Origin: Diphasiastrum complanatum
Lineage: Eukaryota > Streptophyta > Lycopodiopsida > Lycopodiales > Lycopodiaceae
Assembly (NCBI GenBank): GCA_029204225.1
Contig: CM055104.1
Coordinates: forward strand, 53,483,165-53,547,164
Direction: 5' to 3'
DNA length: 64,000 nucleotides
The translations under genes were made by a program, and so were the position numbers. The notes beneath the pieces were generated by a model. The model was not told the DNA's origin, did not search any database, and saw nothing but the letters and a program-made list of their open reading frames with translations. Below are positions 1 through 64,000 of the stretch, in pieces. Numbering within the stretch: the stretch's first letter is position 1; every line of letters begins with the position of its first letter.

Positions 1-104
1 GCATTGCTGATATACTCACCAAGGCATTGCCTAAAGATCCATTTTTAAAATTAAAATTGGCTCTTGGAGTAATAGATAGATCTATGCTAGATCTACCAAG
101 CTAG
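1..104 (+). pseudogene. Copia RNase H C-terminal tail (partial, enters from left)
   Basis: Reading from base 3 gives IADILTKALPKDPF... and ends ...DRSMLDLPS at a TAG at 102-104. This is the standard C-terminal signature (ADxLTKxLP) of Ty1/Copia RNase H, the last domain of the Gag-Pol polyprotein that degrades the RNA strand during reverse transcription. The rest of the element lies outside the window. The frame is open as far as visible, so whether the parent copy is intact cannot be judged. It is not the same family as the Copia complex at 35-44 kb, whose tail reads ADMLTKPLSKSSF. Confidence 0.85.
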
Positions 105-113
105 ATTTTTGAG

Positions 114-874
114 TGTGAAAAATGCAAAAATAAGCTTCGTAGAGGCCAGAAATCTTGTATATAGGATAGACACACACGTGTGGAGCCTGTTCCCATGTGT
201 GAAACTAGTGTACTTTTCATGTACCATAATCATATATGTTGTACATATGTTTTAATTCAAGTTCTAGTGGCTAAAATGGCCAAAAACTAGTTTTCTAGAG
301 ATATGACACATGGCACCAATCTAATGATTGCATGAGTCAAATATTTTGAATAGGTGTCACATCCCATGTGTAGAGGACAGCTCACATGTGTGGAAATAGC
401 TGAAGTAGGCGAGTTTTTGCTTCTAGAAGATTTCCATAAAGATCTCCATATAGTAGGAAAATAGACCAAAAATGCCCAAAATGGAAATTTTTGATCCAAG
501 TGTCAAATTGCATGATGGTGACAAGGCATCCTCACATGTGTGAGATCTGATGCATGATCAGTACCTCGAGCTCCAAAAATGTATATATAGAGGCTTATTT
601 GGCCATAATCAATGTGAGACACCAATCTTGGTTTTGGAAGCAATGTTGAGTGATTCTCTCCATTTGTCTACATTTGTTTTGATTGTTTTGAGGTGCTATC
701 AACGTATCACTTGATTTTTAGGTTGGAGTATGTACTCAGACAGATTTTCACACGTGGGAAACCTGAAAGTACACTTACCTTCAATTAATGATTGTTCTTG
801 TTAGGATTTTGTGTCTAGAATTGATCTAGATTGATCTTAATCTCAAGTAGATTGGTAGATCAAGTAATCTGACA
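114..874 (+). repeat. 3' LTR of the left-edge Copia element
   Basis: The LTR should begin at TGTGAAAAATGC (114), just after the pol stop and a weak purine run. A TATA box (TATATATAG, 582-590) lies about two thirds in, as expected for an LTR promoter. The end at about 874 (…CTGACA) is a guess from the terminal CA, because no second LTR is in the window. The segment is rich in CACATGTG/CACACGTGTG-type palindromes (for example 173-182, and near 385 and 535). Confidence 0.5.
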
Positions 875-933
875 ACCAATCCCTCTTGAGAATCAAATTA
901 GGATTTACTCTTGGTCCTTTTTGTACTTTTTGC

Positions 934-1000
934 ACACTGCCTTGTCATTCTTTTCTCTCCATTCTCGTAGCTCTTTGCTTGTGGTTATAGGCATCTCTTC
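934..1000 (-). pseudogene. Copia gag (UBN2) fragment
   Basis: The reverse strand encodes EEMPITTSKELREWREKND, nearly the same as the EEMPTTTGKELREWREKN segment of the gag remnant at 13,874-14,157. It is therefore a scrap of capsid-precursor coding sequence from the same Copia family. Only about 22 codons are recognisable. It probably marks the edge of a truncated insertion next to the LTR on its left. Confidence 0.6.
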
Positions 1001-1786
1001 GGTGTCATGTGTCAATTTTCAGAGAAAAAGGACAATTACAATTGTACTTATCAACCATTAAGAGTTATTGATTGCTTAATCCAATGATTTATCAAGTTCT
1101 AGGTGAGGAGCATAGTCAACCCCATACTAGAGGGAAGAGGGCTCTGATAACTGTCTGCAGAGAGAGAGAGCAAATGGTCATTTTCCATCTGGAACAGGGC
1201 TTTCATTAGCCAATAAGAAGCTGCCAACATAGGTTTGATAGTTGGAAACAAGTTTGATGGCTGGAAATTCGAGTATAGGCTGCAAACAACCATCACCAAA
1301 TCGAGCTTAGTAAAAGGGCTGGTGACTCATTGAAGTGTGCTAAAAACCGTCCATAACAGTGTGCCCGACATATGGCTACTGGAAAACATTTGTAGAGGGG
1401 CGCAGACAACCGCTTGTGGAGGAGCACTTCTGCTCAGTCTTTCAAACAGTGCGATTGGCTGGAGATAGAACTTTGGAGTGCCAGTGATGACTAACTGCCT
1501 CAGGAACTGCCTCGAATCTGATAGATGGCCGAGGACTTGGAGACCTACCTGGAAACCGTCACTTGAGAAGAGGATGAATGAAAGAACGATGGCCCAATGA
1601 CTCGCTCAAAGTGCGTTGAGGTAGGCACTAAAGAATGAGGCTCCCGAGTGTGAAGGTGGGCTAGAGATGAAGCACGATGGTGGCTGGCTGCAAGAAACCG
1701 ATGAGGGCTGGAAAACCGTCTTCAAACCTGCGTTTGGGAGAGCAAAGCCTACCCTAAGAATCCCAAAGAGAGAGAGAGAGTGAGGA
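1001..1786. other. No gene; possible gag scrap
   Basis: No sustained coding sequence. On the plus strand about 1,215-1,333 reads ...VGNKFDGWKFEYRLQTT..., which resembles the start of a Copia gag (K-x-D-G-x-x-x), but it is too short to call. The rest is unassigned. Confidence 0.3.
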
Positions 1787-1919
1787 GTGCGACAGTTCCT
1801 TTTCAGCGAGGTGCGACAGCTGCCCTTCAGATCCAGCGAAGTGTGACAGCTGCTTTTCAGTGAGGTGCGACAGCTGTCCTTCAGCTCCAGCAAAGTGCGA
1901 CAGCTGCCCTTCAGAAATA
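1787..1919. repeat. Minisatellite with alternating 24/30-bp units
   Basis: Units beginning GTGCGACAG(C)TG start at 1787, 1811, 1841, 1865 and 1895, giving spacings of exactly 24, 30, 24 and 30 bp. This is a 54-bp higher-order repeat made of two unit types. The long units add ATCCAG/CTCCAG near the end. Most units carry the palindrome CAGCTG. The array abuts the LINE relic on its right. Confidence 0.8.
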
Positions 1920-1929
1920 CAAAACTGCC

Positions 1930-3142
1930 CTTAGGAAATAGACATTTGCCTTGGCTAAATTCCTTCGCCATTTTCTTTGGGTTGGCAAATGCCCCCTTCT
2001 TCCCTGGTCGATCTATACTACTTTGTTGCTTGATGGTGGTCTGGGCATCCCTAATCATGTTGTTAAAAACAACTCCCTTGTCATTCGTCGTCTTTCTTCC
2101 TTGGTCATGCCCTCTCAACATTGGCATTTCCTTCTCCTTCATTATATGGCCTCTTCTATGGTTGCCCCCTCCCTTCTGCAACCTTTTCCTTCCTTCTCTA
2201 CGCTGTTGTCCTTTGGTGGTTCCTTTAGGTTCAAAGGACTCTTTATCCTCAAGAATCTGGCCTACTCTTTCTTGGAATTTCGCCGTCTCCTCTCCTACAC
2301 CAATCCCTCGCTTCTTTCGTAAAACGATTCCATTTGGATCTCCTCTCTCTTTCCTCAACCTTCTCCCTCTCTTTTTTCCCTCCACCCACGTCTTTCTTTT
2401 TCATTGGCCTGCAAGGGGTTACTTACGCTCAGCCAAATCATCATCTGTTAGCTCCTCAATTCTCAAGCTCTTTCCTTTGGTGAGCATTCACTCCTTAATT
2501 ATGCCTCCTCCACGACCTTTTTTCTTGAATTTGCCACTTCTTTTGTTCTGGATGGGTGGGAGCCCTCTCTTGACCAATCCCTTCTTTGCTACCGGGCTTC
2601 TCAACTTCATCGACATCCTCTCTTTTTCTGACTTCCTTAACAGGACTTGGCCTGCCCTGTGGTGTATAAAATGCCAATTGGATTTTTCATTTGTTGTAGA
2701 GACTTGTGGTTGGGAAGTTCATAGTCTCCTCGATTGTTGGATCATTCTTGTCCCATTCATGGTTGACATTGTCCTACTAGGAGATCCACCTATTTGGGCA
2801 CATTATTTACTTCACTTTTGGAATCTGTGTAGGTTGGCAGCTTTATAGCTCACTTATTTACTTCACTTTTGGAATCTGTGCAGGTTGGTAGCTTTATAGC
2901 TCATATGGTTAAATCACCAAGTTTTGAATGGTTCTTCATCACATATTTCGGCAACAGCTTGTTTGCGACTTGTTGTATATCTTTCTCTTGTTGTTTAGAT
3001 ATATTGGACTACCTCCCTACGTGGTGTGCTATGTGTCCTATAGTTTTTTGTATAGTGCACCCCTTTGAGTGCTGTTTAACTTCTATACATGTATATTTGT
3101 GAATATACAATAGCATCATTAAGCTTTGCAAAAAAAAAAAAA
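1930..3142 (+). mobile_element. LINE (L1-type) 3' end, block A copy
   Basis: The first part encodes the C-terminal half of a LINE ORF2: FLRHFLWVGK...GGLGIPNHVVKNN (1951 onward) is the typical post-RT signature. It is followed by multiple stops, a zf-RVT-like segment near 2,690, and a 3' UTR ending GCTTTGC plus an A-tail (3130-3142). Non-LTR elements copy themselves by target-primed reverse transcription and are usually 5'-truncated, as here. The copy is dead: the frame is broken around 2,322 and again after 2,600. The 3' half (about 2,530-3,142) matches 20,900-21,616. The long minus-strand frame 1606-2385 is a shadow. Confidence 0.75.
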
Positions 3143-4370
3143 CAATCTAAAAACCTATTCTTGATTATGCTTAAAAAAATTGATCAAATCATTCAAAATC
3201 AACATGTTTGCTAGGATTTTGTTTTAAACCATAAAATTTCTAGAATCGAACAAAAAAAACGATGGCATAGGCTATTAGAACCTTTGTAGAAACCTCTACA
3301 AGCCCATCATGATGTGAGCATAGTGCAACATGATTTGTGAAGGTTGAGAACATTCATATTGAAATCTTAAGGTTTTTGCTTAATATGCCCTTGTTAGCTG
3401 AATTAACCTTCGCATGGCTTCAAAATTAAGAAACCATTCCTCACACACCTCTAAGAGAGCTTAATTTGGCATTTTGGAGGTGAGACTCAAATAGGTTTCA
3501 CTCACTAATTCAAGCCACCAGCTTCACACCAATTATAAGCTTTAAAAAGGCTTGATATATGCTGCATTGAGTGGAAGGTCAAATTTACTCAACAGTGACT
3601 TTTTTTTATTTTCTAAAGGTAAGTATTTGTAAATCTTTCCAATGATGAAATAAATTTCAAATGTACGAACATTCTAATAAGAAAATGAATTGAATATCAA
3701 TAATTAAATGACATACATATTTACCTTGTTTAACTTCCCAAAAGATATTAAGGCGACAAATTCTCTTGGAAGTCTTGTAATTTTCTTGCTTAAGCCAGCT
3801 TTATGATATTTGCCAAACTAAGTTATGTGACCATGCAAACCACATAAAAATATCCCATCCCCGATCACCTTTCCACCTACCATCACACAAATTCCCCAAA
3901 ATTAGTTCCAAAGGATGGTGGATAATGGACAAACTAAATGTGGGTGATTTTTAAAGCTCCATAATGCTTAAGGGATTATTGGAAGCTCACACGCATGCAT
4001 TTGATGTGCAAATAAAACACTCTCATGCATGCATTATTGTTGACCAATCAAATTGAGTTTCCATAAGTTCACATGAAAAAGTCCTCTAGTTTTCAATAAA
4101 TATACAAGAAAAAGTCCTCAAATGGTTCTTTGAGCCCCTCTTTTTTTCTCCTAAAAAACTCAATTATAACAGTCCACTCTTGTCAGTTTATTTTGATAAA
4201 TTCACACCTATCCCCCTCCCTTTGTTTTATCAATTGTCATACTAGATTGATCTTAATAAGCATTCATGCATATCTTAATGAAAATTAGAAAATCTTCATT
4301 TGTCCAATCTCTTCAATTTGCATCAAGTTTAATGAAAACATAATCAAAGTTTTCAGTCTATTAACTAATC
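3143..4370. repeat. Block A noncoding flank (duplicate of 21,617-23,228)
   Basis: AT-rich sequence with no gene. It runs base for base, with small indels, alongside 21,617-23,228, beginning with ACAATCTAAAAA right after the LINE poly-A. Because the shared sequence continues for kilobases beyond the LINE, this is a segmental duplication and not two independent LINE insertions. Around 4,368-4,369 (ATTAACTAA|TCAACATAAG) this copy preserves the uninterrupted version of the site where block B carries a transposon. Confidence 0.75.
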
Positions 4371-5192
4371 AACATAAGAGACAGTCTTACTATGGTGAAA
4401 CTAGCTATTAATATGTCATATCTATTCCTTCTGTCACTTTTAAAAAAGTTTCCTTTCAGGATTTGAAAATTCAATTTGGAAAACTAAAATCATTTACAAG
4501 TCAAATACTGTCTTTGCTTATTGGGATTGAAACAAGCATCTTATTTAGCATACAATTTGAGAAAAAATTGATAACAATCAAACTGAGAGATTTAATAATC
4601 CACTACAAAATCTAGTAGTACTACACTGAATCAAAGAGTAATTTATGATTTAAAAAACTCAATTACAACACACTGTAGATATGTCTGGGTATTCCTCTAC
4701 CCTTTCATCAAGGATAGAGCTGATCAGCTGATCAACTCATCTTACATGTTCCTACAGTACTCTACCATCCATTAAACAGCATTATAGAATTAATTACATA
4801 AGTATCTCTGGTGTCTGAAAGTGATTGCTATGCTGAGAGACACCTCTATATCCCGGCAAGGCTCAGTGAGCTCAAGATAAGTAAGGTTAAGAGTAATTGG
4901 GCTGAATTGAATTTCCCATCTACAACACAGACTAATCTGAATTGGAAATTTTCAAAGATTGTTGCAACAGAATAATCCTCAACAGACACTTCCAAATTGT
5001 GCTTCCTCAAATAAGATCCCGAAAGGAGTAAATCCTTTCTTGCAGCATAAAATCAAAGGCTACGTAGCTCCTGATGATTGCAATGCAATTTTTTGAATCC
5101 ATTTCTCAATAGAATCCAGAAGCTTCTTGCTTGCAGCAAAGAAATATCAACCTGTCAATTCTTCACAGAGTAGTAGCGGTGTGTTACAGCCA
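4371..5192. other. Downstream region of zinc-ribbon gene A
   Basis: No further coding sequence. From about 4,402 it matches 25,862-26,673 closely, so it is the 3' flank (probably 3' UTR and beyond) of the minus-strand zinc-ribbon gene. The last 200 bp are the best conserved between the two copies. Confidence 0.6.
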
Positions 5193-5387
5193 TTAGCGGA
5201 TTTGGGCTCCACAGCGTGTGCAGAGTATTTCATGATGGCTGCTGCAGCAGACAGGGATGAAGCAGAAGCGGCACTCTGTCTTCACCCTTGAGTTACTAAG
5301 CTGCCCTCCGCATCTGGGGCAGAGGCCCTGAACAGGCTTGGCGCTCTTCACCTTGCGTATCTGGTCACAGATGAAGCAGAAAAACAT
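5193..5387 (-). CDS. Small Cys-rich zinc-ribbon-like protein, copy A
   Basis: A 64-residue protein starting MFFCFICDQIRK. It has four Cys clusters: CFIC near residues 4-7, CPRCGG near 23-28, CRFCFIPVCC near 38-47 and CTRCG near 56-60. The pattern, size and N-terminus (aromatic run, then a basic stretch) match a family of 60-70 residue plant proteins sometimes mislabelled methionyl-tRNA synthetase; the function is unknown and metal binding is inferred from the CxxC pairs. The start was chosen because copy B (26,674-26,868) is open only from this Met; upstream in-frame codons here extend to 5,642 but are low-complexity and not conserved. The copies differ at Ser33/Ala only, so coding constraint is likely. 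The frame is complete. Confidence 0.7.
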   Translation of the reverse strand: MFFCFICDQIRKVKSAKPVQGLCPRCGGQLSNSRVKTECRFCFIPVCCSSHHEILCTRCGAQIR

Positions 5388-5800
5388 GATGGATGGATGA
5401 ATAGCCTCCCTTTCCTTCAGATCTCTTGTAATTTCTTCTGTCTTCTCGCCTCCCTTTCCTCGCCTTTTCTTCTCTTTCCTCTGCCTCGAAAGCAAAGACT
5501 GATTGAAACGGAGGAGGAGCATGCATATATATATCTGTATGGATAGTCGGGGGGTAAAGGCACGCGGTATCTTAAGCCCGCGCGCCCTTGGATGCTTGCC
5601 ACGACTCAAAGGGAGAGGATTTAGCGGTTGATCTATACACACGTGGAAAAATTTTAATGGCTTTGGTGTATCTAACGGTGCGTGTCAGGTCATGAGACGC
5701 TGACACCTGTAACCGCGTCACCCACAAACCTCCCTCTTTAGACGCGCCACTTGTCCGTGCATGGAATCTTCCCGATCGACACGTGTCAGGATCTCAACGG
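5388..5800 (-). promoter_or_regulatory. Promoter of zinc-ribbon gene A (TATA and G-boxes)
   Basis: On the gene strand there is a TATATATAT box at 5525-5534, about 140 bp upstream of the ATG, followed by a pyrimidine/purine-rich leader. Further upstream are two G-boxes (CACGTG) at 5640-5645 and 5780-5785. The same order is kept at copy B, which has one extra G-box where this copy reads CACCTG. G-boxes are bound by bZIP and bHLH factors in light, ABA and stress responses; such regulation is an inference from the motif. Confidence 0.55.
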
Positions 5801-6090
5801 TGAAGGTGCGCTGTGGAGGGTTGCACCACGAAGACAGAAAGTTCCAGAATTTTTCAGAATTGAAATCAAAATTTTACAAAAACTAGGGGGATTGTGGCAA
5901 GCCACTTGGCCCTGCCTTAAGTTGGTATTTTATTTTGTATTATATGTGTTAGCGTGGATGTAAATGTGACACTAAAAAAAATTGTCTATTTTTATTAACA
6001 AAAGATGGGAAAACTCATCGTAGTACAAAAAATTGCATGTGGGAAGTGTGAATGTTAGAAGGTGGTTTAAAAGTTATTGTTTAATGCAAG

Positions 6091-6430
6091 TCACCAAGTA
6101 GGGTAGTTGCAAGTTGTCCTAGTTTTTTCCAGGAATGCGATGACAATAATGCTACTCTTTATGTTGAGCTTCATAGAAGCAACAATACTTCCAGCAATAG
6201 AAACCCGATGAAGGAGGCTTACATGATATAGATAATAATGAATTGGTGAGTGGTCACTCCAATAACAATGCGTGACTCCGTAAAAAAATTTTCGAGTTAT
6301 GTACATGTGCATTTGTCCATATATGATCTAACTAACTTTTTGAGTTGTGTGCATTTGTCCATATATAATCTAACTGGCTTCCATACAATGTTGTTGGTGT
6401 AGTGATAGTTTGTTGAAAACTATGCATGAA
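6091..6430 (-). pseudogene. APE-type endonuclease remnant (C-terminal part)
   Basis: The minus strand encodes ...YGVTHCYWSDHSPIHYYL..., with the catalytic SDHxP motif at 6241-6258 that closes the exonuclease-endonuclease-phosphatase fold. The region aligns with the better-preserved N-terminal part of the same domain at 23,606-23,930. Such endonucleases nick DNA in LINEs and in Helentron-type transposons; its place at the 3' stem-loop end fits the latter. The upstream half with GDFN is replaced here by unrelated sequence after about 6,480, and a tandem duplication (about 6,293-6,375) disrupts the frame. Confidence 0.55.
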
Positions 6431-8809
6431 TGTCGTGAGATGGTTGGCATGGTTGTTGCAAGCAAGCATATTGATATTGAAATCTCCAAGAGAGTTAATT
6501 TCACAATTTAATAAGTACTATTTAGATTGCAAGAAAGAGATATCCATTGAAGTTTGAAGGGTAAAAGTACCATTTTTGAAGCCAATAAAGTTAAATTGAG
6601 GGAAGAAAGCAACCCTGAGTTGAACTTTCATACAGTATCAACCAAAGAGAGAAATTATCTGATATCAAAAGATCTCTGATATATTTGTCTGCCGCAATGG
6701 AAAACCTTGAACGAGTATTTGCACATGAATAAAATTCCATCATCAACAGTAGAAAGTTGACATACACCTCAAAATATACTATGTGAGAGCTTTAGCGGAG
6801 AAAAACATAGGCAAATCGGTTTGTTCCCGATGATATATGCCAATTGAGGTATAATATGATAAGCTAATTCCAAACTTTTCAGAACAGGAGAGATTCCATA
6901 GATAATCAGCTCAAGCTGTGAGGCACATTCGTCTCTTGATAAACTCCCTTTTCAAAGACAAAACTATTGAGGGCTTTTTTAGATCCCTTCCTTCCCCCTC
7001 CATGCAATCTTACCATTTGTGTCATTTGTGTCTCAGACTATCATGAAGAAGATTATTTGAGACTTTATGATAACATTCTTGATTGGTACTTGGTGAATTT
7101 CACCTAACAGTTAACAAGAACAACAAGCTCACTTTTATATTTTCAATGGTAATCCATGAGATCTTCTTTCTATATACGACACTGACAAATGAATTGTGCA
7201 CAAATGTTTAGCTTGAATCTGCTCTCACAACCACAGTAGATGATGCATGCAATGAAAAATAAATGCTATAGCTCATAGGCTTCATGTCACTAAGCCAAAT
7301 TTCACTTCCAAGTTCATAATCAAGAAGTTGCATGAAGGTTTTCAAGTGCCACCCTCTGAGGAGTCTATGAAGGTTTGAAGTCAATGTACTCACAAGGGCC
7401 TACAATACAACGCTTCCTAACCAAGTCACTGGAAATGTTTAACCCAAGATTTGATCATGGGATAGGATTTAGACTTTGTAGGGATAGTTGGCTCAATAAT
7501 CAGTTATATACTTCTAAGACCAATAGCAATGAATCATTGTGAGCTTCTATCATCTCATCTTCACATGGGTGAAGAGACTTTTTTTCCCTGAATATGCAAA
7601 TATTTGAAACATAGAGAAGTAGAAAGTCATTGGTTTTTAAAGCCTTTATGATGGCTGTGGATCTTGTAATGGAAATAATCCTGTTATACATACTTATTCA
7701 CGATCTTAAATGTGAATGTCTAAGGATTTGCCACCTATTTGCACAGAATATAGGATCAGAGAAGTTTACAAGAACAATGTCAAAATTTGTTGCATGTATT
7801 TGTTACTCAAAACAATGTCCCAAATGGACTTGCAACTGATTACAATCTGATTAAGTATACTGGCTTTTGTTATGCAACATACGTAGCAGTGTCTACATTG
7901 CAAAGGTTAACCTATCCTAGGGATCTTCATAACATTAGAGTTGCACTTCAACTTTCTGGCCTCCTTCCAAAATATGCCCAATGGCATTCAGATCTATAAC
8001 TGTTGCTAATTCTAGTATACCCCAAATCAATCAACCACATGTCCTTTTGATGCCCACATAGTCAATAATACCTACAAAAGTTGAACACGTCAATCCCACA
8101 TAGCTTCAGATATCATGATACCAGATGTGCATTTTCAAGCTAAAAACATTTTGTGTATTTGATGTATAAGCAATAGTACACTATATCCTCTGACCATGAG
8201 GTTGCACATCTTGGGTGCAGTTGAGCGCTGTGGCAGAATCCAGCAGTTTGATTAGCCTCATTGCTTTTCGGAAGAACGAACAAGAAATGAGAAAGAGAAA
8301 TATGTAAGAAACTCCAAGTAAGGCTTTTGGAGGAGAAGATGGACCGTGATAAGCTACCAAACTAGCTGCCAATTCTCTCTGTTTTCATGGGCATGAACAT
8401 CAAAGCCATCAACCTAAACTGGTTTGCAACTCAAAAAGCTAGTCTGCTACTCTGAAAATAAGATACTAGTAACTCCAACCTCCAAAACATTCACGCATCA
8501 GATGCCGAGACTGGATAAAACACTTGGAGTCCATATTCAAACAAGGTATCTGAAACATCATCGAATAATAATGTAGCTTTTCACAGAGATGCAGATAAGG
8601 CAACAGGTTATCTTGTCGCGATGATGATGCAAATTTCTGAGGGATAATGGCATCATAATCTTGTAGAATCACTTGAGGCTGGGTTATTTACAGAGTATTG
8701 CAACCTCCGATAGTTAGGATAATCTTTATCTTCTTTTGATAATAGGACAATCTTTGATGCTAAGAAAGATCTTGTCAATCAAAAGGGAAAATCCATATAA
8801 TCTTTGATG

Positions 8810-9085
8810 CTAATCAAGATCATGTGAATCAAAAGGAATGTTGGTCTCTGGTAGCCATTGGGTTCCTTGGATGAATCTCTGCACAGAGAAGCCTGAAGTT
8901 TCAGCTGCTGTTAATTGCACAGACCGACCCACTGTGAGAGAGAAGTTTCCACCAGGGCCGTAACTGTGTAATGTGCCATAATACAGTGTTGCCAAGGCAT
9001 AGTCTCCATTCCAAGGCTTCCATCCCTCATGGTCCACCAGTGCCCCCATGAAGGTCTCTATGTAAATCGTTCGAGAATACTGCCG
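8810..9085 (-). pseudogene. Pectinesterase C-terminal exon fragment
   Basis: The frame reads RQYSRTIYIETFMG then GWKPWNGDYALATLYYG, GPGGN and FIQGTQWLPETNIPF before a stop at 8810. These match, in order, the C-terminal ~90 residues of plant pectin methylesterases (QYSRT..., GW-PWNGDFAL-TLYY, GPG, F--G--WLP-T-VPF). The enzyme demethylesterifies wall pectin; the active-site Asp/Arg region lies further upstream and is absent. The codon before RQYSRT is TAG (9086-9088), where the family has Trp (GRPW-QYSRT), preceded by codons reading GRP; this is either a nonsense change or a splice junction. No other pectinesterase exon is present. It lies inside transposon A, on the same strand as the transposon, and is read as a captured fragment. 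Confidence 0.75.
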
Positions 9086-9679
9086 CTAGGGACGACCGAG
9101 TCAGTACGATAGTGTGAACGTGATGCCGCTAAGGTAGCATTATACTCTGCAGGGCCGTCAATGCTACAATTGTACTTGAAACGCCACAGCTTGGTAAGCT
9201 TATGGCCCCGATGTGTTCTGTATTGTCATATCGCCAAATCTTGGGCTATAAACTCCGCCCCGCTTACCCGAGTTGCAGATTGTGTGTGAAGATGTAAAAC
9301 AACAATAGCCTCGAAACTGGGCCAGAACAGATTATGCAAAAATTGGGAAATTGCATAGTGAACGCAGATGGTATTATAACTCCAAAATTGAAAACCACCT
9401 GATAGAATCTATCCTGGCTAAAAGCATTCCACAAGATCTTGTATGATCCCCTTGCAGCTGCTTTGCATGCATGCGAACAGGAACCCAGCCATCCATGCAG
9501 GAAGCCACGCGGACAGGAGACATGAGACATGCAGAAACCCACGCGGACAGGAGACAAGAAGCCAGCGCAGATTTAGCAAACTATGAAATTCAATACAAAT
9601 TCCAGAAATTAATTAGAACACAAGCACGTCAATTTTGTGTTGTGTTTACTATGTGCCCCTACTTGTAAGGCAGGGCCAA

Positions 9680-10260
9680 AAAGTAACTATAGCAAAATTA
9701 TGGAAAATTAACTATGATACCCATTACCATATGTATTCAAATTTTTACCATATGTATTCCGCTCACGAAGGGAGTCCGGGAAGGGCACTAAAATTGAATA
9801 AAGTGATGAGATATTGATTTTTATTTTTTGATTATTAATAGTTTGGTAATAGCATATCTATTCAATTACTTGAAAATAATAAAAAGAAATTGAGAAAAGT
9901 GATTAAATATTGTTTATTACTTGTTAGTCACACACACATATATATATAGATAATGGATATTGACCAACCATGCCACATTTCATGGATCAGCCATTTCTTG
10001 CCACGTTTCATTGATCAACCATCCTTGTTGTGACACTTGGCATATTGTAGTGCATACATTTTTAGGTTTTGCTTTGCTTTACTTATGAGATTAGGGCAGC
10101 ATTGGAACTTGATAGGCATTACTTGTCATTGCATTTTGAAATGTAGGTAAAGGCTTTGGGTGCAGGTCAAAAGACAAAGGAGCTTTTTGAAAAAACATCG
10201 AAACTTTTTACATAGAGAAATGACAAACACCCTTCAAAAAAAGGACATTGAAGGTCATAC
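9680..10260. repeat. Block A right part (duplicate of 27,587-27,975)
   Basis: From about 9,793 (TTGAATAAAGTGATGAGATATT) the sequence matches 27,592-27,975, including a CA/TA microsatellite at 9932-9952. It is noncoding and continues the host sequence interrupted by transposon A. In block B the same sequence follows the zinc-ribbon promoter directly. The similarity fades after about 10,180. Confidence 0.65.
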
Positions 10261-12930
10261 CATTCAATTTGAAAGGTAACACTTTGCAAGTTTGAGAAAC
10301 CTTGCTCGAGGGAAACATATAAAGTCCAGGCGAGGCATGGCTAAAAATAAAAATAATAAATTTTGTGGACTCTTTTTTCACAAGTGTTATTTATGGGTTT
10401 ACTTATGTTGAGAAACTAGGGGGTTTACTAGTTTATTATCATGATTGTTTTCAAGCGTCAAATCTTATGGATTCTATGTATATAAACAAGATGATTGATA
10501 TATCACGAGAAGCTTTGCATAGGGCATTCAAATTGTTAAAAGCAAAGATTGCATTGATTTATTTTAGTTCTTAAACTCAAATCTCAGCATAGTCACATGC
10601 TAATATCCATTCAGGATATCCTTAGTTTCAACTTTTCTTAGAGCCAAGCTTTTGCTTGAAGGATCAACTACTAACAATGCTGAACCATAGCAAACACAAA
10701 CTCACAATGGTTGCCCACATCAATTTGTAAGAACACAATAGCTACTTCATTTTTGGTATGCAGGCAGTACAATTACCCAAAAACTAACATCCCACACCAA
10801 AATTCAGCCTCCAAGAAATCCCCACATAGACGGACTAGTGTATGAGCCTAAATACATAATGTTTTTGAATACTTGCTCACAAAAAAGAACCAAATTTCAT
10901 ATGTTGCATCTATGTAGAATTCTTCTTTACTGAATTGTTCTCAAAACTTCTAACAAATAATTATCTTTTTCGTAAAGTAGGTCAGGATTTGAACAATATC
11001 AGACGATCAACATAAAAGCATATCAACATACCTCTATCTTCAGTGACTACCATCTCTCGAAGGATTACTTGACATTACGACTATAGGTACTTATCCTTAA
11101 CATTTTATTGGTATTGCAGACTATTGTACTTCAAATTACACTGTGTTTAGGGTTTTCATAGAATTGGATAGGATATAATTGGAATTGGACTCATATATGA
11201 GCAATTACTCCAAAAGGTCGAAGACATTAAAAAAGAAAAAATCTATATCATAGAATGCAAGTACAGATAAACTAGTAAACTTGCAGCTGAATCGAATATG
11301 GGAAAATCTATATTATAGAACATATAGAGAAAATACTAACCTTGCACCTGAATCGATTGTATAAGGTTAGCAATCTAAGCTAAATGTAATTCTTCCATTG
11401 CTGAATGTTATGTGCCCAATTTGGATTTAAATGATAACAGTTGGGGCTCAGTGCCCAATTAGCAAGAGATTGCTAATGCCTCTGTCCATAAATGTCTAAT
11501 AAATGCTAGATAACGAGTGTGAGGGCTTATGTTCTGATGACGGTTCATTTGTAACTCTTCCCCCTCCTAATAAAGTTACTCTCCTCATTATGGATATGAA
11601 AATGAGGAAGGGCGAATACAAACTAAAAATAGTTGAAGAATATGTACTATTGAAACTGCACTGTAGAAATTGCAACATGTGAATGGACTGCTGCTTAATG
11701 AATCAAGATGGGCAATGCATGGCTGGATGAAAGGATATTACACTGTCAAGGATAGCTCAATGTTTTAAAACCTATCAACCTATCAACTGTAAACACAAAG
11801 TCATGAACACAAAGAAGGCATTGTTAGATACCCTAAAGGTTTATCAACATCAAGTCGTGAGTAGAAAGGGCAAGGACGTGTTACAAACAAGTACATGTTT
11901 GAACAATTATAGTGGAGGGCATAAAAAACATGTTATAGACAAGTACATTTCTAAACATTTTTGGTAAACACATTTTCTAGCCTGGTCCAATGAGTTCAGA
12001 TTCATGTTAAAATACCCTCCTTCCATTGCAGTAGAGTAGAGAGGTCTAGTCAGAATGTGCTTGGTTTCCAAAAAAGACATGCATTTAATACGTCCAGATT
12101 AAGAACTCTTCAAAATAATATCATATTAACTTTGTTTTACAATCTTGACTCGGTCCATTCTACTAAATCAAAAAAAAAATGTTTGAGGTCATGTTCCAGC
12201 ATGCAAAGGACTAGGAATGCCAAGAGGAAAAACTATGGCACTAAATAGCATCGTGGCTGAAAGATTACACCTCACATCTTCATGTGTTTGTTGTTGCACC
12301 TTGTGCAAAGTCAAACATGTACAAGTTAGAGAGGTCAATTGCACATGAATGGACAATTATTTGCAAGGCCAATCTCCTGCCAATTTGCGGGATACATGGA
12401 GGATGTGCTCTCAAAGGACAACCAGTCAAAAACTTCAGGAGGGATTCTATTAATAATACGCTCATCCTTCAATGAGATCAGCCACCTTCAACATAGAAAA
12501 GCCCCATGTGTGACACTGAGCATACAAAAAGCGGAAAAAATGCACGTTTGAAATGTAGATACCTATATGCAATTCATCTTGCCGTGTGTGGTAGGCCTGG
12601 CTGTATGTCCGCAGGATTTGCATTTTTCATCTCCTTTTTCAAATTGCCAAATGCTAGTTTGAAATGCATTTGGCGATGCCGCCTGAAATATGCATCCTTG
12701 TTTGGTAGTTGCTCTAGGCCAACAGCCAATCGAGCCAACATACTCTTGGCTGCCTCTGTCAAGAGCCACCATTAAAATGTCTCCTTGGCCATGAATTTGC
12801 AAAGTCCCTTGTTGTCTGACCACATGCCAAGGCACTCTCTAATTTCCTTGTCACTAGCAAAGATAGTCAGTTTATCTTTCTTTCTACAATCAATTACATA
12901 GTTATCCGTGGTGTGCTTTGTGAACATACA
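10261..12930. other. No recognisable gene
   Basis: AT-rich single-copy-looking sequence with short unrelated open frames. The only frame with balanced composition is minus 12,563-12,835 (overlapped by minus 12,574-12,762), which I cannot assign to any family. No LTR, tRNA or intron-exon pattern was recognised. Confidence 0.4.
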
Positions 12931-13192
12931 TGTTAGAAATCAATGATAAATTTCATTGTTACTGTTTATGATGTACATTAATGTTGACAATTGTGACCAG
13001 CTGTCATTAGCCGTAGGCTAGTCTATTAGTCTACTCATAGGTTTTCTCTCTCTATCAGGGTTCATGGTTTATTTGTACATTCTACATTTTGTATGAGTTA
13101 GTGTGATAGAGTGATAGTGCATGTTCTTCTTCCGCCTTCTTGTGGTGATTGCTTATGGTGAATTCTTGATGTTGCATATCTAATTCTTGACA
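12931..13192 (+). repeat. Short Copia LTR (262 bp)
   Basis: It begins TGTTAGAAATCAATG and ends ...ATTCTTGACA directly before a tRNA-Met primer site. A CT-rich stretch follows the middle. This is the 5' LTR of a small-LTR Copia element whose 3' LTR is not in the window, so the start relies on the terminal TG and the family's habit. Confidence 0.65.
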
Positions 13193-13203
13193 TGGTATCA
13201 GAG
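13193..13203 (+). other. Primer binding site (tRNA-iMet)
   Basis: TGGTATCAGAG immediately follows the LTR's terminal CA. It is complementary to the 3' end of plant initiator tRNA-Met and primes minus-strand synthesis. Confidence 0.75.
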
Positions 13204-13873
13204 AGATTTCCCAAAGATGGAGCAAGAAGAGCCAATGACATTCTTGGTCTTGTTCATAGTGATCTGTGTGGACCAATACAAACTAGGTCCATTAGTGGTT
13301 GTTACTATTTCATCACATTTATTGATGACTATAGTAGACATATCTACATTTATTTCATAAGCAAGAAATCTGATGCTTTTGCCAAGTTTAGAGACTGCAA
13401 GGCTCTAGTTGAAAAACAAACAAGTTGTTATATTAAGCCTCAGATCAGATGGTGGCGGTGAGTATTTTTCAACAGAGTTTATAAATTTTTGCAAGGATCA
13501 GGGTATCAAGAGACAAACTACTACACCCTATTCACTACAACAGAATGGAGCTGCAAAATGGAAAAATAGATCCATTGTGGAGATGGCTAGGGCATTGCTT
13601 AAGAACAAGAGTTTGCCAAATACTTTTTGGGCAGAAGCATGCAACACAGCTACTCATATCTTGAATCGGTGTCCTACTAAGTCCGTGGAGGGTAAGACAC
13701 CTTACGAAGCTTTTACTAGAAAGAAACCTAATGTTTCTCATTTACGAGTATTTGGTTGTGATGCTTACACTCATGTGCCTGATAAAAAATGAAAGAAGCT
13801 GGATGCAAAAGCTGTTAAGTGTATTTTCCTTGGATACGATGAAAGAGCCAAGGCATACAGGATGTATGAGTAA
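13204..13873 (+). pseudogene. Copia integrase fragment joined directly to the LTR
   Basis: Starts as RFPKDGARRANDILGLVHSD and covers most of the integrase core: first Asp in VHSDLCGP, second Asp in RSDGGGEY, then QNGAAKWKNRS, where the third catalytic Glu (family: NGVAERKNR) is Lys. A frameshift lies at about 13,410 and a TGA at 13,790; the downstream part reads ...IFLGYDERAKAYRMYE. Gag, protease and the integrase zinc domain are missing between the primer site and this point, so the element is internally deleted. At 13,873 it is cut and joined to minus-strand gag of another Copia. Confidence 0.8.
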
Positions 13874-14157
13874 TGCATCCCACATCTCCTTAGCTTTAAA
13901 GAGTGTAGCCAGGTCAAGTGTGAGACTATCTTTGATGGAAGATGATAGCAAGGCTACTGCCTTGCCATTTTTCTCCCTCCATTCGCGTAGCTCCTTGCCT
14001 GTTGTCGTAGGCATTTCTTCTGTGCATCGTCCACCCAAGGGAATAGTCCTTCGCCCTTGAGTATCAGTGATGTCTTAACTCTCCAGGCTAGAAAGTTAGA
14101 TCCTAAAGAATCAAGTATTATGCAGATCTTGCTCTGCATGCTGCTGATTGAAGCCAT
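13874..14157 (-). pseudogene. Copia gag (UBN2) fragment
   Basis: Minus-strand reading starts MASISSMQSKICIILD, continues ...WRVKTSLILKGEGLFPWVDD, and after one frameshift (about 14,010-14,030) ...GKELREWREKNGKAVALLSSS...AKEMWDALL. This is the N-terminal part of a Copia Gag (capsid-forming UBN2 domain). The same family appears at 55,490-56,013 and 934-1,000. It is truncated at 13,874 where the plus-strand integrase fragment begins. Confidence 0.75.
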
Positions 14158-14261
14158 TGCTTCTTGGAGTCTGTTCCCTTGTTGATGGTTGTTTGTTTGA
14201 ATGCTTGGCCTCCTGGATCTGCTAGCTTCTTGGCTATGTCAGAATATGACAGGATGACCGG

Positions 14262-14306
14262 CTCTGATACCATTGATGAAAAAATAAGTGATATGCTCTG
14301 ATACCA
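14262..14306 (-). other. Duplicated tRNA-Met primer-site motif
   Basis: On the minus strand TGGTATCAGAG occurs at 14,296-14,306, one base inside the LTR boundary, and again (with CAATGGTATCAGAGCC context) at 14,262-14,272. The two starts are 34 bp apart. The same arrangement, 35 bp apart, is seen at 56,129-56,174 in the related element. Confidence 0.6.
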
Positions 14307-14307
14307 C

Positions 14308-15334
14308 TGATGAGAATCAGGAGGAGGATCACAGTCGCGAAGCTTTCACGAAGGAACTACGAATCTCTTACCCTCGGATGGAGTTCAGATGTGATCGCTG
14401 GACACTGCCAATTGAATCACTCCTACCGTCCTCCAGAGTGTAGTCAGACACTGCTGATCTACGTTTTATAAAATTAATGCAGCATTCAACATAGTATCAA
14501 CCAAGGTGCAAAATTTAAAAGAACAAGGAAACTTAGTTAGACACACGAATAAACAATAGACACATTTGCATTCGAAATCAAACACAACAAGAAAATCATC
14601 TATATTGACCTTTATCTGATTTCTTCAAGCACTGCATGCAAATCCATGCAGTGCGCTGGCGTGGGAGAAACACAGTTCTCTCACGAGCAATCGTCTCGCT
14701 TTACTAGCGGACAGTTGGATCTACAGATCCTAGACAGAATTGTCTTCGCACGCAGGCGGACATGTATTCTGTATTTCGTCTTGATTGCTTACTAGCATCA
14801 GACTACTACGTTACACTGTATGTGTGCTCTATTGATCGATATGTCAAGTAACATCCAGTAAGTAAAGTCGCTCTATGTAATTCTAAGATTAGAGTAATTA
14901 AGCATCTACAACTAATCAGGGAAATACAAGAGTGGCAGATTAGCCACAACCCAAAATGTATCTACTGACGTCATGCCATCAGATCATATATCTGTACTTT
15001 TGGGTACTTGCATGATCTCGCTGGTACTCTCTGGAGCGTGAAGGACACGAGAAGGTCTCGTTTTGGTTGTTTGCCTTCTCTCATATTGGACTGCAAAAGA
15101 TTCTCGTTCATAAATCTTTCGAGTTCGCAAACCGTACGTCTTCATCTGTGCGACTTTCGAGTTCGCGAACCGTTTGTCTTCGTTCCTTCGACTTTCGAGT
15201 TCGCGTCCCTTTGACTTTCGAGTTCACAAAATTTTTTGTGCTTCATGTCTCCTGACTTTCGTGTTCGTGAACATCTTCGTCAGGCTAAGGGCTGAAAGCT
15301 AGCAAGGATTTGTAGTTAGAAACATTTCGTTTCT
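14308..15334 (-). repeat. LTR-like sequence of the minus-strand Copia
   Basis: The boundary at 14,308 (TGATGAGAATC) follows from the adjacent primer site. A TGACGTCA palindrome lies at 14,966-14,973. Positions 14,461-14,840 are repeated, diverged, at 15,335-15,720 (shared landmarks: TTTAC TAGCGGAC, GCAGGCGGAC/GCATAGGCGGAC). The outer LTR boundary could not be fixed. Confidence 0.5.
15114..15282. repeat. Minisatellite (GACTTTCGAGTTCG units)
   Basis: Five diverged units begin near 15,114, 15,152, 15,190, 15,213 and 15,254 (spacings 38, 38, 23, 41). Each starts (GA)CTTTCGAGTTCG or a close variant. It lies inside the LTR-like sequence and is probably an LTR-internal repeat. Confidence 0.7.
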
Positions 15335-15960
15335 TCATGTTATAGATTAATACAGCATTCAACAAAAAAACTGAACCAGAGTGCGGAATAGATAAAACAA
15401 GTGAGTGAGATACACAAGCGATAGCAGACAATAATTTATTCAAGATCAGACAAAATTAAAAGTGATATGTGCGTAATAGCTACAGTATCATCTATTGATC
15501 CTCTTGTTTTTGAGCGTTGTATGACAGTCTACATAGCGCATTGGCGTGAGAGAAAATAGTGTTATCTCATGAGTAGCATCTCGCTTACTAGCGGACTTCT
15601 TGGATCTCGGTAGATCCTGCTTACAAAATTGTCCCCCGCATAGGCGGACTTCTATTCTATATTCTGTATATTTTCTATCTGCTACTGTATGTATCTTATA
15701 CACTTAGATTAGCAAACCAAATTAGATAGACTAAACAATCTATTGGATTCTATGCTCTGTGTCTGTGATAGTTATACGTACAGCTCTGTTTGATGAGCGG
15801 TAGTATTTCGCCATCCGTCAGGTCTAGGTGTTTTGCTAGACATTTCCAACAACAGTGGGTGTGACTAGTGAGACTTGACCAAAGCAGTGTATTTCGGCCA
15901 CATTTGGTAGACTGCCCGCTCTTGTGTTTCAAAGAGGTCAGGTCCAATTTTTGTTTTTAA
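15335..15960 (-). repeat. Second, diverged LTR-like copy
   Basis: Matches 14,461-14,840 in order: ACAGCATTCAACA, GCATTGGCGTGAGAGAAA, CTTACTAGCGGACT, GGATCT, GCATAGGCGGAC, then TATTCTGTAT. The offset is about 875-890 bp. This suggests two LTRs of related elements side by side, or one LTR pair with its internal part lost. No coding sequence. Confidence 0.5.
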
Positions 15961-17460
15961 CTTAGCAACAATAATGACATGCTTGCTCAATTTTGCTTTT
16001 CATAACACCCATCAATAACACATGAGAATTGAGTAGTATCCACTAACTATTCATCTTCCGTTCAACAGGGAAACAATTTTTTCAAATCATGTCACGTACA
16101 ATGATACCAGTGATATAGCTAGCATGCTAAGAATACTACGATAAACATGCATATCATTACATTCTACATACTTCGGTAAAGCTACACACTTGTTAACTCA
16201 AATGGATATGAAATAACAAGTACGTGTTTCTAAACATCAAAGACCCATACAAGCTAAGACAATCAGGTTGTCATTATCGTATTTCTTGTAGTTAACAACC
16301 CTTCATGCATCACTTTACATACCTTCATCCTTTAGTCTAACCTGTTAGCAGTGCTTCATCATGCATAATTGAAAGCATGCACATGTACCATAGTAAGCAT
16401 TCCATTCAGATTACATTCATCATACACATAGCAACTATGAGAAGAAACATTACCAAAGGTGTGATTGAGAAAAACCAGCTTATCGCAAGAGGTGTCTAGT
16501 CATGAATGTGGAGGGCCTCCTCTTGCATTGCTTTACCACTTTTGCATTCTTTCATCTATCTGGCATTGACGGACATTAGAGGTGTATTCCGCAAAAGTGT
16601 TGATCTGGTTGGAAAGTGTGAGGTTCTAGACAGCTCGCTTCAAATGCTCATTACGAATCGTTGGTGGTGCAAATTCTACATTAGTTGTGATCTAGATTGA
16701 TCTCTCTTGTTGCTGTGACTTTCAACACAGGTGTGTTGATTCAGACCAACCACTCATCAACGCAAGTACCGTGCCCCAGAAATGCGCTTGACTGGCAACA
16801 GAAATACACTCTTAATTGGCTTGCTGACTGACAGCAAAAGTGCGCTCAGAAGTCAGCGAAAGTGCGCTTAGCGACGGAGGGAAACCTCACATCTGAATTT
16901 TATGATAGTAATTTTGTTCATGGAGGGCTCGGAGTGTAGCGATGGAACATCCTCTCTCATGCAGGGCAGCGCAGCTCTGGATAGTAATCATGATTGCTTA
17001 CAAAGGTGTTTTCATTATAGCCCACAGTCTTTACTCATGATAGATCAGTGCTCTGACAGTAGCGTTGGAGGCAGTATCATAGGAACTAGTGTTGACGGAG
17101 GCCTCCAGAAGTGCGATGGACTAGCTCGTATAGAATCGGGTGGCTCTCTCACAGTAGTTCTTAGTCATTGATGCGTTACTGGAGCAGCGATTGGCAACTA
17201 TGAAGTGTTGGTAGTGGTAGGTCGAGCTATCATCAAATGATGAGAAATTTGTTCACAGTTGTGGGTTTGGGCAGGCGATGAGGTGCATGAAGTTCTCTTC
17301 CTTCAAAAGTTTCGAGCTGAAAGGCTGGTGAGTAGCCCTTGTTCCAACTCGTGTTGATATTGCTCTGTGGAACGATCTCTAATGGTTTAGAGTGGCCTTG
17401 CTCCGTAGAGCTCAAATAACAGGTTTCAGTAGATACTGGAAAACAAACTCGCCTGTCAGC
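15961..17460. other. No recognisable gene
   Basis: Unassigned sequence. Open frames at 16,506-16,700 and 16,902-17,171 have no recognisable motif. Confidence 0.35.
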
Positions 17461-17785
17461 CTACTCAACAAAAGGTGAATTCTCATTTGTAGTATTTTGT
17501 GGTTTTGATGCGGTCTGTTCTGCTGCAAGCTTCTTCCTTGTCAGATATAAATGTGTAGCATGCGGAAATTCTGGTTCAAGAGAAAAGCAATCCGGGGAAA
17601 ACCTTCCCCTCAATAGATGTCTCGATTGTATATCCATAGTGAAATACATCATTGATATTGGTTTCAAAGATTCTCTCTTCAACAGGGTTTACATCAAAAA
17701 TTGGCGATCTGCTACAATCTGCATACAACTCACTGATAGAGGGATAGCTGACTGCATAAAAGTTGTTGGAACATCGGTTGAGCAA
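17461..17785 (-). pseudogene. Unassigned degraded coding-like segment
   Basis: Two overlapping minus-strand frames give a plausible continuous protein if one frameshift near 17,580 is allowed: upstream ...PVEERIFETNINDVFHYGYTIE..., downstream ...PEFPHATHLYLTRKKLA.... Composition is protein-like (balanced, charged, aromatic), unlike the neighbouring noise. I do not recognise the family. It could be an exon of a host gene or chance. Confidence 0.3.
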
Positions 17786-17989
17786 TGTAGCTCAGTTGAT
17801 CAGTGATGGAGTAGAGTTATATGACAACGTAGCTTTTTGGATTGCGATCAATAGCAGGTCCGTGACTAATATAGACACCTACCTTCGGTGATTGGGTAGC
17901 CCAGATAGCAATGAAGGAGCTCAGCTACATCCTCATTGCATTGCTTGAAAACTCGATTCTGAAAATGATGGTTGTTCCATGACTTTCCC

Positions 17990-18123
17990 TTCAACGTGCT
18001 CAAAAAATCTTGTGTCAACAGATGACATCGTGACATCGTTGGTCATCCTTTACATCTTCAACGTGCTCAAAAAATCTTGTGTCAACAGATGACATCGTGA
18101 CATCGTTGGTCATCCTTTACATC
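17990..18123. repeat. Perfect 67-bp tandem duplication
   Basis: TTCAACGTGCTC...TTTACATC (17,990-18,056) is repeated without change at 18,057-18,123. Perfect identity implies a recent event. Confidence 0.95.
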
Positions 18124-18129
18124 ATGCTT

Positions 18130-18484
18130 ATAAGCTCATTCTACCAACTGATTATATTGATGAAGCGAGGATACTCAAGGTGGTAGATTCACCATTTATG
18201 CCATCTCACTATGTATGTGGAGTTCTTCTAAAATGCATGTGCCTCTCTAATAACCTTTCTCCAAGTCTCAACAATGAAAAGAACCTCAACCAATGGAGTC
18301 CCAATCATAGTATAAGCTCATTCTACCAACTGATTATATTGAGAATACTCAAGGTGGTAGATTCACCATTTATGCCATCTCACTATGTATGTGGAGTTCT
18401 TCTAAAATGCATGTGCCTCTCTAGTAACCTTTCTCCAAGTCTCAACAATGAAAAAAACCTCAACCAATGGAGTCCCAATCATAA
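18130..18484. repeat. 182-bp tandem duplication
   Basis: ATAAGCTCATTCTACC... at 18,130 recurs at 18,312. The second unit lacks 8 bp (GATGAAGCGAG-type stretch) and differs at a few bases. It sits 6 bp after the 67-bp duplication, so this short region duplicated twice. The open frame at 18,180-18,509 exists only because of the duplication. Confidence 0.9.
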
Positions 18485-19665
18485 AAAAAACCCTCAACTC
18501 ATGGCATAGAAGGAATGCTATACAACCATATGCTCAAAGAAGAATTTCTCTAATTAGCAATCTCCTTCATTACAAACTTTACAAACTCTCATGAGTAAGA
18601 GTGTATTTATAATCGAAAGGTATTCCTCACAGATTATGAAAAGTTACAAGCATAATCCAAGAGAGTACGAGAATTCAACAACAACCTCGTCTTACTTCAT
18701 ATAGAATATCTCTATCTCTCAAACAATTGGTCTCTCTTAAGCAAGCTCTCAATATCACTCTTGAACCAAATTGAGCTCTCAAGAAACACTCATCGTAAAA
18801 CTCTTAGCTCCTCGAAACACTCGTCACTGTCCAACTATTGAAATATTTGCCATACTCCAACTATTCAACTATTCCACTTCTCGACTCTCTTCGACTATTC
18901 GACAATTATGTTTTTGATACAATAAGTGGACTCTCTTATATAGCCAAACCCCAAGGGTTGCCCTTCAATATGACATTTTGTCAATTGTCATGCATTCCGT
19001 ACCTTCTTTGCCACATGTTCTTCCCTTATTAGGGTTCACCTATTTTAGTAGATTCCCCAACTTGCTCCCCTCTTCCAAATAGGGTGTTCTTTGGGTTTTG
19101 GAGCTTAACAACCTTGAAGTTTATCTTTTCACGCTTCTCAAGATTGGCTCTTCGTTGCTTTCCCCAAGTGGTTCTTCGCTTAGATTGCCTTTTGCAAAAA
19201 TAGTATGTGCTTAGGGCAAGGAACCTTTTTGCCTTATCTTTGTTAACCAACCTAGTAGCTACTAGTCAACCCCTATGGGTGTAGCTGTCCCATCATTTTC
19301 TTTGCTCGGTTTTTCATATTGTCGGTTTCCTATGTTGACGGCTTTTCCATACATTCATACTGCTTGGCCTGTTGGTTTGTCTGTGCTCGAAATTATCTTG
19401 ACCTTGTCGTTAGGATTTCCATGGTATTTTGAGCCTGTTATAATATTTTTGGTGACGAAATTTTCAATGTATTTTTTCTTCGCTGGTTCTTTTCTTGAAA
19501 CTGGCTTCTGTAACATTCATGACTAGAGCTTTTCCAACAAACTGGTTTTTTTGCAAATACACTAGGTAAACATATATTAGCAAAACAGCTTTGTACATGG
19601 TGAAATTTTAGCACGGCTATGTCGGCTATTTTTACAACTGGCTAGAAAGCCACAAAACATTTTTA
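18485..19665. other. No recognisable gene
   Basis: Low-complexity AT/CT-rich sequence with repeated CAACTATT and CTCGAAACACTC words near 18,780-18,900. Nothing assignable. Confidence 0.35.
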
Positions 19666-19670
19666 CAGGG

Positions 19671-20420
19671 TGTTGGAGGATTTGCGGATCTCAAGGCAAC
19701 CCTAACCCTAGTTAATAAGTGAGAGGGATTTGGCACCTGCGTGTGTAAGTCCAACCCGATGATCACACAGTTATTTGATTGATTAGTTAAAAGTCAATAA
19801 AAGGACTTTAGGCCTTTTTGCGGGACTTTTAATGTCGCAGGGCCTAAATGTCAAGTTAGTGAATAAAGTTGGGTTTCCCTCCAATTTTGATGGTTCCCAC
19901 ACTTTTTTAAATTTGAATAAAAAGAGAGGCAAGACTGGACCAATAGGATTCAGAGGCCAGGGTCCTCCTCTCTACTATAAGAAGGGACCAACTCGAGTTG
20001 CTCCTCATGTTCATTTTCTCATTTCAATAAAGCAGATTGGTTCTCTTCAGAAATGGATTGATGAATGTCCTTGCTCTTCTTCTTTCCTTCTCCATCTCTC
20101 ATGCTTTCTTTGGATTTTGCTAATTATTGGATCTGAATGTTATTGGGATTGAGTGTTATTATACTTTTTATGAGAGAGAAAGAGAGAGAGAGAAAGAGTG
20201 AGCTATCTTTGTCGTGAATCGTAGTGTTAATGGATCTTAGTGTTAATGAGTAGGGTTAATGGATGTAGAGTTAGATTTAGATCTTCCATTCATGCTGAAA
20301 TCTGAACTAAACTATCACTCTCATGGGAACGAACCTACGCGTGACAACTAACTCCGTCTCTATGATGCTAGATTGACTAGATCTTAGATTCAGGTTAGGC
20401 AAGGAAAGAAACCCACTACA
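19671..20420 (+). mobile_element. Solo LTR (Gypsy, tRNA-Asp family) with perfect TSD
   Basis: A 750-bp LTR from TGTTGGAGGATTTG to ...CCCACTACA, flanked by CAGGG on both sides (19,666-19,670 and 20,421-20,425). It is the same family as the LTR at 29,825-30,571, which is followed by a tRNA-Asp primer site and gag. Solo LTRs arise by recombination between an element's two LTRs, removing the inside. Orientation was taken from the relative. It contains a GA-rich AGAGAGAAAG tract near 20,170. Confidence 0.93.
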
Positions 20421-20425
20421 CAGGG

Positions 20426-20871
20426 CATTTCTAAGGCCACAAACTTTTTCTCTAGCCTCATTAAGGGCGGGTTGGGACCCACTTCTAAGCGGACCAGCAC
20501 TTTTCACTCGGCTTTACATATATCAAATATTTTTTACGGTTCTTGAGACCATCACAAAACTACTATAACTTGTCTAGCCACTTTAGGGGTAGACTGGGAC
20601 CCTTTTACAGAGGCAACTATCTGTCGATTTTTTGCTAATAACCGGGTTTTACATGCCGGTCTTTTGCAGTTTTGAAAAAAGAAAGCCCAATATTAGTCCG
20701 AACTTCCGTGCAAAAATATTGGCTAACAGACTGGGACTACATTCTAGCCACCTACCTAGTCTTGGGCCTTCCTCAGTCCTTTTGTTCCTTCTTATGAGCC
20801 CTCTACTCGTCTTCTTCTTCCTCTTCCACTCTCCTCTTCAATGAGTGGCGCTCCTCCCTCTTCTTCCCTAA
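20426..20871. other. No recognisable gene
   Basis: Sequence interrupted by the solo LTR continues here. It has repeated GGGTTGGGACCC/AGACTGGGACCC words (about 20,470 and 20,590) but no assignable family. Confidence 0.3.
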
Positions 20872-21616
20872 GTGCGATATTTGTCAGGGCTGTCCATTGT
20901 CGGATTTGCCCCTTCTTCTTCTGTTTTGGATGGGTGGGAGACCTCTCTTGACCAATCCCTTCTCGACTACTTGGCTTCTCAGCTTCGTCGACATCCTTCT
21001 CTTTTTTTTGACTTCCTTAACAAGGCTTGGTCCCATTCTCCTACCCTGTGGCGTATAAGATTCAAGACCGCCTGCTCTCTCCCTAAGGGTAAGCTCAGAT
21101 ATCTAGCCTACCACATCCTCACCAATGGCCCTTTCTTTCAGATCACCTTTGCCCACTCTACTAGCTGGAAGAGGAGTCTATTGAGCACCTTTTTTTCAAT
21201 TGTCGTAGAGACTTGTGGTTGAAAGTCCATGGTCTCCTTTGTTGCTGGGTGTCACCCTGGCTTATTTATGGTTGACACGGTCATGTTGGGAGATCCACGC
21301 ACAATATTTACTTCACTTCTAGCATCTGTGTAGGTTGGCGGCTTTATGGCTCATATGGTTGGCACACAATCGCCAAGTTTTTGATGGTTCATCATGGTTT
21401 TTGGTGACGGCTTGTTTGTGACTTGTTATATATATTTTTACTGTTGTTTAGATCTATTGAACTACCTCCCTGTGTGGTGTGCTATATGTCCTATAGTTTT
21501 TTGTAATGCACCCCCTTTGGGGGTTGCTTACTGTTTCGGCCTTTGATTGTCATTTAACTTCTATACATGTATATTTGTGAATATATAATAGTATCGTTAA
21601 GCTTTGCAAAAAAAAA
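20872..21616 (+). mobile_element. LINE (L1-type) 3' end, block B copy
   Basis: Frames in this stretch encode the end of a LINE ORF2: DFLNKAWSHSPTLWRIRFKTA and then, after frame changes, an EEVY...APFFNC-like zf-RVT segment with RRDLWL. The 3' UTR ends GCTTTGC followed by an A-run (21,608-21,616). It corresponds to 2,530-3,142 in block A but retains about 130 bp (21,050-21,180) that block A has lost. Dead by multiple stops. Confidence 0.75.
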
Positions 21617-23228
21617 GACAATCTAAAAAACTAATCTTGATTATGCTCAAAAGAAAAGTTGTTCAAATCATTTAAGATCAAATATGTATGCTAGGATTTT
21701 GTTTCTAACCATAAAATGTCTAGAATCTAAAAAACCATGGCATAGATTGGCTTTTGGAGATCAATCTTTGTAAAAACCTCTGCGAGCCCATTACGATGTG
21801 ATCATATTGCAACAAGATTTGTGAAGGTTGAGGACAATTTTATTGAGATCTAATGATTTTTGCTTAATATGCACTTGTTGTCTGAATTAACCTTCGCATG
21901 GCTTCAAAATTGACAAGGAATTTCTCATACACCTCTGAGAAAGCCTAACTTGGCATTTTGGAGAAGAGACTCAAATAGGTCTCACTAATTTGAGTCACCA
22001 CTTTCCACACCAATTATAAGCTTTGAAAAAGATGAGAGGAAGGTCAAATTTGGTCACCGAGTGACTTTTTTTATTTATTATAGATAAATATTTGTAAGTT
22101 TTTCCAAAAGGGGATGAAAAATTATATTTCAAATGTACAAACATTCTAAACATTTCAATTTTTCCAGGACTCAAGTTTTTACTAAGTTGAGATGTACACA
22201 TTCACAGAAAATATGTTTCTGTTTGGGAGAGTTCATGATATTGTTGATCTTCAAGCCCCAATTTGTTGGGTAAACTAAATGTTCTCACATCACTATGCTT
22301 TCAATGGTCTATTCCTGGGAGTCTATTTCATGTATTAAAGCTTCAATTGTAAATGATGAGATTAATTAGTGATAACATATTCAAACTTTCAAGCAATAAA
22401 ATTTGATGAAACTAATTTTTGTCACACAATCAAATTTGAACAATAAAAAAATGAATTGAATATCAATAATTAAATGATACAAACATTAAACATATTTAGC
22501 TTTCCAAAAGATATTAAGATGACAAATTCTCGTGGAAGTCGTGTAATTCTCTTGCTTAAGCCAGCTTATGATACTTTGCCAAACTAATATATGTCTCCAT
22601 GCAAACCGCTTAAAGATATCCCATCCTCGGTCACCTTTCCACCTACCATCACACAAATCCCCCAAAACTAGTTCCAAAGGATGGTGAATAATGGACAAAT
22701 TAAATGTGGGTGATTCTTAAAGCTCCACAATGCTAAAGGGATTATTGGAAGTTCTCATGCATGCATTTGATGTGCAATACTTACACTCCCATCCTTATTA
22801 ACATCATTCTTCGTGATATAATAATCAAAATCCTCCTAAGTAAAACACTCTCATGCATGCATTAATGTTGACCAATCAAATCCTCGTTTCCAAATTGAAT
22901 TTCCAATAAGTTCACATGAAAAAGTCCTCGTTTTCAATAAGTATACATGGAAAAGTTCTCAAGTGGTTCTTTGAACCCCTCTCTATTTTTCCTTTTCAAG
23001 CATCCCACTTATAACTCTTGTCAGCTGACTTTGATAAATTCACATCTATCCCCCTCCCTTTGTTTTATGGATTGTCATACTAGATTGATATTAATAAGCA
23101 TTCATGCAAACCCCCCATATTACTAGCATATCTTAATGGATATTAGAAAATCTTCATTTGTCCAATCTCTTCAATTTGAATTAAGCCTAATGAGAACATA
23201 ATTAAAATTTCCAGTCTATTAACTAACG
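21617..23228. repeat. Block B noncoding flank (duplicate of 3,143-4,370)
   Basis: Collinear with block A from the LINE A-tail to CAGTCTATTAACTAA, where transposon B begins. It has several additional segments absent from A (for example about 22,200-22,440). No gene. Confidence 0.75.
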
Positions 23229-23605
23229 AGTGAGTGTGGCAAGCCACTTGGCCTGCCTTAAGCTGGTATTTTAATTTTTTTACATGTGTTACAATATATG
23301 TGAATGTGGTAAGAAACTAAATTGTCTATTTTTATTAACAAAAGATGAGAAACCTCATCGGAGTACAAAAAATTGCATGTGGGAAGTGTGAATGTTTTTT
23401 GGTGATTTAAAAGTGACTGTTTGATGCAAGTCACCAGGTAGGGTAGTCGCAAGTTGACCTAGTTCTTTCCAAGAATGCAATAACAATAATCTAACTCTTT
23501 ATGTTGAGTTGTATGTGAAGCAACAATAGTTGCAGCAATGGAAACCCGATGAAGGAGGCTTACATGATATTTGGGTCATTATGTAGGTAATAAATTGGTG
23601 AGTGG

Positions 23606-23930
23606 TCACTCCAATAACAGTGTGTAACTCCGTAAAAGCGTTTCGAGTTGTGTGCATTTGTCCATGTGATCTAATTTGCTTCCATACAATGTTGTTGGCA
23701 TAGTGATAGTTTGCTCGAAACCATGTTTTTGCATGAATGTTGTAAGATAATTGGTGTGGTTGTTGCAAGCAAGCATATTAATATTGAAGTCTCCAAGAAT
23801 GGTTGTTGGTGTTGGTATGTCTGTAGATGTATTTTGTAATATATCATCTATTGTATTCAAGAAACACATCATTTTTTAATTCAGTTTTCGATACACTGCA
23901 AGTACAATCATATCGTTAGCAAGCATCACG
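23606..23930 (-). pseudogene. APE-type endonuclease remnant (N-terminal/central part)
   Basis: The minus strand reads IVLAVYRKLN, a TAA, then MMCFLNTIDDILQ...TILGDFNINML (GDFN at 23,780-23,794), FMQKHGFEQTITMPTT and SKLDHM. The order VYR - GDFN - F-x-x-QxxxxPTT - S-x-LDH is that of the exonuclease-endonuclease-phosphatase domain attached to LINE and Helentron-type transposases. The Asp of GDFN and the Asp-His of LDH are catalytic in the family. The frame shifts after LDHM; the SDHxP end is recognisable only in member A (6,241-6,258). Confidence 0.7.
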
Positions 23931-24207
23931 TGCACTAACGTAAGTATTGTTCTTCATGAATCATGCATACTCAGAGTCAATATTTTCAGGTTGGAAGCTC
24001 AAATGTTTCTATAAAATCCAAACAAAGGATAATACGGCCAAAAGCAGATGATGTCAGAATTAGCATGGATCTTATTACCATATTTATCATGTTTCTTTTG
24101 AAAGTTTATCGTAGATGTCCGTGGCGCTTCATCAGATATATATGAAGAAACATCTCGAATAAAGCTTAAAATGATCAAGCGGTATTTCTTTTATTTTCAA
24201 CTTGGAA

Positions 24208-24495
24208 GGATTCGAGGCGATCAATTGGCTGAATGCCATTGTAGGATTACTTGTCTAGTTGTGGTTTTATCGCTTTTGGCAAAACCGGAGCTCACCTGGT
24301 CCAAAAGCATGGCCCATATTCGGATCCATGTTTGAACTGGTCACCAACGTGAAGCAGTTGCATAATTGGCTTCTTAATAATTTTGAGCAGTCTCACACCT
24401 TCAGAGTCCCGACCTTTGAAAGAAGTTATATCTATATTGTTGATCCGGTGAATGTGGAGTACATATTAAGAAAAAATTGGAATATGGCAAGGTAG
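24208..24495 (+). pseudogene. Cytochrome P450 first-exon fragment (CYP86 clan, CYP704-like)
   Basis: Reads GFEAINWLNAIVGLLV, a TAG (24,256-24,258), then LWFYRFWQNRSSPGPKAWP followed by IFGSMFEL and YIVDPVNVEYILRKNW. The hydrophobic segment is the ER membrane anchor, PGP is the proline hinge, and DPVNVEYIL is the conserved N-terminal motif of CYP86/CYP704 fatty-acid hydroxylases. The stretch ends ...MARG with AAG|GTAGCA, a plausible splice donor. No heme-binding exon or start ATG is present. It is a non-functional exon inside transposon B, on the strand opposite to the transposon. Confidence 0.8.
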
Positions 24496-25847
24496 CATTT
24501 CATGCTATTTTTGCATGCTCATCAAGGACGCTTTAATCATCAATGGATTTGAGTTATGTCTAGTTTCATGATTGACTTTTTTACAAGTATTAATGTGAGA
24601 CACCTTTTGGGAAAACCAATATGATGAAACTTTTGTTATAGGCAGTTAGGAATATTTTCATTTGTCTAAAATCGACACTCTGTGTTGCAATCTATGAGGA
24701 GCTTTAACTGGAAACAAATAGAGCAAACCGAAGTACACATGGCCTTTTCATGCAAGGTCATGCAAACTATGGTATACCACTCCTGATGAAGTGAAGAGTT
24801 CCTGTTTGTGGAAATTGTGGTGGTATTTGCAAGATAAAGGATTGTATCATATTATTGAGGTGTCGCACTTCGTAACACCTGCAGATGCTTTTCCTATAGA
24901 TTTATTAGAGAATTTTTCTTCATTGACATTGGCAATTAGAATTTCAAGACACAAGCACACGTACGATTCAAGGTGCTGGGTCTAACATACGTCCCGTAAT
25001 GGATATAGCCCATAGGTCGAGTTTTTTTTAGACATTACCGTCAACACACAATTGCTTATATCACAATATACCATCAAAATTTATTGTATCAACTATACAA
25101 CCAATCGTATCATATGTTATAGCTTGTACTAAAGAAATGGTCGTGTGTGTCGTTTACAAAAGTATGCATGCAATTTGAGGCTGGAACATATGATTTGTCT
25201 CCTTATTCAGGAAGTGACAAAAACGCTGTTATCATATATATGGAAGACTGAGCACCTAATTCGTAGTTGGTGAACGTACCTCTCTATGGGATCTGCGAAT
25301 AAACTCACGTTTGGTCACAAAATACCGTGAGAAAAGGTGGTATGACGTAAAAATGAGGCACGATGACAGTAGTAGCCTCGAAGCTGGGCATAAACAGATT
25401 CAAATGCAAAAATGGGAAATTGCATAAGCTCCAGGAAGTGGTGATGGCTTTAAAAAAAAGAAAGAGGATATGGCAGACTGCACATCGGAAACACAAGCAT
25501 GTATTATCTTCTAGGTAGAGAAGAGAACAGAATACATGCAAAAAGCCACGACAGAAGGTTCCACGCAGCACAATGCATGCAGGAAGGCACGAGAAAATCC
25601 ACCCAGCTACTACCATGGACAGGGTCCCCTGTCAGTGCATAAAGATTTATCTCTCAAAACAAATTTACCCTATTAATTCACTAAAACTACATTTACATTT
25701 TGTTAGCTGTTTCGTAAATAAAAATCAGTATAAATATTAGATTAAGTAAACCAAAAATAAAATTTTAATAATTATTTAGAACACAATCATGTCAACTTTT
25801 TGTTATGTCTACTATGTGCCCATAGTACCCCTTACAGGCAGGGCCAA

Positions 25848-26673
25848 TAAACATAGAACACAGCTATATATATATGTATCTAGTCCTTTTGTAACTTAGA
25901 AAAACATAATCCTTTCAGGATTTGAAAATTCAATTTGGAAAATTAGAAGTATTTACAAGTTAAATGTTGTCTTTGCTTATTGGGATTATGGATTATGGAT
26001 TAATCAGGCATCATATCCAACAAACAATCTGAGAAAAAATTGATGACAATCAAATTGAAAGATTTTAATAATGCAATACCATCAAATCAACTAATACTGC
26101 ACTGAATCAAGTAGATATTTATAACTTAAAAAACTCAATTACAACAAAGGTAGGGCTGGTAAATCCTTCAGTATCAAGGATATAGTTGATCAGCTCAGCT
26201 AATCATCTTACATGTTCCTACAGTACTCTGCTATCCATTTTACAGCATTAAACAGGAAGATGAAAAGAATTGATTACAGAGGTATCTTTGGTGTCTGAAA
26301 GTCATTGCTGTGCTCAGAGAAACCTCTATATGCTAGCAAGGATCATTAAACCCAAGAGTATAAAGCAAGGTTAAGACTAATTGGGCTAAATTGAATTTCT
26401 CTACAACGCAGACTAATCTGAATTAGGAATTTTCAAAGATTGTGGCACCAGAGTAAATCTCAACAGACTTCCAAATTGTGTTTCCTCAAATAAGATCCCG
26501 AAAGGAGTAAATCCTTTCTTGCAGCATAAAATCAAAGGCTACACAGCTTCTGATGATTGCAATGCCATTTTTTGAATCCAATTTCTCAATAGAATCTCGA
26601 AGATTCTTGCAAAACATGAAAGAAATATCAAACTGTCAATTCTTCACAGAGTAGTAGCGGTGTGTTACAGCCA
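25848..26673. other. Downstream region of zinc-ribbon gene B
   Basis: Resumes the block A/B alignment (about 25,862 onward equals about 4,402 onward). Noncoding 3' flank of the minus-strand zinc-ribbon gene. Confidence 0.6.
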
Positions 26674-26868
26674 TTAGCGGATTTGGGCTCCACAGCGTGT
26701 GCAGAGTATTTCATGATGGCTGCTGCAGCAGACAGGGATAAAGCAGAAGCGGCACTCTGTCTTCACCCTTGCGTTACTGAGCTGCCCCCCGCATCTGGGA
26801 CAGAGGCCCTGAACAGGCTTGGCGCTCTTCACCTTGCGTATCTGGTCACAGATGAAGCAGAAAAACAT
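26674..26868 (-). CDS. Small Cys-rich zinc-ribbon-like protein, copy B
   Basis: 64 residues, MFFCFICDQIRK... ending CTRCGAQIR, with the same four Cys clusters as copy A (5,193-5,387) and a single residue change (Ala for Ser in QLSN-S/A-R). The noncoding surroundings differ much more than the coding frame, which suggests purifying selection on at least one copy. The start is the first Met after an in-frame break. The function is unknown; zinc binding is inferred from the CxxC pairs. Family members of this size occur widely in plants. Confidence 0.72.
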   Translation of the reverse strand: MFFCFICDQIRKVKSAKPVQGLCPRCGGQLSNARVKTECRFCFIPVCCSSHHEILCTRCGAQIR

Positions 26869-26987
26869 GATGGATGGATGGATGGATCGCCTTTCTTTCT
26901 TCTGATCTTTTGTAATTTCTTCTACTTTTCTTCTGTCTTCTCGCCTCCCTTTCCTCGCCTTTACTTCTCTTTCCTCTGCCTCGAAAG

Positions 26988-27243
26988 AGTTTCGATCCTC
27001 AAAGAGAAGCTAGAGCAACAGCATAAGAAGTTCTTTTCTTTCAGTAAGAGCTCTGTAGAAATTTTACTCCCTCAAAGATCTGTATACGGATACAGGAGAG
27101 ATATAAAAAATGAAGGGGTATCTTTGGGGTAATTAAATGCAGAATCGAGATAATACCTTTTGATTTGGTTCTGTGAGAAAAACTGTTGGTACGAGAGTTC
27201 GAACCTGCGGCTGAAAAAAGCTCAATTCTGCGAATCCAGTGCT
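26988..27243. other. Extra ~256 bp in leader of copy B
   Basis: Copy A runs CTCGAAAGCAAAGACTGATTG without a break where copy B has about 256 bp between CTCGAAAG and CTAATTGAAACGG. The extra sequence contains GAGTTCGAACCTGC, similar to an RNA polymerase III B-box, but no foldable tRNA. It may be a SINE-like insertion in B or a deletion in A; a spliced 5'-UTR intron is another possibility. Confidence 0.45.
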
Positions 27244-27560
27244 AATTGAAACGGAGGAGGAGCATCTATATATATGTATCCGTGAGAAAGGATTGTCGGC
27301 GGAGAATGGCACGCGGTATTCTAAGCCCGCACCATTGGATGCTTGCCACGAGTCAAGCCGTTACGTGGAGAGGATTCAACGGTTCATCTAAGCACACGTG
27401 GAAAAATTCTAATGGCTTTAGTGTCAGATCATGAGACGCTGACACGTGTAAGCGTGTCACCCACAAACCTCCACGCTTGAGACGCGTCACTCGTGCGTGC
27501 ATCGAAGCTTCCTGATCGACACGTGTCAGGATCTCAACAGTGAAGGTGGACAGTGGAGGC
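27244..27560 (-). promoter_or_regulatory. Promoter of zinc-ribbon gene B (TATA and three G-boxes)
   Basis: TATATATAT at 27,267-27,275, then CACGTG at 27,395-27,400, 27,443-27,448 and 27,520-27,525. Order and surrounding words (GACACGTGTCAGG, GCTTGCACCACGAAGACAGAAA) match copy A. Retention of the motifs in diverged noncoding sequence supports function, by inference. Confidence 0.6.
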
Positions 27561-27586
27561 TTGCACCACGAAGACAGAAACGTCCA

Positions 27587-27729
27587 GAATTTGAATAAAG
27601 TCATGAGATATTATTATTTTTATTTTATTATTATTAATAGTTTGGTAATAGCATAGGTATTCAATGAAATTTGAGAAAAGTGATGAAATATTGTTTGATA
27701 CTTGTTTACAACACACACACACACACACG

Positions 27730-27761
<32 letters not shown>

Positions 27762-27975
27762 GGTAATGGGTATTGACCAGCCATTTCTTGTCACGTTTCA
27801 TTGATTAGCCATCCTTGTTGTGACACTTGGCATATTGTAGAGCATATATTTTTAGGCTTTGCTTTGCTTTACTTATGAGATTAGGGCAATGTTGCCACTT
27901 GATTGGCATTAATTGTCGTTGCATTTTGAAGTGTAGGTAAAGGCTTTGGTTACACGTCAAAAGAAAAGAAGCACC
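27587..27975. repeat. Block B right part (duplicate of 9,793-10,180)
   Basis: Follows the promoter directly, whereas in block A the same sequence is separated from it by transposon A. Includes a CA then TA microsatellite at 27,711-27,762. No gene. Confidence 0.7.
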
Positions 27976-28049
27976 ATGTTAACATGTTAATACTTTCAGA
28001 TTCTAGTATATTTTCACAAATGTACAGGTACAAAAAATAAATGGCAACC

Positions 28050-28945
28050 TGTTGTAAAGCTGACTCGGGTGCACCTAGTGTGCCCTATAAGACTCTAAGG
28101 GGTGACACTCCCTATGGTCCCAGAGCGAGTTAGAAAGTCAAGGATTGAGCCTCTGACCTGTGGTGAGCCAGTCAAGTAGTCACAAGTCATGAACTAGCTT
28201 TGGAGCTCGAGTCATGGCCTAGTCAAGAACCAAGTTGATTCTGCCGCCAAGATGGCTCCCGGGAGCCAAACTGATACTGCCAAGCTTAATCAGCAAAATA
28301 AAAACTAAGTCCAAAAAAGCTTGCTTTACCAGAAAGCACTATATTCCAAGACAGAGGGGGCATGTCGATTCACACCAGAACTATAGGGGGAGTCCGGTAC
28401 ATAGAAACTTGGGCAGCTCAACCAGCGCCAGAGATCCAGTAGCCAGGTCTCAACTCCCTCTACCAACGCGAGCCAGGCACAATGCCCAGCACGTGTTGGT
28501 GGCCCCGAGACCAGTCAGTCTATCTATGAATGTAACCTCTTCCAAATTTAATAAAGTTGATCCTTGGGGATGATTACCATTTCGGTTTCGCCTCCAGGAC
28601 AGGTCCAAGTGGAAGGACCCTTATTACAACCTTTTTGCGTCGCCGGTGCCTAAGGGTCCAGATTACCGACGTGTGGCTCATCGCTATGCCATTTGGTCAG
28701 TTTGGCGACCACTATGCCTTGGGTTTCATGTGTGGCTTGTCTTTGCCTTTGGTTACCTTTTGGGGACGGATTCTGAGTTGGCTTTCGAGCTGGTTGGGAT
28801 TCCAGTTTTCTTAAGTCTGAATGGTTAAGTTTGTTACGTTTCTAAGTTGGCTTTTACGTAAGTGCATGATGGATGAATGTTAGACTTAAGCACGTGTTGG
28901 AGAAACCGCTCAAGTCCCAACGCCTTTTGAGACGCCGACGCAACA
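28050..28945 (+). repeat. 5' LTR (896 bp) of a tRNA-Met-primed element
   Basis: Begins TGTTGTAAAGCTGACTC and ends ...GACGCAACA two bases before the primer site. Distinctly more GC-rich than its neighbours. TTTAATAAAG at 28,548 could be a polyadenylation signal. The 3' LTR is absent from the window. Confidence 0.6.
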
Positions 28946-28947
28946 TG

Positions 28948-28960
28948 TGGTATCAGAGCC
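28948..28960 (+). other. Primer binding site (tRNA-iMet)
   Basis: TGGTATCAGAGCC, complementary to the 3' end of plant initiator tRNA-Met. Confidence 0.8.
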
Positions 28961-29031
28961 GACTAGCCAGTCAGCTACACAAGTCTCACAGGGATGGCCA
29001 CTTTTTGGGATTTGTCAGGACAGCCATTATG

Positions 29032-29410
29032 CAAGGTGCTGCCCACAGTGTAAGCACGGGTGCGTCCAGTCGGGGTGGTCGGCAGAACGGGGGACTTGAT
29101 GAGTCAAGGTGCTGCCCTTGAGGTGTAAGCACGGTCAGTTCCCGCGGTTCAGGCCTGACGCAGTCTGCACGTAGGATAGATGAGACAAAGTGTTGCCTAG
29201 GGAGGTGAAAGCACGGTCTGTGCCTTGTGGGATGCGAGGTGACATATTCGAACTGTACAGGTTAACCATTGATACAAAGATGTTGCTCGAATTCGGGTGT
29301 AAAGCACGGGTGGTTAGCTGCCGATCGTTTAGCTATAAGGGCTATGGACCAGATTTGGTGGGGCGTGACTGAGGCAATGTGCTGCTTAATGGTGAAAGCA
29401 CGGATGGTTG
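29032..29410 (+). repeat. Array of five stem-loops in element leader
   Basis: Five copies of CAA-(g/a)GTGCTGCC...GGTGTAAGCACGG start near 29,032, 29,105, 29,186, 29,275 and 29,374, spaced 73, 81, 89 and 99 bp. In each, GTGCT (or GTGTT/ATGTT) can pair with AGCAC about 12-20 bases downstream: 29,036-40/29,053-57, 29,109-113/29,128-132, 29,190-194/29,210-214, 29,379-383/29,397-401; the fourth unit is degenerate. Sequences between the stems are not conserved. The array begins about 70 bp after the primer site, where packaging and dimerisation signals of LTR elements lie; that role is inferred. Confidence 0.75.
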
Positions 29411-29824
29411 GATGGATGTTTCCCCGTGGGCTAATTCTATGATAGATTTGCATGGGCGCGGCTAGGCAAAGGTCCTACGTCTGGTCTCAAGGGGGATGTG
29501 ACTTGAGAGGGATCCTATGTGTTTACTTTGGTTGGTATGTTTGTTTGTTGTGTGCTTGCCAGGACCTGAATAACCCTTGATTCCTACTTGGCTCTCAGGT
29601 AATTTGATCGTGTTCATTTGAGGAGGAGATACTTTTGTATTGAAACTGACTTAATAAAGAAGGAAAAAGAGCTGTGGGCCCAGTGTGCAAAGGGGAGAGC
29701 TTTCAAAAAGAGAAGGAAAATAGACTAGTGGAAGTGCACATCTTACCAGGATGGATGACCACCTTGATGAATCGCAAGCATTAACAAACGGGGAAGAGCA
29801 AGGCCGAGAATATGGCTCTCACTT
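29411..29824 (+). other. Rest of leader, cut by a Gypsy insertion
   Basis: Noncoding. A short frame from ATG at about 29,751 (MDDHLDESQALTNGE...) is open up to the junction at 29,825 and might be the start of gag, but it is too short to identify. No continuation of this element was recognised further right. Confidence 0.4.
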
Positions 29825-30571
29825 TGTTGGAGAGTTTGCAAATCCCAAGGCAACCCTAACTCTAGCTAATAAGTGAGAGGGATTTGGCACCCTGCGTGTG
29901 TAAGTCCAACCCGATGATCACATAGTTATTTGATTAATTAGAAAGTCAATAAAAGGACTATAGGCCTTTTTGTAGGACTTTTAATGTCGCAGGGCCTGAA
30001 TGTCAAGTTAGTGAATAAAGTTGGATTTCCCTCCAATTTGGATGGTTCTCACTCTTTTTTAAATTTGAATAATTAGGGAGGCAGAAATGGACCAATAGGA
30101 TTCAAAGGCCAGGGTCCTTCTCTCTACTATAAAAAGGGACCGACTCGAGTTTCCTATACATGTACATATCTTCATTTCAATAAAGTAGATTGGTTCTCTT
30201 GTGAAATAGATTTATGAATGTCCTTGCTCTCTATCACTTTTCCTCCATCTCTCATGCTTTTATTGTGTTTGCTAATTGTTGGATCTGATTGTTATTGGGA
30301 TTGCATGTTTTCATATTTTTTGTGAAAGAGAAAGGGAGAGAGAGAAAGAGTAAGCTATCCTCATTGTCGATCTAGTGTTAATGGATGTAGTGTTAATGCT
30401 TAGGGTTAATGGATGTTAGAGATAGATGTGAATTTTCCATTCATGCTGAAATCTGAACTATGCTATCGCTCTCATGGGAACGAATCTACGCATGACAACT
30501 AACTTCATCTCCTTGATGCTAGATTGATTAGATCTTGGGTTGAGGATAGGCGAGGAAAGAAATTCACTACA
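29825..30571 (+). repeat. 5' LTR of tRNA-Asp-primed Gypsy element
   Basis: TGTTGGAGAGTTTG to ...TTCACTACA, 747 bp, nearly collinear with the solo LTR at 19,671-20,420. The GA-rich AGAGAGAAAG tract and the terminal CACTACA are kept. Inserted into the leader of the element starting at 28,050. Confidence 0.85.
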
Positions 30572-30575
30572 ATTT

Positions 30576-30593
30576 TGGCGCCATTGCCGGGGA
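30576..30593 (+). other. Primer binding site (tRNA-Asp)
   Basis: TGGCGCCATTGCCGGGGA, 17 of 18 bases complementary to the 3' end of plant tRNA-Asp, four bases inside the LTR. Confidence 0.85.
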
Positions 30594-31785
30594 GCTACGC
30601 CAATTTTTCAATTTGCAGCATGTTTGTTGGATGGTTAGCTTATATTAGGCATCTTGTCGTGGCATGAATAGTGTTAAATCTGCATTTATGGTTAGTTTGG
30701 GAGTGATTTTGTCTGATTTGAGTGGATTTGCTTGTTTGAAATCTAATCTGATTGTGGAACAATAAAAGCTATTCAGATCACCAATCTTAAGATCGATTTG
30801 GATCTGAGATATCAAAAAAACAACAAAAATTGATCAAATCTGCCAGATTTTGGTCAAAAGGAGGCAAAAATCATCATCAGAGCTGATAACTTTTTGTCCT
30901 CTTTCAGGAAACGTTCGTCGAGTTGCAGGCACCTTCAATTTTGATCACAAAACCTTCAGTCTGAAGGAAGAACAATCCTTCCCAGCAGATTTCCATAAAC
31001 ATCAGAAAAACCATCAAAAAACACCAAAAAATTTCCAAAACCCTAAAAATACAAAAAAAAAACCTTTGTCCGATTTTTTTAGTGCATAGGTGATTCAGAT
31101 CTATCTACTGCCAGGTCGACAAAGAATTATATCAGAAATAGAAGGTTTCTCAGAGGATCAGATATCATATTGTCATATTTTTGTCAAAAAAGTCTCTTTT
31201 TCGTAAAATACCGAAATTACATTTGATTTTTCGTCCAGGTCATTCTATATATAGTAAATCACTATTTTTGAATTCGACGAATATTCCTCCTATCCAGATC
31301 ATAACAAATCTTTATTTTTACCCTCGCCAAACTATAGAAACTGTGTTTTTGTGTGCCAGAAATTTTCACCAGTTCTACCTTAGCTTTATCTATGTCAGAT
31401 TCTGAGTCTAAGAGTTCGGCGAAGGTTAATTCTGAAGTATTTGTCAAAAAAGTATGATTAGAAAGTTTTTTTTTTAAAAAATAGCACTGTTGAACCTTCG
31501 TCGAGTGAATCTTCGTCTAGGGAACCTTCGCCAGTTCTATTTTTAGATTCTGATTTTCCAGATCAAGTCCTTGTCAAATTTTGGATCAAATCTGATACAG
31601 TCTAATTTTGATTCTGAGAATTTTTCATTTTTGAGAAGTATCGATTGGTTGAATTTCGGAATCCTTTTCACGACATAGGAATTTGATTCTTGTCAAGTGG
31701 AAGAGATCTAGAAGATTTGATCTGAGATAGTTTTGATTAAAAATCTAGATCCAATCTCATTGTCTGCTTGATTTAATCTGTAAAG
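30594..31785 (+). other. Gypsy leader, noncoding
   Basis: Long AT-rich 5' leader typical of Tat/Athila-like Gypsy elements. Open frames at 30,850-31,089 and 31,181-31,405 are composition artefacts. TTCGTCGAGTGAA/TTCGTCTAGGGAA words recur near 31,490. Confidence 0.5.
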
Positions 31786-32470
31786 ATGGCTGCCCTTAGA
31801 GGTGCTCCTCAGGAAGTCAATCCAATCATTGTTAGAAGAACACCCCATTTGGATCTACCCAAATACAATGGATTAACAGATCCAGTTAGATTTCTTCAGA
31901 TCTATTTTGAATCCTGTGAAGGCTATGGTGAAATTTTTCCTCAGGATAAACTTAAGCTTTTTCCTATAGCCTTAACAGGCGCAACACAAGATTGGTACTA
32001 TAATCAAGATGAAACTGAATGTACAGATTGGGAGACTGTTAAACGAGACCTTATCACACGGTTCAAACCTCAGAAGTTTATGGAAGACCTACTTTTAAGT
32101 AAAATTAAAATGGGAAAGCGAGAAATGGTTTGAGATTACATTGAACGGGTAAAACGCCTCAGATCTGAGTGAGAACCTAAACTGATTAACACAAATGCCA
32201 TGATTATGTGGGTTTTGTCAGGTCTACCTAAAAGGATCAGACGTGAGCTGAAATGCCATAATGAGTACGCACATTTGCACAATGTTATGGATGATGCAAT
32301 TCGGGAGGAGGATGAAGATTCAGATCAGTATGTTGTCTTATACATCAGGGAAGACCACTACGACATCCACCACTATTGCATCGACGAATGTCAATGCTAC
32401 TGCAGAAATGATGCTCAATGAGTTCGAGAAACTCGGGAAGAACCAGCAGAAACAGATGGATTTGAAAAAA
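31786..32470 (+). pseudogene. Gypsy gag, broken
   Basis: Starts MAALRGAPQEVNPIIVRR and contains LPKYNGLTDPVRFLQ, FPIALTGATQDWYY and RDLITRFKPQKFMEDLL, the retrotransposon Gag capsid domain. Two in-frame TGA codons occur (32,131-32,133 and one near 32,170), followed by WVLSGLPKRIRRELKCH...VMDDAIREEDEDSDQYVV in the same frame. After about 32,330 the coding sense shifts to the frame reading ...NEFEKLGKNQQKQMD. Both TGAs are what C-to-T change at CGA would give. The element is cut at about 32,470; no pol remains. Confidence 0.8.
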
Positions 32471-32708
32471 AATCTAAAACTTTTTACATAGCAAAGTGAA
32501 GAACACTAAGCCTTACTTCTTATCGCAGTGCTTAGTATGGTTTTAAGCTATATTTAGTGCTCTGAGTCAAATCTGTTCTGTGGCACTAAGACGGCCTTTT
32601 ACTACTTATGAATTTGGCATATGGTTGTGCCTAGTCGTCGCTCTTTTAAGTTATATTTAGGGGGTATTCCCAACAAACTGTAAATAAATAAAATCCTCCA
32701 ATAAAATG
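32471..32708. other. Short unassigned stretch
   Basis: AACTTTTTACATAG near 32,480 resembles 10,200. No gene. Confidence 0.3.
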
Positions 32709-33477
32709 TGTTGCGAGGGCATGACATCCTGCGTGTATAAGCCCATGGCCCAATGAGCACGCAATTGAAGATGCAAATAAAAATAAACTTGACTTGGGCC
32801 TTGTAATTAAAATAAAACTAGAGGCCCAATGTCATTTTTAAACTTAGAGATTACTTTTTAGAGTTGGGTCCAAATTGGGACTCACATGAATCTTGTGATT
32901 TCTAATGTACTTTTTGTGGACCCTTGGATCAAGTTGGGTCCAAGATGAATGGATAGGATCATTGTGAATATTAGCCAATAAGATTGAGGGACAAGGGCCT
33001 TCCCCATTTTATAAAAAGGCACAATTTGTACACTATTTCCATGCTTAATGAGAAGGAGGAAACTCTACCATTTTTGGAAGAGAAGCATCCTCATTTGCTA
33101 TTCACTACTTGCTATTGCTCTTGATTGTGTTTTCCATTGCTTTCTATTTCCATGTTTATTGTTTGTCATAGTGAATGTTTTTCCATTAGCAAGTATAAGG
33201 AGCATTTGAGCTAACCTCCACCCTCACTCTCTATCTCTCTCTTTCTCTTCCCTTCTCAATCTCTTCTTCTCCATTCCTTCTCTTCAACCAAAACTATGAT
33301 GAATGTAGGTGTAGAGGAGTAGAGTTAAAGAGGAGTAGTATAGTGGTGAGTAGAGTTAAGGGAGAAAGTAGGAAATTAACTAAAAGTAGCATCTATGCAT
33401 AGTTAGGCACCTATCCAGTGATCTGACCTTTGTTGACAGGCGGAAGGGCTATACTACGAGAGATCTTCGACCCCACA
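32709..33477 (+). repeat. 5' LTR of a second tRNA-Asp-primed Gypsy
   Basis: From about TGTTGCGAGGGCATG to ...CGACCCCACA. It shares with the 29,825 LTR the layout CCTGCGTGTATAAGCCCATGGCCCAATGAGC (compare CCTGCGTGTGTAAGTCCAACCC), so it is a distant relative. The left boundary could shift a few bases, as no second LTR is available. Confidence 0.65.
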
Positions 33478-33478
33478 G

Positions 33479-33496
33479 TGGCGCCGTTGCCGGGGA
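33479..33496 (+). other. Primer binding site (tRNA-Asp)
   Basis: TGGCGCCGTTGCCGGGGA, 18 of 18 complementary to plant tRNA-Asp. Confidence 0.9.
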
Positions 33497-33779
33497 TAGG
33501 TTTTCACTAACTAGTTTAGTTGCATTTTAGCTATTTTCTTGTTTTTTAGAGTAGTTTAGGTAGACTTTTGGGAGTTTAGAGTTAGTTTTCTGTATTTTTT
33601 CGTGTTTGGATTGTTAACAGCTAGCGGAGGAGGTGTGAGAGGGTAGAGGAGGCCCTGAACAACCTCTAAGGGCTTGAAACCCAAACCAATCATCCAAAAA
33701 ACTCAAAAGGTCAATTGTGCTTGAAAGAGATATCGGGTTGACCAAGTGTTGACAGACCAAAACTTTGACTGGCCACAAC
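33497..33779 (+). other. Leader of that element, interrupted at 33,780
   Basis: Noncoding. Its last bases ...GGCCACAAC are followed 15.5 kb later by ATAACTTCTTCACCGTAGCTCGG (49,307 on), which reads as the continuation of a Tat/Athila-type leader. Confidence 0.6.
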
Positions 33780-34268
33780 TGTAAAGACCACTAGGGAAAA
33801 CCCCTAAGATGAGGATAGGAAAACACAAGAGAGACTGTGGAGCAAAACCACCCAACCAAACCTAGATCCCTCTTGGAGAATCCTCCTGGATCTAGCCCCC
33901 AAGCCATGCCAATGTGACAACAAGAGGAGAAGAGCTCATCATGTAACCTAGACCAAGTCGTCGACGAAATAATCACTACCTCAATATATAGAGAGTAGGA
34001 TCCTATGCATGAGCACATACAATCCCCATGCACGTCAACTATAAATAGGTTATAGCTCTACATGCATACCTCTTGCCTATATCAGTCACACGTACATGCA
34101 CAACTCCATATGTCTCAATTAGAGTGTCTGGGTCCTCTCAAGGTCATTAGTCACCAACAGGCCTTGACATGGAATAAAATTTAGGCGTGACCAATAAACT
34201 CGAACACTGGAGGGCCGGTCTACCATATTAGAACTATTCCAGGTCCTTAAACAAATATGGCCATAACA
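33780..34268 (-). repeat. 3' LTR of the minus-strand Gypsy (left)
   Basis: Plus-strand ends TGTAAAGACC...GGCCATAACA. By eye 28 base differences and no indel against the right LTR over 489 bp. TATAAATAGG at 34,040 is a plausible TATA-like element on the plus strand only. Confidence 0.93.
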
Positions 34269-34282
34269 TTCTTCCTCCCTTA
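34269..34282 (-). other. Polypurine tract
   Basis: Minus-strand TAAGGGAGGAAGAA directly precedes the LTR's TG, the primer for plus-strand DNA. Confidence 0.8.
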
Positions 34283-35088
34283 AACAGGTTCTGTCCTCAG
34301 AACGAGAAAAAGAAAACATGAAACTATTCCTTAAGCTTTCAATTCTTTCCCATGAATCATTATTCTTAGTCCAATCTTTCCATCTGAATAAGCACTCAGA
34401 GATGCAACAATTCTTTAATTGCTTGCCTCTACTCATGAATACCAATTCAAATTCGAAAAGATACACTAAGCTATAAATCTTCCAAATGGGTTGATCTACT
34501 CCAAAACAAAAGTTTATCACCTTCATGTAATCCTAATTACATCAACCACAAGGTGAATTAACTTCTTTATTTCAGAAATCAAATCCAAAAGCTAAAGAAA
34601 TTCCATGTCAATTTCTTGTAGAAAATAATGCCTCTTGGTACAAATATTCTTAGAATATCCAAATATTCTAAAATACCACAATTCAGTCATCTAAAATCTC
34701 TAGGAGATCCATCAAGTCTCAGACAATCATAACTCAAACCAGAGTACTGCAGTTACTCTAATGAATTAACAGTCTCATTTCTAGCATCATATGCAAGAAA
34801 TCAGCATTTATCTGTATCTTAATAGATTTATCTGTCTCCTACAAAACTGGAGATTTAGACTGAACTTTGTACACAAGCACTTATAGACTACAGTCTGTAA
34901 TGTAAGCAAATTCCTCATAAGTAAGCAATTACTTAATGAAAATGCCTGTGAGATCCACACAATCTCAAGTATGTGCTCAAGTAAGGAAATTTAGAGTTCA
35001 ACCAACAGATCTAAATCCTTAACTCACCCAATTGATCAAGAATTACTCATTATCTTAAGAATCCTCATATTTCTTTCAAATGACTTTT
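34283..35088 (-). other. Degenerate Gypsy internal sequence (3' end)
   Basis: Many stops in all frames. Probably decayed integrase/3' UTR of the minus-strand Gypsy, up to the Copia insertion. No domain recognised. Confidence 0.5.
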
Positions 35089-35883
35089 TGTTAAAATTAA
35101 AAAAACAAATCATATTGATTTCTTGGTTTGCTACAAATGTTGTACCATGCAAGTATGTAGCTCATAAATGCAAAATTTCAAGTTTGGCCTACATAGAACT
35201 CGAGCTACATGGTTATGTAATGTCTAGATTGAAGAATACAACTTGCATATAGTTTGTAGACATAGAATTGACAAATTCATGCTTGTAGAAACTCGTGGCA
35301 ATTCACATGCATTAATTGTAAGTGATCCATAGTGACATGCAAGGCATGCACAAAGTGTAATGGACACATGCATGATGATTTGTACTTTGTTAGTTAGAAC
35401 TAGTACACTTGTAAAAAGTTGGTAGAATTTTGTGCATGGCAAGTGACAAATGTCACATAGACTCTAGATGTCACTTTAGTTGTCATTTTGGAATGGATAG
35501 ATAAGGTTCTACCTCGAGCTACCTCAAACTCCATAAATATGTGTAGCTCTCCTCACAATCGATGATGAAGAACCAAAGTTTTGTAGCTACCTTATGCCAT
35601 TTTGGATCTAAACTATTTTGCTTGTTATCTCTCTAGCTTTCTCTCTCTAACTCGTGTTGAAGCTAATGCTAATACACTAAAATCTTGTACTTTTGTTCAT
35701 TATTTGATTCATTGCTATCATATTTTGATGCTTAGCATGCTAGATTGTGGTTAAGCCATTTCTTCTGAACTAAATCTTGCTAAACAATCTAGAACCAAGT
35801 TACTGTGCTAATCACAAAGCTTAATCAAGATCAATCATACTTGTGGACATTCCCCACACGTGTGAATTCTATAAATTTTGTCA
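35089..35883 (+). repeat. 5' LTR of the Copia complex
   Basis: 795 bp, TGTTAAAATT...AATTTTGTCA. Contains CACACGTGTG at 35,855-35,864 near its end. Confidence 0.92.
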
Positions 35884-35896
35884 TGGTATCAGAGCC
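35884..35896 (+). other. Primer binding site (tRNA-iMet)
   Basis: TGGTATCAGAGCC directly abuts the LTR. Confidence 0.92.
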
Positions 35897-36585
35897 AAAT
35901 TAAGCTTTGCATGCTAACATCTCTGATTGTACAAGAAACTGAGAGCTAAATCAAGCAAAATAAAAGTTTTGCACTTTTTATCACCTTTCTCTGAAGTGTA
36001 TTTGGATCAAATCGGATTAGAACTGAATTTTCAGACCTGAAAAGTGGTAGTACGGAATTCTGGAACTCCACACGTGTGAAAATCAGATATTTTCAGTTCT
36101 TTTGTTCTCCTTGCTAATAGATCCAAAAATAGTAGTCTTATAGCTTAATGGAAAGCTTATGATCTGTAATTTTCATAGAAATTGAAATCAAATCAATATG
36201 ATGTCTCTAACAAGAGTTATAAGCTCTTAAAGAGGATAGGGATAGGTCCAAAATCCGAGTGACAACATTTTGATTTGATTCAATCTTGCTTTGTTCTGAA
36301 TCCATTGCTACAAGAAATTGAAGATCAAGACTGAGTTTGAAGTAATGAACACCTTTTGAGCCTTCTGAGAGTCAATTGTATTTTTTTTTAAGCATTTCAC
36401 ACATGCCAAAAGTAGGATTCAAACTAGCCAAAGTGTCTCAATCCACTTTGTGTGTCTGATCTAGATAACTTGTTTTGTGGAATATTTGAGAGTCATCTCA
36501 AATACAGTTGCAAGTGTTTCACATAGGAAGATAGTACATCCTTGAAAATACCTATAGTGAAAGAGAGCATCAACTTTAAGTCTAA
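35897..36585 (+). other. Copia leader
   Basis: Noncoding 5' leader; CACACGTGTG recurs at 36,069-36,078. Confidence 0.6.
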
Positions 36586-37479
36586 TTGGAACAAGCTCAA
36601 ACATATCTCAGTCCAATAATTCAGGGAGGATATCTTCTAGAAGCCAGTGAAAGACTAAACACTTCTAATTACTCAATTTGGAAGTTCAGAATGGAGTCTA
36701 TCTTGATACTCCAAGATGTTATGGATATTGTGCTTGGTGTTGAGGAGGAGCCTCAAGCACAGGCTGAAATTCTTAAGTACAAGAAAAGAGCTAGAATGGC
36801 TCTACATTTCATTAAGATGAATGTATCTAATGAAATTTTGAGAGAGATAGGATCTTGCACTACAACCAAAGAAGCTTGGGATGCACTAAAGACCATCTAT
36901 GAAGCAAAGAATAATTCTAGAATACTCACTCTTAAGAATCAGGTTTTTCAAAGTTTCTGAGAGTTAAAGATTTACATAGAGAGCTTTCATGTGTTGGTGT
37001 TGCTATTAACCAAGATGAGCTAGTTCAAGTCATACTGAATGGCTTGAGAGATGACTATGATAATCTTGTTCGATCTTTTGCTATTAAAGAGGAGTTTCCT
37101 AATCTAGAAACTCTCCAAGGAATTCTTATTTCTGAAGAATCTAGACAAAGCTATAAACTCTCCAGGATGAACAAACTTGAGCATGGTGGAAGTGACAAAG
37201 CCCTCTTTGTCAAAGGCAAATAGAAAGGAAGGAGTAAGAATCAGTTCTCTCAAGTATCAACAAAGACAAAGCCAAAGATCGAGACAAAGATGGTGAAGAG
37301 GATGATACATCTCATCCTTCTAACTCAAAGACCAAGAAGAAGAAAGTGAAGTGTTTCTTCTGTGGCAAGAAGGGGCACTATGCTTCTAATTGCTTCAAGA
37401 AGAAAAACCAACTCAAACAAGCTAATCTCTCCAAAGAGATTGAAGAAGATTCTGTTGCAAGTGATGGAGAGGATCACTT
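36586..37479 (+). pseudogene. Copia gag, first copy
   Basis: Capsid region reads LEASERLNTSNYSIWKFRME...KKRARMALHFIK...TTKEAWDALKTIYE (UBN2). The first codon is TTG (36,586) right after a stop, probably a mutated ATG. The frame breaks at about 36,950, resumes as VKDLHRELSCVGVAIN..., and shifts again before the zinc knuckle CFFCGKKGHYASNC (CX2CX4HX4C, 37,352-37,393). At least three frame changes make it non-functional. Confidence 0.85.
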
Positions 37480-38000
37480 ATGGTGTCTAGTTTTTCTTCA
37501 TCACCTTTAAAGAAAGATGGAGCTTGGTACATAGACATTGGAGCTTCTTCACATTTGTGTTGTTCAAAGGAGTCATTTGACTCAATCTTACCTTTCAAAG
37601 GACTCAAGAGATCTATTTATACTGCTAATGATCATGAGTGCCCAATAGAAGGAATTGGCAACATTCCATTGAAACTTGCTTCTTCAAAAGTTTTTGCACT
37701 TTCTAATGTTCTTTTCATTCCAAAACTCACAAAGAATTTAATTAGTGTGGGAAAGTTGCTTGATAATGGTTGTGATGTAAAGTTCAACTCCAATACTTGT
37801 TTATCAAGAGAAATGATGATATCCTTGTTGATGGATATAGATGTGGTGGAATTTTTAAGTTGAATTCTTATGAGAATGCAAACCTTTGTGAAGTTGCTTT
37901 GTTATCTAAGGAGGAGCTGTGGCATAGAAGGTTGGGTCATCCTAACTTTAAATCTATGTCTTCTATGGTTAAGAAGGTGAAGGCTATTGGTCTTCCATAA
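37480..38000 (+). pseudogene. Copia protease and GAG-pre-integrase region
   Basis: The protease motif is AWYIDIGASSHL (Asp codon 37,534-37,536); the usual D-S/T-G is D-I-G here, which should impair the active site. A frameshift at about 37,800 leads to the GAG-pre-integrase segment ELWHRRLGHPNFKSMSSM, which ends at a TAA at 37,998-38,000. Confidence 0.85.
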
Positions 38001-38760
38001 TCTCTTTCTAAAGATTTCAAGCCTTGTGAGGCTTGTGCCATTGTAAAGTCACACAGAAAGCCATATCAGAAGTCTTTTATAAAGACTACTCATCCTTTGG
38101 AGCTTATACACTCAAATGTACATTTTTTCTCTTCTAAAAGTATTGGTGGTGCAACATGTTTTGTCACCTTTATTGATGACTTTACTAGATATACCTGGAT
38201 GTATCTACTTTCTTCAAAGGCTATGGTTTTTTATCACTTCCTAATCTTCAAAGCTTATGTTGAGAAAAAGTTTTCTTTTAAAGTTAAAGCTTTAAGATGT
38301 GATGGAGGAGGTGAATACATCTCCAACAAGTTTCATGAATACTGTGAAGGTGAAGGAATAAAGAGAGAGTTTTCTTGTGCTTATTCTTCATCTCAAAATG
38401 GAGTAGCTGAGAGGAAAAACAGATCTTTATGTGAATGTGCTAAAGCAATTCGAGTAGCAGCTTCTTTGCCTATTGATTATTGGGGTGAAGCTATAAATTG
38501 TGCAAACTATTTGTGCAATAGATTACCTCACAATGCACTTGCTGTAAAATCACCTTTTGAAGTCTTGTTTAAGAAGAAACCTAAGGTAGATCACCTTAGA
38601 GTTTTAGGTTGTGCTTGCTTTGTTAATGTGCCCTTGGAAACAAGGAAAAGAGATGATCCTAATTCTATCAAAGGGATCATGGTTGGATATGCATCCAACA
38701 AGAAAGCTTACAGAATCTATGTTCCCTCTAGTCAACTACAATTGAGAGTAGGGATGTTAT
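38001..38760 (+). pseudogene. Copia integrase, first copy
   Basis: Covers CEACAIVKSHRKP (zinc-binding end), LIHSNVHFFSSKS, FVTFIDDFTRYTW, RCDGGGEYIS, QNGVAERKNRS and RVLGCACFVNVP. Of the catalytic triad the first Asp (family: HSDV/HTDV) is Asn in HSNV; the second Asp and the Glu are intact. A one-base loss at about 38,730 ends the frame; the second copy keeps the ancestral reading at that point. Confidence 0.88.
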
Positions 38761-40539
38761 ATTCCATGAAGATCAAAATTACATTCTTGAGGAGGCCGAG
38801 TTCAAAGATTCTCACAAAGATACTCCAATCATCACCCTTGAAGATTATTATGGAGAGATGGGACCGAGAATTGAAGAGTCACCTCGAATCTTTTCACCAA
38901 GGAGATCTCAAAGAGAAAGATCCGAGCCTAGAAGGCTTACCTATGAAGATAGAGGCAAGCAAGTGGAAATCAGCTCCACTAATTATGCTTATTTTATTTC
39001 TCATGAGGAGCCAAAGGATGTATATGATGCACTCAACTCGAAGGAATGGTACCTTGCCATAAAGGAGGAATATGAAGCTTTGATGGCCAATAAGACATGG
39101 AAGCTTGTGGATCTTCCATCCAACAAGCACATCATTGGTTGCAAGTGGGTTTTTCGAGTCAAGTATAATCAAGATGGTAGTACAAGGCTAGGCTTTGTGC
39201 TAAAGGTTTTGCTCAAGTTTATGGACTTGATTACGAGGAGACCTTTGCCCCAGTTGCAAAGATGGTATCAATTAGAATCATAATTTCTCTTGCTTGTTTT
39301 TTCAATTGGCAAGTTTTTCAACTAGATGTCTCTAATGCATTTCTGAATGGGTATGTAGAAGAAGAGATTTATATGGATCAGCCTATTGGGTTCATCCATG
39401 ATAAAGAAAAAGTTTGCTTGCTCTTCAAAAGTTTATATGGATTGAAGCAAGCTCCAAGGTCATGGTATTCTCGACTTAACATCTTTCTTGAGTCACTAGG
39501 ATTTAATCTTAGTAACTATGATCCTTCCTTATATGTCAAGTTTTTTGATAAAGATATTGTCATTCTTCTTATTTATGTTGATGATATCATTTTGACAGGA
39601 AGTAGTATCAAGTTAGTTGAGGAAACCAAGATTGCACTTGGAAAAGAGTTCAAGATGCAAGATCTTGGAACTATTCACTATATTCTAGGATTAAAGATTG
39701 ACTTTCTTAAAGATAAAGTTTTTGTATGTCAATCCAAGTATGCTCTTTCAATGTTAAAGAAGCTCAATATGTTGAATTGTAAGAGTATAGAAACACCTAT
39801 GGAACAAAATGTAAAGGATTCTAACAAAGGTGATGAAAGATCCTTCGTGGACATCACACTTTTTAGAAGCCTTATAGGCTCCTTAATTTGGCTCACAATA
39901 ACTAGACCTGACATAAGCTTTAGTGTTCATAAGTTGAGCCAGACTATGCAAAATCCTACTATCTATCATTGGAAAATGGCCAAGAGAGTGCTTAGATATA
40001 TCTCTTCAACTTTTGATTTTGGTTTATTGTATAAAAGTGAAGATCTTTCTATTATTGGTTATTCTGACTCGGATTTTGCAAGTGATAGAGCAGATCGAAA
40101 ATCTACAAGTGCTTATGTCATATATCTTGGAGAAAACTTGATATCTTGGCTTTCCAAAAATCAAGATACTGTATCACTCTCATCATGTGAAGCTGAGTAC
40201 AAGGCACTCACTACAACAACAAAGGAAGTGCTTTGGATCAAGATGTTACTAGTGGAACTAAAGATAATCTTGGAAGAGGATCTACCTATGATCATGTGTG
40301 ACAACATTTCAGCCCAAGCCCTTGCCAACAACCCGATATTCCATGCAAGGAGCAAGCATATCGAAGTTGCACATCACTTCGTGAGAGAGAAGCTCATTGG
40401 AGGGGAAATCAATTTGGAGCACATCGACACATCATCTTGCATTGCTCATATGCTCACCAAACCTTTGAGCAAAAGTTCCTTCATCAAGCATAGAGCCAAT
40501 CTTGGAGTTATACCAAGATCCATGTTCAAATCAATATAG
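38761..40539 (+). pseudogene. Copia reverse transcriptase and RNase H, first copy
   Basis: RT begins ...KEWYLAIKEEYEALMANKTW (38,858 frame). A 10-bp deletion at about 39,178 shifts the frame; the remainder 39,262-40,539 is open: FQLDVSNAFLNGYVEEEIYM, LYGLKQAPRSWY, catalytic YVDD (39,574-39,585). RNase H follows with SDSDFASD, SSCEAEYKAL and MCDNISAQAL. Near the C-terminus IAHMLTKPL replaces the usual ADMLTKPL (Asp to His), seen intact in the second copy. Confidence 0.9.
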
Positions 40540-40556
40540 ATTAATTCTAGGAGGAG

Positions 40557-41128
40557 TGTTAAAATTGGAAAAACAAATCATATTGATTTCTTGGCTTGCT
40601 ACAAATGTTGTACCATGCAAGTATGTAGCTCATAAATGCAAAATGCCAAGTTTGGCCTACATAGAACTCGAGCTACATGGCTATGTAATGTCTAGATTGA
40701 AGAATACAATTTGCATATAGTTTGTAGACATAGAATTGGCAAATTCATGCTTGTAGAAACTCGTGGCAATTCACATGCATTAATTGTAAGTGATCCATAG
40801 TGACATGCAAGGCATGCACAAAGTATAATGGACACATGCATGATGATTTGTACTTTGTTAGTTAGAACTAGTACACTTGTAAAAAGTTGGTAGAATTTCA
40901 TGCATGGCAAGTGACAAATGTCACATAGACTCTAGATTTCACTTTAGTTGTCATTTTGGAATGGATAGATGTGGTTCTACCTCGAGCTACCTCAAACTCA
41001 ATAAGTATGTGTAGCTCTCCTCACAATCAATGACGAAGAACCAAAGTTTTGTAGCTACCTCATGTCATTTTGGATCTAAACTATTTTGCTTGTTATCTCT
41101 CTAGCTTTCTCTCTCTAACTCATGTTAA
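40557..41128 (+). repeat. Truncated middle LTR of the Copia complex
   Basis: Preceded by AGGAGGAG polypurine. Matches the first ~570 bp of the 5' LTR, then breaks within CTCTCTAACTC-TGTT and continues as internal sequence (AAGGGATCATGG, equivalent to 38,671). Confidence 0.92.
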
Positions 41129-43009
41129 AGGGATCATGGTTGGATATTCATCCAACAGGAAAGCTTACCGAATCTATGTTCCATCTACCTCAACTACAAT
41201 TGAGAGTAGGGATGTTATATTCCATGAAGATCAAAAAGACATTCTTCAGGAGGTCGAATTCAAAGATTCTCACAAAGATACTCCAATCATAACCCTTGAA
41301 GATTATCATGGAGAGATGGGGCCGAGAATTGAGGAGGAGTCACCTCGAATCTTTTCACCAAGGAGATCTCAAAGAGAAAGATCCGAGCCTAGAAGGCTTA
41401 CCTATGAAGATAGAGGCAAGCAAGTGGAAATCAACTCCACTAATTATGCTTATTTTATTTCTCATGAGGAGCCGAAGGATGTATATGATGCACTCAACTC
41501 AAAGGAATGGTACCTTGCCATGAAGGAGGAATATGAAGCTTTGATGGTCAATAAGACATGGGAGCTTGTGGATCTTCCATTCAACAAGCACATCATTGGT
41601 TGCAAGTGGGTTTTTCGAGTCAAGTATAATCAAGATGGCACAATCAACAAGTACAAGGCTAGGCTTTGTGCTAAAGGTTTTGCTCAAGTTTATGGACTTG
41701 ATTACGAGGAGACCTTTGCCCCAGTTGCAAAGATGGTATCAATTAGAATCATAATTTCTCTTGCTTGTTTTTTCAATTGGCAAGTTTTTCAACTAGATGT
41801 CTCTAATGCATTTCTGAATGGGTATGTAGAAGAAGAGATTTATATGGATCAGCCTATTGGGTTCATCCATAATAAATAAAACGTTTGCTTGCTCTTCAAA
41901 AGTTCATATGGATTGAAGCAAGCTCCAAGGTCATGGTATTCTCGACTTAACACCTTTCTTGAGTCACTAGGATTTAATCTTAGTAACTATGATCCTTCCT
42001 TATATGTCAAGTTTTTTGATAAAGATATTGTCATTCTTCTTATTTATGTTGATGATATCATTCTGACAGGAAGTAGTATCAAGTTAGTTGAGAAACCAAG
42101 ATTGCACTTGGAAAAGAGTTCAAGATGCAAGATCTTGGAAAAATTCACTATATTCTAGGATTAAATATTGACTTTCTTAAAGATAAAGCTTTTGTATGTC
42201 AATCCAAGTATGCTCTTTCAATGTTAAAGAAGTTCAATATATTGAATTGTAAGAGTATAGAAACACCTATGGAGCAAAATATAAAGGATTCTAACAAAGG
42301 TGATGAAAGATCCTTCATGGACGTCACACTTTTTAGAAGTCTTATAGGCTCCTTAATTTGGCTCACAATAACTAGACCTGACATAAGCTTTAGTGTTCAT
42401 AAGTTGAGCCAGACTATGCAAAATCCTACTATCTATCATTGGAAAATGGCCAAGAGAGTGCTTAGATATATCTCTTCAACTTTTGATTTTGGTTTATTGT
42501 ATAAAAGTGAAGATCTTTCTATTATTGGTTATTCTGACTCGGATTTTGCAAGTGATAGAGCAGATCGAAAATCTACAAGTGCTTATGTCATATATCTTGG
42601 AGAAAACTTGATATCTTGGCTTTCCAAAAATCAAGATACTGTATCACTCTCATCATGTGAAGCTGAGTACAAGGCACTCACTACAACAACAAAGGAAGTG
42701 CTTTGGATCAAGATGTTACTAGTGGAACTAAAGATAATCTTGGAAGAGGATCTACCTATGATCATGTGTGACAACATTTCAGCCCAAGCCCTTGCCAACA
42801 ACCCGATATTCCATGCAAGGAGCAAGCATATCGAAGTTGCACATCACTTCGTGAGAGAGAAGCTCATTGGAGGGGAAATCAATTTGGAGCACATCGACAC
42901 ATCATCTTGCATTGCTGATATGCTCACCAAACCTTTGAGTAAAAGTTCCTTCATCAAGCATAGAGCCAATCTTGGAGTTAAACCAAGATCCATGTTCAAA
43001 TCAATATAG
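41127..43009 (+). pseudogene. Copia 3' pol, second copy (integrase end, RT, RNase H)
   Basis: Starts in the integrase C-terminal region GIMVGYSSNRKAYRIYVP, continuous with an upstream LTR-derived reading from 41,070. RT runs through KARLCAKGFAQVYGLDYEETFAPVAK, intact where the first copy has a deletion. A TAA at 41,877-41,879 (first copy: GAT AAA GAA) and a one-base loss at about 42,095 break it; YVDD is at 42,045-42,056. RNase H (42,125-43,009) is open and ends ...IADMLTKPLSKSSF...SMFKSI. Confidence 0.9.
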
Positions 43010-43026
43010 ATTATTTTTAGGAGGAG

Positions 43027-43832
43027 TGTTAAAATTGGAAAAACAAATCATATTGATTTCTTTGCTTGCCACAAATGTTGTACCATGCAAGTATGTAGCT
43101 CATAAATGCAAAATGCCAAGTTTGGCCTACATAGAACTCGAGCTACATGGTTATGTAATGTCTAGATTGAAGAATACAACTTACATATAGTTTGTAGACA
43201 TTGAATTGGCAAATTTATGCTTGTAGAAACTTGTGGCAATTCACATGCATTAATTGTAATGATCCTGTAAGTGATCCATAGTGACATGCAAGACATGCAC
43301 AAAGTGTAATGGACACATGCATGATGATTTGTATTTTGTTAGTTAGAACTAGTACACTTGTAAAAAGTTGGTAGAATTTCATGCATGGCAAGTGACAAAT
43401 GTCACATAGACTCTAGATGTCAATTTAGTTGTCATTTTGGAATGGATAGATGAGGTTCTACCTCGAACCACCTCAAACTCCATAAATATGTGTAGCTCTC
43501 CTCACAATCGATGATGAAGAACCAAAGTTTTGTAACTACCTTATGCCATTTTGGATCTAAACTATTTTGCTTGTTATCTCTCTAGCTTTCTCTCTCTAAC
43601 TCGTGTTGAAGCTAATGCTAATACACTAAAATCTTGTACTTTTGTTCATTATTTGATTCATTGCTATCATATTCTGATGCTTAGCATGCTAGATTGTGGT
43701 TAAGCCATTTCTTCTGAACTAGATCTTGCTAAACAATCTAGAATCAGGTTATTGTGCTAATCACAAAGCTTAATCAAGATCAATCATACTTGTGGACATT
43801 CTCCACACGTGTGAATTCCAAAAATTTTGTCA
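43027..43832 (+). repeat. 3' LTR of the Copia complex
   Basis: 806 bp; longer than the 5' LTR by an 11-bp local duplication (ATGATCCTGTA, near 43,260). CACACGTGTG at 43,804-43,813. Confidence 0.93.
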
Positions 43833-45873
43833 CCTTTAAGTATCAATTCATGATCCGTCAATCATAAACATTTAAAATCTTATGATTCGTCAATCATAAT
43901 TCTCAGGATTCTAAATCCATAATCACTGAAAGATATTGGAGTATATGTACAACATACAACTCAGGAAATATAAGAATCATTCTAAAATCTTTTCCACAAG
44001 GAAAATCATTGGATTCCAAGAATATTCTTCCAACCCGATTCTTATCAGATTATGAGTTCCAAATTCTACAATCATCCAAGTAATTAAAGACTATTATAAC
44101 ATTCATCTTTAACAATATAAACTTTATACAATCTCCTAGAACAACATCTAGAGATTACAAAGTTCTGTTGAATTTCCAAAATTCAGTTTACCATTCTTGG
44201 CACCATTAGGATCCGGTATCCAATTGAGCTCATAGGAATACAATCACTAATGAATCAAGTCTATTTCCCAACTGAGAAATACTCATCCAAGAAATCAATA
44301 TCCTATGTACACAATTCCTTAATGAATCTAAATGACTCATAAATTATGTGTCTTACAAGCAATACACACAAAACAAATAGTTTTCGATGAATTCTCTTCA
44401 CACTGTCCGTTTTACCAATTAACTTCCACAAGAGTAATCAACTACTCAAGTTAATTGCTCATGATTTAGAAATCTTAAATGTCTAGGTGCAGATCTTAAT
44501 TGTACATGTACAACACCACATTTAGATCATTATCCAAATCATTTTAAGTTAACCGAAAGATCTATCAGAACAGATCTGTTAACTCTGCAAGTAATTGTCA
44601 AAAACAATACTTGATAACATGTCTACGTTCAACAACTAGGTTAAGTGCACCAGATAACCTTAGTAGTCCAGGAATTCATAGTAGATCCAAACAAGATTAA
44701 TCGTGCACATATGAGAAAAATCTCACTATGAACCAATACATAAACACATATGTCATTATCAAGCAGATTCCTCCAAAATCCGCATATATTACTCACATAT
44801 CTCACTGAGAATCTTGTAACTCAGCTATAGAAGATTCTATTTCTCTTGAGTAAATAACATATCTGGAAAATCTCTGAAGTGAATAATTCCACATCACAAG
44901 TTTTCCAACCATCATACTTTTATCAACAAAAAATCAATCTTTACCACTACTTCCCATATTCATTAATATCTCATAGCTCAAAAACCCCCAAATCTCCTCT
45001 AGTTTCAGATTATTCAAAATAATCACTAGAGATTTTCTCTATTCCACTGGATAGTTCCACCATTGCACACAAACTGGATTCCACAAAAGAAATATATGCA
45101 ACTGGTTAATCTCATGAAAGTCTTATTCCTATCATTTTCTTCTCCCCCTTTTAAAAGAAATTTCATAATTTCAATCAAAAAGTTCCCAAGAGACAACGTA
45201 TAAGATATCAAAGATTCGAAAAAGTCAGTAATGAGTATTCAATACTATTACAAACTAGACTTTTTCCCTTAAAATCATAAAATATCTTATCTTGAGTGAT
45301 AGAAACATTACTCCCAATAATCAAGTATCAAATAGAGATAATAATTTGGGCTCAAGAAGTCTAAATTCCACTTAATCAATTGAAAACATCAATTGATTCA
45401 GAGCTATATTCACAAACCTGAAATGGAAGCATGAATTCATCATAACCTAGTTCTATCTTGAAAGGAATTATATGAATCTCAATCCAATTGTCTCGTATAT
45501 AAGAAATTTCTAAAAAGTAGAGGTTTAAAATTAATAGAGAAATAACTTTTAAGGGTTTCTGATTTGGAATTTATGAGATACCATTGAGGGATCTAGATCT
45601 ATCTCATAACCTCTCCAAATACCCTAAATAGGCTTTCTCAATGGTTTCAACTATTAGATTTACAAATAATGTAAATATTAACCATTGGTCTACAGATCAT
45701 TCTCACAAAAGAGTTTCCTCTTTGAAATCACTGATGTCCCATACCACCAATTTTCTCTCCAAGAAAGTCCTTTGCTTTTAGATCCAATCATCAGAAAATC
45801 AAAAGCCTATCTGACCATCCTATATCCAATATAGGATCCAATCTTCAACCATTTCCCAGAAAGATACCTCCAA
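43833..45873 (-). other. Degenerate Gypsy internal sequence
   Basis: AT-rich with dense stops; probably decayed RNase H/integrase of the minus-strand Gypsy. No domain could be read. Confidence 0.5.
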
Positions 45874-46059
45874 CTATTGAATTCTCCATTTCCTTAAGTT
45901 TCCACAGTAGATGACAATATTATCTAAGAATACCACTATGCATTGACCCCAGTATGGACAAGAAACCTCGTCCATATACAGTCGAAATGACCTGAGTTTA
46001 TTCTTCAAAACCAAAAGGAAAAAATTCAATATAGCTGAAGTATATCGATAGATATCCAA
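45874..46059 (-). pseudogene. Gypsy reverse transcriptase remnant
   Basis: Reads VLKNKLRSFRLYMDEVSCPY then QCIVVFLDNIVIY. It matches Gypsy RT motifs F-L-NAP-TF---M--V--P and (F)LDDI-IYS; the second catalytic Asp is Asn (FLDN). This is the only clear pol segment left in the element and confirms its minus orientation. Confidence 0.75.
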
Positions 46060-47568
46060 TATCTAAATCCGAAATGGTACAAGGAATTCAATTCCTTCAA
46101 GAAGATCACTAAATTGCATTATCCGATAATCCAGAGATCTAAAACCGCTATCTGGATTTCCAATACCAGATATGCACATATCTATTCCACCAAATATCGG
46201 AGTACCCCCGAATTTGTTACTAATGGATCACAATAATCCAGTTCAAAATTGTAATTTAACAAGAATCTGTACATGGCTTTACCGTCACATAAACAACCCA
46301 TCTGGTTGGTGCTATCCATCCCGAATTCCTACCATCTGAGAGTTACAACTCTTAGGAATAAGGTCTAGTACAAATGTGAACCAAGTGTCATTCTCGTTCC
46401 ATGCCACAATTTCCATTAACAAATAGGGTCAACTCATGGTCCTATAGATATTCAAAATAAATTCAACTTAATGAATTCAAAAAATCCGGTGCTATGCAAT
46501 TTTCATACAGGGATTATTAACCACTCCAAATTACACAGCACTATCACATTTACCTACTCAGGTGTCACATTTTCTTCCTCCCTTAGGTATTTTCGGTCTC
46601 CCAAAAAATTTCATTAGCGAAGGTCCCCGAAAATTCCTTTGACACAAGTAAATGTTAGGCTACTTCTTTTTTTACCACACCGGTTTATTTTCATTACTTT
46701 GTTAAAGTTGCCAAAATCAATGGAAAATCAATAAGATTTAGTTCCGGGTATTCTTTGATATTCAGCACACTTGTTTTTTAATTGAATATAGAGCTACCTC
46801 CCAAAAATTACGACCTTATTCCATTCATTCACTTTAACAAGTATCTGAAAATCTTTAGATTCTCAATCCTAAAGATCAAAATCTTTTAGGATAACCTATC
46901 GGCGAAAAGGAAAAATAAAAAAATTTACCGTTTAACTCAATTTATTGGGAGTAATATTACTCCAGAGCTAAATCGATAAAAGCACAGTACCAGGGGTCCA
47001 AAATCCCCACTAACTGGGTACTTGCTCGGAGAACCAAACCATTACCATTAATTTGTCAAGATCGGTCTAATAATTTGTTACCGATTAATACCGCTTGACA
47101 CAAAAATAACAGTATTAAGTTCTCAAAATACTAGGCTTACAGGTAACCGTCAAGTTGATAAGGACTTTATACAGACATATTGTCCATAGAGAAGAAAAAC
47201 CAAATTCTTTCCACCTCTTATCGGAAAACAATATCTGAAACTGAGTTTACTGCATTGACACACATGCCCAAAGGAATCGAAATTCCTCTCACAATAAGCT
47301 AGTAACTCAAATTTTCCGAGTTTCCAAAATTACTTTTGGAACCATTTTTGAAGTTACTACTGGTCAAGCTCTTAAAACCTCGGTCGACCAGCATGCACAC
47401 TCATGCAATTACAAAAATTGTGGTCCCACAATTACCAAAAAACATATTCTAGATAAAAACCTCACAACGCCTCTCACAACCTAAAATAATTTAGGTATGA
47501 TCTTTCACAGCCGCCATCTCCCCAAACAGGGAGGCAGCCCAGTCTCGTGAGGAGACAGCCTAGTCGCA

Positions 47569-47603
<35 letters not shown>

Positions 47604-48817
47604 TTATGTGCAGGTCGAAAGGCTGGATCACACACAGATCACGAGCGCCCTCCAACACATCAGAACCACACATCGATTTCCATCGTCTTCCTCACAACAT
47701 CTGTTTGCAGGAACAGCGCCTTTGGGAACAACTTAAGGATTATCCCTTTCCCTGCAATCCCTAATGCATATGTCCAGTTCTAGATCACCAACAGAGGTCT
47801 GTAAAGATCCCCTGGAAGCATGGACAATATCACAGCAGAGAGCACCCAACCTCAGTTCCCAGAACAGCGCTCTGCCCGTTTCCAGATGGACGCCTCAACT
47901 AACGAGCAATGGATGCCAAATGAGTTCAACAACTTGTTTAACTCATTTACCCAGTTACACACTCTTCTACAACAGACTTGTTTGTATAAAAGCGACCTTC
48001 TGCATCTTCCCTCATCTATAGTTTTGCATGCAGGGTAGCGATCAGCAAACGCTTCCCTTATGAACCGAATAGGTGTTCTACCTCTTCCCGAACAGATTTA
48101 CAGAGATTCACAACAATGCTTCAGTGTCCCCAAGACAAAGGAAAGAGTTACTGTAGATTTTACAGTTCTACAACTTCCACTGTCAGCAAGCACAATCCAA
48201 GAAAGCTTTCACAGGGTTTCAAAACTGCATGCATCCACAATTCAAAATCTTTATCTACAGCTTTTAAAAAAATTACAATATCCCTTGAATGTTTGTTTCA
48301 AATTGCATGAAATACAAGAGGAATAATTTGAAAAAACCATAAATCCTCACATGCAATCCATAAACTCAAGATTTCCAGCAACAGTCAGTTTATTCCTTCA
48401 GGATAAATTGATTCCTCACCAATCTATCATAAACATTCTGCTGCTAATCTGAATCTAAACTGTTTAAACCATTCTGGATTCATGTAAATTTTTCAAACTA
48501 TAAAAAACAGATTTAGACAAAGAAGTGAATCTACTCATGCAGATCATTTTACTTCAAATGGAAACTTTCTCGAGGCTGCAGAAACCATAAGAATGAATTC
48601 ACACAATTCCAGAGCATCTTCAAACAAAATCAAACAAAGAGAAGAGCACTCTATCGCCAAGTTTGAAAAGCATGCTTTCAACAAGAATTAGTGAATCCAA
48701 ACCGAATTTCCCTTGAAAAAACAGCACTCCAACCGGGATGTGAATCCAAGTGCGTTCTAATTCCGATTCGATGTAGAACTTCTCTCCATCCCATCCAAAA
48801 CCGCATCTTAGCCCCAA
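46060..48817 (-). other. Degenerate Gypsy 5' internal sequence and leader
   Basis: Expected gag/protease region is unreadable. A (GA)n tract lies at about 47,570-47,600. Next to the right LTR the minus strand reads TTGGGGCTAAGATGCGG, a candidate primer site for an unassigned tRNA. Confidence 0.45.
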
Positions 48818-49306
48818 TGTAAAGACCACTAGGAAAAACCCCTAAGATGAGGATATGAAAACACAAGAGAGACTGTGGAGCAAAACCACCCAACCAAACC
48901 TAGATCCCTCCTGGAGAATCCTCCTGGATCTAGCCCCCAAGCCATGCCAATGTGACAACAAGAGGAGAAGAGGTCATCAGGTAACCAAGACCAAGTCGTC
49001 GACGGAATAATCACTTCCTCAATATACAGAGAGTAGGATCCTTTGCATGAGCACATGCAATCCCCATGCAGGTCAACTATAAATAGGTTACAGCTCTACA
49101 TGCATACCTCATGCCTATATCAGTCACACGTACATGCACAACTCTATATGTCTCAATTAGAGTATTTGGCTCATCTCAAGGTCATTAGTCACCAACAGGC
49201 CTCGACACGGAATAAAATCTAGGCGAGACCAATAAACTCGAACACTGGAGGGCCGGTCTACCATATTAGGACTATTTCATGTCCTTAACCGAATATGGCC
49301 ATAACA
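48818..49306 (-). repeat. 5' LTR of the minus-strand Gypsy (right)
   Basis: 489 bp, same length as 33,780-34,268. Confidence 0.93.
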
Positions 49307-49975
49307 ATAACTTCTTCACCGTAGCTCGGAACTGGGTCATGTTGAGTGTCGTTAAAAAGCTCTCGTCGAGGGCTTTCTAATGGCACCGTAATCGTCTCGA
49401 TCCGAGTTGTCATTCAAAGTTATGAATTTTTTTTTTTCATTCACAGACTATACTATGCACATAATAGCTAACCATCGAAGACCGTGTCGACAGAACTGCG
49501 GGCAGAAAAAGATTTTATTTTAGTATTTTCCATTGCCAAAAAATTGTCATCCTACGTGGCAATCCTTATAAGGCCCTTTCCAAGGCGCACATGTAAGTGA
49601 AAAATCAAAGAAAGCTCAAGACTCAAGACACACTAGAACTCTGTTCCTCTGAAAACTTGATGGTTTTTGGAACTCATAGATGTTCGAGTGCGAATGTAAG
49701 CATCTCTTAACAATCGATATGTCGGTTCTTATTTATAATTAATTAACTAATTATAACCAATAAGAAAATTACATCTGTGCGAATTTTGATATGGTGTCCT
49801 AATCACACAGCCTTGATCCAATAACAATCAAGCATGTTGAAGGGTTACAACATTTAAATAAGACACGAATAGTCTGCATCATCAAGAATATTCAATTTAG
49901 TATTGGCCTTCTCCTTAAGGTATGTCGTTTCATATCTGTCCTTTGTTTAAAGTTCGCTCTCTCACCAGTTGTGTG
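49307..49975 (+). other. Continuation of the interrupted outer leader; no gene
   Basis: ATAACTTC...GTAGCTCGGAACTGGG looks like the rest of the tRNA-Asp element's leader (left part at 33,497-33,779). No gag follows before the next LTR at 49,976. Confidence 0.45.
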
Positions 49976-50520
49976 TGTCATGTGCTGCATGTAATTAGCC
50001 CATGAGCTTACTAATGAATTGCCAAATATGGCCATGGAGCTAAAGTAGACTAGAATTAGTCATTAGGACAGTTATTAAGGTGGCTCGAACAACCCCGCTA
50101 TATTTGTGAATAGCGAACTTGTAATAATGGTTGTAAGGCCCAAATTAGCCAAATAAGGCCCCAAACTTATAGTAGAGGCACAAATGACCACTATAAATAG
50201 CTGAGGTCGTGCTAAATTTGGAGGCTATTGTTCATTTTGTAATTTTGAGTTTTTAGAGATCTTGGAGCTTCTCTTGGAGAGCTTTCTTGATGAAGAAAGT
50301 GGTTCATGTGCCTAAAATCGCATGCTCTAGAATCAGGCCCTATCTTGTGAATGATCAATAATCATAAATAAAGATACCTTACTTTGCCTAATTTGGTGAA
50401 GTTTTGCTACTTTTAGCTATCTTCTTGATTTTTGACTAGTTTCTTGATTTTCTTGCATTTCCATTGTAATTTGATGTTTAATGAATGGATTAGATGTTTG
50501 AATGCTAAGGTTGGCTGACA
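49976..50520 (+). repeat. 5' LTR of the non-autonomous element
   Basis: TGTCATGTGCTGC...GTTGGCTGACA, 545 bp. TATAAATAGC near 50,191 is the likely TATA box. Confidence 0.92.
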
Positions 50521-50537
50521 ATTTTGGTATCAGAGCA

Positions 50538-52196
50538 TTAGATCCTTTCCCCATCAGATTTGGTGGATTTTATTAAATTTCGAAGAGTTTCTTGTTCTAG
50601 TTTTCTTGTTTTTTTTAATTTCCAGCAAGTTTTGATTCAATTTTCGACCAATTAATCTTCATTATTTGTGTGATTTCTTATTGTAGATCAGTAGATCTTT
50701 TCTTTAGCTTCTTGGAGGTATTGAGATTTTTGATTTGGAGCTATAATGACCCAGTTATGGCCATTTTTGTGTTTTTATACCAATTTTAGCTAGTTATAGT
50801 TTTTGCAGTCTGCTTTTCTCCATTTTTGACTAAAGTTTTGGCCGAATTTTATGACTGTATTTCTATAGGATTGTAGATCTCACTCTTAGCTTCAATTTGA
50901 GCCAATTTGCAGTGGTTGAAAATTGAGAGAGATATGACAGTTCTTGTGAAGGAGGTCTAAAACTAGTTTTTGGTGAAAATTTGGGAGAGAAGCACTTCAA
51001 CTTTTCATTTCTGAAGTTTTGATTCTTTGATAATTTTTTCCTATTTCTTCATTCTGAAGTTCTGGCAGGTTCTTTTAAGAAAAAAATCTGACCTATCCCT
51101 ACCTTCGCATAGCCGTAACCCTACTTTTGCACAGCCCTAACCCTACCCTCACAAGTTAGGTTAAAAAAATGCAAAAAACAAAAAAAACACCCTGCCCAGA
51201 TTTCCTAACCCTAACCCTAGGCCTGATAAACATTGAATAAAATTAAAAAAAATCCTAGACCTAACCCCCCCCCCCCCCCCGGTACCCTCCCACGCACCCG
51301 CTCCCTCCTTCCTCTCACTCCCCATTTCCCATTTCTCGCACCCCTCCCTCCTCGCGCCGCCCTCTCTCTTCCTCTCCCTGGTGTCTCTCCTCGCGACGGC
51401 CCTCTCTCTCTCTCTCCCCCTCCAAGCGACGCCCGCCCCTCTCTCAGCTACCCCCTCTTTCTCTCTCACGTGAACTTCTCCACGGCCCAGCCTGCGCCTC
51501 CCTCCTCCCTCTGGATTCTGGAATATTCCAGAAAAGATTCTGTTAAAAATATTCTTAGAATATTCTCTCCCTCCCCCAACGTGCCGATGAATTTTATTTT
51601 TCTTGGTTATTCCTATTTTTTTTAACGGGTTTTATACTTTTTATTATGAGCACTACAATATTTCAAGGATCTCAAATCTTATAGAATTTTATTTGTTAAA
51701 TTTTTCAGAACCCCCACTCTAAGTTCTAGTTAATTCATTCCGTAGTGGTCTTCAAACCTTCATAACTTTTTTGTTGGATCTCGGAATTCAGTGGTATAAA
51801 AACAAAAATTGCTCAGCTCACTACGCTGAGTACAATGATCATCATGTCATCATCATTATTTACTGTTTAATTTTAATTTTTTAGAACCCCGTTGTCCTAA
51901 AGTTGTTTACATTTAATGCTTTATTCCTTCAATTGACCGTATCTCATCCGTTTGAGCTTGGATTCCAGTGCCGTAAAAAGCAAACTTCATCATCCCAACA
52001 AGATTGATAGTGTATAAGTCTTATTTGTACCAAAATTTAACCTTTGCAAAAGTCTTTGTAATTGCCTTAATTGAGAACTCATGCCTATTGTCAATGTTTA
52101 ACTACACCTTGCTAAATCTGGTTTCCATACCATTTCATAGTTCATCCCAAGTTTGCAATCCACAGTTACAAATCTAGTTATTCCACACCAATTCCA
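50538..52196 (+). other. Leader with low-complexity and telomere-like words
   Basis: Holds CCCTAACC-type repeats (about 51,117-51,135 and 51,205-51,222), a run of 16-17 C (about 51,267-51,282), and a CT-rich stretch to about 51,510. The 130-codon Pro-rich frame 51,233-51,625 follows from this composition and is not called as a gene. Confidence 0.55.
51516..51533. promoter_or_regulatory. Perfect heat-shock-element palindrome
   Basis: TTCTGGAATATTCCAGAA is an 18-bp perfect palindrome and equals four alternating nGAAn units (TTC-nn-GAA-nn-TTC-nn-GAA). Degenerate TTC/GAA units follow to about 51,566. Trimeric heat-shock factors bind such arrays. Confidence 0.6.
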
Positions 52197-52826
52197 ATGG
52201 ATTGGAATTATGAACAGGAGGGTGACAATCAGTCATACAGTGATGACGATTATGACAATGATGTGGAGATATATTGGGATTAAGGTGACGATTATATTGA
52301 AGATTATGATCAAGGTGACGACATCACTGATGACAATCAGTATCAAGACCAGAACAATGATTTTGCTATTGATGATCAGTATCATGACTACAATGACACT
52401 TCAGAACTTGACCATTACTCTGAAGATTCCAACAACGATCAGCAAAGTGAAGAGCAACATGAACCAGTCATTGAGGATTGCTCTGCAGATGATGTAGTTG
52501 AACCATTCGATGATCAGAATGAAATAGAGTTGAATGATGGTGATTATCAAGATCAAGATCAATTCCAATTTACTACTAAGGATCAGTTTGCAGCGATAAG
52601 CGTGGATGAGCAACAACAGGTGCATTGTGGAACAGAAGACCAGTATGAGCCCATGGATCAATTCTATGATCTTGAAGAACTCAAAAGACGACGTCACCAT
52701 GTTGCAGAACAACATTTCGATCATAATGAGGATGATAATGTTGATTATGAGATCTATGAAAATGCCTATGAAAGTGAAGAAATTGACGACAATGAAGGTG
52801 TTCTCTTTATGCCACTACAGCTATGA
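52197..52826 (+). pseudogene. Asp/Glu/Gln-rich acidic protein of the non-autonomous element
   Basis: ATG at 52,197 opens a frame (MDWNYEQEGDNQSYSDDDY...) interrupted by one TAA (52,281-52,283, codon 29) and then open to 52,826: about 209 codons. It is strongly enriched in Asp, Glu, Gln, Asn and Tyr, with almost no basic residues before about residue 160 (ELKRRRHH). No known domain; likely disordered. Downstream pieces in another frame (see next entry) may belong to the same ancestral protein. Whether it is translated is unknown. Confidence 0.5.
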
Positions 52827-52829
52827 TTG

Positions 52830-53343
52830 GTCTTCTCTGATGGGTACATCATTTGCTGATGCAAATGATTTTGAGGGAAGGAATATTATTGTGGCAAGTG
52901 GAGCGACAATTTCTAGTCCCTATGTCACTATGGCAAGTGGAGCGACAATTTCCAGTCCCCATGTCAATTTTGTGGGAAGTCTAACGCCATCAACTCAACA
53001 ACAGTGGGGCAGTATTCATGGAAGATCAAATAATAGTGTAGACCCTACTATCAGTAAAGTGACCGGTGGAATAAAGGGAATATTAGGTACACTTTTAACT
53101 GCCATACAGGATAGTACCGAACAAACGAAACAAATAGCACAACAATTACAAAAAAGGTCAGAGGGAAGATGGGAAGAAATGTACAACAAGATGGCCGCTC
53201 GTTTTAACTCTATCTTGCAATTGGCTGGTATTCCACAACAGCCAATTGATATTCGCACTACTAATCCTGAATTGTATACCACTGTCGATGTCTACGGAAC
53301 AACGCTTCCTCTAGTCCAAGGGCAAACTTCCAAGCCAAGGTAG
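52830..53343 (+). CDS. Second reading frame of the non-autonomous element (hypothetical)
   Basis: In a different frame from the acidic ORF: ...GTSFADANDFEGRNIIVASG, a tandem 36-bp repeat encoding (V/M)ASGATISSP(Y/H)V twice, then a helical stretch GIKGILGTLLTAIQDSTEQT and EEMYNKMAARFNSILQLAG, ending GQTSKPR at a stop at 53,341-53,343. The helical part resembles oligomerising gag-like proteins only in a general way. No catalytic motif. The frame can be traced back to 52,606, but that part overlaps the acidic ORF. Confidence 0.4.
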
Positions 53344-54578
53344 ATATCAATTGAGATGTTTTGAGCAAACAAAATCATGAATCTTCTGATTAGCTAATGA
53401 TTTCAAGGAAGAAACAAAATTCTTAATATCGATCTATCTTCCACGGAGACAAAACAATATCAGCAAAACACCAATGGACAAGTGGATGAAGACCAACTTG
53501 AGAATCCAGATCAAGTCTTGTTCGACAATTGTAACGATCATGACCAAGGTCAAAACAAGGAGGTATAGTATGAGCAGAACGGACTTCTACGACTGCAGTT
53601 AAATCATGGAGTACAATTCGATTGCCGAGAATTATGCTATACTCCACAAATCAGTGGTTATGACCATATTATTGATAATGATCTATATGGAATAATTTTG
53701 GAACATGGATTAAGCGAGTGGTATAACATTGATGCAAAATTCAAATACCAATACAACAACGAGCTTTTGATGATAAAATTGGTATTAACACTGCTTCAAT
53801 GAAGTCAAGAATAAGATATCCATCCAAAGATCTGAAGCAAACTTGCACCGAGCTACCAACTAATGAATCTAATGTGATATTGATGGAAGGAGTTGGTGCA
53901 AAATCCTTGAACATTCTTGCATTAGAGGATGTCATCAATCCTATCAACAAGGAAAGCAGGTTAACATGGAAACTGAATTCAAAATCGTCAAATTCCTTGT
54001 GTACAGATGTCCAAAAATATCCCTTCACTGCATGGGATTTGATGAATCCGAATGTGGGATGCATGGCTCTAATAATTGCTCTGGAGCTAGAAATGGATAT
54101 CACTATCCTACATCAAGGAGCAATGCATTAGGCTATATTACCGGATGCAGGGACAAAAAAAGACGCATCTGGAATTGGATAGCCCACCCAATCAAGGAAG
54201 ATCCTGAGGAAGAAGACTTCTGAATGTCTGTTGCTTGGATCCTGTCAACCTATGCAGAACTAATGTGACTTGAGACTTTCCTGTGTTTCATCAATCTCTT
54301 CTTCAATGATCTTATCAAATCTGTGGGATCAGTTGTAGATCAAAAGTTCTTTATGAAGAATTCTCGTTGCAACCTTGTTCTACGATAATAAATCGAGACA
54401 GCAATATCTGATGAACGGTAGATGGCTACTGACAAGAATAATACAAGAAAAGATGTTTCTTATTCAAGGTGGCCAAATATGATTAGACTACCGCCAAAGG
54501 GATTCGTGAAGTATGGCACTCAACAAAGAGCTACATGGTCTTCATTTTTTAGGGCAAAAATGCTTAAAGTAGGGGGAG
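53344..54578 (+). other. 3' internal part of the non-autonomous element
   Basis: Further broken reading: about 53,422-53,565 is again Asp/Asn/Gln-rich (NIDLSSTETKQYQQNTNGQ...), and 53,799-54,131 and 53,966-54,223 overlap in different frames with no recognised motif. It ends in the polypurine tract (54,566-54,578). Confidence 0.45.
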
Positions 54579-55140
54579 TGTCATGTGCTGCAAGTAATTA
54601 GCCCATGAGCTTACTAATGAATTGCCAAATATGGCCATGGAGCTAAAGTAGACTAGAATTAGTCATAAGGACAGTTAATAAGGTGGCTCGAACAACCCCG
54701 CTATATTTGTGAATAGTGAACTTGTAATAATGGTTGTAAGGCCCAAATTAGCCAAATAAGCTCCCAAACTTATAGTAGAGGCACAAATGACCACTATAAA
54801 TAGCTAAGGTCATGTTAAATTTGGAGGCTATTGTTCATTTTGTAATTTTGAGTTTTTAGAGATTTTGGAGCTTCTCTTGGAGAGCTTTCTTGATGAAGAA
54901 AGTGGTTCATGTTCCTAAAATCACATGAGAGCTATGATCATGCTCTAGAATCAGGCCTACCTTGTGAATGATCAATAATCATGAATAAAGATACCTTACT
55001 TTGCCTAATTTGGTGAAGTTTTGTTACTTTTAGCTATCTTCTTGATTTTTGACTAGTTTTTTTATTTTCTTGCATTTCCATTGTAATTTGATGTTTAATG
55101 AATGGATTAGATGTTTGAATGCTAAGGTTGGCACATGACA
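54579..55140 (+). repeat. 3' LTR of the non-autonomous element
   Basis: 562 bp; carries about 17 bp (GAGAGCTATGATCATG-like, near 54,928) absent from the 5' LTR. Confidence 0.92.
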
Positions 55141-55163
55141 GTTTGTTGATGACGTCACATCTT

Positions 55164-55247
55164 TTGTGTGGTGCCCTATGGCACAGTTACTCGTTTTCTT
55201 GGCTCTTGTGTGGTGCCCTATGGCACGGTTACTCGTTTTCTTGGCTC
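55164..55247. repeat. 42-bp tandem duplication with hairpin
   Basis: TTGTGTGGTGCCCTATGGCAC...GGCTC at 55,164-55,205 and again at 55,206-55,247 (one difference). Each unit contains GTGCC-CTAT-GGCAC. TGACGTCA lies just upstream at 55,150-55,157. Confidence 0.9.
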
Positions 55248-55342
55248 TCCCTTTGGTTTGTACCTCAGTCCCTAGCAGCATTCTACTTTCCAAAGTTGGC
55301 CCTTTGGGACCCCACTTTCTTTCTTTTGCCTCCAAGGTCCTT

Positions 55343-56402
55343 TGTAGGAAAATAGTAATTATGAACACGATGAAAGTTTGAATAAATCAAATTAATATCA
55401 ATGTCTTCAATCGGGTCTGTGCCTGATCTATGTACTAATAGAGCAGTATTTGCCTTGATTGAATATGCGTGTGAAAATAAGAGACAACTTTAGACAATTT
55501 TAGACAATAAGAAACTATTGATCAAAAACAAATTTTTATAACGCTGAATCTGAATTTTTATTTCCTTTGAAATTGTATTTTCTGCATCAGAATTCTGCAA
55601 GGAAATAAACAGATCTTTAATCTTTCGCACGAATGTGTTCAAGTCTTTGTCGTCCCACTGTAGGTAAGTTAATTGGTCTTCCAAGAACATGATCTGATTA
55701 CGAGATCGAGTCTCATTCTTGGTTTGCGATTCTTCTCATAAAACTTTTGCGTTCGAAATTGATGTAAGATCTAGTATTATATTGTCATGCACTGAAGACG
55801 CAATAATTGCTATAGCTTTATCATTGTTTAAACTCCATTCTTGAAGTTCTTTGCCAAGAGTAGCTACTGACTTCTCCTCTATTGGTTCTACCCATTGCCA
55901 TAGACCTTCGCCCTTCAATAAGAGTGAAGTTTTTAATTTTCAAATCAAGTAGTTAGAACCTTCTAGATCCAAGATCGTAGTGATCTTAGCCTGAATATTG
56001 ATGATCGACGACATCTTCTAATTTTCTGAATTACTCCAAATAGCAGCTTGTTGATGGATGTATGAAGAATGCTGAGAGGGATGATCTGATTTGTTCAAAT
56101 ATTACTGTATCAGCTTTGAACCTGTACACTCTGATACCACTGTATCAAATTTAATTCCGGAAGCTCTGATATCACTATAGGAAAATAGTAATTACTCTTC
56201 CACAGAGAACATGATAAAAGTTTGAATAAATCAAACTAATATCAGTCTCTTCAGTCGGGTCTATGCCTGATCTATGTACTAATAGAACAGTATTTGTCTT
56301 GATTGAATATGCGTGGAAAATAAGAGACAACTTTAGACAATTTTAGACAATAAGAAACTATTGATCAAAAATGAATTTTTATAGCTCTGAATTTGAAATA
56401 TC
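55343..56402 (-). mobile_element. Minus-strand Copia relic
   Basis: Left copy of an LTR starts TGTAGGAAAATAGTAATT (55,343) and resembles 56,175-56,400 (TATAGGAAAATAGTAATT...), about 220 bp each. Between them lie only gag and the primer-site region. It belongs to the family of 13,874-15,960. A tRNA-Met-like site (TGATATCAGAGC, 56,164-56,174) abuts the right LTR on the minus strand, with a second full motif 35 bp further in. Confidence 0.7.
55490..56013 (-). pseudogene. Copia gag (UBN2) relic
   Basis: Begins MSSIINIQAKITTILDLEGS and continues KTSLLLKGEGLWQWVEP, TLGKELQEWSLNNDKAIAII; then, after a deletion following NAKVL, MFLEDQLTYLQWDDKDLNTF. It has an in-frame stop near 55,950 and the internal deletion. 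It matches 13,874-14,157. Confidence 0.78.
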
Positions 56403-57780
56403 AATATACGTCTCTTGTTGTCTTACCTCGTTGTTGTGTCTTTGATTGAGTGAGTGAGTTACAACGAGTAGTGTTAGCGCTTTGGAGAGGCTTTGAATAT
56501 ATTTGTTTAGGCCTTCCTCCTTCTGCTGCAGCTTGGCAATCTCCTGGTGCCCTACTTGTTCGTGTTGCTAAGCCAGAATCAGCGTAGCTTGGTGAGGTCT
56601 GCTCGTAGTTGTGTATTACTCGTTGCCAACTGTAGTACCCTGCTTTCCAGAATAGCTTTGGCCGCTACCACATCCAGGATGTATTTTCCTAGAGTTTGGT
56701 ACGTCGTCGTTAGATCCGTGGGAGTAGTTGGTACACTGGCACTGGCAGGGGTTTGTGTTGTATCGGCCCCGACGACTTGTGAAATTTCGTCATCATTGTC
56801 TTCGATCAGGTTTTCATTTGTCTTGATGCCATCTGGGGCGGTAGGGTCAGCCTGCTTTGGTGATGCTACAAAAATTGTTTGTACAAATGCGTCAACAGGC
56901 CACAGTTGGCTGCCCTCGACAACCTTTGTTGGCGAAGCGGGTGGGGTGTGAGAAACAACTGTGAAAACAGGGGTGAGGACTGTTTGTCTGAATGAGAGGA
57001 TGGGAGGAACAGTGGGGAACTGAAGGGTGGTGTGGAGTATGGAAGAATGTGAGGATCAGAAGGATTGAATGTGAGAGGAGCAACGGTGGTGGCAGGAGTG
57101 ATGGAGGATGCGATGGTGATGGATGGAGCAGTGGACATTGGAAGAGAAGTAGGAGTGGTATCAACAGAAGAAATAGGGATGGAGACAGAAACAGATGTGG
57201 ATGGAACATGAAGAGAGGTAGCGGCAACAGAAATTGGAGTGGGGGGTTGCACAGAAGAAGAAGTGGCGGTGGTTGATGGAGTAGTTAGTGCGGTAGTGGA
57301 GACACGTCTTCAGGTAATAGGTGGAGATGTGGATGTAGAGACAGCGCCACACATTCGTTTGCTGGCCGTTGTGTTAATGACTACAGGTTGGGAGGAGGTA
57401 GATGCTTGAGATGGTGGGTAAAGGTTAGTATGTGACACAAGGGTAGACAGGAGGGATGAGCGTTGGAAACCATGCACTTTCGTCTGAAGAAGTGCACAGG
57501 CAAAGTTACACAACAGGGGGCCTACTGCGATTCGCTCACGGTTGTTGGGTTTGATGGAGTTTGTTAGTTCTCAAATAAGGAAGCTATGCCAGTCGTATGG
57601 CACAATGGAGGGGTTAGGGAATTTCAGAAAGGATTCCACTATCTGACTCAGCAGCAATCATTTGCTCCATGAAATTTTTTAAGGTATTGAGATGGCTGGA
57701 GATAGTATTTGCATCACACATTCGAATTCAGCCCTTATATAGCGGAATTTAGAGTGTGTATTAGCTGAAATTCACTTTCC
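56403..57780 (-). pseudogene. Extra 3' ORF of the right-hand Gypsy (unknown function)
   Basis: Downstream of pol on the same strand. Reads ...FPNPSIVPYDWHSFLI, TGA, ELTNSIKPNNRERIAVGPLL then CNFACALLQTKVHGF, a stop at 57,310, then a long Ser/Thr/Pro-rich tail (57,252-56,866), and near 56,540 a heptad-like EIAKLQQKEEGLNKYIQSL. Two stops are in one frame. Tat/Athila-like Gypsy elements often carry an extra ORF in this position; this one is not assignable to a known domain from sequence alone. Confidence 0.4.
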
Positions 57781-58579
57781 CTTGCCCAGTTCCACCCACA
57801 TTTTGGCAGACATTTTTTTTCACAAAATTCTAAGATCTCAGGGAAGTCTGCGAGAGTTCAGAAGGTGATTTGATTGCTATGCGAAGGTTCTGTGAGGGTT
57901 CAGGTTGTCTGCGAGGGTTCAACTCTCGCAGGAAGTGATCTCTCGCACAACTTGTTCATGTGATTGGATTTTCAAGATCAGACCATGTAGGCAGGCTAAT
58001 TTTACCTTTCTGATTCCATTTAGGCACCTTGCGAGAGTTGGTAAAATGATCTTGATGCTTTGCGAGGATTCTGAAAATTCTGCTTCTGGAAACTCTCGCA
58101 TACACTAAAAAATGATGATTCCTCCATCAGGAACTCTCGTAGAGATATTCATGGATGCATCTAGGTCAGATCTGGTGACTGTCCAATTTTCAAGAGCTAT
58201 CTCCCAGGGGATCTTAAAAAATCATGAAAAAAGTGCTCTTTTAGAGTTTTTTTGACGAGATCTTGAGATTTTCTGATTTTTAACTTTTGTAAACTGATAA
58301 TCAGCTTCATCCAGGCTTGATCTGACTATTGGTAGTGCTCTGGAAGTTTTGATGGATTCTTGGTAGTAGATCCATCAGTCAATCTGATGATCTGCTTTCC
58401 TTTTTACCCTATCAAGATCTGGATCCTCTTTGGATTCTGATGGATTTCTCCGATCTTGTCAGTTTTTGCTGAATCTTGATGGATTTAGCTTGATTTGGCT
58501 TGCTCTCCTTAGATCTAGTGGTGATGGCTGAGCAGAATAGCTTTTTGTAACGTGACAACCCCAATCTGGATCTGCCTCA
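57781..58579. other. Gypsy spacer after pol, with inverted GCGAGAGTTC words
   Basis: No coding sequence. TGCGAGAGTTC and its complement recur at least eight times between about 57,846 and 58,140, including one near-perfect inverted pair at 57,910-57,930. Confidence 0.55.
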
Positions 58580-61257
58580 CTATGGTGGCCAGTACTTGTG
58601 CAACCGGCTACCGTTGATGAGTGTGTCGAATGGCGTCCCATCTAACTTTTCTAAGTTAACAACCCCATGATTAAGAATTTCCTTAATCCTATAAGGACCT
58701 TCGTCCGTGAATTTTAACTTCCCCTTGATTGCCTTGGTTTTATACATCAGGACCAGATCTCCTGAACGAAGATCCTTTGTTTGTAATCTGCGATCATGCC
58801 AAGCTTTGCGTCTTTCCTTTTCAGCTGCCAGTGCATGCATAACTAGTAAGCGTGTTTCACAGAGTTTATGTAGAGCTTCGTGCCGTAGCTGTAGAGATTT
58901 GGACTCTTTAAGATGTTGCGCAGTGGCAATCCTTAATGAAGGAACTAAAAACTCTACTGACATCACAACATCCTGACCATATACAAATTGGAAGGGTGTT
59001 TGATCAGTGCTCCCTTTATATGCTGTCCTGAATGCCCATAGTGCAGCATGCAACTTGTGTTCCCAATCTAATCTGCTAGCTTCAACTATTTTCGTGAGCA
59101 CGCTACACAAGATCTTATTGGATGATTTTGCTTGCCCATTACCACGAGGATAATAAGGCGTACTGGTTCTGTGGATCACAAAGAATTCCTCCAACAGGAC
59201 CTTGATGGTCTCGTTGATGAAATGGCTTCCGCGATCACTGACTAGTTCCACCGGACATCTGAAGCGCACAATGATATTTCCATAAAGGAACTTGGCGGTG
59301 GTCCTAGCATCAGCTACTCTTACTGCCTTGGCTTCGACCCATTTGGTGAGGTAGTCTGTGGCTATGATTATGTATCGAGCCTGGGAACTCCTTGCTGTAG
59401 GGTGAATTGGACCAATATAATCCAATCCCCATTTTTCGAACAGTGCTTGGGCTAAGACTAGGTGCAGTAGATCATAGTTCAATCTCGTTGGTCTCCTTGA
59501 CCTTTGGCACACATCGCACTTTTTCAAGTATTCCTCCGTGTCTTTATGAATCGCTAGCCACCAACATCCTGATTGCAGGATCTTGCAAACTGTAATGTCA
59601 GATGCAAAATGACCTCCACCCATGCCTTCATGTGAAAGCGAAATGATCTGGGTGGTCTCATGAGGAAGAATACACCGCCGAAGAATTGTGTTTGGACCTC
59701 TTCGGTACAATTGGCCGGCAATCAGCTGATAAGGTCTAGCCTTCAAGATCAATTTCCGCTGTTCTGCCTTTGGTAGTGATTTGTCTGGTTGGCCCCACAT
59801 TAGATATTTTACAATGTCGGCAGCCCATTCTGGTACTGTATCCACGTAAAATAAGGCAGCATCTGCCAGCTCATTGTCGGGTTGGGTTGCAATCTCCTTT
59901 CCCTTGATTCGTGACACATGATCTGCCATGTAGTGATGTTTTCCCTTGTGAACTACTATCCGAAAATCAAATTCCAACAACAAAAGGAGCCATCTGGTGA
60001 TCCTCCCGGTGTTGCAAGTTTTATTAACGAGATATAGAAAGGGTTGATGGTCCGTATAAAAAGCAAAATGTGTGGCCATCAAATAGTGTCGAAACTTCTT
60101 AACCGCATAGATTATTGCAAATGCTTCCCGCTCTATGGTTGAATAATTCATTTCGGTATCACTGAGCTGTCGGCTTACAAATCGGATTGGAAAATCCTTT
60201 TTGTGTTCACCTGGCTGGGTTAAGACTGCTCCAACTGCATACTTTGATGCGTCCGTATGCACATGGAACTCAATGGACCAATTGGGTGGTCGTAAGATTG
60301 GTGCTGAGACCAATGCATCCTTAATCTTCTGGAAAGCCTTTAGAGCTTCCTCATTCCAATGTCGATCCGTTGTGAGCTTGTAAATTGGTCTGGCTAACTC
60401 CGCAAAATCAAGAATGAATATCCTATAATAGTTAGCATGAGCCATGAAAATGTAGACCTTGCGGATCGTCCCCGGTGGTGGTAGATCAATAATGATCCTA
60501 ATCTTTGATAGATCTATGACGATCCCGTGTTTTGACACTATATGGCCGAGTATCACGCCATGTGTCACCCAGAATTGACATTTTTCTGGATTTAGGGAGA
60601 TCTGGTATTTCCGACATTTTTGTAGCACCTTCTCCAAATTGGATAAGTGTTCTGAATCTGGTCCATGCACGCACAGATCGTCCAAGAAAATTTCCAAATT
60701 TTTTTGCAAATAATCTTTGAATGCCGCCTGCATGACTCGTTGGAAAGTGCTTGGGGCATTACAAAGTTTGAATGGCATCACTTTATAGGCATAAGTTCCC
60801 CATTCCATGGTGAATATTGTCTTGTGCTGGTCCTGGGGGGCTATTTTCACCTGGTTGTAGCCGCTGAAGCCGTCCAAAAAACTGTAGGCTTCGTCGCCAG
60901 CTACTCTATCGAGGACACTTTCCGTAAATGGTAAAGGAAAATGGTCCTTTCTGGTGACTGCATTAAGCGCCTTCTGATTCACACAGATCTGCATTTTGCC
61001 ATTCTTCTTGGGTACTATAACTATCGGCGATACCCATTCCGTGTGCTCGATTTCGTAAATGAAATCTGCATCCATAAGCTTCTACAACTCTTGCTTGATC
61101 AGTTCTGTATAATTCGGGTTGCAGCGGTAGTAACGGCTTACCTTGGGAACTGCTCCGTCCACCAAAGGTATGGTGTGTTGGACTACTGTTGGCGAAATGC
61201 CCTTTAGATCACTATAGCTCCAAGCTAAACAGTCTTTATATTCCACCAACAAGGATC
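58580..61257 (-). pseudogene. Gypsy pol: RT, RNase H, integrase (831-codon open part)
   Basis: Continuous frame 61,075-58,580, preceded in frame by a TAG at about 61,083 (QEL*KLMDADF) and a TGA at about 61,256, so the start is a break and not a true initiator. RT: WVSPIVIVPKKNGK, YSFLDGFSGYNQV, catalytic FLDD (60,677-60,688). RNase H: HTDASK near residue 273. Integrase: zinc H482/H489/C520/C523, catalytic D552 and D614, then Lys650 (59,126-59,128, AAA) exactly where D-35-E needs Glu (family GQAE). KDHFPLPF and FLDGFSGYNQ point to the Tat/Athila side of Gypsy. Confidence 0.85.
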
Positions 61258-61754
61258 ATAGTCTCTTGAACTGTGTGGGTGTTAACTGCTCTCCCACATG
61301 CACTATCCTTTCTTCTTCTCCTGGTTCCGCAAGATTCATCGGCTGTGTTCGCGCAGGTCCCTCGAAGACTTGTTCCGCTGGTGCCTGACTTTGATCAGGT
61401 TCTCGTTGGGCTTGCGGCATCATGATTACCACGTCGTCCAATGTATAATTCTTGAAAGTATCAAGCATTTCGTGAACTGGAGCTCGTCGAGATTCCTCTT
61501 TCAGCATATTGATCTTGGCCCGACTAGTTTTTTATTTTATTTTCTGTCACCTGTGTAGAAGATGACGCTGTATCTGAGTCCAACTTGATTGACTTCAAGG
61601 AATCCGACACCTTCTTTTTGCTCTTTTTTGTCATTTTGGTGGGTTCATCCTTGTTGTCTTTCTTCAGGACTGCTGTGACATTCGCCTCATGGTTGTGAAT
61701 ATCAACGTCTACTGTAGCTATTGCCTCTTCGGGTAGGTCACTCCATCGGATCAC
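61258..61754 (-). pseudogene. Gypsy pol linker between protease and RT
   Basis: Basic/acidic linker (KKSKKKVSDSLKSIKLDSD) in the gag-protease frame ends at about 61,524; from 61,507 the RT frame takes over (LKEESRRAPVHEML...). A frameshift therefore lies at about 61,510-61,525. No catalytic motif. Confidence 0.6.
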
Positions 61755-62609
61755 CTAGTTGTAGCGCTGCTTCAACTGATTCTTCTTATTCGCAAGTGCC
61801 TTGGGTGGTTCGATCCTTGAGACTTTCGCCATAGCAGACCTTTGTGGTGGTTGAGCTGGTATCTTCTTGGTTCTGTAACGATCTGGGTCCATGTGGTGTA
61901 GGACTTGTTCGTCAGTCAGCTCAATCTCCTTATTATAAGTTAGAGCATGTCGCCAAGGGACTAGATCATCGTCCACTGGGTTCTCAATTGGCTCCGCTGA
62001 CAGCCATGCTACATTTATCATATTCACCCCAAATGTGATTGGTGTGTCCATAGCGTAACATTTGGGTGAAGATGTACTCGGCTCTGGATCTGATTCATAT
62101 TGACATGCCTGGCAATCAATAGTTGCTAATGCATCCGTCCATCTCATGACATCCATCTCTGAATGATAGTGACCTCCCTTGGCTGGCCTTGGGCGATCAA
62201 TCATATGATTTGTCGTGGATGATCCGTCATTAGCTTTGGGTGCAATTGGTTTCACCGCCCATGTGGTTGGATCTACCTTTACAGCCTGTTCTCTGTTCTC
62301 GAAGGTGAGTTTCCCTATACCCCAGTTGTGTACTACTTGTGCAGTCCTCAACCATGGTCTTCCCAGTAAAACACGGTATACAAATGGAGATTCAGGTATA
62401 TCCATGACCACAAAAGTAATCACATACTGCATGCTTGCTATCTTTACGGGAATATCAGCAACTACACCTTTTGGTTTCACACAGGATTGATCTGCTAGCT
62501 TGATGGCGAATCTGGCTGGCTTTAAATCTTGTAAACCCCATATTTCGTACAAAGTAGTGGAGATCAGATTGACACCCGATCCTCCATCTACCGCTGCCGC
62601 CTCGTCCTC
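61755..62609 (-). pseudogene. Gypsy aspartic protease
   Basis: Reads AAAVDGGSGVNLISTTLYEI (Asp codon 62,586-62,588), then KPARFAIKLADQS, VKIASMQYVITFVVMDIP and YRVLLGRPWLRTAQVVHNW, the usual order of a retropepsin (active site, then LLGRPWL). Active site is D-G-G-S, a variant common in Tat/Athila-like elements. In frame with gag but separated from it by a TAG at 62,610-62,612. Confidence 0.75.
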
Positions 62610-64000
62610 CTATCTCTTGTGTTTGATTGGCAAAGTGATGTTGTGTTCCTCACTTTCCCATGTTGCTCCAATGTGGAGGACGTTACTTGTTTCATCATAG
62701 CCCGCACAATATATGGGCTCAGGCACTACTGGCTCCTCATCCGCTTTGGCCCATTCAGCTAAAAGGCTTTTCGCTTGTGGTGCAATCCGCAGTAGTTCTC
62801 CGACTGGTAAACTAACATGTCTTGACAACAAGAGTGTGAGCCTTTCAGTGCGTGGTTCCTCAGGATTCACCATGTGAAAAGGTGGTTCATGTTGGTGCAA
62901 TCGATCATTCTGATCAGTGCGCAGTGGTGAGCCCGTTTGTGGTTTTCGTTCGACGCCGACTGAAGGTTTTGTGGGATTGTTTTGTTCTTGCTCTTTTTCC
63001 TCCTCTTGTGCTTTTTGTACCCAGTGTCTTATTTTCTGGTACTGTCTTCTCTCTTTCCTCACATTTGGATATGGCGCTGAAGTTGAGGGTTGGTCATCAG
63101 TGACCGATGGCGGTGGTGAGAGAGCCACTTCCTTCCTTTTCTGTGCTCGCGTAACAGCTAACACAGGAGCGTGGTCTTGTCGACCTTTCGATGGCATCCT
63201 TGCTGGAATTGCTGGTTGTTGTATGGCAATGAGGTTAAGAGGTGCACTGGTTCCAGGTTTAAATGGACAATTCTTGAAACAGTGTTCATAACCGCAATCC
63301 CGGTAGGAGGTTGTATATTGTCCCTTGTAGGGACATTCTGCAATTCTGTGTCCCTCGCCGCACCCGTAGCAGCCGTAATTTCTTCCACCTTGACGTTGAG
63401 TTTGAGCTGCATAGGCCGAAACATATTCATTTATAGTAGGATCCATAAATGGTTCATCTGGTCCGTACCACTGCTGCTGCTCAGGTTGAGGTGGCATTTG
63501 CATTTCTTGTTCCGCTGCTGTCAAGTTTACATGGGCCACTTGGTGATTGGTTGGCCCTGGTGGAGCAGGTAAGGCCATGCATTGTGGTTGATTGGGTGCG
63601 CCGTAGCTTGGTGCTGCATTAGGTGCCCCTTGATGATAAGGATAAGAAGTCTGATAAGGACTTCTCTTCTGTTGAACAACCCTGGGCAAAATGCCATATC
63701 GTGCGATATTGCATTGCACAGATGGCAGAATCTATCTGTCAGTCTCAGATTTTGCTTTCGGACTGGAAACTCGTTTGCTGTATGGTTTTGCATGCATACT
63801 AAATACCATACATTTTCTCGTCGAGGATACTGCAGCTAGTTTGGTTCCGATTGATGTGGAGTTACTGCTACAGTTCCCTCTAAGGCCTTCAATTTCTGGT
63901 CAAACTGCACCGTAAGTTGCTCCATCTGTTGTTTGTGTAATTTTTTCATTTGTTCCAACAACAGTTCTGTGGATAGAGTGGATGCGTTTGATGATGATGA
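62610..64000 (-). pseudogene. Gypsy gag C-terminal part (continues off right edge)
   Basis: Two or three zinc-knuckle-like motifs: CHLCNAISHDMAFC (63,686-63,727, CX2CX4HX4C), CYGCGEGHRIAEC (63,333-63,371, one residue shorter) and a degenerate CGYEHCFKNC. The first is in a different frame, so a frameshift lies at about 63,680. Upstream (63,840-64,000) reads a coiled-coil-like LLLEQMKKLHKQQMEQLTVQF. Between knuckles and protease is a Gln/Pro- and Glu/Lys-rich spacer. Nucleic-acid-binding gag end of the same element as the pol at 58,580. Confidence 0.72.

Follow-up and report, generated by a model that had tools for sequence, protein, structure and literature searches.

We find that the 64,000-nucleotide stretch of Diphasiastrum complanatum DNA analyzed here (the window) holds two elements, E1 and E2, that are very probably non-autonomous rolling-circle transposons of one plant Helentron-type family, Helitron2-like and bearing an endonuclease. 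A first-pass annotation of the window had proposed Helentron/Helitron2-like elements, and this proposal is supported by their ends, an endonuclease coding domain, the absence of a target-site duplication at a clean empty site, and their different middles. The known copies are these two, from one window.

5883–9679, minus strand: E1, putative non-autonomous Helentron-type element; 5′ end at 9679, 3′ end at 5883; ends in common with E2.
23227–25847, minus strand: E2, putative non-autonomous Helentron-type element; 5′ end at 25847, 3′ end at 23227, with termini ambiguous in register by up to 2 bp; clean empty site.

Self-BLAST of the window (low-complexity sequence filtered, E ≤ 1e-5) aligns 5890–6491 with 23232–23798 on the stem-loop side (E = 1e-139), in agreement with the ≈590 bp originally described as common there. 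On the other side, 9592–9682 aligns with 25756–25850 (E = 5e-11) and, as an inner block, 9306–9357 with 25373–25426 (E = 7e-9); the 400–500 bp claimed for this side can be aligned only with many gaps. No common sequence is detected between the shared ends at E 1e-5, and the picture of two elements with common ends and different middles holds at this threshold. Models of the ends searched with nhmmer at E up to 10 return two matches each, E1 and E2, with no further copies in the window; a motif search of the window likewise reveals no additional copies, and no tandem repeats are listed inside either element.

Read on the minus strand, both elements have the same order of parts, with TTGGCCCTGCCT at the start and, at the far end, its inverted copy, the palindrome GTGGCTTGCCAC and about 10 nt more.

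9668–9679, minus strand: E1 5′ asymmetric terminal inverted repeat TTGGCCCTGCCT, exact match.
5906–5917, plus strand: E1 3′ subterminal inverted repeat, AGGCAGGGCCAA in element direction, exact match.
5894–5905, minus strand: E1 palindrome GTGGCTTGCCAC; 11 nt separate it from the inferred 3′ terminus.
25836–25847, minus strand: E2 5′ asymmetric terminal inverted repeat, exact TTGGCCCTGCCT.
23248–23258, plus strand: E2 3′ subterminal inverted repeat TTGGCCTGCCT, one base lost.
23236–23247, minus strand: E2 palindrome GTGGCTTGCCAC; 9 nt separate it from the 3′ terminus.

Exact copies of TTGGCCCTGCCT occur in the window at 5906–5917 (+), 9668–9679 (−) and 25836–25847 (−), and the three matches found with at most one mismatch compare with 0.20 expected, a count reached in 0 of 100 shuffles. 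This search confirms the inverted repeat previously noticed near both ends, the 3′ copy in E2 being one base shorter. The 12-nt palindrome that directly follows the 3′ repeat is exact in both elements and found nowhere else in the window, with GTGGCAAGCCAC matching only 5894–5905 and 23236–23247 at up to one mismatch. The 3′ repeat lies 23 bp from the inferred end of E1 and 21 bp from the end of E2, and the short asymmetric inverted repeats of both elements are placed as in Helitron2 and Helentron elements. The terminal bases are TTGG at the 5′ end and CTAG (E1) or CTCG (E2) at the 3′ end; the inferred CTAG also recalls the canonical Helitron end. Fold predictions for the 3′ end of either element pair the repeat with the palindrome's second half. 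The 3′ end of E2 folds somewhat better than chance (8/200 shuffles fold at least as well) and that of E1 no better (65/200), while the hairpins predicted at both 5′ ends are equaled or exceeded in 23/200 and 31/200 shuffles.

The surroundings of the two elements form a tandem segmental duplication of host DNA, ~2.5–10.2 kb and ~20.9–28.0 kb by self-BLAST, that is absent from the first-pass annotation.

2537–10183, plus strand: copy 1 of the host segment duplicated in tandem, containing E1 as well as the E2 empty site.
20915–27972, plus strand: copy 2 of this host segment, containing E2 and a blurred E1 empty site near 27,588.

The empty site of E2 is clean and lies in copy 1 between 4368 and 4369; a target-site duplication is absent there, and the left end of E2, initially given as 23,229, moves by 2 bp to 23,227. 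In copy 2, some 140 bp blur the empty site of E1, and the 3′ terminus of E1 (CTAG, with T as the adjoining base) is therefore placed by its likeness to E2. The insertion of E2 can be read in the register A^T, T^T or T^A, and that of E1 gives T^T in each register, at the blurred site, with a flank base of T, not A; T^T is the sole register that suits both elements. The flanks of E1, if joined, would form a run of T, with TTT preceding the element and TTTTT following it. We reject a single element inherited by both copies through the duplication, since E1 and E2 lie at different points of the duplicated segment.

Beside the stem-loop, both elements carry the remnant of an endonuclease gene.

6235–6490, minus strand: E1 endonuclease remnant with GDFN, LDYIWTN and SDHSPI motifs, an internal duplication and a frameshift.
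23560–24061, minus strand: E2 endonuclease remnant in two frames, TAA stop at 23560–23562; PF14529 when bridged.

Far more of the endonuclease is retained in E2 (24,061–23,560) than in E1 (6,490–6,235), and both copies are broken. With the E2 frameshift bridged, PF14529 scores 36.3 bits and the match reaches the last model position (117 of 117), with only 19.2 bits for PF03372; the unbridged pieces fall under Pfam cut-offs, and two short SDHSPI pieces match no Pfam family. One search of PDB chains (E up to 10) returned no match and another returned five (best E 0.053), none of them such an endonuclease; viral contigs scanned with the endonuclease gave no match, and none of the 52 stretches from a pattern scan was confirmed. 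The frame runs in the same orientation as the element and ends 10 residues past SDHSPI, ~330 bp before the 3′ end of E2. Over 62 shared codons, with those next to indels left out, the 20 differences between E1 and E2 give dN/dS ≈ 0.10 (dS 0.47, dN 0.046; Fisher p = 5.9e-7) and fall 5/1/14 by codon position (binomial p = 0.0009 for the third position), a codon pattern absent from the 3′ tail after the stop (16/13/15) and from host flank (37/33/29). The low dN/dS, together with the pattern-free tail, therefore indicates that the endonuclease evolved under selection in the E1/E2 family. This codon comparison supports the view that the endonuclease was a coding domain of the family's own, maintained in the past by purifying selection, and it joins the bridged PF14529 match in upholding the APE-type remnant reported beside the stem-loop.

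The middles hold apparent fragments of host genes.

8813–9079, minus strand: E1 captured pectinesterase fragment, C-terminal part; PF01095 E 2.3e-19, chain 1xg2_A E 2.8e-19.
24259–24492, plus strand: E2 fragment, probably a captured exon for the N-terminal part of a cytochrome P450; PF00067 at E 0.038, under the Pfam cut-off.

Judged by sequence similarity, the fragment in E1 is clearly pectinesterase, its PDB match 1xg2_A being a pectinesterase chain. The fragment in E2, which lies antisense to the element, is probably P450, with chain 3k9v, which we take to be a P450, as its best PDB match (E 0.038). The pectinesterase exon first annotated in one element is thus secure, while the P450 exon in the other stands only as probable at this Pfam E value. 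No Rep/helicase is found, with 0 Pfam families in seven middle pieces (five from E1, two from E2) that cover some of the frames.

The 3′ ends of E1 and E2 differ by a K2P distance of 0.153 and the 5′ ends by 0.212, similar to the 0.119–0.202 of six duplicated host-flank blocks. These distances and the broken endonuclease copies do not bear out the suggestion that the family is active or recently active; E1 and E2 are now decayed.

In plants, Helitrons are usually of the canonical type, and a Helitron1 family that took in a LINE endonuclease fragment as passive cargo would account for an inferred E1 3′ end, CTAG, that lies ~11 nt past the palindrome like canonical CTRR, and for an E2 site readable as A^T. 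We consider this improbable. The combination of 5′ TC, 3′ CTRR and A^T insertion is not what we observe, as the 5′ end is TTGG, the 3′ end of E2 is CTCG and the base flanking E1 is T rather than A; both ends bear inverted repeats, and we know of no such repeats, nor of an APE-type endonuclease, in canonical Helitron1 elements. A dN/dS of 0.10 between two copies is not expected of passive cargo, which the codon test rejects. A non-LTR retrotransposon (LINE/SINE-type) family with the endonuclease remnant as its own is very unlikely, even though PF14529 is named endonuclease-reverse transcriptase and a 2014 survey describes related endonucleases carried by LINEs (PMC4067079). Both ends are fixed and inverted, E2 lacks a target-site duplication, and the middles are unshared at BLAST E 1e-5. 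The frame closes immediately behind the endonuclease domain, with no reverse transcriptase following; a stop 10 residues after SDHSPI fits a C-terminal endonuclease and not a LINE, in which reverse transcriptase follows, and we reject this origin. Less likely still is a DDE-type cut-and-paste transposon (e.g., Pack-type) that has short terminal inverted repeats and has captured exons: short inverted repeats do lie near both ends, and Pack-type-like elements also capture exons in plants, but we reject it on the asymmetry of the repeats (21–23 bp outside one), the clean site without target-site duplication and the endonuclease, since an APE-type endonuclease under selection is, to our knowledge, no part of DDE-type elements.

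For a Helentron-type family, a Rep/helicase-endonuclease protein would come from a partner element, nick the 5′ TTGGCC end and peel off one strand; peeling would end at the 3′ inverted repeat and hairpin, and the freed strand would be joined between T/A-rich target bases. Picked-up host DNA would have replaced most of the coding sequence, sparing both ends and the final part of the protein gene. We lean slightly toward a broader scenario of a resident plant-nuclear Helentron lineage, its endonuclease under strong selection, in which non-autonomous copies repeatedly picked up host exons. E1 and E2 supply terminal sequences that can serve as search queries, and the codon test links the endonuclease to their family. 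They would represent a plant case for Helentrons, which are known chiefly from animals and fungi; should the family prove numerous, it would give plants a second way, beside canonical Helitrons, of shuffling exons by rolling-circle transposition.

Canonical Helitron1 elements are described by 5′ TC, 3′ CTRR and an A^T target (PMC5148889, PMC4067079). They have a 3′ hairpin ~10–12 nt from the end, where E1 and E2 have the palindrome, and E1 and E2 share with them the capture of host gene fragments (clear in E1, probable in E2) and, at the clean site of E2, insertion without target-site duplication. The 2014 survey describes subterminal inverted repeats, a 3′ hairpin, a T-rich target without duplication, a C-terminal PF14529 endonuclease and occasional gene fragments for Helentrons and their non-autonomous copies (HINEs/DINE-1), the same family assignment for the mite Helentron endonuclease, and T-run insertion sites for Helentron relatives (PMC4067079). 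E1 and E2 are alike in repeats, PF14529 endonuclease and gene fragments, and E2 in lacking a target-site duplication; they differ in having a plant host and in that no Rep/helicase is seen in the tested pieces. The hosts named in its abstract are invertebrate, fish and fungal genomes, gene fragments are given, besides earlier-annotated examples, only for Culex and Phytophthora elements, and Helentrons were not identified in most plants, with contamination possible for the few plant hits (PMC4067079). Contamination is hard to square with the presence of E1 and E2 in a duplicated host segment, the plant-like gene fragment and the reciprocal empty sites. A literature search for Helentron together with Selaginella found no paper. 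HELIANO (2024) reportedly yielded many new Helitron-like elements in land plants, and plant Helentron-type elements may already be described in that work.

FoHeli elements of Fusarium have asymmetric inverted repeats with the 3′ copy 20–51 bp inside the end, and in FoHeli1/2 the repeats form part of a hairpin and insertion is between TNAT and T (PMC5148889). E1 and E2 share the asymmetric repeats and their pairing in the predicted 3′ fold, whereas FoHeli is fungal and its end sequences differ. Helitron2, as described by Bao and Jurka (2013), has asymmetric terminal inverted repeats of 8–15 bp and a 5′ T, with the 5′ repeat 0–2 bp from the end and the 3′ repeat directly before the hairpin, 20–30 bp from the end, and is exemplified by Chlamydomonas elements and Helitron-5_SMo (PMC3627910). 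E1 and E2 differ from that description in the presence of an endonuclease remnant, and their predicted 5′ hairpins fold no better than chance. Helitron-5_SMo is presumably a Selaginella element. The ends of E1 and E2 fit the Helitron2 plan: the 5′ repeat stands at the very end, and the 3′ repeat lies 23 bp (E1, inferred end) and 21 bp (E2) from the other end, directly before the palindrome.

We find that two elements, E1 (5,883-9,679) and E2 (23,227-25,847), both read on the minus strand, match one another at both ends in a filtered self-BLAST at E up to 1e-5, with no match between those ends at the same settings. A motif search of the window, allowing up to 1 mismatch, places TTGGCCCTGCCT at 5906(+), 9668(-) and 25836(-), three matches against 0.20 expected and a count reached in 0 of 100 shuffles; a fourth copy, on the stem-loop side of E2, has lost one base, and GTGGCAAGCCAC, searched in the same way, occurs only at 5894 and 23236. 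nhmmer models of both ends match E1 and E2 and nothing else in the window, and together these results bear out the first-pass annotation's observation of two elements with ends in common.

On the minus strand the elements begin with TTGGCCCTGCCT at the very first base, and the 3' side carries the inverted copy with GTGGCTTGCCAC immediately after it, which leaves 11 nt in E1 and 9 nt in E2 before the terminus. The 3' repeat thus lies 23 bp (E1) and 21 bp (E2) from the end, like that of the published Helitron2 plan, in which the 5' repeat lies within 0-2 bp of its end, the 3' repeat sits immediately ahead of a hairpin and 20-30 bp inside the other end, and a 5' hairpin is also present (PMC3627910). 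Predicted hairpin folding backs such a plan at most weakly: the 5' end folds are equalled by 23/200 (E1) and 31/200 (E2) shuffles and the 3' end folds by 65/200 and 8/200, and in the folds predicted for both 3' ends the repeat is base-paired to the palindrome's second half. Within 23227-23260, E2 has a second option besides the hairpin that the palindrome forms by itself: half of the palindrome can pair with the 3' inverted repeat instead (GGCAGGCC/GGCTTGCC; 8 pairs, of which one is G-T), and 8 of 200 shuffles fold equally well.

Self-BLAST also reveals a host segment present twice, at ~2.5-10.2 kb and at 20.9-28.0 kb, with matching blocks in the same order.

Host duplication and gaps at the E1 site
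2537-10183 (copy 1) and 20915-27972 (copy 2): tandem host duplication, from self-BLAST
5853-5882 and 9680-9790: stretches around E1 absent from copy 2, ~140 bp together

Copy 1 is broken by E1 and copy 2 by E2 at different points, so that each copy displays the other's insertion site. The E2 empty site is clean, between 4368 and 4369 of copy 1, and sets the limits of E2 at 23,227-25,847, in a register ambiguous by up to 2 bp. Copy 1 reads TATTAACTAA-TCAACATAA and copy 2 TATTAACTAA-[element]-TAAACATAG, a comparison that reveals no target-site duplication at E2; on the minus strand, the element lies between A^T, T^T or T^A according to the register chosen. At the E1 site, copy 2 lacks ~30 bp on one side of the insertion and 110 bp on the other, either through loss from copy 2 or because copy 1 had already taken up an insertion. 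Since these bases are missing, the E1 end was placed by likeness to E2, at CTAG; the flanks are then TTT and TTTTT, and T^T is the sole register suiting both elements. Both host copies also contain a short open reading frame that resembles a zinc ribbon (MFFCFICDQIRKVKSAKPVQGLCPRCGG...); its 11 weak Pfam matches all fall short of the cut-off.

Most simply, E2 inserted later than the segment duplication. The activity, present or recent, inferred in the first-pass annotation finds no support: by K2P, E1 and E2 differ by 0.153 in the 3' ends, 0.149 in the non-coding tail and 0.212 over the outer 5' 87 sites, versus 0.119-0.202 in six host-flank blocks.

Coding features of E1 and E2
24,061 to 23,560, minus strand: E2 endonuclease stretch, with three stops and one frameshift
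6,490 to 6,235, minus strand: E1 endonuclease stretch, frameshifted and internally duplicated
9,079-8,813, minus strand: E1 pectinesterase C-terminal fragment (PF01095, E 2.3e-19)
24,259-24,492, antisense to the element: probable E2 P450 N-terminal exon (PF00067, E 0.038, below cut-off)

With its frameshift bridged, the E2 endonuclease part scores 36.3 bits against PF14529 (cut-off 27.4), reaching the last model position, and only 19.2 bits against PF03372; unbridged pieces score 24.3, 17.5 and 16.4 bits, all below Pfam cut-offs, and two short SDHSPI-bearing pieces match no Pfam family. A mite Helentron endonuclease was likewise assigned to PF14529 (PMC4067079). The E2 frame meets a stop 10 residues past SDHSPI. 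E1 and E2 have 62 codons in common, and the 20 differences there are distributed 5/1/14 by codon position (binomial p 0.0009), with dS 0.467, dN 0.046 and a ratio of 0.10 (Fisher p 5.9e-7), in a small test whose frame was kept by omitting indels, adjoining codons and E1's duplicate. Differences are spread 16/13/15 in the tail past the stop (326 aligned sites) and 37/33/29 in the duplicated host flank, and no common lesion is seen in the endonuclease overlap. The endonuclease thus evolved as a protein within the E1/E2 family until each copy broke. A dead LINE fragment picked up once would not show this pattern.

Among PDB chains, the E1 pectinesterase fragment matches 1xg2 (E 2.8e-19) and 1gq8 (E 7.9e-16), which we take to be the tomato and carrot enzymes, and far less well the pectinesterase chains 5c1e and 5c1c (E 0.007). 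The E2 exon is probably P450 by sequence likeness: 3k9v, presumably a P450, is the best of 10 PDB chains (E 0.038), the other nine being unrelated, and NCBIfam gives no match. Seven more middle pieces of E1 and E2, covering a subset of frames and including two inexact at the start by a few residues, match 0 Pfam families.

Elsewhere in the window, a retroelement at 35089-43832 with a Pfam integrase (PF00665), which we take from its parts to be copia-like, has three LTR-like copies (35089, 40557 and 43027) and a tandemly duplicated 3' half (2.46 kb; 38670-41130 again at 41127-43611, 96% identical). It is flanked by ~497-bp direct repeats (33772-34268 and 48811-49306, 94% identical), perhaps the LTRs of an older element that this retroelement invaded, and ~550-bp direct repeats 4.6 kb apart (49975-50524 and 54578-55144, 93% identical) are perhaps another LTR pair.

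E1 and E2 are most likely non-autonomous Helentron-type elements. Many new land-plant elements were reportedly found in the 2024 HELIANO survey, and Helitron-5_SMo is, we assume, a Selaginella element. Helitron-5_SMo and Chlamydomonas elements are among the published Helitron2 examples (PMC3627910), and Helitron2 elements also occur in relatives of Chlamydomonas. Helentrons are set apart as a group that has Helitron2-like ends and an endonuclease (PMC5148889), and, besides earlier annotated examples, gene fragments are given only for Culex and Phytophthora Helentrons (PMC4067079). Given these earlier endonuclease-bearing Helentrons and the Helitron2 elements of Chlamydomonas and its relatives, the kind of element is already known, and the host, taken to be a plant from the pectinesterase likeness and the first-pass annotation's impression, is its unusual part.
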